In this document: piece after piece, positions 1 to 29,937 of the stretch
How positions within the stretch are numbered: the stretch's first letter is position 1
How the letters are laid out: each line of letters starts with the position of its first letter
Virus record (IMG/VR): IMGVR_UViG_3300021962_000446
Coordinates: 1 to 29,937 of that record
Strand: one strand, 5' to 3'
Origin: a virus
DNA length: 29,937 bases
Program-made: the position numbers and the translations under genes
Notes under the pieces: generated by a model
What the model was told of the DNA's origin: nothing
The model's input: the letters and a program-made list of their open reading frames with translations, nothing else
The model's database searches: none

Positions 1-37
1 GGCGGGCGCGAGCGACCGCGAAACTAGACTCTTTCTC

Positions 38-1261
38 ATGATCCAAAAAGACCTGCTTCCACTCGCCTGCCCAATCAGCCAACTCAACCTCTTACCAGGC
101 AACCCGCGTCGCGGCGATGTCAATGCGGTGAAGGCCAGTCTTGAGCGGTTCGGGCAACGCAAACCAATCGTGGTGCGCAAGTCCGACCGCGTTGTTATCG
201 CCGGTAATCACACCTTGCAGGCTGCCCAGGCTTTAGGTTGGACGGAGATCGCGGTCGTGTGGGTTGATGACGATGACGCAATGTCAAAGGCTTTCGCGTT
301 GGCTGATAATCGAACTGCGGAGCTTGGTGACTATGACGAAGAAGCGTTGGCGGCGTTGATCGGCGAAGTCGGTGCGCTTGACCCTGAGTTGTTAGAAGCA
401 ACTGGCTGGGATTCTAAATCGGTGTCAGATTTATTAGACGGGATGCAAAGCGATCTGCCAGTCCACGTTGACGATGTACCTGAGAAGGTTCCGTCAATAT
501 CTAAGTTAGGAAATATATGGTTACTCGGTGAGCATCGAGTTATGTGTGGTGACTCAACCGAGAAAGATCAACTTGCTGTTTTGATGCAAGGCAAAGAAGC
601 CGATCTTGTTTGGACCGACCCTCCTTACGGAGTTTCTTATGTGGGCAAAACTAAAGATGCACTGACAATTGAAAACGACGACATGGATATAGATGCTCTT
701 CAAGAATTTTTAACTAAAGCATTTCAAGCCGGACATGAAGTAACAAAGAAAGGAGGTTGCTGGTATGTTGCAGCACCTTCAGGCAACATCTTTCAAGCAT
801 TCAGCATCCCTTTAAGCAATCTAGGAATATGGAGACACACACTCGTTTGGGTTAAGGACACACTTGTGATGGGCAGAGCTGACTACCACTACAAGCACGA
901 ATCAATCTTCTACGGTTGGAAAGAAGGTGCAGCTCATCAAACTCCACCAGATAGAAAACAAGACACTGTCTGGGAAATTGATCGTCCAAAACGGAATGCT
1001 GAACATCCAACGATGAAGCCAATAGAACTTATAACTCGAGCAATAAAGAACTCAAGCAATCAAGGAGAAATTGTGCTTGATATGTTCGGCGGTTCTGGCT
1101 CAACTCTTATAGCTGCAAACGAAACCAACCGCATCGCGTACCTAATGGAACTTGATCCGCACTATGTTGATGTGATCTGCGCTCGATACCAGAAGCACAC
1201 TGGTATCTTGCCGGTGTTGGAGTCGGATGGTTTAGCTCATGACTTTAGTCCTGATGCCTAA
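38..1261 (+). CDS. ParB-like / DNA methyltransferase fusion protein
   Basis: The protein joins an N-terminal ParB/Srx-like domain (about residues 10-130, with the GNHTLQAA box near 56-63) to a C-terminal DNA methyltransferase domain (about 155-395). Visible methyltransferase motifs are DPPY at 194-197 and the SAM-binding DMFGGSGST at 348-356; catalytic motif before SAM motif is the beta-class order of N4-cytosine or N6-adenine enzymes. By family it would methylate DNA, probably protecting phage DNA from restriction; the target site cannot be read from sequence. The gene ends inside the small terminase gene, so the two are probably co-translated. The methyltransferase half is visibly more AT-rich and uses different codons from the ParB half, which suggests mosaic origin. 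Only 37 bases precede the ATG and no strong ribosome site is seen there, so an upstream start outside the window is possible. Confidence 0.9.
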   Translation: MIQKDLLPLACPISQLNLLPGNPRRGDVNAVKASLERFGQRKPIVVRKSDRVVIAGNHTLQAAQALGWTEIAVVWVDDDDAMSKAFALADNRTAELGDYDEEALAALIGEVGALDPELLEATGWDSKSVSDLLDGMQSDLPVHVDDVPEKVPSISKLGNIWLLGEHRVMCGDSTEKDQLAVLMQGKEADLVWTDPPYGVSYVGKTKDALTIENDDMDIDALQEFLTKAFQAGHEVTKKGGCWYVAAPSGNIFQAFSIPLSNLGIWRHTLVWVKDTLVMGRADYHYKHESIFYGWKEGAAHQTPPDRKQDTVWEIDRPKRNAEHPTMKPIELITRAIKNSSNQGEIVLDMFGGSGSTLIAANETNRIAYLMELDPHYVDVICARYQKHTGILPVLESDGLAHDFSPDA

Positions 1262-1739
1262 GCCTGTCGGTCGTCCTCCAAAGCCTGTCGAGCAGAAGCG
1301 TCGCTCAGGTAATCCTGGCAAGCGTCCGCTACCCGCAACAACGATTGCGATTCCGACTTCACCTGTTGTGCCTGTTCCTTACCGACCGCTCGGTCCTGCC
1401 GGTCAACAGTTTTGGGAGCGTGTGTGGGCTGTTGGGTTTACTTGGATCAGTCCGCAGATGGATATTGAGTTGTTGCAACTTGTCGCGGAGCAGATTGACG
1501 AGCGTGTTGCTTTGCGGATGCGTGTGTTGAAGCAGGGTGATTGGCGTGATCGTGCCGCGCTTCGATCGCTTGATGCTCAGGTGTTAGATTGTTTATCCCT
1601 GCTCGGTTTCACTCCCGTGGATCGTGCCAGGTTGGGTTTCGTGGAGGTGAAAATCAAGAATGAACTTGAAGAGTTTAGAAAACGCAAAGCAGACAACCGA
1701 GCCAACGTGGAGAACGTCGTCGATATACAACCAAACTGA
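1239..1739 (+). CDS. terS: Terminase small subunit (P27-like)
   Basis: This protein probably recognises phage DNA and recruits the large terminase for packaging. The N-terminus has the basic, proline-rich signature GRPPKP followed by GNPGKRPL (residues 24-31), which is typical of P27-family small terminases. The rest is predicted helical and charged, and 166 residues is normal for the family. It overlaps the methyltransferase gene by 23 bases and the large terminase by 80 bases. A second ATG at 1254 gives MPKPVGRPP, which resembles family starts better than the ATG at 1239; neither has a strong ribosome site. Function is inferred from signature plus position. Confidence 0.87.
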   Translation: MTLVLMPKPVGRPPKPVEQKRRSGNPGKRPLPATTIAIPTSPVVPVPYRPLGPAGQQFWERVWAVGFTWISPQMDIELLQLVAEQIDERVALRMRVLKQGDWRDRAALRSLDAQVLDCLSLLGFTPVDRARLGFVEVKIKNELEEFRKRKADNRANVENVVDIQPN

Positions 1740-3141
1740 AGGTGATTCTTTAGCGGATTTTGCTGAAACCTTTTTACATGTAAGCAAAGGCAAACTTGCT
1801 GGTCGGCCTTTGGTGTTGACCGGTTGGCAACGAAACTTGTTAAATGATTTATATGAGCGTCGTCCTGACGGCTTGCTTCGGTATCGTCGCAGTCTGATTG
1901 GTCTTGGCCGTAAGAACGGCAAATCGCTTCTTGGTTCGCTGATCGCACTCTATGGGTTGATCGAGGGTGAACCTGGTGCTGAGGTTTACTCGGCGGCAGG
2001 CGACCGGCAACAAGCCCGTGTTGTATTCAATGAAGCCAAATGGCAGGTCACACAATCATCTGCCTTGTCTGGTATCTGTAAGGTGTATCGAGACGTCATC
2101 GAGGTTCCGTCAACCGGTGCGATCTACCGTGTGCTATCGAGCGACGCAAAGTTGCAGCAGGGCCTTAACCCGTCCACGGTCGTATTCGACGAGCTTCACG
2201 TTCAACCGAACGACGATTTGTGGGATGCGCTCACGTTGGGTTCCGGTGCGCGTAAAGACCCGATGATCGTCGCCATTTCAACCGCAGGCTTTGACCTAGA
2301 CACAGTGTGTGGTCGTCTTTATAACTACGGCAAAGAAATCATCTCAGGCGGCAAACAAGACGAACGATTCGGCTTCTGGTGGTGGGAAGCACCAGCCGAC
2401 TGCGATATAGCCGATCGCGACGCATGGGTCGCCGCCAATCCCAACCTCGCAGAAGGTTTGCTTGATATCGGCGACATGGAAGTGTCCATGATGCAGACAG
2501 CCGAAGTTTCTTACCGAAGATTCAGATTGAATCAGTGGGTTCGTACCGATGGTGAATCGTGGTTGCCGAAGGGAGCGTGGGAGTTGTGTCGTAGTGAGGA
2601 TGAACTTGATTCGAACATTCCTGTGTTCGTCGGTATCGACATGGCGTTGAAGCATGACTCGATTGCGGTCGTGGTTGCTCAACCTCAGGAGTCTGGTCGG
2701 ATTGTTGTTCGGGCAAAGATTTGGCATCCTGATGGCGGTGTGATGGATGTGGCCGCAGTCGAGCAACACATCCGTGATCTTGGTCGCGAGTACACGGTGC
2801 AAGAGTTCGCCTATGACCCAGCGTTCTTTCAGCGTTCGGCTGAGGCGATGTCCGATGAAGGGTTCACGATGGTCGAGTTCAGTCAGTCGACTGCGCGTAT
2901 GGTGCCTGCTTGCGGAACTTTGTACGAGATGATCGTTAATCAGAAGATTGCACACAACGGTGATCCTGTGTTCGCCGATCAGGTGTTGTCGGCTGCGCAA
3001 CGCTCAACCGATATGGGTTGGCGTTTGTCTAAAGGTAAATCGAAACGCAAGATTGACGCTGCGATAGCATTAGCAATGGCTGTGGATCGTGCAACGAGAC
3101 GAGTCGAGAATGTTCAGCAACCAGGGTTCTTCGTAGTTTAG
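1660..3141 (+). CDS. terL: Terminase large subunit
   Basis: This is the DNA packaging motor ATPase and nuclease, acting at the portal of the prohead. The Walker A-type motif GLGRKNGKS lies at residues 81-89 and Walker B VVFDELH at 174-180, with the catalytic Glu following the Asp. The C-terminal nuclease has the expected acidic residues: D327 in FVGID, D386 in FAYD and D466 in KRKIDAA. The length of 493 residues is typical. The ATG is supported by a strong GGAGGTGA ribosome site at 1643-1650, even though it places the start 80 bases inside the small terminase gene. No frameshift or truncation is seen. Confidence 0.95.
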   Translation: MNLKSLENAKQTTEPTWRTSSIYNQTEGDSLADFAETFLHVSKGKLAGRPLVLTGWQRNLLNDLYERRPDGLLRYRRSLIGLGRKNGKSLLGSLIALYGLIEGEPGAEVYSAAGDRQQARVVFNEAKWQVTQSSALSGICKVYRDVIEVPSTGAIYRVLSSDAKLQQGLNPSTVVFDELHVQPNDDLWDALTLGSGARKDPMIVAISTAGFDLDTVCGRLYNYGKEIISGGKQDERFGFWWWEAPADCDIADRDAWVAANPNLAEGLLDIGDMEVSMMQTAEVSYRRFRLNQWVRTDGESWLPKGAWELCRSEDELDSNIPVFVGIDMALKHDSIAVVVAQPQESGRIVVRAKIWHPDGGVMDVAAVEQHIRDLGREYTVQEFAYDPAFFQRSAEAMSDEGFTMVEFSQSTARMVPACGTLYEMIVNQKIAHNGDPVFADQVLSAAQRSTDMGWRLSKGKSKRKIDAAIALAMAVDRATRRVENVQQPGFFVV

Positions 3142-3151
3142 GAGTGAACAG

Positions 3152-3304
3152 ATGACAATTTTGATTCTCGAGATGGTGGCAGTTTTTTTGATTGCGCTCG
3201 GCATATTTTACATTGCGCTTCCGCTTGGGCTAATCTTTGTGGGCATATCTCTGCTTGCCTTCACTTTGGCTTGGGAGCGTTCGAAGAAAGCGGATAGAAC
3301 CTGA
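3152..3304 (+). CDS. Small two-helix membrane protein
   Basis: A 50-residue ORF starts with ATG eleven bases after the terminase stop, preceded by GGAG at 3141-3144. Its TGA overlaps the portal ATG by one base (TGATG). Residues 3-23 and 25-41 are strongly hydrophobic and separated by a Pro-Leu-Gly turn; the tail is charged (WERSKKADRT). It fills the terminase-portal gap exactly with good translational signals, so it is probably real. It looks like a small inner-membrane protein. I do not recognise the family. Position does not suggest lysis; a role at the membrane early in assembly or in superinfection control is only a guess. Confidence 0.7.
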   Translation: MTILILEMVAVFLIALGIFYIALPLGLIFVGISLLAFTLAWERSKKADRT

Positions 3305-4836
3305 TGTTGTCAAGATTGTTTGAACCAAGAGGCACAGAGGATCGGGCAATCTCGTTTCAATCTTTGTTCGCGGCAGGTGACGCATTCCAATTCACGACGA
3401 ACGCCGGCACGATCGTCACACAAGAAGATTCACTAAAAATCGGAACCGTGTATGCGTGTGTTCGGCTGATCGCGGACTCTATCTCAACTCTGCCAGTCGA
3501 CACCTACATCCGTGTCGACGGTGACCGCCGTCCTTACCGACCGAGACCAGAATGGGTTGACATGCCCGAAATCGGTGTATCACGCACCGACCACTTCCAG
3601 CAGGTGCTTGTCTCGATGCTGTTGAACGGTAACTCGTTCACACGCATCATCCGCGACGGTCAAGGTATCGCTGGTCTGTCTGTTTTGAATCCGTTGAAAG
3701 TTGAAGTGAAACGCGACGAGTCACGACGCATCATCTACGTCTACGACAACAAATACACCATCGAGCATGGCGACATGATTCATTTATCAGAGTTGCGTTT
3801 GCCTGGTGATCTTCGTGGCCGTTCACGCATCGAACTCATCAAAGAGAACCTCGGTTTGTCTAAAGCATTGGAAGAGTTCGCTGCAAGATTCTTCGGTCAA
3901 GGTTCGCACACATCAGGCATCATCGAGTTCCCAGGCAACCTGACTCGTGAACAAGCAAAATCGCTCGTGGACGGATTCGAAGAAGGTCACAAAGGTTTGC
4001 GTCGCTCACACCGTCCAGGCATCCTGTTTGGTGGTGCGAAGTACACGACAACTTCGGTCGCACCAGACGACTCACAGTTCCTACAGTCACGACAGTTCGC
4101 AGTCGAGGAGATTCTTCGTGCATTCCGTGTACCGCCATCGATGGCTGGTGTGATTCAGTCAGGTGCCCAAGCGTATGCTTCGGTTGAAATGAACGGCATC
4201 CACTTCGTGATGCACACACTCCGACCATACGTCACAAAAATCGAGGACGGATATTCAAGCAAACTTCTTGTCAATGGTGCGTTCATGAAGTTCAACCTTG
4301 ATGGTTTGATGCGTGGCGACTTCGGCTCACGAGTCGCAGGATATTCATCAGGATTACAAGCAGGCTGGTTGTCGATCAACGATGTTCGCCGATTCGAAGA
4401 CTTGCGTCCAGCTGATGGTGGCGATGCTTACCGTGTACCTCTCGCGAACGTGGATCTTGCGGCTGCTGGACTCACCGAACTTGACCGCAAAACAATGATG
4501 GCTCAACGCCTAATCAACGCAGGTTTCGAACCAGCATCAGTATTGAAAGCACTTGAGATTCAACCGATCGCACACACAGGTGTCGCACCAGTGTTGTTGC
4601 AACAAGTCACCGAACCAGCACCAACCTACGATGTGAATCAGCGTGACGTAAATGTGACGATGCCTGAAGTGGTTGTGAATGTTCCACCAGCGAACGTGAA
4701 CGTGGCCGCACCTGTCATCAATGTTCCTGAAACCGTGGTGCGTGTGAACGTGCCAGAAAACAAGCCGACTGTCCGCACAGTTGAACGTGACACCGAAGGT
4801 AGAATCTTGACTATCACCGAAAGGGTTGAAGAGTAA
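3304..4836 (+). CDS. Portal protein (HK97 type)
   Basis: This protein forms the dodecameric ring at the head vertex through which DNA enters and to which the connector binds. The N-terminal region has the HK97-portal signature around residues 48-68 (TVYACVRLIADSISTLPVDT), followed by NGNSFTRIIRDGQG and the LRLPGDLRGRSRIE region. The core ends near residue 430. The C-terminus (about 447-490) carries repeated Val-Asn-Val-Pro units such as VVVNVPPANVNV and VINVPE, then a DTEGRILTITER ending. These extensions are unusual next to classical HK97 portals and may lie inside the head or bind a partner. The start overlaps the previous stop by one base, and the stop overlaps the next ATG by one base. 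Confidence 0.93.
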   Translation: MLSRLFEPRGTEDRAISFQSLFAAGDAFQFTTNAGTIVTQEDSLKIGTVYACVRLIADSISTLPVDTYIRVDGDRRPYRPRPEWVDMPEIGVSRTDHFQQVLVSMLLNGNSFTRIIRDGQGIAGLSVLNPLKVEVKRDESRRIIYVYDNKYTIEHGDMIHLSELRLPGDLRGRSRIELIKENLGLSKALEEFAARFFGQGSHTSGIIEFPGNLTREQAKSLVDGFEEGHKGLRRSHRPGILFGGAKYTTTSVAPDDSQFLQSRQFAVEEILRAFRVPPSMAGVIQSGAQAYASVEMNGIHFVMHTLRPYVTKIEDGYSSKLLVNGAFMKFNLDGLMRGDFGSRVAGYSSGLQAGWLSINDVRRFEDLRPADGGDAYRVPLANVDLAAAGLTELDRKTMMAQRLINAGFEPASVLKALEIQPIAHTGVAPVLLQQVTEPAPTYDVNQRDVNVTMPEVVVNVPPANVNVAAPVINVPETVVRVNVPENKPTVRTVERDTEGRILTITERVEE

Positions 4837-5219
4837 TGGCACACGGTTTATCTGCTTATCTTTGCAACGCATGGCTTGACGCGCTCGCGAACAATACTTC
4901 CTATGCAGTCGCACAGGTGTACATTAAACTTCACACAGGTGATCCAGGTGCAGCAGGTACAGCAAACGCTGCGACTGAGACGACACGCAAAGCGGCGTCA
5001 TTCGGTGCAGCATCAGCGGGTGCGATTACATCCGATGCAGATATCTCGTGGACGAACATCGCTGGTTCGCAAGACGCGACACACTTCACCGCTTGGGACA
5101 ATATAAGTGCCGGAAACTTCTTGTTCTCAGGCACGATCACAGCGAACCCATACACCGCTGGTGACACATACACAATCTCATCTGGCAATCTGTCTGCATC
5201 TTTGACCGTTGCTAGTTAG
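4836..5219 (+). CDS. Virion accessory protein with LHTGDPG motif
   Basis: The 127-residue protein carries LHTGDPG at residues 32-38, followed by an Ala/Thr/Ser-rich, beta-predicted body ending in SGNLSASLTVAS. Similar LHTGDPG proteins are common among actinobacteriophage structural genes, where they are labelled tail fibre-like or minor structural proteins. Position between portal and protease makes a head-surface or decoration role equally plausible. The start overlaps the portal stop (TAATG). No membrane segment or catalytic motif is visible. Structural role likely; exact role unknown. Confidence 0.7.
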   Translation: MAHGLSAYLCNAWLDALANNTSYAVAQVYIKLHTGDPGAAGTANAATETTRKAASFGAASAGAITSDADISWTNIAGSQDATHFTAWDNISAGNFLFSGTITANPYTAGDTYTISSGNLSASLTVAS

Positions 5220-5228
5220 TAGGCCGCG

Positions 5229-5966
5229 ATGGCGGTCAAAAGATTCCTGCTCGACACGAGCGAACTGAACGACGCCACCTACGGGTTAGATGGCGGTCTC
5301 GCATTCATTCTTGACACCAGCACACTTGACGGCGCACAAGTTCTTGATGGTGCAGAGTTCCTAACCACAGCGACAGGTTCGTCATCACTCGGCGGTATAT
5401 CGGCAACAGGATCAGCGACCGTCAAACACTTCGCAACTGCTTCAACATCGCTTGGCGAATTGTCGTCGTCAGGAACTGCAACTGTCAAACACATCGTCAC
5501 CGCTTCAGCACCGCTGGGCGGATTGGATTCTTCAGCACAAGCCAAAGCAAAGAAGTCCGCTACTGCTTCAACCGATCTTGGTGGACTTGACGCTTCGGCA
5601 ACAACAAAAGTCTCAAAGACTGTTATCGCGTCAGCAGATCTTGGTGGACTTGATGCTTCGGCCACAACCAAAGTTGCCAAGTCTGCAATCGCTTCAGCCG
5701 ATCTTGGCGGACTGGTCGCAACCGCTGACGCAACCGACACTCCACCAGAACCAACACCAGAACCAATACCTTCAGGCGGACGACAATACGCCGCACCACG
5801 ACGCAAGAAGATTGAACCGCTACCAGAAGTCAAGATACCAGTCATCCAACCGAAACGACGCTACGCGGTCGCGTCAACAACCTTGAACGCAATGCAAGCG
5901 CAAGCAGTCGGGACAATAACTTTCAGCATCTTGGACGATGATGCTGAGATATTGTTGTTGGTCTAA
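5229..5966 (+). CDS. Repeat-containing virion protein
   Basis: The 245-residue protein is unusual in design. The N-terminus has two related short motifs, FLLDTSELND (residues 6-15) and FILDTSTLDG (26-35). Residues about 48-160 contain at least five and a half tandem 21-residue repeats of the form ASADLGGLDASATTKVAKS. A Pro/Glu hinge follows (PPEPTPEPIP), then a basic segment (RQYAAPRRKKIEP) and one degenerate repeat near the end. The stop overlaps the next ATG (TAATG). The FILDTSTLDG motif recurs in the minor tail protein at 18226, at DNA as well as protein level. The repeats suggest an extended shaft, so a head fibre or decoration protein is plausible. No family is recognised with certainty. 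Confidence 0.72.
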   Translation: MAVKRFLLDTSELNDATYGLDGGLAFILDTSTLDGAQVLDGAEFLTTATGSSSLGGISATGSATVKHFATASTSLGELSSSGTATVKHIVTASAPLGGLDSSAQAKAKKSATASTDLGGLDASATTKVSKTVIASADLGGLDASATTKVAKSAIASADLGGLVATADATDTPPEPTPEPIPSGGRQYAAPRRKKIEPLPEVKIPVIQPKRRYAVASTTLNAMQAQAVGTITFSILDDDAEILLLV

Positions 5967-7972
5967 TGCCTTACTTCATCACAGACAAGTCACCAGATTG
6001 TTCTGGTTGGGCAACCATCAAAGAAGATGGCGAAGTGATCGGCTGCCACACAACCAAACAGGACGCAATCGACCAGATGGTCGCAGTGTCTTTGGCCGAA
6101 GATATGGAACCAGGTGGTGAACGCAACAGTGATGCCAATGAAGTAGTCATCGTTGATGTTGACGGAACTCTAATCGCTGGTGGTCGAGGCATTCAAAAAA
6201 ATGTTGACTATGTCAACAATCTTTACGACGACTACGACATCTATATCGTGACTGGTCGACCAGAATCAGATGAAGAAAAAACATTGAAAGAACTCGCTGA
6301 CGCCGGAGTTCAATTTGACAACATCGAGTTCAACGATGATCTATCTATTCCGACTGCAACTTACAAAAAAACAAAAGCACGAGAAATCTTAAATGAAAAA
6401 CCAGTCAAGTTAGCGATCGATAATGATGCGGCTACGCGCCGAGCATATTCCGACCTAGGCATCCCGACAATGGATCCAAAAACAATAAAATCTTCTGATG
6501 CGTCGATTCGTCAGGTATCTCTTGAGATACCTGCCTACATTCGTAGCGCGGCCCGAAAAGGATTGGACTATTACGGTCAAGGTCTTGCGGGTGAAGGGCT
6601 GGTCGATAGAACCGTTCGTGAGGCACGAGACATGGCGCGAGGCGACATCACCGAAGACAAAGTTGTGCGAGCGAACGCATGGGCGCAACGACACGCCGTA
6701 GATCTACAAGCACCAAAGAACTCGGACGCGACAAACGATGAGTTCCCTGGTGCGGGTGCGGTCGCACACTATCTATGGGGCATCAATCCGTTGAACCCTC
6801 AACCGGCACGAGATTGGTTCGCAAGAAAATCTGAAGCAATTAAATCCGAACGCGCACCAGCACCGCCATCAGACCAGATCACAGGCTCAGACAAAAATCC
6901 GAAAGGCTCGGCCAAAGCTCCTGCCGGTTCGGACACGATTGAGTTGACCGAAGCAATCGAGTCAGGTTTGAAAACCAAAGCCGATGAACACAACTCAAAA
7001 CTTGACGCATCCGATCCGTCTTGGAAGCGGGCCACTGTCGGAATGTTGCGAACTGTGTTCCGTCGCGGTGCCGGAGCATATTCGACATCTCATCGTCCAG
7101 GCATCACGAGAAACCAGTGGGCGTATGCGCGTGTCAATGCGTTCTTGTATCTTCTGCGCAACGGTCGTCCAGAGAGTCCTGCCTACATCACCGACAATGA
7201 TCTGCTTCCTAAAGATCATCCGCGTTCCTCTAGAACCATGCCTGTGAATGTTGTTATGATTGATGGCATGAGCGAATCATTAGAGACACGCCGCATACAC
7301 ATCAACGACTTCGAACTACGCGAAGGACCGACAGGTGACGGAATGTCGTTCACAGGATATGCGGCAGTGTTCAACTCTGATTCTGAACCGTTGCCGTTCA
7401 TTGAAAGAATCATGCCAGGTGCATTCAAGAAATCTTTGAAAGGTCGCAACACTATCAAGATGTACATGAACCATGATTCGTCAATGTTGCTCGCTTCAAC
7501 ACGTTCAAAGACTTTGCGTCTTGAAGAAGATTCAAAAGGTTTGTTGGTGAACGCCGATCTTCCAGACACGACAGTTGGTCGTGACTTGTCGGTGTTGATG
7601 AAGCGCGGCGATGTTGACTCGATGTCGTTCGGGTTCTCGGTTCCTACTGGTGGCGACAAATGGTCAGATGACGGCATGACCCGTGAACTACGCCAGGTGC
7701 GTTTGCATGAGGTTTCGGTTGTGACAGGGTTCCCTGCCTACAAGGCGACTTCGGCTTCTGTCCGTTCGGTTGATGTTCTTGCCGAACGCACAGGTGTTGA
7801 CGCAGACAAGCTCGCCGAAGCGATCACGATGCTCGAATCTGGCAACACTTTGACCGACGAGTCGGCTGATCTGTTGTCGAGCGCGGTCAGCAAACTTCGA
7901 GCCGAACCAACCAAAGTTCCGGCGTCAGTCGGGTTGTTGGCGAAAAAACTTGAACTGTTGAAAAACTTCTAA
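5966..7972 (+). CDS. Prohead protease fused to HAD-like phosphatase and head-associated domains
   Basis: This 668-residue protein is about three times the length of a simple HK97 prohead protease. In order: (a) residues 1-50, a small domain containing CSGWATIKEDGEVIGCHTT, common at the start of phage head proteins; (b) 58-175, an HAD-like phosphatase domain with DVDGT at 64-68, TGR at 96-98, K148 and IDND at 151-154; (c) 185-295 and 350-420, two helical domains resembling unnamed domains in environmental phage head proteins; (d) 440-600, the protease with candidate catalytic H503 (MNHD) and S552/S554 (DSMSFGF), and E582 in HEVSVV; (e) a helical tail. The protease matures the capsid. The HAD part would act on a phosphoester such as a 3'-phosphate or nucleotide, but its substrate is unknown. 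The HAD segment is visibly more AT-rich than its flanks, suggesting insertion. No internal ribosome site was seen before the protease domain. Confidence 0.9.
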   Translation: MPYFITDKSPDCSGWATIKEDGEVIGCHTTKQDAIDQMVAVSLAEDMEPGGERNSDANEVVIVDVDGTLIAGGRGIQKNVDYVNNLYDDYDIYIVTGRPESDEEKTLKELADAGVQFDNIEFNDDLSIPTATYKKTKAREILNEKPVKLAIDNDAATRRAYSDLGIPTMDPKTIKSSDASIRQVSLEIPAYIRSAARKGLDYYGQGLAGEGLVDRTVREARDMARGDITEDKVVRANAWAQRHAVDLQAPKNSDATNDEFPGAGAVAHYLWGINPLNPQPARDWFARKSEAIKSERAPAPPSDQITGSDKNPKGSAKAPAGSDTIELTEAIESGLKTKADEHNSKLDASDPSWKRATVGMLRTVFRRGAGAYSTSHRPGITRNQWAYARVNAFLYLLRNGRPESPAYITDNDLLPKDHPRSSRTMPVNVVMIDGMSESLETRRIHINDFELREGPTGDGMSFTGYAAVFNSDSEPLPFIERIMPGAFKKSLKGRNTIKMYMNHDSSMLLASTRSKTLRLEEDSKGLLVNADLPDTTVGRDLSVLMKRGDVDSMSFGFSVPTGGDKWSDDGMTRELRQVRLHEVSVVTGFPAYKATSASVRSVDVLAERTGVDADKLAEAITMLESGNTLTDESADLLSSAVSKLRAEPTKVPASVGLLAKKLELLKNF

Positions 7973-8095
7973 ATTCTCATATACACTCGGTCTGTCGGTA
8001 AGCGTCCCGCTACGACTAGAGATTGGTCAGCGTCCCGCGCCATCGGAATACAATCATCCTGCGCATCCACATAACCAATCACTCATGGAGTAATC
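7973..8095 (+). promoter_or_regulatory. Leader of the major capsid gene with twin repeats
   Basis: A 123-base gap precedes the capsid gene. It contains the 10-base direct repeat AGCGTCCCGC at 8001-8010 and 8029-8038; each copy can form a small GCG/CGC hairpin around TCC. A -10-like TACAAT lies at 8049-8054, without a convincing -35 at normal spacing. GGAG at 8087-8090 is five bases before the capsid ATG. An independent promoter or RNA-processing site boosting capsid output would be sensible, but the evidence is weak. Confidence 0.35.
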
Positions 8096-9292
8096 ATGAA
8101 ACAATTTATTGAACAACAAATGGCTCAACGCGCTACAGCGTGGGAAGCCGCAAAGAAGATTCTTGATGTTGCAACCGCTGAGAAGCGTGACTTGACAGCA
8201 GAAGAATCACAGACATACGAGCGCATCAGCAAAGAACTTGAGGATCGCGCCGCAACAATCGAGAAGCTCCGCGCCGATGAGGCCCGTGAACTTCGTCTTG
8301 AAGCAGCAACTCGTGAGATCGCCGACCAGGTTCGTCCAGTCGCAGACGCTCCACGCGGTGTTCGTTCAGATGCAGAAATCGTCCGATCGTTGGCAAAAGG
8401 TGAGATTCGTTCTCACTCGTTTGAAAAGCGTGACGTTGTAAAGACTTCGTCTGGTTCACCAGTTCCGACATCTTTCTACGATCAGGTCATCATGCTTGCC
8501 CGTCACATCGGTCCAATGTTGTCAACTTCGACAGTGTTGAACACGGCTTCTGGCGAGAACCTTCAAATCCCATCGTTGGCACAGTATTCAACTGCTGCAC
8601 TCGTTGGTGAAGGCACAGCAATCAGCGAATCGGATCCGATCTTCAACTCGTTCATCACATTGGGTGCATACAAGTATTCGTTCCTTGTACAGCTCTCAAC
8701 AGAGTTGATCGAAGACGCCGGTGTTGACATCCTTGGCTTCTTGGCCAGCGAAGTTGGCAACGAACTCGGCTACCGAGTCAACGGAGCATTGACAACTGGA
8801 ACAGGCACCAACCAGCCAAAAGGTATCGTCGTAGCATCATCGCTCGGCGTCACCGGCTCGACGGCAGTATCTGGCGCGTTCACAGCAGACAACTTGATCG
8901 ACTTGGTCTACTCGGTAGACACAGCAGGTCGTCGTCTCGCAGGTTCGGGCTTCCAAATGAATGCAGCGTCAATCGGCAAAATGCGCAAACTCAAGGACAC
9001 AGCAGGCAACTATGTGTTCCAACCAGCACTCAGCGCAGATGCCATGGACCTGCTCCTCGGATACCCAGTGTACGAGAACCCAGGTATGGCAGATACAGCA
9101 ACAAGCGCGAAGTCGGTAATCTTCGGACACCTTCCTTCGTACTATGTGCGTCAAGTTGGCGGCATCCGTTTGGATCGCAGCGACGACTACGCATTCAACG
9201 CTGGTCTTGTTACCTTCCGCGCAACAATGCGTGTCGACGGCAACTTGCCACAAACATCACATGTCAAACACTTCATCGGTGGCGCAAGCTGA
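8096..9292 (+). CDS. Major capsid protein (HK97 fold)
   Basis: This is the main shell protein of the head. The 398-residue length and the two-part layout fit the HK97 family. Residues 1-85 are a charged helical scaffold-like (delta) domain, and the shell domain starts near 105. Recognisable stretches include SGENLQIPSL, VGEGTAISESDP, STELIEDAGVDI and the TGTGTNQPKGI turn. Cleavage by the upstream protease is expected around residues 100-115, but the site is not proven. GGAG at 8087 supports the ATG. It is followed at once by two hairpins, the second terminator-like, which would insulate the high-level capsid transcript. Confidence 0.95.
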   Translation: MKQFIEQQMAQRATAWEAAKKILDVATAEKRDLTAEESQTYERISKELEDRAATIEKLRADEARELRLEAATREIADQVRPVADAPRGVRSDAEIVRSLAKGEIRSHSFEKRDVVKTSSGSPVPTSFYDQVIMLARHIGPMLSTSTVLNTASGENLQIPSLAQYSTAALVGEGTAISESDPIFNSFITLGAYKYSFLVQLSTELIEDAGVDILGFLASEVGNELGYRVNGALTTGTGTNQPKGIVVASSLGVTGSTAVSGAFTADNLIDLVYSVDTAGRRLAGSGFQMNAASIGKMRKLKDTAGNYVFQPALSADAMDLLLGYPVYENPGMADTATSAKSVIFGHLPSYYVRQVGGIRLDRSDDYAFNAGLVTFRATMRVDGNLPQTSHVKHFIGGAS

Positions 9293-9322
9293 TAACCAGT
9301 TAGCAAAACTGAAACAGACATG

Positions 9323-9340
9323 ACAGTCCGCAAGGACTGT
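9323..9340 (+). other. Short GCAA-tetraloop hairpin downstream of the capsid gene
   Basis: ACAGTCC and GGACTGT form a perfect 7-bp stem closed by a GCAA (GNRA) loop. It lies 31 bases after the capsid stop and just upstream of the longer terminator-like hairpin. A GNRA loop is a stable RNA cap, so 3'-end protection of the capsid mRNA is a reasonable guess. Confidence 0.5.
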
Positions 9341-9350
9341 GACTAGGATT

Positions 9351-9398
9351 AAGTCCACGGCCTATTCGTGCAGGGTTGGCCGTGGACTTTCCCTTTCT
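9351..9398 (+). terminator. Probable rho-independent terminator after the capsid gene
   Basis: AAGTCCACGGCC (9351-9362) and GGCCGTGGACTT (9378-9389) form a perfect 12-bp stem with a 15-base loop, followed by the pyrimidine tract TCCCTTTCT. The tail is not a pure U-run, so termination may be partial, allowing read-through into the glycosyltransferase genes. The position directly after the capsid gene is typical of phage terminators. Confidence 0.72.
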
Positions 9399-9418
9399 GC
9401 ACTAAACTTAGGAGGATC

Positions 9419-9643
9419 ATGTGGCAGACCGTAATCGTCAAGAACGTACCAGTCGAGATGCCGGGATATTTAGCGGAGCGTTTGCTCCGAGCGGGCGTAG
9501 CGCACTTGTTGGAAGTGTCCGACCTGCCAATCCCGACCGACTCAGAATCCTCTGGTATTCAAACGCACCTTGGGCAGCAACCGGATACGGTCAGCAAACC
9601 GCGCAAGTCATCCAAAGGCTCGCGAAAGAAGGCCATCAAGTAG
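9419..9643 (+). CDS. Small protein overlapping the first glycosyltransferase
   Basis: The ORF encodes 74 residues from ATG 9419, with GGAGG at 9411-9415 (a short spacing of three bases). The first 40 residues look like a real folded protein (VIVKNVPVEMPGYLAERLL, then RAGVAHLLEVSD), and the tail is Lys/Arg-rich, as in many small phage head proteins. The glycosyltransferase is read from the -1 frame over the same DNA, so at least 100 bases carry clear glycosyltransferase sequence in the other frame. Either the two genes overlap by 223 bases, or this is the true N-terminal part of the glycosyltransferase reached by a -1 shift, or the contig has a base error. Function unknown. Confidence 0.5.
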   Translation: MWQTVIVKNVPVEMPGYLAERLLRAGVAHLLEVSDLPIPTDSESSGIQTHLGQQPDTVSKPRKSSKGSRKKAIK

Positions 9644-10716
9644 CAGTCCACGCGATGTACGGCTTGGCGGGCGCGGCATCAACTTGGAATGGGTTCAAAA
9701 TCTATCCGCAAGGACTCGCCGCATATTCTGACGATGTGCTTCTCGCACACACAATGGAATGGGCGAACCAAGATCTGTCGACACCAACTTTGATGATGAC
9801 TTTGTTTGATGTGTGGGTGTTGAAATCTGAGTCGTTGAAAGATTGGAAGAACATTGCGTCGTGGGTTCCGATTGATCATCAGCCGACACCACCAGATGTG
9901 TTGGCTTGGTGTGCGCGTCCGAACGTGCGACCGATAGCGATGTCGAAGTTTGGTTCACGAATGCTTGACATCGCAGGTGTCGAGCATCTTTATGTTCCTC
10001 ACGCAATCGAACCTGTGTTTCAGCCGACCGAATCGGTGATGTTGGCGAACGGTCGCAAGATGACTGGTCGCGAGTTCATGGGCTGGGAAGAAGACAGATT
10101 CGTCGTGTCTATGGTTGCGACGAACAAAGGCAATCAGCCTGCGCGTAAGTCGTGGGCCGAGAACATTCTTGCGTTCTCAATCTTTGCCAAGGATCATCCT
10201 GATGCGGTGCTGTATTTGTACACGGAGCCTGATGGTGCGATGGCAGGCATCAATTTGCCGACGCTTCTTGATGCGGTCGGTGTCGGCAAAGACAAATACA
10301 AGGTTGTCGACCAGTACGCCTACAGGCATTCGCTGCCGCAGAATGTGATGGCTGCGATGTACACGGCATCAGATGTGTTGCTGTCCTGCTCGATGGGTGA
10401 AGGTTTCGGCATTCCAGTCATCGAAGCGCAGGCTTGCGGTTGTCGGGTTATCGTCTCGAACTTCACGGCTCAACCTGAACTTGTCGGTGACGGCTGGACG
10501 GTTGAAGGTCAACCGTATTGGGATGCGGCACAGAAATCATGGTTTTTTACACCTAACGTGCCAGACATCGTAAATGCGCTCAAATCGGCCTATAACGCGC
10601 CTAGAGGCCCGTCTAAGGACGCGATCACCCATGCCCTAGGGTACGGAGCCGACAAGGTATTTGACGAGCATTGGAAGCCCGTCATGAAGGAGCTGTCTGC
10701 ATGGTGCCGGTCATAG
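9421..10716 (+). CDS. GT-B glycosyltransferase (GT4-like)
   Basis: This is a sugar transferase with two Rossmann-like domains. The conserved part begins at residue 41 (RLRILWYSNAPWAATGYGQQ), a typical nucleotide-sugar GT-B opening. The retaining-enzyme signature GEGFGIPVIEAQACG is at 326-340, with E327 and E335 in the E-x7-E arrangement. The only in-frame start before the conserved core is GTG 9421, five bases after GGAGG, sharing its ribosome site with ATG 9419. The first 40 residues in this frame are Arg-rich and look unlike a protein core, so the true N-terminus is uncertain. It is the first of four successive glycosyltransferase genes and overlaps the next by 16 bases. Donor and acceptor are unknown; virion proteins or a host glycan are plausible acceptors. 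Confidence 0.87.
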   Translation: MADRNRQERTSRDAGIFSGAFAPSGRSALVGSVRPANPDRLRILWYSNAPWAATGYGQQTAQVIQRLAKEGHQVAVHAMYGLAGAASTWNGFKIYPQGLAAYSDDVLLAHTMEWANQDLSTPTLMMTLFDVWVLKSESLKDWKNIASWVPIDHQPTPPDVLAWCARPNVRPIAMSKFGSRMLDIAGVEHLYVPHAIEPVFQPTESVMLANGRKMTGREFMGWEEDRFVVSMVATNKGNQPARKSWAENILAFSIFAKDHPDAVLYLYTEPDGAMAGINLPTLLDAVGVGKDKYKVVDQYAYRHSLPQNVMAAMYTASDVLLSCSMGEGFGIPVIEAQACGCRVIVSNFTAQPELVGDGWTVEGQPYWDAAQKSWFFTPNVPDIVNALKSAYNAPRGPSKDAITHALGYGADKVFDEHWKPVMKELSAWCRS

Positions 10717-11354
10717 TCATACCCGTTCTAAACACATACGACCAACTAGAACGCTGCATCAAAACAATCGACTACGCGGTCGACATCCTGATCGTCATCG
10801 ACAATGGCGGTCGGATCGCCAAAGACTTCTTGGTTCTGCCACGCAACCCAAACATCCGCAAACAAATCATCCTTGACATGCCAACCAATCTCGGTGTCGC
10901 AACATCGTGGAATCTTGGCATCAAGATGACACCGTTCGCATCAGGTTGGATTCTTCTCAACTCGGACGCATGGTTCGAGCGCGACGAATTGAAAAAATTT
11001 TATAGCGGATGCGATATAGACGAAATCCATTTGGCAGGTCAACCAGGTTGGTGCTGTGCGTGGATCGGCTCAGATGTCGTCAAAGATGTCGGCCTGTTCT
11101 GCGAGGCATATTATCCCGCCTACTTCGAAGACAACGACTATGAACGACGCGCAACACGCATGAACAAAAAAATTGTCAAAACAAACGCAATCGTCTACCA
11201 CGACAATTCATCGACTCTCGCCAACGATCCGTCGCTCGCCGTAAAGAACCGCAAAAGTTTCGAATCAAATCTTGAGTTGTTCAAACTTCGCAACGTGCGT
11301 CTTGATGCCGGCGAATGGGATCTGACACGTCGCATTGAACTCAGTTGGGACTAA
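10701..11354 (+). CDS. GT2-like glycosyltransferase (GT-A fold)
   Basis: The 217-residue protein starts at ATG 10701 with AAGGAG at 10687-10692; an ORF start further upstream at 10671 would lie deep in the previous gene. It opens with VPVIVIPVLNTYDQLERCI, the standard GT-A beginning. It then has the NLGVATSWNLGI segment, LLNSDAW where family members carry the metal-binding DxD-type motif, and YFEDNDYERR, a likely ED acid/base site. The stop overlaps the next ATG by one base. It probably transfers a sugar from a nucleotide donor; the substrate is unknown. Confidence 0.87.
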   Translation: MVPVIVIPVLNTYDQLERCIKTIDYAVDILIVIDNGGRIAKDFLVLPRNPNIRKQIILDMPTNLGVATSWNLGIKMTPFASGWILLNSDAWFERDELKKFYSGCDIDEIHLAGQPGWCCAWIGSDVVKDVGLFCEAYYPAYFEDNDYERRATRMNKKIVKTNAIVYHDNSSTLANDPSLAVKNRKSFESNLELFKLRNVRLDAGEWDLTRRIELSWD

Positions 11355-12088
11355 TGAGAATCTTTGACTGCATCCTGTTCAACCAAGAACACGACATGCT
11401 TGAATGTCGACTGACAGAACTTGGTGATGTCATAGACAAGATCGTCATCGTTGAATCATCGACCACGTTCATGGGTCAATCTAAACCGCACGGCATTGAT
11501 CTTGACAGGTTCTACAAATGGCGCGACAAAATCCACTACGAAACATTCGAACCGAACCCATATCAGTTAGGTTGGGCTGCTGAACATGCACAACGCAACC
11601 ATCTGTTCGTTGCGTTGCAAGAGTTCACACCTGAAGCCGACGACATTGTGACCATTGCCGACTGTGACGAAATCTGGAACCCAGCCGACATCGAGATACT
11701 GAAAAAAGGTTGGCGTGGCTACATCATGAAGCGTCTTGTGATGTCGGCGTATTGGCGTTTATCGGATGAACATACGATGGTGGCGGGACCGTGGGGTCAA
11801 CGTGCTGGTGGTGCGCAACATATCAGATCAAACCGTGAACGGCTACCTAACTTGCGCTCAGGTTGGCATGTGTCTTGGATGGGTGGACCGCAATGGGCTG
11901 CGAACAAGATGCGATCGTTCTCTCATCAAGAACTCATGGTCAATGACCCTGAAGCATTCATGGCCGAGAACTATCGAATCGGTCGCTCAATACGCGGCGA
12001 ATCTGTCTGGCAACAAGAAATGGATGATTCGTACCCTGCCTATATTCGTAAAGGTCTTGCACCTGAATCTTGGTATCGACGTCAATGA
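11354..12088 (+). CDS. GT17-like glycosyltransferase
   Basis: The 244-residue protein starts at ATG 11354 inside the previous stop (TAATG). The opening MRIFDCILFNQEHDMLECRL and the following DKIVIVESSTTFMGQ strongly resemble GT17 enzymes, a family that includes beta-1,4-N-acetylglucosaminyltransferases. IADCDEIWNP (near residues 105-115) is the probable DxD metal-donor site. Later Trp-rich segments (GWHVSWMGGPQWA) are also typical of this group. It overlaps the next gene by four bases (ATGA). The substrate is unknown, but the tight coupling suggests a common glycan pathway with its neighbours. Confidence 0.83.
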   Translation: MRIFDCILFNQEHDMLECRLTELGDVIDKIVIVESSTTFMGQSKPHGIDLDRFYKWRDKIHYETFEPNPYQLGWAAEHAQRNHLFVALQEFTPEADDIVTIADCDEIWNPADIEILKKGWRGYIMKRLVMSAYWRLSDEHTMVAGPWGQRAGGAQHIRSNRERLPNLRSGWHVSWMGGPQWAANKMRSFSHQELMVNDPEAFMAENYRIGRSIRGESVWQQEMDDSYPAYIRKGLAPESWYRRQ

Positions 12089-12720
12089 TTACGGTTGTCG
12101 GGTTTGCGTGGGGTACCGCATACAAAGATGAGGTGCAAGGTTGGTGGGATGCGATACAAGCATTGAACCCAGCTGCAGATGACGTGGTAGTTGCATATCA
12201 TCCTGATGATGATTGCGGTGTGGAGGACTTGCCATGTCGGCTAGTCCAGTGTGAGATTCGGACACCTGCTGCGATGTATCACGCAGCGATCGCAACAATC
12301 AAAGAAGGCTGGATCGCTGGATGTGCGATGGATGACAGGTTCTATCCTGACGCATTCGGTTGTATGCCAGACAACCTTGACAAAGTTGCAGACGTGGTCG
12401 CGAACACTTTGCGATTCATGTCTAATGGTGGGGTGAATCCGTCCGCACCTGAACGGTTCGCTACGCATCCGATGGTGAATCATGTGATGGGTACGTCTTG
12501 GTTCACGAAAGATATTTGGGAACGCACTGGTGGATATCCTGACGTGTATTGGTCGGATTGGGGTTTCTGGTGGAAGTGTCATGTGCATGGTGCTAGATGG
12601 TTCAAGCCGACAGGTGTGCAGGTGTTGGTGAACGACATCCGACCAAATCGTCTTTCTTCGAGCGAGAACATTGAGGCCGATATTGAGATGCGCAAGTTCA
12701 TCGCAGAGTACACTCGATGA
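12085..12720 (+). CDS. Glycosyltransferase-like protein (GT-A type)
   Basis: The 211-residue protein starts at ATG 12085, which overlaps the previous stop by four bases; a longer ORF from 12070 lies inside the upstream gene. It begins ITVVGFAWGTAYKDEV, followed by a Rossmann-like half, then CAMDDRFYPDAF near residue 80, a likely acidic donor site, and WERTGGYPDVYWSDWGFWWK, which resembles the acceptor-side segment of GT2 enzymes. It is the weakest of the four in sequence signatures but sits in the same operon. It is followed by 25 bases and the connector gene. Confidence 0.72.
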   Translation: MITVVGFAWGTAYKDEVQGWWDAIQALNPAADDVVVAYHPDDDCGVEDLPCRLVQCEIRTPAAMYHAAIATIKEGWIAGCAMDDRFYPDAFGCMPDNLDKVADVVANTLRFMSNGGVNPSAPERFATHPMVNHVMGTSWFTKDIWERTGGYPDVYWSDWGFWWKCHVHGARWFKPTGVQVLVNDIRPNRLSSSENIEADIEMRKFIAEYTR

Positions 12721-12730
12721 GACTCTGAAG

Positions 12731-12736
12731 TAGGAT
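12731..12736 (+). promoter_or_regulatory. Possible -10 element before the connector gene
   Basis: TAGGAT lies nine bases before ATG 12746, in a gap lacking a good ribosome site. The same arrangement occurs at 16115 before the tape measure gene. This fits a promoter giving a leaderless or near-leaderless mRNA, a common arrangement in actinobacteria, but no -35 is evident. Confidence 0.3.
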
Positions 12737-12745
12737 TAGACCACT

Positions 12746-13372
12746 ATGGCAATCACAAACGGCTACGCCACACGCAACCAGATCAAGGCCGCTCTTCGTA
12801 TCGGCACAGCCGACACACAAGATGACGAACTAATTGACAACTGTGCCGGTGCTGCTTCACGTCTAATTGATGGTTATGCGAACCGACAGTTTTGGGCTTA
12901 CGGTTCGGCGACCGTGAGAGTGTTCACGGCAGGCGACGAATATGTTTGCGAAATAGACGACATCGGATCAACCGCGATCACACTCAAAACATCAACACTT
13001 GCAGACGGCGTATTCGATGTCACCTGGTCGCCAACCGATTATCAACTAGAACCAGTCAACGGAATCTTGGACGGACTCACAGTCCCATACACGCGCATCC
13101 GTGCAGTCGGCGACTATCTGTTCCCGACATTGAACGCAAACTACGGCTCGGAAGCATTGGTGCAACTCACAGCCATCTACGGTTGGCCATCGGTACCTGA
13201 ACCGATCACGCAAGCCTGCATCATTCAGGCGTCAAGAATCTTCAAACGCTACGACTCTCCGCTCGGCGTTGCCGGCTTCGGTGATCTCGGTGCGATTCGC
13301 GTCTCTCGATTCCTCGACCCTGACATGGCTCAGCTTGTCGAACCATATCGAAGGATGCGGATGTTCGCATGA
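12746..13372 (+). CDS. Head-tail connector protein (gp6-like)
   Basis: This protein probably forms the ring bound under the portal. The N-terminal segment YATRNQIKAALRI, then DDELIDNCAGAASRLIDGYANRQFWA, is the helical signature of gp6-like connectors. The rest alternates beta strands and ends with the helix EPITQACIIQASRIFKRYDS and a PYRRMRMFA tail. The length of 208 residues is normal. It is the first virion gene after the glycosyltransferase cassette and overlaps the next gene by four bases. No Shine-Dalgarno sequence precedes the ATG; see the TAGGAT element. Confidence 0.85.
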   Translation: MAITNGYATRNQIKAALRIGTADTQDDELIDNCAGAASRLIDGYANRQFWAYGSATVRVFTAGDEYVCEIDDIGSTAITLKTSTLADGVFDVTWSPTDYQLEPVNGILDGLTVPYTRIRAVGDYLFPTLNANYGSEALVQLTAIYGWPSVPEPITQACIIQASRIFKRYDSPLGVAGFGDLGAIRVSRFLDPDMAQLVEPYRRMRMFA

Positions 13373-13779
13373 CCGCCACAGTCACCGAACTAAAAACAGG
13401 ACTACAAACACGTCTTGCAACAATCACAAACCTTCGCGCCTACGCAACACAACCCGATCAAGTGAACCCATCGGTCGGAGGTATCGCATGGCCCACACTC
13501 GAATCAATCACCTACCACGGTGCAATGAAGGCTGGGCTTGTCACGCATGTCTTCACAGTCAGCGTGATTGTCGGTCGTGCAGCCGAACGAACATCACAAA
13601 ACCTACTCGATCAATACCTGTCGTATGACGGTGGGATTCGTGCGGCAATCGAAGCCGACACCAGCCTTGGCGGATACGCCAGAACATTGATCGTTGAAGA
13701 AGCATCCAACATCTCAACCGTGGACGCAAACGACACGACATATCTAACTGTCGACTTTCGTGTCGTGGTGTATGCTTAG
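13369..13779 (+). CDS. Neck or tail completion protein
   Basis: The 136-residue protein starts with ATGA overlap to the connector gene. The opening helix TELKTGLQTRLATI, a compact middle with SITYHGAM and HVFTVSVIVGRAAERTSQN, and the C-terminal strand TTYLTVDFRVVVYA match the layout of phage tail terminator/completion proteins. Placement between connector and tail tube supports that. It probably caps the tail tube at the neck. Assignment rests on fold-like pattern and order, not on a catalytic motif. Confidence 0.65.
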   Translation: MTATVTELKTGLQTRLATITNLRAYATQPDQVNPSVGGIAWPTLESITYHGAMKAGLVTHVFTVSVIVGRAAERTSQNLLDQYLSYDGGIRAAIEADTSLGGYARTLIVEEASNISTVDANDTTYLTVDFRVVVYA

Positions 13780-13782
13780 CCT

Positions 13783-13950
13783 ATGGCAAAGTATCAGGTC
13801 GTCGAAGGTTTCACTGTTCTAGACAAACAATATCCAGCCACTATTGATGGCGACGAGGTTGACCATCTAGACTCTCTTCTGGCATCGGGTCGCATTGTTC
13901 TGGTGGCAGATAAATCAACTTCTAAAGCCGACAAGGCAGGAGATAAATAA
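13783..13950 (+). CDS. Small conserved-type virion-region protein
   Basis: A 55-residue ORF fills the gap between the completion and tail tube genes. It begins MAKYQVVEGFTVLDKQYPAT, contains a DHLDSLLASGRIVLVAD segment and ends Lys-rich (KSTSKADKAGDK). Short proteins of this kind (a strand, a binding pocket helix, a charged tail) are common beside connector genes in actinobacteriophages. No ribosome site is seen, but TATGCT at 13771-13776 is six bases before the ATG, compatible with leaderless expression. Function unknown. Confidence 0.66.
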   Translation: MAKYQVVEGFTVLDKQYPATIDGDEVDHLDSLLASGRIVLVADKSTSKADKAGDK

Positions 13951-13952
13951 TC

Positions 13953-14363
13953 ATGGCAAAGTTAGTTCTCACAAGCGCATCAGTCACTCTCAACGGCACA
14001 GATATCTCAACTGACGTGGCAGCAGTTACGTTAAGCACTTCGGCAGCCGAAGTACCAACAACTTCGTTCGGCTCTGGTGGTGCAGTAACTCGCGTCGCAG
14101 GCCTCATCGATAATTCTGTGACATTGTCTTTGCACAACGAGTTCTCGTCGCTTGAAGGTTTGATCTACCCATTGATCGGTTCAACAGCCGTCACGATCGT
14201 GATCAAGGCAAGCACCGCTGCTGTGTCAACCGCAAACCCGTCATACACCGCTTCGGTTCTTTGCACCGAATGGACACCAGTCAACGGTGCTGTCGGTGAA
14301 TTGAACACAGCCGATGTAACGTGGCCGATCAGCGGAACAATCACAAAATCGACAACACCATAA
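13953..14363 (+). CDS. Major tail (tube) protein
   Basis: This is probably the repeating subunit of the tail tube. The 136-residue protein is almost all beta, Ser/Thr/Ala/Val-rich, beginning MAKLVLTSASVTLNGTDIS, with TTSFGSGGAVTRVAGLIDNS in the middle and TWPISGTITKSTTP at the end, which are usual tail-tube features in siphoviruses. It lies just upstream of the frameshifting chaperone gene, the canonical position. AGGAG at 13938-13942 supports the ATG. It is at the short end for tube proteins. Confidence 0.82.
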   Translation: MAKLVLTSASVTLNGTDISTDVAAVTLSTSAAEVPTTSFGSGGAVTRVAGLIDNSVTLSLHNEFSSLEGLIYPLIGSTAVTIVIKASTAAVSTANPSYTASVLCTEWTPVNGAVGELNTADVTWPISGTITKSTTP

Positions 14364-14383
14364 TTCTCAACTAGGAGGCAAGA

Positions 14384-14668
14384 ATGAAAATCAATTTGGA
14401 AGTCACAACGCTCGACAACGTCACCCAAAAAGTGACAGCACAGTTCGCCGACTTCATCGCATTCGAAACAGAAAAGAATCGATCAGTCGCAAACTTTCAA
14501 ACAGAACTCAAGTTGACCGACCTTGCCTGGTTGGCGTGGCATGCAACGAAGCGCACAAAGAAGACTGCGATGAAGTTTGAAGAATGGATTGAGACAGTTG
14601 AGAGTGTGGAGGTTGGAACCGATTCTGCGGTGATCGTCCCTTTGGAGAACAATCAGCCCACTGGCTGA
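14384..14668 (+). CDS. Tail assembly chaperone, short (G-like) product
   Basis: The 94-residue product is read without frameshifting, with an AGGAGG ribosome site just upstream. It is helical and charged, with an aromatic helix (LAWLAWHATKRT), and ends PLENNQPTG. By analogy with lambda gpG it binds the tape measure protein during tail assembly. The frameshift heptamer lies at its codons 86-87. Position between tail tube and tape measure is canonical. Confidence 0.85.
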   Translation: MKINLEVTTLDNVTQKVTAQFADFIAFETEKNRSVANFQTELKLTDLAWLAWHATKRTKKTAMKFEEWIETVESVEVGTDSAVIVPLENNQPTG

Positions 14669-14802
14669 TCGCATACCTCGCCTGCGAGACACACATCGCA
14701 CCATCGGTGCTACTGCAAGAATCACCTAGAATGCTGTACACGATGCTCGGCTATCTGCGCTGGAAGAGCGTCAAATCCAACCCACCACAAAGGATCAACT
14801 GA
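14384..14802 (+). CDS. Tail assembly chaperone, frameshifted (G-T-like) product
   Basis: This product uses a -1 ribosomal frameshift. The heptamer CCCTTTG at 14638-14644 is a perfect X-XXY-YYZ site in the frame of the gene (C CCT TTG). After Leu87 the reading moves back one base at 14644 and continues GEQSAHWLIAYLACETH, then MLYTMLGYLRWKSVKSN, ending at the TGA at 14800-14802. The fusion is 139 residues. The extension has the Trp/Tyr-rich helical nature of T-type extensions, and its stop overlaps the next ATG by one base, supporting real coding. The feature is given as one span; the actual join is 14384-14644 plus 14644-14802. Confidence 0.87.
14638..14644 (+). promoter_or_regulatory. -1 ribosomal frameshift slippery site
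   Basis: CCCTTTG lies in register as C CCT TTG in the chaperone frame, so both tRNAs can re-pair with CCC and TTT after slipping one base. The -1 frame downstream is open for 52 codons and ends at the next gene start. Confidence 0.85.
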
Positions 14803-15347
14803 TGGCCTTCTCAGCATTCCCGAATCTGCCAGGCGACACAGGTGGAACTCTTGGTCGTGCCGGCACCGCAGCCGTCGCAGGCAACACTGTTGAAGTTAAA
14901 GATCTATTTGAAACTTTGCGCAAGTTTCAGAAAGCAAGTAAAGAGTTCAATGGCGAGATGCGCAAGGTTGCTTATCAAATCGCAAGAGGCATAGAAGGTC
15001 AAGTCAGAATTGAAGCCGCATCTGTCAGTCGAGCAAGCCAAGCAATACAGGTAGCCAAAGGCTTGCGAGCAACTAATGACCGCATCCCAACTATCAAGTT
15101 GCGTGGGAACGAATCATTTGTATCTAAGTCACGTCCTAATAGCAAACGCAAAACGAAGGTCACTCGTGCCGATGTGTTCTTTGGTGCTGAGTTTGGTGGC
15201 GGTACTAGACCGACCACGAGACAATTTTTGAGGCATCGCGGTCAGTCTGGATACTTCTTCTGGCCGACCGTCCGCAAACGCAAGAATGAAATCGCCAAAG
15301 AATATCTAGAAGGCATCGATAGAGTCGTCAAACAACTAGGTATTTGA
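14802..15347 (+). CDS. gp10-like / minor tail protein
   Basis: The 181-residue protein starts by TGATG overlap with the frameshifted chaperone. The N-terminal 30 residues are flexible and Gly-rich; residues 30-70 form a charged helix (VKDLFETLRKFQKASKEFNG). The C-terminal half has FFGAEFGGGTRPTTRQFL and SGYFFWPTVRKRKNEIAKEYL, which resemble HK97 gp10-like proteins usually placed at the head-tail joint. Here the gene lies after the tail chaperone, as in a number of actinobacteriophages. A virion or tail-completion role is likely; exact position is uncertain. Confidence 0.6.
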   Translation: MAFSAFPNLPGDTGGTLGRAGTAAVAGNTVEVKDLFETLRKFQKASKEFNGEMRKVAYQIARGIEGQVRIEAASVSRASQAIQVAKGLRATNDRIPTIKLRGNESFVSKSRPNSKRKTKVTRADVFFGAEFGGGTRPTTRQFLRHRGQSGYFFWPTVRKRKNEIAKEYLEGIDRVVKQLGI

Positions 15348-15361
15348 TACTTGCATTCGGC

Positions 15362-15380
15362 TCAGGATTCGCTATCCTGA
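15362..15380 (+). promoter_or_regulatory. Perfect inverted repeat overlapping a possible promoter
   Basis: TCAGGAT-TCGCT-ATCCTGA is a perfect 7-bp inverted repeat. It overlaps a -10-like TATCCT (15373-15378) that lies 16 bases after TTGCAT (15351-15356). An AGGAGG ribosome site follows at 15385-15390. The arrangement looks like an operator placed on a private promoter for the next gene; an RNA hairpin just before the ribosome site is the alternative. Confidence 0.42.
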
Positions 15381-15399
15381 ACCTAGGAGGTTCTGCACA

Positions 15400-16113
15400 G
15401 TGTTTGAAGTCGTCGGTTTCCCATCCGTCAAGTCCATCTACCCAAAGACGATCGCCGAGTCATGGATGCAGTTTGCCCAGATTCTCGGCGACCACAAAGA
15501 ACATGCACAAAAGTCTGACGGCAAACTGTATTCGCCAGTCACCTACCGCGAATACACAACTCGTGGCAATCGCAACGTGTCACACATCTGGGCATTGGTC
15601 GCGGACCTTGACGGCGAAGCATTCGAGAAAGCCGATCTCGGATCGTATATACACTTCGCCTACACAACCTGGTCACATCGCGACAATGACCCACACTGGC
15701 ATGTCGTCGTCCCATTCGAGCAGGCTGTGCCGGTACAAAATTGGGAAGAAGTCTGGTATGAAACACATGAGCGTCTTCGTCTTAAAGGCGACCCAGCAAC
15801 CAAAGACCCTGCCCGTATCTTCTATCTGCCACAGCACGAGGCTGGTCAGCCATTCCGTACACATCATTCAGGTTGGCGATTCCTTGACCCGACCATCACA
15901 GATATCGCCGCACCGACACGCACATTCTCCACACCGAACATTCGCTCGACTCGTCAACCGCGTCGCGGTAATTCGATGCGCTGCGTTCTTGACCCGAAAT
16001 GGTGGGATGCACCGATTGACATGTCGCAGTATGACGGCATGACACAAGCAGAGATTCACGAAGACATGCAACGCGAGTGGGCCGAGTTGAGAAAACGGAT
16101 GGCTGCTAACTGA
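15400..16113 (+). CDS. Primase-like (AEP/replication protein N-domain-like) protein
   Basis: The 237-residue protein uses GTG 15400 with AGGAGG nine bases upstream. It resembles the N-terminal archaeo-eukaryotic primase-like domain of plasmid and phage replication proteins: VADLDGE with D69 and D71 as candidate metal ligands, TTWSHRDNDPHWHVVVPF with H93, H99 and H101, and DPATKDPARIFYLPQ with D131 and D136. A helicase or ATPase half is missing, so it would be a stand-alone domain. Its place inside the tail block, between a gp10-like gene and the tape measure, is odd for a replication function, and it has its own promoter-like and operator-like sequence. It may be an inserted moron-type gene. 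The family assignment is from memory of motif patterns. Confidence 0.58.
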   Translation: MFEVVGFPSVKSIYPKTIAESWMQFAQILGDHKEHAQKSDGKLYSPVTYREYTTRGNRNVSHIWALVADLDGEAFEKADLGSYIHFAYTTWSHRDNDPHWHVVVPFEQAVPVQNWEEVWYETHERLRLKGDPATKDPARIFYLPQHEAGQPFRTHHSGWRFLDPTITDIAAPTRTFSTPNIRSTRQPRRGNSMRCVLDPKWWDAPIDMSQYDGMTQAEIHEDMQREWAELRKRMAAN

Positions 16114-16114
16114 G

Positions 16115-16120
16115 TAGAAT
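16115..16120 (+). promoter_or_regulatory. Possible -10 element before the tape measure gene
   Basis: TAGAAT is nine bases upstream of ATG 16130, directly after the stop of the previous gene. There is no Shine-Dalgarno sequence before the ATG. The spacing matches that of TAGGAT at 12731, hinting at a short-leader or leaderless transcript. No clear -35 is seen. Confidence 0.3.
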
Positions 16121-16129
16121 TGCTTCACC

Positions 16130-18223
16130 ATGGCTGGTGAACGCACATTCTTAGTTCGAATCTTAGGCAACGTCGACGGTGCTGTCACGGCGTTCAAGAA
16201 ACTTGGTAAAGAAGGCGAACGAACAATCGACCAGTTGCAGACCGTTGGCAATGCGCTCGGTGCAGGATTCGATGTAGTCAAGAAAGCGGCGTTCATTGCG
16301 GTTGGAGCGTTCACGGCTGTTGCCGGTGCAGCAACCGCCGCAGCACTCGCCGCAGCCGAAGATGAAAAGTCTCAAAGACTTCTTGCCACACAACTTCAAG
16401 CCACGACAGGTGCATCCAACGCACAGATTCAATCAATAGAACGGTTCATCACTTCAGCGATGTTGGCGACTGGTATCGCCGACACAGATCTGAGATCAGC
16501 GTTCGCGAACCTGACCAGGGCGACAGGCGACGCAACACAATCACAGCGTCTCTTCAATCTCGCGCTCGAGATCAGTGCAGCCACAGGAAAGGACCTAGAT
16601 GCTGTAACCATATCTCTTGGCAAGGCTGCGAATGGTCAGGTTTCGGCACTCAGCAAACTTGGCATTCCGATTGATGAAAATACAAAAAAGAGCAAAGACT
16701 TTAGTTCCGCACTTGTTCAACTTGAAGCACAGTTTGGTGGAGCGTCAGCCGCGGCAGCCGACACGTTCTCAGGACGTTTGGCAATTCTGCAAGCATCACT
16801 TGGCGAAGTAGTCGAATCAATAGGCTTCGCCCTGTTGCCATTCTTCGAACGACTAGTCAAGTTCGTTCAAGACAACATTCTGCCTGCCTTGGTTGCGTTT
16901 GCAGACAACATCGGTGAACGTGGTTTGGTTCTCTCAATCGGATTTGCAATTAATGCGATGGGTGATCTTGGTACTTCATTCCTTGACACGTTTGAAGCGA
17001 TGACTCTTGCGGTATTGAACTTCTTGAAACAGTTCGCCGATCTCGGTCGCACCATCGCATTGACTATCGGATTCACTGCCGCATTGACTGGCAACGCAAT
17101 ACTTGCAGTCAAAGCAACCGCAGCATCATTGGCATTCAAAGCCGCACAACAAGGACTTAACACAGCACTCGAAGCCACACCACGACTATTTGACAGCATT
17201 CGAGCATCTATGGCTCAGGCAGCAATTATCCAGGCCAAAGCATTACCGAGCATTATCGGCACAGCCGATGCTCTTGAACGTCAAGTTACTGCCGGCAAGA
17301 AAAACATCGTTGTTGAAAAAGAACAAATTAGTGTTGGTGGTGGTGTAGCCAAGACTGTTGAGACAGCCAAACAGAAGTTTGAAAAATACACGGATGCGTT
17401 GAAGTCTTCGACATCTGCACAGAAGGCGTTCAACAATGCGCAGAAGGGTACTGCGCAGGCTGCCGACAATTTGAAAGCCGCGCAAGATGATGTTGCGGCC
17501 AAACAGAAGGCGTTGAACGATGCGATCAACGGGTTTGGTGCTGATTCTGATCAGGCTAAGAAAGCTCAGCGAGAACTGTCGGCTGCTCAACGTAATGTGG
17601 CGCAGGCTGGATTCCGTGTCGAGGAAGCGGTGTTCGCTGTCGCTGATGCTGAGAAGAAACTTGCCGAAGTTCGTGCAGATCCGACTTCGAGTGCGCAGGC
17701 GATTCGTCAGGCTGAGATTGATTTGGCGCAAGCAAAGTTGGCTGTTGCTGACGCGAGCGACTCGGAGTTTGAAGCAACGTCCAGATTGAAGGATGCGCAA
17801 CTTGTTTTGAACGAAGCGGTGTCTGGTGCGATCGTCGGTTCGGATACCTACAACAAACTTCTTGACGCGGTCAATGATGCAAAGATCAAAGAGAAGGAAG
17901 CGTCGGATCGTTTGACTGATGCTGTCGAGCGTGAGACTGAAGCCTATGAGAATCTTGCTGAGGCGATCAAGAAGGTTGCTGACGCTGCGGAGACTATGCC
18001 TGGACGTAATCTGGCTGTTCCTACTTTGCCTACGTTGCCGTCTGTGCCGGCACCTGTATCAACTTCGGTGCCGTCTGATATTCGTGGTGGGACTGGTGCG
18101 AACATTGTTATCAATACTGGTATTGGGACGAATGGTTTGGAAGCTGGTCGGCAGATTGTTGAAGTGTTGCAGTCTTATACGAACATCAACCGTGATGCGA
18201 TTGCCGCTCTAGTTCGAAGGTAG
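16130..18223 (+). CDS. Tape measure protein
   Basis: This protein sets tail length and is injected ahead of the DNA. Residues 1-40 begin GERTFLVRILGNVDGAVTAFKKLG, a common tape-measure opening. Hydrophobic segments lie near 50-82 (AAFIAVGAFTAVAGAATAAALAAA) and across 215-345. Residues about 410-635 form long Ala/Lys/Glu-rich coiled coil. The C-terminus has IVINTGIGTNGLEAGRQIVE, typical of actinobacteriophage tape measures. At 697 residues and about 1.5 angstrom per residue the tail would be near 100 nm. It lies downstream of the frameshifting chaperone, as expected. Confidence 0.93.
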   Translation: MAGERTFLVRILGNVDGAVTAFKKLGKEGERTIDQLQTVGNALGAGFDVVKKAAFIAVGAFTAVAGAATAAALAAAEDEKSQRLLATQLQATTGASNAQIQSIERFITSAMLATGIADTDLRSAFANLTRATGDATQSQRLFNLALEISAATGKDLDAVTISLGKAANGQVSALSKLGIPIDENTKKSKDFSSALVQLEAQFGGASAAAADTFSGRLAILQASLGEVVESIGFALLPFFERLVKFVQDNILPALVAFADNIGERGLVLSIGFAINAMGDLGTSFLDTFEAMTLAVLNFLKQFADLGRTIALTIGFTAALTGNAILAVKATAASLAFKAAQQGLNTALEATPRLFDSIRASMAQAAIIQAKALPSIIGTADALERQVTAGKKNIVVEKEQISVGGGVAKTVETAKQKFEKYTDALKSSTSAQKAFNNAQKGTAQAADNLKAAQDDVAAKQKALNDAINGFGADSDQAKKAQRELSAAQRNVAQAGFRVEEAVFAVADAEKKLAEVRADPTSSAQAIRQAEIDLAQAKLAVADASDSEFEATSRLKDAQLVLNEAVSGAIVGSDTYNKLLDAVNDAKIKEKEASDRLTDAVERETEAYENLAEAIKKVADAAETMPGRNLAVPTLPTLPSVPAPVSTSVPSDIRGGTGANIVINTGIGTNGLEAGRQIVEVLQSYTNINRDAIAALVRR

Positions 18224-18225
18224 TT

Positions 18226-19470
18226 ATGCCTAAGACTTTGAAGTGGGGCCAAGCGTATTCGGTTTTGTTGGATGTCGGTGCTGTCGCCGACGCATTCATT
18301 CTTGACACATCAACACTCGACGGTACAGACACGTTAAATGGTTCGACGGACTTTGTGGATGCAACCCAATATGTTCTCGGCGTCGCTATCCAGCGTGGCC
18401 GTGGTTCGCAACTTGAACAATTCAACCCTGGCACCTGTCGCATCTTGGCTGACGACCGTGCATCAGGCCGACTGTTTGACCCAGCCAACACTGCCTCGAC
18501 TTGGTATCAGGGCAGTTTTGATTTGGCTCCGAGACGTGCGGTCAAGGTTCTTGCCGGCACAGCCGAACTTTTTGTTGGTGCGATCACCGATCTGGATATC
18601 ACTTACGAGTTGCCGAACTTGTCGTTCGCGTCAATCACCGCAGCAGACGGCTTGTATGAGTTGAGCCGAACGAGCCTGACCGCATTCACGCCATCGTCAC
18701 AGTTGACTTCGGCACGAGTATCGGCGATCTTGGATCGGACCGAGGTCGCGTATTCGACTGCGTTGCGTGACATCTCAACAGGTGTGGCGACCTGTGGCAC
18801 GGTTGCCTATGCGGATAACACGAATACTTTGCAGGCGTTGCAGTCGGTCGCAATCGCTGAAGATGGCAGGCTTTTCGCAAATCGAAGAAACGAGATTGTG
18901 TTTGATCCGAGAATAGATTTTACGTTCTCTACCGCTATCGCATCATTCGGCGGTACCGCTTCAAACAACATTCCGCTTCTGTCTATCGGTGTCGCATACG
19001 GTCAAGAAACATTGTTCAACCGTGTCCAGATAGATGTTGATGGTGGAACAGCCGCACAAGTCGCAGCCGACACGGCAAGCCAAACCCAATACGGTGTGCA
19101 AACCTTGGCGTTCTCAAACGTGCCATTGAATACTTTGACAGCTGGTTCAGCCCTAGCACAAAACCTGCTCGACAAATACAAAGAACCAGTTATCCGATTC
19201 AACGAGATATCAACCAGCCTGAACGCTTGCGGTTCGGCATTGTTTGCGACCGTTCTCGCACTCGATGTCGGCGACATCATCAACGTCACCAAAACCTACA
19301 CAACAGGACTACCACTCAGCCGCACCGACTCAGTATTCATCGAATCCGTCAACCACGACATCACAACATCCGATCATCGGATAAGATTCGGTCTAGGTCA
19401 AGCACAACTCTTGACCGCATTCATACTTGATCAAGACCAACTTGACGATGTCGATGTTGGGCTAGGATAG
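18226..19470 (+). CDS. Minor tail / baseplate protein
   Basis: The 414-residue protein follows the tape measure by two bases, the usual place of the distal tail or hub protein. It contains LGVAIQRGRGSQLEQFNPGT and a long beta-rich body including TASTWYQGSFDLAPRRAVKVL, typical of siphovirus minor tail proteins, and ends with RIRFGLGQAQLLTAF. It carries two copies of a short motif, AFILDTSTLDG near residue 23 and AFILDQDQLDD near the end, related to motifs in the head-region protein at 5229. No enzyme motif is visible. It probably forms the tail tip; division into Dit-like and hub-like domains is uncertain. Confidence 0.82.
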   Translation: MPKTLKWGQAYSVLLDVGAVADAFILDTSTLDGTDTLNGSTDFVDATQYVLGVAIQRGRGSQLEQFNPGTCRILADDRASGRLFDPANTASTWYQGSFDLAPRRAVKVLAGTAELFVGAITDLDITYELPNLSFASITAADGLYELSRTSLTAFTPSSQLTSARVSAILDRTEVAYSTALRDISTGVATCGTVAYADNTNTLQALQSVAIAEDGRLFANRRNEIVFDPRIDFTFSTAIASFGGTASNNIPLLSIGVAYGQETLFNRVQIDVDGGTAAQVAADTASQTQYGVQTLAFSNVPLNTLTAGSALAQNLLDKYKEPVIRFNEISTSLNACGSALFATVLALDVGDIINVTKTYTTGLPLSRTDSVFIESVNHDITTSDHRIRFGLGQAQLLTAFILDQDQLDDVDVGLG

Positions 19471-19477
19471 GAGAATT

Positions 19478-19861
19478 ATGACAGCAAGACAGGTTTTTAC
19501 TAGCGGCCAGACATTCACTGCGGCGCAGGCTAACGCACTCGCCGAAGCAACAGTCGCCGTGAACGCACAAGGCACCGCAACCTCATACACACTCGCCTTG
19601 ACCGACGCCGGCAAACTCATCACATTCACAGGTGCAGCCGCAACCGTAACCATCCCAACTAATGCAACAGTTGCATTTGCGGTCGGTGATCAGATAAACA
19701 TTGCGCAACTTGGCACAGCACAAATCACGATGGGTACCGCATCAGGTGTCACACTTGTTTCGTCAGGATCAAAAACAAAAACGAACGGCCAATACGCGGT
19801 TGCCACTGTCGTGCAATATACGGCGAATAGTTGGCTCCTTCTCGGCAACATTTCGACCTGA
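19478..19861 (+). CDS. Fibre-like minor tail protein
   Basis: The 127-residue protein has AGGAG just upstream of its ATG. It begins with a FTSGQTFTAAQANALAEATV helix that could attach to the tail tip, followed by beta-rich sequence (ITFTGAAATVTIPTNATVAF, then GDQINIAQLGTAQITMGTA and SWLLLGNIST). The pattern resembles the shaft or tip domains of phage fibres. It lies between the baseplate and propeller genes, so it may connect the receptor-binding propeller to the tail. No catalytic features. Confidence 0.68.
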   Translation: MTARQVFTSGQTFTAAQANALAEATVAVNAQGTATSYTLALTDAGKLITFTGAAATVTIPTNATVAFAVGDQINIAQLGTAQITMGTASGVTLVSSGSKTKTNGQYAVATVVQYTANSWLLLGNIST

Positions 19862-19864
19862 GCC

Positions 19865-20791
19865 ATGCAAATACTTGCGGGCGTTGGTGCTGCTTTTATA
19901 CCGTTTGCTGGTTATTTTGCTGGCGGGTTTGATTCAGCAAACATTTCTGGAATAGATAAAATCCTTTTTAGTGATGAGTCTCGTTCAACTCTTGCTGCAA
20001 CCCTGACTACAGCAAGGCGTAACCCAGCAAGCATGGCTAATTCAAATGTAGCAGGATATGTAGGTGGCGGTTTTGATACTGGAAACATCTCTGGAATAGA
20101 TAAAATAACTTTTCCTGCTGACACAAAATCAACTTTGGCGGGAACACTTACTTCGGCTCGCCGTGAATTAGCAGGTATGGCTAATAGTGGTACAGCAGGC
20201 TATTTTGGTGGTGGCTACGATGGTTCTGGACCGTACACCGCGGGTATAGATAAAATAACTTTTGCTGCCGACACAAAATCAACAATCGCTGGAACTTTAA
20301 GTGCAGCAGTTGGAAGCCTTGCTGCAATGGCAAACTCTGGTACAGCAGGATACTTCTGCGGCGGTGAAAACAATTCTTCAGTCAAAGTTTCAACGATTGA
20401 CAAAATTACTTTTTCAAGTGACGCTAAATCCACACTTGCAGCGACCTTGAGTACAGCAACAATGGAGTTGGCTGCTATGGCTAATAGCGGGACAGCAGGA
20501 TATATCGGTGGCGGTAATGACTCAACTGGGAGAATATCAAGAATTGATAAAATCACTTTTGCTGCCGATACTAAATCAACACTGGCAGCAACCCTAAGCC
20601 AAGGAACGAATGTTTTGGCGGCTAACGCACAATCTGGAACAGCAGGATATTTTGGTGGCGGAATGGGTCCAAGCAATCTCTCAAGTATTGACAAAATTAC
20701 TTTTGCCGCTGACACGAAATCAACATTGTCGGCGACTTTGAGTTCTGCTCGCCGTGTGCATACAGGCTTTGCACATAGTGGAGTTTTGTAA
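19865..20791 (+). CDS. Six-repeat beta-propeller, probable receptor-binding protein
   Basis: The 308-residue protein consists of six tandem Kelch-like repeats of 48-50 residues. Each has a GY-x-GG start (Tyr at 17, 65, 113, 163, 213, 262), an IDKITF strand (Ile at 30, 78, 128, 178, 227, 275), a DTKSTLAATLS segment and a MANSGTAG end. Six blades would close one propeller, with the N-terminal residues helping to seal it. Such propellers at the end of a tail operon are likely host-recognition tips. The gene is more AT-rich than its neighbours and uses codons such as ATA, AGA and GGA, suggesting exchange between phages. The loop after GG varies most (for example ENNSSVKVS and MGPSNLS), as expected of a binding face. 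No ribosome site is seen. Its stop overlaps the next ATG. Confidence 0.83.
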   Translation: MQILAGVGAAFIPFAGYFAGGFDSANISGIDKILFSDESRSTLAATLTTARRNPASMANSNVAGYVGGGFDTGNISGIDKITFPADTKSTLAGTLTSARRELAGMANSGTAGYFGGGYDGSGPYTAGIDKITFAADTKSTIAGTLSAAVGSLAAMANSGTAGYFCGGENNSSVKVSTIDKITFSSDAKSTLAATLSTATMELAAMANSGTAGYIGGGNDSTGRISRIDKITFAADTKSTLAATLSQGTNVLAANAQSGTAGYFGGGMGPSNLSSIDKITFAADTKSTLSATLSSARRVHTGFAHSGVL

Positions 20792-21312
20792 TGCGTGAAG
20801 ACATCCAACTGTCGCTTGCAGAATGTCAGATGCCACGCACCCGATACCAGTTAGAACATTTCGTTATTGGCGCACACGACACACCCGAAATGCAATTCGT
20901 TCAAGTATGTCGGGAACTTGAAGCGTTGCATTACACGATTAAAGAAGTTGCCATGCAAGTACGCAAAACCGAATATGAAATTGAAGACTTGCGTGATAAA
21001 GGTGACCGCATCAGCCAAGTAGAAGCCGACATCAAAGAACTAGGTTTAGAACGCACACGGCTTGTTGCCATCGGTGCTTGCCGAGAATACGACACACTGA
21101 TTGAAATGTATGACCAGATGCCACATTTTACTCGTGAACAGATAGACGCATCACAACCCGACTATTGGCAGGCGAGGCTTGGTCGGCAAGCAAACCTGCA
21201 AGGTATGACAGGTAGCCCAAACTGGGCGCACCTAGAAGCCTTAGACCAGATAGGTGTTCTACAACCGATGATTGAAGCACAACAGGCGAAAGCCAAGGAG
21301 ATACAACAATGA
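20791..21312 (+). CDS. Coiled-coil protein downstream of the receptor-binding gene
   Basis: The 173-residue protein starts in TAATG overlap with the propeller gene. It has YQLEHFVIGAHDTPEMQFVQVCRELEAL at 19-46, then a charged coiled coil (about 46-95), and HFTREQIDASQPDYWQARL near 120-145. Proteins with this YxLEHFVIGxHDTPxxQ pattern occur next to tail fibre genes in environmental phages without assigned function. Tail assembly, or chaperoning of the propeller, would suit the coupling, but this is inference. Confidence 0.7.
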   Translation: MREDIQLSLAECQMPRTRYQLEHFVIGAHDTPEMQFVQVCRELEALHYTIKEVAMQVRKTEYEIEDLRDKGDRISQVEADIKELGLERTRLVAIGACREYDTLIEMYDQMPHFTREQIDASQPDYWQARLGRQANLQGMTGSPNWAHLEALDQIGVLQPMIEAQQAKAKEIQQ

Positions 21313-21581
21313 AATATGCAACATGGACTATCAGCCGACCCGAAGGTACGACACCTGAACCGTTGATTCGTTCTCGTGGCGGTCAAGCATTAGGCGGAAC
21401 GATGCTTGATACTGAAACCGTTCTTGGTTATGTTTGGGCCGAAGACCTGACCGGCACCGACATGTGGAACCTCACCATCAAAACTCAGGCTCAAGCGTTG
21501 ACATTGGCTCAAGCATTAAACCCAGAATGTTTTGTTGGTGATGATGGCACAATACAAGCACCTTTTCCAGACAACATCTAG
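21309..21581 (+). CDS. Hypothetical protein in the tail-tip operon
   Basis: The 90-residue protein starts by ATGA overlap with the coiled-coil gene. It has two compact halves, YATWTISRPEGTTPEPLI and an Ala/Leu helix TKTQAQALTLAQALNPECF-like region near the end, finishing in APFPDNI. No membrane segment or enzyme motif is seen. Coupling with the upstream gene suggests shared function. The next gene starts inside it in a different frame. Confidence 0.68.
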   Translation: MKYATWTISRPEGTTPEPLIRSRGGQALGGTMLDTETVLGYVWAEDLTGTDMWNLTIKTQAQALTLAQALNPECFVGDDGTIQAPFPDNI

Positions 21582-23037
21582 GTGGCTGATTCCGCTACCA
21601 GCAATCGTTCTTGCGTTCTGGCCAACCACAGTTCAAGCCGAAGTGCAGCCAGGGTTAAACACAACCTATTACACGATTGACGAGATACCACCAGTCCAGT
21701 CGACATCCGAATATCTTGTCTGTGGTTCGGAGATTGAGAACAACATCAACCGCAACTACGACTACGAACTATTCGAGGACTGCACCTACGACTTGTTCAT
21801 GGTTCACATGACCGGCTACATCACTATTCCTCAACATCAAACCATCGAGTTCATGATCGCCTCGGATGATGGTGGTGAGGTAACTATTGACGGCAATACG
21901 TTCGGTGTGTGGTGGGATCAGGGTTGCACTTGGACTATGTCAGGTCCACTAGATCTGAACGCCGAAAGTGTGCCACTTCAATTATTCATGTACGAAAACG
22001 GTGGAGCGGCCTGCCTGATGCTTGCATGGAAAATAGATGACGGCGACTGGACAATCGTGCCGGACGAAGCGTTCACAATCCAGGCTGCGGCGACCTCAAC
22101 AACATCGACAACATCCACATCAACCACACCAAGCACATCGACAACAGTCGAAGAAACCACAACCACGACCTCAACTTCTTCCACGACAACTTCAACATCT
22201 ACAACAATCCTTCCCAGCACCACGACCACAACTCAGATAGACACAACCACATCAACGACAAGTACCACGACACCGCCGACCACAACAGTTGCACCAGCTC
22301 CGTCAACAACGCAAGCACCATACACTCCTCCTCAAACCACGACGACTAGTTCGTCAACTTCTTTACCAGAGCAATCCACAACGACCACAACCGTCTTGCC
22401 TGAACCTGAAACCACAGTTGCAGAAACATCTACGACCGTTCCTGACAGCACGATTCCGGACACGACCGTTCCTGAGACAACCGTTCCAACTCTGCCCGAC
22501 GAAACAACGCCGCAAACAACACAGCCACCGCTAGAAACAAGTATCCCAGAAACAGTGCCAGAAGAAGTAGAGAGTTCATCAACCACAACGATACTTGAAA
22601 TCAAAGTCGACCAACCGATCAGCGACGCAAAGGTCAAGCAGATTCTTGAGACATTGACGGATGCGAAGCCTGAGCAGATTGTCGCGGCGATCGAGCAGGT
22701 GTTGGCATCTAATCTGACCAGCGATCAGGCTGTGTCAATCGCATCATCGCCTGAGGTGTTGGCGGCAATCACCCAAGACCAAGCCGAACAGATATTCGAA
22801 GAACTAGTCGTAGAAGAAATCACAGTCGAGCAAGCCGACGAACTCGTCGCAGTTCTGAACGAAGCACCAACAAAAGTCAAGAAAGCATTCCAAGACACAA
22901 TCAATGTGTTCGCAGGCGTCTTCGATTCGTTCCAAATGGTCGGCCAGACAATACCTGTTGGTGAGCGTAGAACACTTATTGCCGTATCCAATACACTTGT
23001 TGCGGTAGGAGCAAGCCTGCGCAGAAAGAACCAATAG
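21541..23037 (+). CDS. Secreted PA14-like protein with Thr-rich stalk
   Basis: From ATG 21541 the protein is 498 residues. Residues 1-33 form a likely signal peptide: basic start, hydrophobic WLIPLPAIVLAFW, cleavage after TVQA. Residues about 34-175 resemble a PA14-type carbohydrate-binding domain, with EFMIASDDGGEVTIDGN and LQLFMYENGGAACLMLAWKI. Residues about 178-350 are a mucin-like Thr/Ser/Pro stalk. Residues about 360-475 are helical, with repeated EQI/DQA segments. The end has a short hydrophobic segment followed by RRKNQ, resembling a weak membrane anchor; no LPxTG is seen. This is the architecture of an actinobacterial surface protein rather than a normal virion protein. It lies just before the holin genes. 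Start is uncertain: no ribosome site, and TTG 21532 and ATG 21544 are alternatives. Confidence 0.77.
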   Translation: MMAQYKHLFQTTSRWLIPLPAIVLAFWPTTVQAEVQPGLNTTYYTIDEIPPVQSTSEYLVCGSEIENNINRNYDYELFEDCTYDLFMVHMTGYITIPQHQTIEFMIASDDGGEVTIDGNTFGVWWDQGCTWTMSGPLDLNAESVPLQLFMYENGGAACLMLAWKIDDGDWTIVPDEAFTIQAAATSTTSTTSTSTTPSTSTTVEETTTTTSTSSTTTSTSTTILPSTTTTTQIDTTTSTTSTTTPPTTTVAPAPSTTQAPYTPPQTTTTSSSTSLPEQSTTTTTVLPEPETTVAETSTTVPDSTIPDTTVPETTVPTLPDETTPQTTQPPLETSIPETVPEEVESSSTTTILEIKVDQPISDAKVKQILETLTDAKPEQIVAAIEQVLASNLTSDQAVSIASSPEVLAAITQDQAEQIFEELVVEEITVEQADELVAVLNEAPTKVKKAFQDTINVFAGVFDSFQMVGQTIPVGERRTLIAVSNTLVAVGASLRRKNQ

Positions 23038-23228
23038 TGTTTGCCAAACTTAGAGACGAACTGTTCGCCCTCGGATTCACCCTTGGCGCATCCGCCATAA
23101 CCATCATGACGCTGTCTGGAAGCCTGCAAACATGGGCATTGATATTCACGTTCATGTCGCTGGCACTACACTTGGCAGGAGTATTAACCAAACAAGGAGA
23201 AGAAGATGGACAAAGAGATGAACATTAA
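23037..23228 (+). CDS. Holin candidate, small two-helix membrane protein
   Basis: The 63-residue protein starts at GTG 23037 overlapping the previous stop (TAGTG). Residues 9-28 (ALGFTLGASAITIMTLSGSL) and 30-49 (TWALIFTFMSLALHLAGVL) are membrane segments, and the tail is charged (KQGEEDGQRDEH). Size, topology and position directly before an endolysin fit a class II holin. It overlaps the next membrane protein by 23 bases. Which of the neighbouring membrane proteins is the timing holin cannot be read from sequence. Confidence 0.68.
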   Translation: MFAKLRDELFALGFTLGASAITIMTLSGSLQTWALIFTFMSLALHLAGVLTKQGEEDGQRDEH

Positions 23229-23475
23229 ACAGAACGCAACGGTCGCCAAGTTCCTGGACCTCGGACAAAGACTCGTCTCACTGTTCCTCGCCAACGCGCT
23301 ACCAGCAATCACCACAGGTGCCGTCATCGGTATCTCGGTCGGTAAGGCTGCGATCATGGCTGGTGCGATGGCTGTCATCAAAGTTGTGTCCGCGCTCGCC
23401 GAAGCATCAGTCGATGGTGAACTGTCGTCCGAAGAAATCAAAGAAGCATTCTCAGGCGCGAAGAAAAAGAAATGA
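23206..23475 (+). CDS. Holin-like membrane protein
   Basis: The 89-residue protein has AAGGAG upstream of ATG 23206. A hydrophobic stretch covers about residues 24-62 (LVSLFLANALPAITTGAVIG and IMAGAMAVIKVVSALA), followed by DGELSSEEIKEAF, a segment common in phage holin-like proteins, and a KKKK end. It overlaps the endolysin gene by four bases. It probably forms membrane lesions together with, or antagonising, the upstream candidate. Confidence 0.65.
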   Translation: MDKEMNIKQNATVAKFLDLGQRLVSLFLANALPAITTGAVIGISVGKAAIMAGAMAVIKVVSALAEASVDGELSSEEIKEAFSGAKKKK

Positions 23476-24023
23476 ACACCAAAAACTGGCCGATCGTCAA
23501 GGTGACGTTGCCGGCAGACTTGAAAGGCGTGAAACCTGGCGAGGTGCCTGCACATCTGTTGCGCGACATTCAACCTGAAGGCAAACTTCATTGGCGCGCG
23601 GCAGACGCATATCATGCGATGCGCGACAAAGCATTCGCCGACGGAATCAAACCATTCAAACCAACCTCGGCAGGTGACACCTACCGATCACTCGCAATGC
23701 AAACCACGGTGTTCCTACAGCGATACCAGAAGCAGCCGATCGCTGGTGCTTCGACACGCACATGGGAAGGCGTGAAATGGTACAAGAAGTCGCCGACATT
23801 GGCTTCGCTCGCCGCACCTGGTACCTCGATGCACAATCTCGGCATCGCCGTTGACATCTGGTCAGCGAGCGGGCCACGCTTCGAATGGATGCTCGCCAAC
23901 GCACTTGACTTCGGTTTCTCATGGGAAGTCGTACCCGAAGAACCATGGCATCTTCGCTACACCGCAGGCGACAACGTGCCACCAGCCGTCCAAGCATGGC
24001 TAGACCGCAAGAAGGCAGTGTGA
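23472..24023 (+). CDS. Endolysin, M15 family peptidase
   Basis: This is a zinc peptidase acting on peptidoglycan stem peptides. The M15/VanY signature SMHNLGIAVDI gives zinc ligands H121 and D128; EEPWHLRY gives catalytic E157 and third ligand H160. R72 in TYRS is the usual substrate-side Arg. There is no separate wall-binding domain and no signal peptide, so release through a holin is expected. The 183-residue length is normal for a single-domain enzyme. It overlaps the holin-like gene by four bases. Whether it is a D,D-carboxypeptidase or an L-Ala-D-Glu type endopeptidase is not decided by sequence. Confidence 0.9.
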   Translation: MNTKNWPIVKVTLPADLKGVKPGEVPAHLLRDIQPEGKLHWRAADAYHAMRDKAFADGIKPFKPTSAGDTYRSLAMQTTVFLQRYQKQPIAGASTRTWEGVKWYKKSPTLASLAAPGTSMHNLGIAVDIWSASGPRFEWMLANALDFGFSWEVVPEEPWHLRYTAGDNVPPAVQAWLDRKKAV

Positions 24024-24024
24024 C

Positions 24025-24282
24025 ATGGATGCCGGACTTGCCACAGTTCTCGCCGCAGCAGTAGCAACCTTCGGTGCGATCATCATCGCCATTATGCAAC
24101 TCAAAGGATTTCGTGAAGAAAACCGTGCCGACCACGCAGTCGTTCAAAAACGGCTAGACACAGTCATAGACATGGTCGCCAAACAAGGCGCAAAACTAAC
24201 CAGTCACCTCGACTGGCATCTATCCAAGGAGCCGAGCAAAGACCAGAAGGTCAAGCAGGTTGCGACACGCAAGAACAAGTGA
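24025..24282 (+). CDS. Single-pass membrane protein with coiled coil
   Basis: The 85-residue protein has one N-terminal membrane segment (about 4-26, LATVLAAAVATFGAIIIAIMQL) and a charged helical cytoplasmic or periplasmic part (RLDTVIDMVAKQGAKLTSHLD), ending Lys-rich. The form resembles small phage membrane proteins of lysis cassettes such as XhlA-type haemolysins. It starts one base after the endolysin stop. A holin partner or regulator is possible. Confidence 0.66.
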   Translation: MDAGLATVLAAAVATFGAIIIAIMQLKGFREENRADHAVVQKRLDTVIDMVAKQGAKLTSHLDWHLSKEPSKDQKVKQVATRKNK

Positions 24283-24542
24283 CCGCAGTACTCGTCATCT
24301 GGCATGATGCGCACAGCGGATCAGAATCATGGGTGAGCATAAAAGATCTCGACTCCGAACCGGCAGTCGTCCACACGGTCGGCTTCCTGCTCGCCACGAG
24401 CGATGGCGGCAAACCTGATCACGTCACCATCTACCAGTCACGCAACGAAGACAACATTGACCATGTTCTGCACATACCCGTCAAGATGGTTGTCAGCGTC
24501 AAAGTGTTGATGGATTTGGAAATTAATTCTCAAGACCGCTAA
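24279..24542 (+). CDS. Hypothetical protein in the lysis region
   Basis: The 87-residue protein starts at GTG 24279 (GTGA overlap). It has alternating strands, WHDAHSGSESWVSIKDLDSE and AVVHTVGFLLATSDGGKPDH then VTIYQSRN. Small proteins with this pattern (a WHDAH start, VxTVGxLL, then HVxIxQS) occur in many environmental phages with no known function. No membrane segment. It is followed by the structured leader of the transglycosylase gene. Confidence 0.65.
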   Translation: MTAVLVIWHDAHSGSESWVSIKDLDSEPAVVHTVGFLLATSDGGKPDHVTIYQSRNEDNIDHVLHIPVKMVVSVKVLMDLEINSQDR

Positions 24543-24667
24543 AACTAGCGAAAATCGAAGCCCATCGGCTAAGGTTGGTGGGTGCGCTCCCCACTAGGGT
24601 TGATGTAGCACCGCATCAAGTCACCTCCTTCTTGATGCGTCATTCCTGCACTTACGAAAGGACCACG
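24543..24667 (+). promoter_or_regulatory. Structured RNA leader with anti-SD loop and competing hairpins
   Basis: The 125-base gap holds several strong elements. GTGGG/CCCAC (24578-24582 and 24590-24594) forms a first hairpin. CGCATCAAG (24612-24620) and CTTGATGCG (24631-24639) form a perfect 9-bp stem with loop TCACCTCCTT (24621-24630). That loop equals the 3'-end anti-Shine-Dalgarno stretch of 16S rRNA. The middle strand CATCAA (24614-24619) can instead pair with TTGATG at 24600-24605. The ribosome site AAAGGA near 24657-24662 can pair with TCCTT in the loop. This layout suggests a translational switch for the secreted transglycosylase. No U-run terminator follows. Confidence 0.6.
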
Positions 24668-25240
24668 ATGCGCATACTCACTGCAATCCTGGCAACACTC
24701 ACCAGCCTCACCATCAGCCTCGGCATAGCACAGGCAGCGTCCGCACCAAACCGTCCCAGCGTCGCTATAAACGCATTACAGCCACTCTGGGAACCAGCTA
24801 GCACCGACAGGCTCGACCCGATCCAGCCGATCAGATTCCGTCACGGAGACGTGTCCTGGCTACCGTCACTCGCCAAGCAGGCAGGCTGGCCCGACCACGC
24901 GATACCGCAACTGACCGAACTGGTGCTACGCGAATCAGGTGGATGTCCGAACAGACGTGGCGGAGACATGATTGATAAAAACTGCAACATCAGAGGTGTG
25001 TCCGAATGGAATCATCGTTCCGACACAGGCTTGTTGCAGATCAACGGCGTCAACTATGACCCATCAAGAAACAAGTGGGCTGCGATCTGTCGAGAGATGA
25101 ACATCTGCACACAAGACCCGTTACTCGATCCGCTAACCAATTTGAAAGCTGGGCTGGTGCTGTACCGGATCTCAGGCTTCGAGCCGTGGAATCCTTGTAA
25201 TTGGCGGGTTTGCAAAGCATCCACCACATCCATGCCGTAA
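24668..25240 (+). CDS. Secreted lytic transglycosylase / lysozyme-like enzyme
   Basis: From ATG 24668 the protein is 190 residues with a signal peptide (1-23, MRILTAILATLTSLTISLGI then AQA); an ORF start at 24575 would run through the leader. The catalytic domain has LVLRESGG with probable catalytic E89, TGLLQING at 120-127, and NLKAGLVLYRISGFEPWNPCNW near 158-179, the general plan of SLT-type transglycosylases. Six Cys residues (93, 106, 141, 147, 177, 182) suggest disulfides after export. It probably cleaves the glycan strands of peptidoglycan and complements the M15 peptidase. AAAGGA six bases upstream supports the start. An export signal on a phage muralytic enzyme means it could act without a holin. 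Confidence 0.8.
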   Translation: MRILTAILATLTSLTISLGIAQAASAPNRPSVAINALQPLWEPASTDRLDPIQPIRFRHGDVSWLPSLAKQAGWPDHAIPQLTELVLRESGGCPNRRGGDMIDKNCNIRGVSEWNHRSDTGLLQINGVNYDPSRNKWAAICREMNICTQDPLLDPLTNLKAGLVLYRISGFEPWNPCNWRVCKASTTSMP

Positions 25241-25245
25241 TGTCC

Positions 25246-25251
25246 TATAAC
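25246..25251 (+). promoter_or_regulatory. Possible -10 element
   Basis: TATAAC lies in the gap between the transglycosylase and the next operon, 34 bases before ATG 25286, which has an AAGGAGG ribosome site. It is a plausible start point for the right-hand gene block, but no convincing -35 is present. Confidence 0.35.
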
Positions 25252-25285
25252 TGATACAGGCGAGTTACTAAACCAAGGAGGAAAA

Positions 25286-25468
25286 ATGAAACCGCAAGAG
25301 AAAATCATGTTCACATTGGCGTTTGTAATCATGGGATGGGTGATGTTGTTGTTCATGCCAAGGTTGCCGCAAGAAAGTCCGGCGAACGGCGTAGAGATAT
25401 TCATCTACGCGATCGTCAACTTCTATGCGATGTTCCATGTTCGTCGTTGGATTAAAGAAATCAAATAA
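25286..25468 (+). CDS. Small two-helix membrane protein
   Basis: The 60-residue protein has a strong AAGGAGG site before ATG 25286. Residues 8-26 (MFTLAFVIMGWVMLLFMPR) and 37-53 (EIFIYAIVNFYAMFHV) are membrane segments; the end is basic (RRWIKEIK). Its stop overlaps the WhiB-like gene ATG by one base (TAATG), so the two are co-translated. Function unknown; a membrane partner for the regulator or a superinfection protein are guesses. Confidence 0.7.
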   Translation: MKPQEKIMFTLAFVIMGWVMLLFMPRLPQESPANGVEIFIYAIVNFYAMFHVRRWIKEIK

Positions 25469-25842
25469 TGACCGAATACGGAATTGTCGATGTCTGGTCG
25501 GAGTCAAAAAACATATTCGAATTGCTCCGACCAGAATGGCAACAATACGCAACATGTCGAGGCGAAGGTACCGACATCTTCTTCCACGAGAGATATCTTC
25601 ATGCGATCCGTGAAGCTAAGAAACTTTGCGAAATCTGCGTGGTGCGCCAAAGTTGTCTAGACTTTGCTATCAAGAACGATTGTGTCGGCGTGTGGGGCGG
25701 ATTGACAACAGTCGAGCGACGCAACGAGATACGACGACGAAGGAGAGCAGGTACTCATGTCAAATCCTCAGCGAAGAAAAGGTACGCGCGCCGAATTGCA
25801 GGTGGCGAAGTTCTTTCAAGATCACGGCCATCCAAGAGCTGA
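25468..25842 (+). CDS. whiB: WhiB-like transcriptional regulator
   Basis: The 124-residue protein has the four Cys iron-sulfur cluster set of WhiB proteins: C30 (ATCRGEGTDIFF), C54 and C57 (LCEIC) and C63 (SCLDFA). GVWGG and the following LT (residues 74-80) form the WhiB turn that contacts the sigma factor, and a basic tail (RRRRRAG onwards) can contact DNA. WhiB-like proteins are found in actinobacteria and their phages. By family it would alter host promoter use or block a host WhiB, as known for phage TM4 WhiBTM4. The last 28 residues overlap the next gene in another frame. Confidence 0.93.
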   Translation: MTEYGIVDVWSESKNIFELLRPEWQQYATCRGEGTDIFFHERYLHAIREAKKLCEICVVRQSCLDFAIKNDCVGVWGGLTTVERRNEIRRRRRAGTHVKSSAKKRYARRIAGGEVLSRSRPSKS

Positions 25843-26119
25843 ACGGTCACGGTCAGGCTGGTCGGATGACCGCGGCGACATAGACGGCGTCGAGGATCTG
25901 ACGGTAGAGGTCAAAGACCAACGGCGACACGACATCGGTTGCTGGTTGAAAGAATTAGAAATCGAGCAAAAGAACCGTGGCACCAATCACGGTGTTTGCG
26001 CAGTAAAGAAACTCGGTGCGGTCGAAGTGGACTCATGGTATGCGATCATGACAATGACCGAGTTTCTTAAACTTTGGAACGCTTACAAAAATATCCCGGA
26101 TAGTCCCGCATCCGCGTAG
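25757..26119 (+). CDS. Resolvase-like PD-(D/E)XK nuclease
   Basis: The 120-residue protein begins KGTRAELQVAKFFQDHGH, with E13, followed by RGDIDGVEDLTVEVKDQRR, giving D41/D43 and the E51-x-K53 pair. This is the core of small PD-(D/E)XK nucleases such as Hjc-like Holliday junction resolvases. It probably cuts branched DNA before packaging or during recombination. The ATG at 25757 lies inside the WhiB-like gene, 86 bases before its stop, with AGGAGAGCAGG upstream. The neighbouring exonuclease supports a DNA-processing role. Confidence 0.78.
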   Translation: MSNPQRRKGTRAELQVAKFFQDHGHPRAERSRSGWSDDRGDIDGVEDLTVEVKDQRRHDIGCWLKELEIEQKNRGTNHGVCAVKKLGAVEVDSWYAIMTMTEFLKLWNAYKNIPDSPASA

Positions 26120-26129
26120 ACCGATCCGC

Positions 26130-26135
26130 TATAGT
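26130..26135 (+). promoter_or_regulatory. Possible -10 element before the exonuclease gene
   Basis: TATAGT is located in the 57-base gap before ATG 26177, about 40 bases upstream. The -35 region is not convincing. The ATG has AAGGAG near 26165. The immediate leader GGAGCCTGCAC-ATG is almost repeated before the gene at 29337, with one extra base. Confidence 0.35.
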
Positions 26136-26176
26136 CGATGATGACATAGATTCCCAAGAAAACAAGGAGCCTGCAC

Positions 26177-27226
26177 ATGCTTGAAGAAACACGACAAGAA
26201 GCACCGAAAGATCGGTGGGGTCGATACCTCGTCACAACACCTGACGGCAAACAACGCGGATACACCCGTGTCACCACCATTGCGAAAGCACCAGATGACG
26301 AAGCCGCACTCAAATCGTGGGCGAACCGAATGGTCATCACAGGACTCATCCAACGCTCCGATCTACTTGCGCAAGCATCCACGAAACTTGACGACAAGAA
26401 CGCGCTAAACAAAATCGCCGAAGAAGCAATTACCGCAGGTGGCGGATCAGCCCGCGCCAATCTTGGCACAGCACTTCACTCACTGACCGAACAAATTGAT
26501 CTCGGCAAGAAACCAGCAATCCTGCCAGGCTTACAAGCCGACCTTGACGCCTATGTTGCGACTTTGCAAAAGTACGGTGTTCACATCATGCCGAACTACA
26601 TCGAGTCGGTCGTGATCAACGATGACATGGAGTATGCCGGCACGTTGGATCGCATCGTGGAAGTCGATGGCCGAATGTACATCGCCGACTTAAAAACCGG
26701 CACTGATCTTGCCTACTCGTGGCGGGCAATCGCAATCCAGTTGGCTGCCTACGCCGACGCTCAACACATTTACAACTACAAAACCGCTGAACGCACCAGC
26801 CTGCCAATGATTGAAAAAGACCGAGCAATCGTCTTCCATCTACCAGCAGGCGAAGCACGATGCGAACTGTATTGGGTTGATCTTGAAGCAGGTCGGGAAG
26901 GATTGAAACTTGCGCTCGATGTCCGCGCGTGGCGCAAACGCAACGACCTAGAACAACGATTCGAAGAAGCCAAAATCATCAAACTAGAACCGAGCCTTGA
27001 CAAACGCCGCGACTGGATGACGGCACGAATCAAACATCTACCAGAAAAAGCACAAAACTTGTTGCGGTCGTTGTGGCCTGTTGACGTGCCGAAACTCGGC
27101 GAAGCCGACAACGAACAAATAGACCTATTGATCCGCATCGTCGCTATGCTCGAAGCCGAAAACGATGTGCAGTTCTTTGAGACCGATCCAGCGTTGAAAC
27201 TGACACGCAAGAAGGCAAAGAAATGA
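26177..27226 (+). CDS. Cas4/RecB-like PD-(D/E)XK exonuclease
   Basis: The 349-residue protein shows the RecB-type nuclease order: H101 in LGTALHSLTEQ, D158 in YAGTLDRI, D171 and K173 in IADLKTG, and Q188 with the following Tyr in IQLAAYA. The N-terminal 50 residues (GYTRVTTIAKAPDDEAALKSW) resemble the opening of phage exonucleases of this group. No Cys cluster is visible, so it is not a full Cas4. It probably degrades DNA ends for recombination or host DNA recycling. It overlaps the next gene by four bases. The C-terminal 120 residues are helical and of unknown role. Confidence 0.85.
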   Translation: MLEETRQEAPKDRWGRYLVTTPDGKQRGYTRVTTIAKAPDDEAALKSWANRMVITGLIQRSDLLAQASTKLDDKNALNKIAEEAITAGGGSARANLGTALHSLTEQIDLGKKPAILPGLQADLDAYVATLQKYGVHIMPNYIESVVINDDMEYAGTLDRIVEVDGRMYIADLKTGTDLAYSWRAIAIQLAAYADAQHIYNYKTAERTSLPMIEKDRAIVFHLPAGEARCELYWVDLEAGREGLKLALDVRAWRKRNDLEQRFEEAKIIKLEPSLDKRRDWMTARIKHLPEKAQNLLRSLWPVDVPKLGEADNEQIDLLIRIVAMLEAENDVQFFETDPALKLTRKKAKK

Positions 27227-27669
27227 CCGACACATTTGAAGGCCGAACATACGACACAGGCGTAGACCGAACCTGTGTTCTGCAACTCCAATCAGACTTT
27301 GATTCGCTTCGTCCGCATCAGCGAGCAATGCTGAAAAAGATTGCGACCGAATGCAACGAATACGGTCATTCGATCTCACTAGATCAACTTAAATCGCATC
27401 GCAGATACCAGATAGGACGAGGTCTAGTTGACCTCATCATGTCCGATAACTGCGACGAACTCCTGATCACGAGTCTCTGCCACTCGATTCAGGGTGTGTT
27501 ATTTAAAACGGCAGGCGGTGCCGTAGGGCATCTCGATGCGGCGTGTGCGGAACAGTTCGCTGTTCTGTGTCGCGCTATTCGTTGGGATGAACAAGACATC
27601 GTATGGAACACATCAACGGACTCCTTCGGATTCCCAAGCAAAGAAAAAGAGGTAAGCAATGTCAGATGA
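27223..27669 (+). CDS. Hypothetical protein between exonuclease and SSB-like genes
   Basis: The 148-residue protein starts by ATGA overlap with the exonuclease. It is mainly helical, with LRPHQRAMLKKIATECNEYG and QIGRGLVDLIMSDNCDELLI, and ends in charged sequence. Five Cys residues are scattered without a metal-binding pattern. No family recognised. Tight coupling to the exonuclease and SSB-like genes suggests a role in DNA processing. Confidence 0.7.
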   Translation: MTDTFEGRTYDTGVDRTCVLQLQSDFDSLRPHQRAMLKKIATECNEYGHSISLDQLKSHRRYQIGRGLVDLIMSDNCDELLITSLCHSIQGVLFKTAGGAVGHLDAACAEQFAVLCRAIRWDEQDIVWNTSTDSFGFPSKEKEVSNVR

Positions 27670-28057
27670 ACAAGATCTCCTAGCAGGAGGCGGACCCAAA
27701 CTGCCAAGTTTGAAGTTCGAGAAAATTGGCGACACCCATTCGGGCATCGTCACAGACGTCAAGAAATTGGAAGACCGTGATCCGGCAGGTGTCGCAAAGA
27801 CATGGCCGAACGGCGACCCACGTTTCGTGTACGTCATCACACTCAAAACAGAAAAAGAAGGCGACGCAAACATCTGGGCGCGTGGTGCGATGATCACCGC
27901 GATCCGAGAAGCAGCGAAGCAGGCATCAGTCACAGAGTTGACCGGCAACAAACTTGCCGTTCGATACTCGGCAGATGGAGACAAGAAGCCAGGGTTCAAC
28001 GCACCGAAGCTGTTCGCAGCCAAGGTAGAAAAGGTTGCAACCGACGACCGTTGGTAG
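27659..28057 (+). CDS. Single-stranded DNA-binding-like protein
   Basis: The 132-residue protein has an OB-fold pattern of alternating strands, LKFEKIGDTHSGIVTDVKKL, PRFVYVITLKTEKEG and ANIWARGAMITAIREAAKQA, ending with KLFAAKVEKVATDDRW. Small basic or acidic proteins of this kind next to exonuclease genes often bind single-stranded DNA. The acidic C-terminal tail of bacterial SSB is absent. It starts inside the preceding gene (11-base overlap) and is followed by a hairpin leader. Assignment is moderate. Confidence 0.55.
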   Translation: MSDEQDLLAGGGPKLPSLKFEKIGDTHSGIVTDVKKLEDRDPAGVAKTWPNGDPRFVYVITLKTEKEGDANIWARGAMITAIREAAKQASVTELTGNKLAVRYSADGDKKPGFNAPKLFAAKVEKVATDDRW

Positions 28058-28067
28058 GTCCGTAAGC

Positions 28068-28116
28068 AGGGTTCGACCCTACTTTGCATCACTCCCTTGA
28101 TACGAAGTAGGGTCGT
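28068..28116 (+). promoter_or_regulatory. Competing hairpins after the SSB-like gene
   Basis: CGACCCTACTT (28074-28084) and AAGTAGGGTCG (28105-28115) form a perfect 11-bp stem with a 20-base loop, followed by TTCCTCT. The segment ACCCT (28076-28080) can instead pair with AGGGT at 28068-28072 around a TCG loop. The two structures exclude each other, as in an attenuator. The following gene at 28140 has a GGAGG site. A weak terminator is the simpler explanation. Confidence 0.6.
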
Positions 28117-28139
28117 TCCTCTAACCAATGGAGGTCGGA

Positions 28140-28271
28140 ATGACTAAGAAAGACATACAAGACGCAATCGCGTTCCTTGAAAGACAATTTGTCGGTGTTG
28201 GAGATCAAGACCGACTATTCAATGTGATAGCAGCACTCAAAGAAGAACTAGCAAGGAGAAACAAAAGATGA
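28140..28271 (+). CDS. Small charged protein
   Basis: A 43-residue ORF has GGAGGT just upstream of ATG 28140 and an ATGA overlap with the next gene. The product is MTKKDIQDAIAFLERQF at the start, a helical middle (DRLFNVIAALKEELARR) and a basic end. Its good ribosome site and coupling make it likely real despite its size. It looks like one short helical hairpin. Function unknown. Confidence 0.68.
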   Translation: MTKKDIQDAIAFLERQFVGVGDQDRLFNVIAALKEELARRNKR

Positions 28272-28492
28272 CCGCAGATACATTCGCAATGAGTCAAGAG
28301 ATAATCGAGTTGCAAACCCGTGTCGCAGAACTATCAGTCGCGCTCGAGCGTGTGACTGAACAGCGTGACAACGCCGTCGATGCGGCCGAATCACTACATC
28401 AAGAACTTGAGGCGTGTCGTGACCGAATCAAATCACTCGGCGGACAACTAGACCGACTCCGCGTCCACATCCAACAAGGCATCGAACTGTGA
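28268..28492 (+). CDS. Small coiled-coil protein
   Basis: The 74-residue protein is almost entirely heptad coiled coil from residue 10 on (EIIELQTRVAELSVALERV through LRVHIQQGIEL). AAGGAG is present upstream of ATG 28268. It probably forms a dimer. No DNA-binding or enzyme motif is seen. It overlaps the next gene by GTGA. Confidence 0.68.
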   Translation: MTADTFAMSQEIIELQTRVAELSVALERVTEQRDNAVDAAESLHQELEACRDRIKSLGGQLDRLRVHIQQGIEL

Positions 28493-28677
28493 TCACGATC
28501 GGCCTCGACACATACATTGTCTGCCAACTGTGTGACGGTGAAGTCCGACTCGACACACGCCGCATCACAGGATGCCTCTGTGACCCAGATGCACCAACCT
28601 GGGTCGGCATAGAACCCAACGGACGGCTACTCGCATTCAGCCAATCCAAATACGAAATCTGCAAGGAGACACAATGA
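28489..28677 (+). CDS. Small Cys-rich protein, possible zinc finger
   Basis: The 62-residue protein starts at GTG 28489. CQLC at residues 12-15 and CLC near 29-31 could bind one zinc ion, like a small zinc ribbon. The rest contains WVGIEPNGRLLAFSQSKYEI. It is coupled to both neighbours by four-base overlaps. Function unknown; nucleic-acid binding is possible. Confidence 0.65.
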   Translation: MITIGLDTYIVCQLCDGEVRLDTRRITGCLCDPDAPTWVGIEPNGRLLAFSQSKYEICKETQ

Positions 28678-28991
28678 AAACTGAATCAGTCGGAGCAGAC
28701 ATCCTGCTCGAAGCACACCAGTTGGTGACAGGACCACGGAACAACGACTACGGCAACGTCGTAGACGACTACAGCAAAGTCATCCACATATTTGAAGGCT
28801 TAACCGGCATCAAACTCAGCCTCGCTGACGCACTCCTGTTCATGGTGTCGGTCAAGATGGCAAGACTCCGCACCAACCTTGACAAGAATCGTTTGCATCA
28901 CGACTCGCTCGCTGACGCACTCGGATACCTCGGCCTACTCAACCAGGCTTACAACGACCTACCGTTCCCGCGCACAGTGGCGGAACGATAA
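28674..28991 (+). CDS. DUF6378-like phage protein
   Basis: The 105-residue protein has EAHQLVTGPRNNDYGNVVDDY at 14-34 and FMVSVKMARLRTNLDKNRLHHDSLADALGYLGLL towards the end. This TGxRxxxYG ... VKxARL ... HxDSLxDxxGYxxLL pattern is that of the phage DUF6378 family, which is all-helical and distantly like MazG-type nucleotide hydrolases. A nucleotide-pool role is possible but unproven. AGGAG is present upstream of the ATG. Confidence 0.72.
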   Translation: MKTESVGADILLEAHQLVTGPRNNDYGNVVDDYSKVIHIFEGLTGIKLSLADALLFMVSVKMARLRTNLDKNRLHHDSLADALGYLGLLNQAYNDLPFPRTVAER

Positions 28992-29080
28992 TGGAAGCCA
29001 GACTCTGCGCCTGCCTACCTGACCGCATCCTTCCACGCAAACCTGTGTGCGGAGAGAAACAGGAGGACGACGATGAATGA
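28991..29080 (+). CDS. Very small Cys-containing ORF
   Basis: A 29-residue ORF starts in TAATG overlap with the DUF6378-like gene and ends eight bases inside the next gene. Product: MEARLCACLPDRILPRKPVC and an acidic tail. Three Cys residues (6, 8, 20) could bind metal. It fills the gap between two coupled genes exactly, but it is short enough that chance cannot be excluded. Confidence 0.4.
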   Translation: MEARLCACLPDRILPRKPVCGEKQEDDDE

Positions 29081-29318
29081 GAGCGAAGACCCGATTGATG
29101 ACCGCATCAAATACTTCATCGAGTCACAGGTAGATGCCGACAATGTTTGCACCGCCTATGTGCTGGTCGCCACGATCCAGAACTATGTGACGACCGAACA
29201 AAAGTTTTTTACGATATGCCCGCCTGAGCAGGTCACATCTACTACTATCGGTCTTCTCGAATCAGCGGGAGCTGCCGAGAAACTTCGAATAGCAAGACAG
29301 TTACTCGAAGACGATTAG
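29073..29318 (+). CDS. Hypothetical small protein
   Basis: The 81-residue protein starts at ATG 29073 with AGGAGG upstream. It is acidic, with one possible strand (AYVLVATIQNYVTTEQKFFTI) and a C-terminal helix (AGAAEKLRIARQLLEDD). No family recognised. It is the seventh of a run of small genes whose start and stop signals are tightly coupled. Confidence 0.68.
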   Translation: MNESEDPIDDRIKYFIESQVDADNVCTAYVLVATIQNYVTTEQKFFTICPPEQVTSTTIGLLESAGAAEKLRIARQLLEDD

Positions 29319-29336
29319 GAAATAGGAGACCTGCAC

Positions 29337-29594
29337 ATGAACAAAAAAGAAAAAGAAGCATTTATCAAACTCACATCCGAGTTAGAAAAAGAACGGCAAT
29401 GCTGCGACCTGTTAGCCGACGCACTAATCCAAGGCGGAATGGATCGCACATTCGAAGCACTCACATTCCACGAACTACTGCGCAACGGCATCAAATACCC
29501 TCGTATCAGGCTTAGCCGACCACGACGCTCACCCAACCATCCCACCATCGGCTACAGCCACGACACGCCATTTGATCAAGATAAGGAGGAATAG
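29337..29594 (+). CDS. Hypothetical small protein
   Basis: The 85-residue protein has AGGAG before ATG 29337. The first half is a charged helix (KKEKEAFIKLTSELEKERQ) with CC at 22-23; the second half is basic and Pro-rich (RIRLSRPRRSPNHPTIGYS). The leader GGAGACCTGCAC-ATG nearly repeats that of the exonuclease gene at 26177. Function unknown. Confidence 0.66.
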   Translation: MNKKEKEAFIKLTSELEKERQCCDLLADALIQGGMDRTFEALTFHELLRNGIKYPRIRLSRPRRSPNHPTIGYSHDTPFDQDKEE

Positions 29595-29716
29595 GGCTAT
29601 AAAACGGCTAATTTACGCCATTTCAAAGAATTTTGCCAAATGACTTGCAATTGTCTGACAAACCCACTATATTGTCATACATAGGGAATAAGCCCTACAT
29701 AACAAGGAGGAAAGAA
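29595..29716 (+). promoter_or_regulatory. Promoter region with operator-like repeats
   Basis: This 122-base gap contains the best promoter in the window: TTGCAA (29645-29650), a 17-base spacer and TATATT (29668-29673). TGTC-T-GACA at 29652-29660 is a palindrome in the spacer. TAGGG (29682-29686) and CCCTA (29693-29697) form an inverted repeat downstream of the -10, where a repressor could bind. TAGGGCT at 29592-29598 also pairs with AGCCCTA at 29691-29697. AAGGAGG follows before ATG 29717. The gap is also AT-rich. Confidence 0.62.
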
Positions 29717-29937
29717 ATGGACACGCAAGAAGCAATCAATGAAGTCAAAGAATCATTACAGCAATTCGGTGTTCCGTGTTGGGTGGCTTACACCAGCCAC
29801 TCAGTTCGTAGCGCAGTTCCGAAAGAAGTGATGAGAAAATTGTTAGCGACAGCGAAAGTTTCGCAAGGTTGGTCTAAACAATTTGATGGACAACTTATTT
29901 TCGGAAGAACACGAACCGATGACAAAGAAAACATTTT
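29717..29937 (+). CDS. Truncated gene at window end, unknown protein
   Basis: The reading frame opens at ATG 29717, with AAGGAGG nearby, and runs off the window after 73 codons. It starts MDTQEAINEVKESLQQFGVP and includes CWVAYTSHSVRSAVPKEVMR. The visible part has no known motif. Given its own regulated promoter it may open an early operon. Confidence 0.72.
   Translation, partial: MDTQEAINEVKESLQQFGVPCWVAYTSHSVRSAVPKEVMRKLLATAKVSQGWSKQFDGQLIFGRTRTDDKENI

Follow-up and report, generated by a model that had tools for sequence, protein, structure and literature searches.

An exchangeable glycosyltransferase cassette between the capsid and connector genes of a freshwater actinophage, with a possible role in decorating the virion

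What does a small freshwater virus of actinobacteria do with four glycosyltransferase (GT) genes in the middle of its structural operon? In the window, by which I mean the whole stretch of DNA analysed here (29,937 nucleotides, record IMGVR_UViG_3300021962_000446), a GT4, a GT2, a GT17 and a fourth gene of GT-A fold fill positions 9421-12720, between the major capsid gene and a gp6-like connector gene (Table 1). A preliminary description had put four GT genes at this place and on this strand, and the open reading frames and family matches bear it out. It had also put them right after the capsid terminator. A strong hairpin does lie there and is probably a terminator or attenuator, but because its T-run is weak and a consensus terminator scan did not list it, the first of these names is graded likely only. 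Judged by eye, comparable hairpin-like sequence also follows the capsid gene in relatives that have nothing inserted at this site.

Table 1. Features of the capsid-connector interval and its borders (positions in the window).
Feature	Coordinates	Strand	Evidence
Major capsid protein, HK97 fold; left border of interval	8096..9292	+	PF05065 3e-56, phrog_10
Strong RNA hairpin 3' of capsid gene	about 9351..9388	+	-29.4 kcal/mol, z -5.1
Small 74-aa gene, frame other than GT4's	9419..9643	+	ATG 9419, codon-position constraint
GT4 glycosyltransferase	9421..10716	+	PF00534 4e-11, phrog_2170 1.7e-32
GT2 glycosyltransferase	10701..11354	+	ATG 10701, ORF open from TTG 10671; phrog_29879 3.4e-39
GT17 glycosyltransferase, exchangeable slot	11354..12088	+	PF04724 1e-23; ATG 11354 overlaps GT2 stop, ORF open from TTG 11345
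Fourth GT, family A / phrog_9549, exchangeable slot	12085..12720	+	ATG 12085 overlaps GT17 stop; GT-A fold model
gp6-like head-tail connector; right border of interval	12746..13372	+	phrog_5938 1e-12, phrog_442 3e-12

The GT4 scores 43.1 bits against Glycos_transf_1 (curated cut-off 26.4), its enzyme domain begins at about 9532 after some 37 weakly conserved residues, and by eye I spotted what I take to be its EX7E motif. Glycos_transf_2 matches the GT2 at 1e-4 and 22.7 bits, just under the cut-off of 23.3, and at 23.3 bits when scored with its in-frame neighbours; D88 of its NSD motif is invariant in the alignment, which used 18 of the 32 GT2 representatives. The GT17 is far above its threshold (PF04724, 84.5 bits against a curated 26), and D106, D108 and E109 are invariant in nine sequences. 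Its profile found only a non-significant match among PDB sequences (E 0.29). One scan of genome contigs, which names no donor, returned two distant relatives, in Polynucleobacter and a betaproteobacterial MAG, at 29-32%, and the B2-type GT17 of other cassettes has relatives in Gordonia phage GMA2 (25%) and cyanophages (23%). The fourth gene has no Pfam match and falls to phrog_9549, annotated 'glycosyltransferase', at 3e-4. Its AlphaFold model (pLDDT 92, pTM 0.89) has WrtF fucosyltransferase (E 4.9e-11, TMq 0.77), RmlT and SpsA as top PDB matches, so that a GT-A fold, as had been proposed, is predicted with high confidence; the acidic pair of the predicted metal site, D86 D87, is invariant in 22 sequences.

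The left end of the cassette holds a further gene. Two starts lie 2 nt apart in two frames, ATG 9419 for a 74-aa protein and GTG 9421 for the GT4, and the pair is kept in 68 of 68 sequences (the window and 67 relatives). Codon-position constraint falls on the 74-aa frame in 9419-9540 and on both frames near 9599-9640; the search for phage or PHROG homologues of the small protein found none. A fused product of the two genes, made by frameshift near 9530, was considered and is disfavoured, because the GT4 frame is open from its GTG over codons 1-37 in all 68 sequences (46 distinct DNA stretches), whereas synonymous shuffling gives a stop there in 78.5% of cases. A very early frameshift, immediately past the paired starts, may occur.

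Is the cassette kept, or merely carried? I fetched 80 close relatives, of which 74 were scorable for GT4, and all 74 have it, as 61 of 61 scorable have GT2; in the phiPsal1 clade the capsid-connector position is kept in 53 of 63 scorable loci. Median dN/dS is 0.14-0.17 for GT4, GT2 and GT17 and 0.17 for the capsid gene, while that of the fourth GT comes from just 5 sequences, compared in 7 pairs. Purifying selection thus acts on the first three as it does on the capsid, and these genes are not chance ORFs. A passive insertion hotspot, in which the cassette would be cargo with no steady function for the phage, would account for the empty sites that do exist. Eight relatives (L133, L145-L150, L156), in two separate places of the capsid tree, have the connector 78-91 nt beyond the capsid gene, and two near-complete records of this kind (G001, G002) lack GT1 and GT2 family genes altogether. 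However, purifying selection that matches the capsid's, invariant catalytic residues in the GT2, the GT17 and the fourth GT, and the presence of GT4 in every scorable close relative make this explanation highly improbable. The same eight loci confirm that capsid and connector genes are normally nearly adjacent, and they are cassette-free relatives of the kind that the preliminary description had asked for. In more distant relatives the site is either empty or has gained epimerases, a cytidylyltransferase and methyltransferases. Since L160 carries GT4 alone, and L135 and L144 GT2 alone, a fixed order of GT4 then GT2 is not required.

What changes is found after GT2. The genes past this point are modular, with nine arrangements among 48 relatives, and a capsid tree built from the window and 47 relatives shows 16 changes of arrangement, against a possible minimum of 8. 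(L001 was dropped as the window's own copy. L080, with arrangement B2-C1-A1, is not in the tree; its capsid match begins at residue 14 at a contig end. L233, whose ORFs looked distorted, was excluded from alignments A1 and A3, and L041 from alignment A3; the arrangements of L041, L060-L062 and L067 were assigned by tblastn.) The nearest relative, L002, illustrates this: it is 97.2% identical to the window in DNA over 7883-11352 and 97.7% over 12670-17450, and between these another gene stands in place of the GT17, and an in-frame deletion has left only a remnant of the fourth GT. Across relatives the interval holds only GTs, methyltransferases (as in arrangement E1-B1-A2-D1), NAD epimerases, a cytidylyltransferase and a few unassigned ORFs. 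Slot protein C is among the genes I leave unnamed: it has no Pfam, PHROG or NCBIfam match, its two matches to PDB sequences are non-significant and its model (pLDDT 43) is unusable, so that calling it a GT would rest on place alone.

Because the interval in relatives holds sugar enzymes and few unassigned ORFs, a pathway that would build a glycan in series is well supported, and this part of the earlier proposal of a defined oligosaccharide stands. Its other part, a single defined product, has to be qualified, since outer genes exchanged so often must give products that differ between close relatives. As for the target, the virion and the host surface are both plausible. The reading I prefer, with a probability of roughly 55%, is that the interval is a late-expressed, exchangeable glycan-synthesis module decorating the virion. 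GT4 and GT2 would build an inner glycan from host nucleotide sugars, and the genes beyond GT2 (here the GT17 and the GT-A enzyme) would set the outer sugars. Phages that circulate together would trade these outer genes through recombination in the conserved ends of GT2 and the connector gene, and each exchange would alter the particle's sugar coat. This order of action is my inference, and so is the acceptor, most likely a virion protein encoded in this operon, such as the capsid, the tail tube or some other protein at the surface. So too is the advantage of exchange, which may be that molecules of the host, of grazers or of competitors no longer bind the particle.

A search for the acceptor site in the capsid itself gave nothing above background. 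In a comparison of 130 GT4-bearing with 8 empty-site capsids, 2 of 22 Ser/Thr columns were lost in the latter, and so were 2 of the 171 conserved columns from other residue classes; the lineages are few, one of the two differing Ser/Thr columns is also kept in L148 and L150, and I count this comparison as no support for a capsid acceptor site. A candidate mucin-like acceptor is encoded at 21532-23037, where a PA14-domain protein (1e-7) has a long stalk with a very high Thr and Ser content, and one could imagine all the glycans being placed on it. It occurs in 19 of 32 records, all from the window's clade, but phiPsal1 lacks it, as do the four further cassette bearers of that clade that were searched (G009, G028-G030), so it cannot be the general acceptor; it also has, by eye, a signal-like hydrophobic segment. 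I regard this possibility as very doubtful.

The enzymes might instead remodel a glycan of the host surface, a wall polymer or exopolysaccharide, so that neither other phages nor released progeny attach to the infected cell or its remains. Among its structural matches the fourth GT has RmlT, TarS and TarP, which are wall teichoic acid GTs. In some cassettes of the phiPsal1 clade there is a CTP_transf_like enzyme, presumably a TagD-like cytidylyltransferase, together with NAD epimerases, a set that would also fit remodelling of a cell-wall polymer. Host-surface change is, moreover, one of two roles proposed for GTs of Nanopelagicales phages in the available text of PMC10202952, and the authors' reading in PMC7029224 of the pelagimyophage GTs in a hypervariable island of the structural region. 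Against this, a cassette among late virion genes would presumably act late for the exclusion of other phages, and plain inspection of the interval showed no sign of membrane proteins. Cassette type also does not track the putative fibre-like gene at 19865-20788, which among 31 other records occurs only in G014 (L023, arrangement A3) and is absent from the window-type carriers G013, G016, G017, G020, G021 and G024, a small count that includes fragments. Host-surface remodelling is, to my mind, the strongest competitor, though less likely than decoration of the virion. Glycosylation of hypermodified phage DNA, which PMC10202952 proposes for related actinophages, is extremely improbable. None of 11 records has a member of the thymidylate synthase/hydroxymethylase family PF00303, and no base-modification enzyme appears among the window ORFs scanned, the small ones covered only in part. 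To my knowledge, a GT17 and a GT4-GT2 series with sugar methyltransferases are unlike known DNA GTs.

If the module does decorate the virion, one might tentatively regard the locus as a virus counterpart of the bacterial O-antigen or capsule locus, with a fixed GT4-GT2 base, a slot exchanged wholesale, and many particle 'glycotypes' per population among co-occurring, near-identical phages. Free-living phages would then switch coat sugars and evade recognition in water or on the host, without vertebrate immunity. In the literature available, virion glycosylation by phage enzymes has been shown in a few mycobacteriophages, where antibody escape is given as the reason; here a comparable module occurs in almost every member of a group of small aquatic actinophages, which encounter no antibodies, and it changes very fast. 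Selection for phage coat sugars in nature becomes testable, with single-enzyme natural variants (the window against L002) and empty-site relatives as controls.

How does this locus compare with known systems? Experimental virion glycosylation comes from Che8, Corndog and Myrna (Freeman et al. 2023, as cited in PMC12363180 and PMC12691614), whereas in the window it is inferred; PMC12363180 names Che8 gp110 and Corndog gp38 as indispensable for glycosylating the viral capsid. Che8 gp108-gp110 is likewise a multi-GT actinophage module, and the families of gp108 (phrog_8858 and phrog_14775) are those matched by slot family F of the window's relatives. Yet in Che8 these genes are found towards the right end of the genome, away from the capsid gene, the window cassette has no orthologue of gp110 (phrog_854), and in the pairs compared its GT4, GT2 and fourth GT show no orthology with Che8 genes. 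F1 phage Tweety has a phrog_9549 GT near a glucosyltransferase of phrog_854, the family of gp110, a family link that favours the virion reading. The pelagimyophage island (PMC7029224, from its available text) is also variable, GT-bearing, in the structural region and flanked by conserved virion genes, but it is about 45 kb long, belongs to large myophages with tail fibres and is read by its authors as modifying the host surface.

Two systems are closer, and a capsid-connector GT locus is not unusual in kind, contrary to what the preliminary description had implied. Pontimonas phage phiPsal1 (MG835450) has homologues of GT4 (43% identity) and GT2 (39%) annotated between capsid and gp6-like neck gene. 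It differs in having an opposite-strand methyltransferase between the two and in lacking the GT17, the fourth GT and the 74-aa overlapping gene; its source paper (PMC6106888), in the text available, says that it takes the phage no further in its discussion. In cluster J mycobacteriophages, a GT cassette between capsid and connector was published in 2013 (PMC3706429, seen in part), the members with the insertion being Omega, Baka, Thibault, Optimus, Courthouse and LittleE. These are larger phages with 8-10 genes at the site, including a kinase and a protease, and their cassettes carry a methyltransferase; the window interval has neither methyltransferase nor kinase, but some of its relatives have the former. 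Baka gp14 shares such a cassette with a kinase, a methyltransferase and four further GTs, and aligns with the fourth GT by hhalign (prob 98.4, E 5.9e-15), both being phrog_9549. The pairs compared revealed no orthologue of GT4, GT2 or GT17 in the module of either Che8 or Baka, and the GT17 family is absent among the Baka genes scanned. Like cluster J, the window has at least two GT genes in the same place, the locus is variable among members, and the phrog_9549 family is common to both; what is new here is its behaviour, a fixed GT4 and GT2 followed by modular genes.

The genes of the window (29,937 bases of an IMG/VR virus record) are ordered as in a small siphophage, and a WhiB gene (PF02467, 3e-18) among them points to an actinobacterial host. 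A preliminary description had placed a cassette of four glycosyltransferases (GTs) between its capsid and connector genes, and this placement holds: a 74-aa ORF, GT4, GT2, GT17 and a fourth GT follow in that order. Because the start codons of GT2, GT17 and the fourth GT each lie within or overlap the preceding gene, these three look like a tight translational unit. A Pfam search of the fourth GT gave no match; its model (pLDDT 92, built from 22 sequences) predicts a GT-A enzyme whose nearest structures are the fucosyltransferase WrtF, RmlT and SpsA.

Positions of the features discussed (window, unless a relative's locus is named)
Feature	Position	Remarks
N6/N4 DNA methylase	38-1261	Fused to ParB-like N-terminal domain; immediately upstream of terminase genes
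Prohead protease	5966-7972	668-aa ORF; N-terminal HAD/polynucleotide-kinase-like domain, DUF5824 stretch, then S78 protease domain
Major capsid gene	8096-9292	Left border of GT interval
74-aa gene	9419-9643	Start ATG 9419
GT4	9421-10716	Start GTG 9421, different frame from 74-aa gene
gp6-like connector	12746-13372	Right border of GT interval
Fibre-like protein	19865-20788	Many repeats
PA14-domain protein	21532-23037	Long mucin-like stalk rich in Ser/Thr/Pro; in 19 of 32 records searched, every carrier from the window's own clade
Fourth-GT remnant, L002	4218-4330	About 36 codons; gene C on one side, connector on the other
Cytidylyltransferase-like protein, L111	3123-3542	140 aa (PF01467, 5e-17), after GT2 in capsid-connector interval; similar-sized ORFs at this position in several other phiPsal1-clade loci

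A capsid query of viral contigs returned 284 related stretches, of which the best 80 were retained. Among these 80, GT4 is present in all 74 relatives that extend a scorable distance beyond the capsid, and GT2 in all 61 that extend at least 2.2 kb. The slot after GT2, complete to the connector in 48 of the 80, takes nine arrangements assembled from families A (GT-A type, phrog_9549), B (GT17), C (no match), D (DUF115/MptE-like, below cut-off), E (SAM methyltransferase) and F (GT2-like): B1-A1 (the window and 11 relatives), E1-B1-A2-D1 (9), A3 (7), B2-C1-A1 (7), C1 (6), F1-A4 (3), B2-C1 (2), B1-A5 (2) and A6 (1). On a capsid tree that joins the window with 47 of the 48 relatives, the arrangement changes 16 times against a least possible 8 and a mean of 31.6 when shuffled; it is clustered, and thus partly inherited. 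The GT genes are under purifying selection similar to that on the capsid. The fibre-like gene is matched among 31 other records only in G014 (locus L023), so its turnover seems even more rapid than the cassette's.

The relative L002 shares 97.2% DNA identity with the window over 7883-11352, up to and including the last GT2 codon, and 97.7% over 12670-17450; between these near-identical flanks it carries gene C in place of GT17, together with a fourth-GT remnant comprising the first 59 bases and the last part of that gene in a single open frame. Eight metagenomes (taken from contig names) supplied two fully scored relatives apiece, and the arrangement differs within the pair in four of them (3300020042, 3300011115, 3300011335 and 3300020043). 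In fourteen representatives and the window, GT2 is followed by a largely conserved AGTTGGGA and then the next start codon, a junction that is a plausible site for the inferred recombination. In the literature, most subscription journals aside, I found no description of near-identical phages exchanging a cassette in a single step at the capsid-connector site.

At the head of the cassette, the 74-aa gene and GT4 start 2 nt apart in different frames (ATGTG), downstream of an AGGAGG Shine-Dalgarno sequence. In the window and 67 relatives, 68 sequences in all, the start ATGTGG is invariant, and codon-position constraint lies in the small frame over the first 60 bases, in the GT4 frame from 9540 on, and in both at 9599-9628. 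All 68 keep the GT4 frame open across its first 37 codons, where amino-acid conservation is low; synonymous shuffling leads one to expect a stop there in 78.5%, and in a capsid control only 2 of 120 windows were open in all sequences. None of the 68 has an ATG, GTG or TTG in GT4-frame codons 2-48. The simplest reading is that the two starts share the one Shine-Dalgarno sequence, and the pair is an unusual overlapping-gene arrangement. No 74-aa gene was seen in the phiPsal1 clade, the wider group around the Pontimonas phage phiPsal1.

When the phiPsal1 capsid served as query in a further scan, 80 loci were obtained, 63 of them scorable. GT4 occupies the same place in 53, 2 have GT2 without GT4, in 7 the site is empty, with the connector directly 3' of the capsid gene, and in one (L157) a methyltransferase precedes GT4. 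An eighth empty site, L150, was too short to be included among the 63, and two near-complete empty-site records contain no GT1- or GT2-family gene anywhere. Empty sites fall at two separate places on the capsid tree, on which GT4 presence needs at least two changes; only one is forced when strongly supported branches alone count. The phiPsal1-clade interval also encodes a cytidylyltransferase-like enzyme, NAD epimerases, FkbM-type and other methyltransferases, a TOD1/MUCI70-type GT and additional GT4s; one of ten ORFs scanned, the first of L091, had no match. With such sugar-chemistry content, the interval is a glycan-biosynthesis locus and no random accumulation of GTs.

The cassette probably acts in virion glycosylation, a role favoured by its position in the virion operon, by a search for a DNA-hypermodification gene that found none, and by kinship to mycobacteriophage modules. 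A serious rival is that its enzymes remodel the host surface, as authors have proposed for the GTs of comparable phages (PMC10202952 and PMC7029224); however, the window's fibre-like gene does not track cassette type, and this mildly disfavours a receptor-matched role. A GT cassette between capsid and connector is already known in kind. In the cluster J mycobacteriophage Baka, gp11-gp20 form a GT, kinase and methyltransferase cassette likewise between capsid and connector, and Baka gp14 is a homologue of the window's fourth GT. The F1 mycobacteriophage Tweety has the same methyltransferase and GT families near a phrog_854 glucosyltransferase, and mycobacteriophage Che8 gp110, also of phrog_854, is named as essential for viral capsid glycosylation in PMC12363180. 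Each of these links is either a result of the analysis or a published statement. This chain, which includes the fourth GT alone and leaves GT4, GT2 and GT17 outside, runs from the window through Baka and Tweety to Che8 and as a whole would suggest, by association, a link to capsid glycosylation.

Follow-up and report, generated by a model that had tools for sequence, protein, structure and literature searches.

Why does the region in front of a phage gene for a lysozyme-like enzyme contain a hairpin whose loop repeats the 3' tail of 16S rRNA, and what could such an element do? The window, i.e. the whole stretch of DNA analysed, is a 29,937-base IMG/VR virus record, and all coordinates given here are window positions. 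The features of this region are the following:

24546-24551, plus strand: -35-like box TAGCGA, of which TAGCG is kept in 27 of 27 leader sequences
24570-24575, plus strand: -10-like box TAAGGT, invariant in 27 of 27 leader sequences
24581-24612, plus strand: hairpin 1 (GGTGC / GCACC) of the consensus fold, with the predicted transcript start at or beside 24581
24612-24639, plus strand: hairpin 2, with the stem CGCATCAAG (24612-24620) / CTTGATGCG (24631-24639), a perfect 9 bp here and 9-10 bp in relatives
24621-24630, plus strand: 10-nt loop TCACCTCCTT of hairpin 2, identical to the conserved 3' tail of 16S rRNA (anti-Shine-Dalgarno, anti-SD, region)
24645-24651, plus strand: linker CCTGCAC, which joins hairpin 2 to the Shine-Dalgarno (SD) sequence and is kept in nearly all leaders
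24656-24662, plus strand: SD sequence GAAAGGA of the transglycosylase gene, in which AAGGA complements UCCUU of the loop; GAAAGGACCACGATG is invariant in all leaders
24668-25240, plus strand: gene for a putative secreted lysozyme-like protein or lytic transglycosylase (190 aa), from its translation, AlphaFold2 model and Foldseek search

The phage and the gene behind the leader

No nucleotide relative of the window was found among 50,697 phage records. Its large terminase is closest to those of Pontimonas phage phiPsal1 (39%) and Streptomyces phages and a WhiB gene is present, so the host of this phage is very likely an actinobacterium. The enzyme gene is preceded by a VanY-type endolysin gene and opens a new block, which continues with genes for a 60-aa protein with a hydrophobic N-terminus, WhiB, a RusA-like resolvase and a PD-(D/E)XK nuclease, and the leader is located where the late gene block borders on the early-like one. 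A Thr/Ser-rich low-complexity repeat array with copies spaced by 9 nt (22082-22288) is found inside a 501-aa frame 5' of the lysis genes, and it differs among relatives.

The product of the enzyme gene has no match in Pfam or PHROGs. An AlphaFold2 model was obtained from 31 sequences, superseding a low-confidence run with 8 sequences, and its residues 55-178 have mostly pLDDT > 70. The best Foldseek matches of this model in the PDB were lysozymes, MltE and RpfB, with a top E of 0.008 and zero matches at E <= 0.001. This predicted fold is compatible with the term secreted transglycosylase used in a preliminary description of the locus, and the cautious designation would be secreted lysozyme-like enzyme.

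A structured leader in related phages

The loop TCACCTCCTT occurs only once in the 29.9-kb record, and besides hairpin 2 no hairpin of the window combines a 10-nt loop with at least 8 consecutive Watson-Crick pairs. When 178 nt comprising the leader and the gene start were compared with dinucleotide shuffles, they were found to fold better (z of -2.3), and 3 of 200 shuffles had an equally good fold.

A search with the enzyme protein gave 29 loci, and the leader is carried by all of L002-L026. Pattern scans with the invariant core of hairpin 1, CTCCCCACTAGGGTTGA (24587-24603), returned the same 29 viral contigs whether the core was used alone or with the hairpin-2 loop; all carry the loop, with zero cases of the core without it. 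The leader is therefore present in about 30 related contigs (about 31 with the window and the variant-core locus L005, which lies on one contig with L092), always 5' of the enzyme gene where the contig reaches. As a background control, the 16-mer GTCACCTCCTTCTTGA (the loop plus 3' arm of the window) was found in 30 unrelated viral contigs, in which the hairpin is absent. A pattern scan of GTDB genomes gave one chance match (Fulvivirga, L098) without the hairpin, more distant transglycosylase homologues did not match the leader model, and a second leader copy was not found in the stretches searched. In sister phages, with VanY proteins 82-87% identical, the enzyme and the leader are both missing and at this site a gene of 87 aa is followed directly by another gene, so the leader and the enzyme gene come and go together. 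The leaders are 86-94% identical to that of the window, whereas identity at the 4-fold sites of the adjacent gene is 55-80%, which argues for strong selection on the leader at the nucleotide level.

The comparison of these leaders revealed several forms of the hairpin-2 stem, CATCAAG in the window and CAACCAG, CAACTCAG and CAACCAAG in relatives, and in each of them the opposite arm matches perfectly, while the loop letters are fixed with the sole exception of one C-to-T change in L020 (TTACCTCCTT). The formal count gave two-sided changes in 8 cells, 0 one-sided changes and 0 broken pairs. The covariation score was 0.071, against 0.025 in shuffles, none of 500 shuffles reached it, and slid controls collapsed. 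Conservation together with paired changes across relatives rules out a chance hairpin, and by this comparison hairpin 2 has clearly been maintained by evolution. In hairpin 1, a C-G pair is replaced by a compensatory U-A pair in L077, L084 and L087 with the loop unchanged, and the enzymes of these loci are only about 66-72% identical. A likeness of GGTGCG in hairpin 1 to helix 45 of 16S rRNA had been considered and was dropped, as the L077-type leaders change GGTGCG with compensation. As judged from these alignments, the region is a conserved structured RNA leader of two adjacent hairpins upheld by paired changes.

The preliminary description had proposed such a leader, and both the conservation and the covariation that it called for were found in related phages. 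The sequence elements that it listed, i.e. the stem, the loop, TTGATG at 24600-24605 and AAAGGA at 24657-24662, are all present. Its further proposal, an alternative structure in which TTGATG pairs with CATCAA and excludes hairpin 2, was abandoned: two of the six pairs cannot form in 15 of 16 sequences, no covariation was detected, and this two-state switch is private to the stem form of the window, with arm changes following the local hairpin instead.

The paired changes also bear on the possibility that the element acts as DNA, as an operator or cruciform site for a promoter repressor or for replication. The inverted repeat is indeed placed directly 3' of a promoter-like element and at the border of the two gene blocks, but the changes in the arms are matched, arm length varies (9-10 bp) and the loop is fixed, the reverse of what is expected of an operator read by its sequence, and a very small probability is given to this explanation. 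The leader was also rejected as a terminator, since no U run was found after the stem of hairpin 2, which an intrinsic terminator would have. Membership of a known Rfam family was rejected as well: at the gathering threshold the leader matches no covariance model, riboswitches included, and at a relaxed threshold a single chance-level match was obtained, on the opposite strand.

Transcript start and functional strand

The two boxes upstream of hairpin 1 are separated by 19 nt in 27 of 27 leaders (TAGCG-N19-TAAGGT), despite 17 different spacer sequences. TAAGGT is followed by a discriminator of constant length (5 nt) and variable sequence, and then directly by hairpin 1. This box pair occurs once in the window. 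The -35-like box TAGCGA does not match a canonical sigma-70 hexamer, nor was the pair listed by a consensus promoter scan. Since the boxes, at constant spacing, and their discriminator of 5 nt lead exactly up to hairpin 1, they are likely a plus-strand promoter pattern, and transcription would begin near 24581, where the stem of hairpin 1 has its base. A start downstream of 24639, which would have separated the hairpins from the mRNA, is not what these boxes predict. Just 3' of the stop codon of the upstream gene there is an inverted repeat, CGCTA..TAGCG (24544-24552), of which the TAGCG side alone is kept in all relatives.

With hairpin 1 at the predicted 5' end of the mRNA, the leader could be a generic 5'-end stabiliser in which the anti-SD match merely prevents pairing of the loop nearby. 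Such a function, to which a small probability is assigned, does not predict that all ten letters of the loop are fixed and agree with 16S rRNA. A coding leader has been discarded too: a 221-aa frame from TTG at 24575, in frame with the enzyme gene, is found in the window only, and in relatives the linker and the stem differ in length by non-multiples of three, so the leader is not coding.

There is little chance that the minus strand is the functional one, in which case the hairpin would present a perfect SD, AAGGAGGTGA, for an antisense RNA or a small peptide. This SD lies 4-5 nt before a TTG/ATG start, an SD with an NTG codon is found in all forms, a 15-codon frame is open in 11 of the 14 distinct forms and the hairpins fold on both strands. 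However, a perfect SD on that strand is an automatic consequence of the plus-strand loop, and the invariance covers 4-fold third positions, unlike in a peptide. Stop codons interrupt the frame in L020 and L025, as does a frameshift in L005, and the small peptide was rejected because frame conservation fails in these three forms. The conserved promoter-like boxes and all recognisable genes of the window are on the plus strand. Considering the promoter pattern and the broken minus-strand frame, the plus strand has been taken as functional, and by these sequence criteria it very probably is.

The linker motif CCTGCAC is found again at 26170-26176 and 29330-29336, directly between the SD and the ATG of two genes of the early block (starts at 26177 and 29337), and CTGCAC-ATG is kept in relatives at both genes. 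The motif common to the leader and these two genes is possibly a shared regulatory signal.

Possible roles of the anti-SD loop

The loop UCCUU and the SD AAGGA form a duplex of 5 bp (-4.6 kcal/mol). The five pairs are present in 16 of 16 sequences and are invariant, hence they yield no covariation signal. In the predicted ensembles the loop is unpaired in all 18 distinct leaders, with an opening cost of about 0, and opening of the SD costs 0.1-2.7 kcal/mol in most leaders and 5.7 kcal/mol in L025, both elements being thus predicted open and joinable; in the consensus fold, CCU of the linker may pair weakly with AGG of the SD. The modelled geometry of loop and SD would suit an H-type pseudoknot. 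The SD stretch GAAAGGACCACG is invariant, in contrast to the SDs of other and neighbouring genes of these phages, which vary. An SD fixed in this way agrees with pairing to the loop, itself invariant.

Translational control of the phage wall-cutting gene is most likely the function of this region. More specifically, it is a serious, if tentative, possibility that the region is a cis-acting control leader of the lysozyme-like enzyme operating through a loop:SD pseudoknot. According to this proposal, a 5' leader of about 85 nt, its exact start being that predicted above, would open an mRNA whose first gene is that of the enzyme. Hairpin 2 would hold the anti-SD single-stranded in its loop, about 27-30 nt 5' of the weak SD of the same mRNA, and UCCUU and AAGGA would form the pseudoknot in competition with the identical tail of 16S rRNA. 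Initiation would be kept low until the balance is shifted, either by ribosome supply or by a factor, protein or other, at the invariant hairpin 1, and the wall-cutting enzyme would be limited or delayed, with the regulator and the timing being presumptive.

The suggestion made earlier that the loop pairs with the ribosome site of its own gene thus stands as far as complementarity is concerned, but this pairing involves half of the loop, and weighing against it, the duplex is weak, and even without it the SD is mostly open or weakly paired. Since pairing with the own SD needs UCCUU only, the UCACC half of the loop, which extends the identity with 16S rRNA, is not explained by simple sequestration.

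All ten loop letters equal the 16S tail, and the own SD accounts for five of them, which has led to consider that the loop is kept because a reader of the 16S 3' tail (an assembly factor, e.g. Era, a ribosomal protein, or a toxin with RNase activity that cleaves 16S rRNA just 5' of the anti-SD) binds or cuts it, the leader being a sensor or decoy that couples enzyme synthesis to the state of the ribosome or to a host toxin. The mycobacterial toxin MazF-mt11 cuts 16S rRNA at C^ACCU (PMC12274833), and its target CACCU is contained in the loop of all forms but L020, where UACCU should lose the site. RelE1 from mycobacteria, which belong to the phylum of the likely hosts, cuts 16S rRNA directly 5' of the anti-SD (PMC12620021). 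Both are host enzymes acting on a 16S sequence that is found in the loop, and that an RNA serves as their decoy or sensor is a conjecture made here. Era reads GAUCA and CCUCC of the 16S tail (PMC10582724), but the loop is without the GA that Era reads before UCA. A precedent for an anti-SD mimic bound by a ribosomal protein is OLE RNA, the P6 element of which binds bS21 (PMC12054373). Overall, retention of the loop as a mimic of the 16S tail seems unlikely, and it is improbable that the leader is read, bound or cut by an anti-SD-acting factor, for example a host toxin RNase, so as to tie enzyme synthesis to ribosome state or host defence.

Alternatively, an abundant leader might lower the translation of other mRNAs by pairing in trans with their strong SDs (AAGGAGGUGA). 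The loop is exposed in every leader analysed and would pair with AAGGAGGTGA at -15.7 kcal/mol and with AAGGAGG of the next gene at -10.9 kcal/mol, and GGAGGTGA is located 5' of the large terminase start (1643-1650). However, an overlapping coding frame includes GGAGGTGA at this site, and only one of four relatives checked yielded the sequence, this coding-region match before the terminase being the only trans target found within the phage. The element is bound to one gene and is missing where that gene is missing, and a single mRNA leader would have to compete with a large pool of SDs. Regulation in trans is accordingly regarded as quite improbable.

Known systems and leaders of distant homologues

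Several known systems resemble the cis-acting leader proposed here in part. Riboswitch expression platforms that sequester an anti-SD place it near a weak SD in the 5' leader; unlike them, the phage leader has no Rfam aptamer and no supported alternative fold. The mRNA of T4 gene e, encoding lysozyme, sequesters its own ribosome site (PMC3014915), and in both phages a structured leader 5' of a wall-degrading enzyme controls ribosome access, as is presumed for the present one. In T4, SD and start codon are buried in a helix, in read-through transcripts only, whereas in this leader the SD is open, the anti-SD is in the loop of a separate hairpin and the mRNA has its own predicted promoter. OLE RNA shares with the leader the presence of a copy of the 16S anti-SD in a non-ribosomal RNA. 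It is, however, a bacterial non-coding RNA of about 600 nt whose mimic is paired to an SD-like strand, while here the loop of 10 nt in a phage mRNA leader is predicted open, unlike the paired anti-SD of OLE P6, and no OLE match was found with Rfam.

No paper describing a leader of this kind was found in the literature. It constitutes a covarying RNA family without an Rfam match, in phages that infect actinobacteria as suggested by gene content, and its loop repeats that functional stretch of 16S rRNA which is conserved most strongly. If the leader acts in cis, it would be an unusually simple design, an mRNA that competes with the ribosome by means of its own anti-SD copy; if the loop is a 16S mimic, ribosome-targeting toxins or assembly factors would be linked to phage lysis.

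More distant homologues of the enzyme (5 distinct sequences) are preceded by a different leader, with a GGGC hairpin that carries CUCCUG. This is complementary to the own SD CAGGAG in four of the five leaders, and the fifth has CCUCC:GGAGG. As these hairpins also complement their own SD, an internal anti-SD appears as a recurring theme in the control of this enzyme, and this recurrence favours the cis-acting reading.

A third class of leaders was observed 5' of transglycosylase homologues in L139, L161, L173, L263 and L264, with a ATAGGGCTCNNCTCCTGA hairpin and a loop complementary to a downstream SD. In L263 and others this SD seems to start a short frame (KPFEIG...) that overlaps the enzyme frame, and a coupled or recoded start is possible in these leaders. 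Finally, the distant homologues L126, L127, L131, L140, L150, L152, L170 and L176 share, 5' of the transglycosylase start, the motif CATAG-(variable stem)-CCTATCC..AGGAG. This leader type has no Rfam match, and its stem shows, by eye, matched changes.
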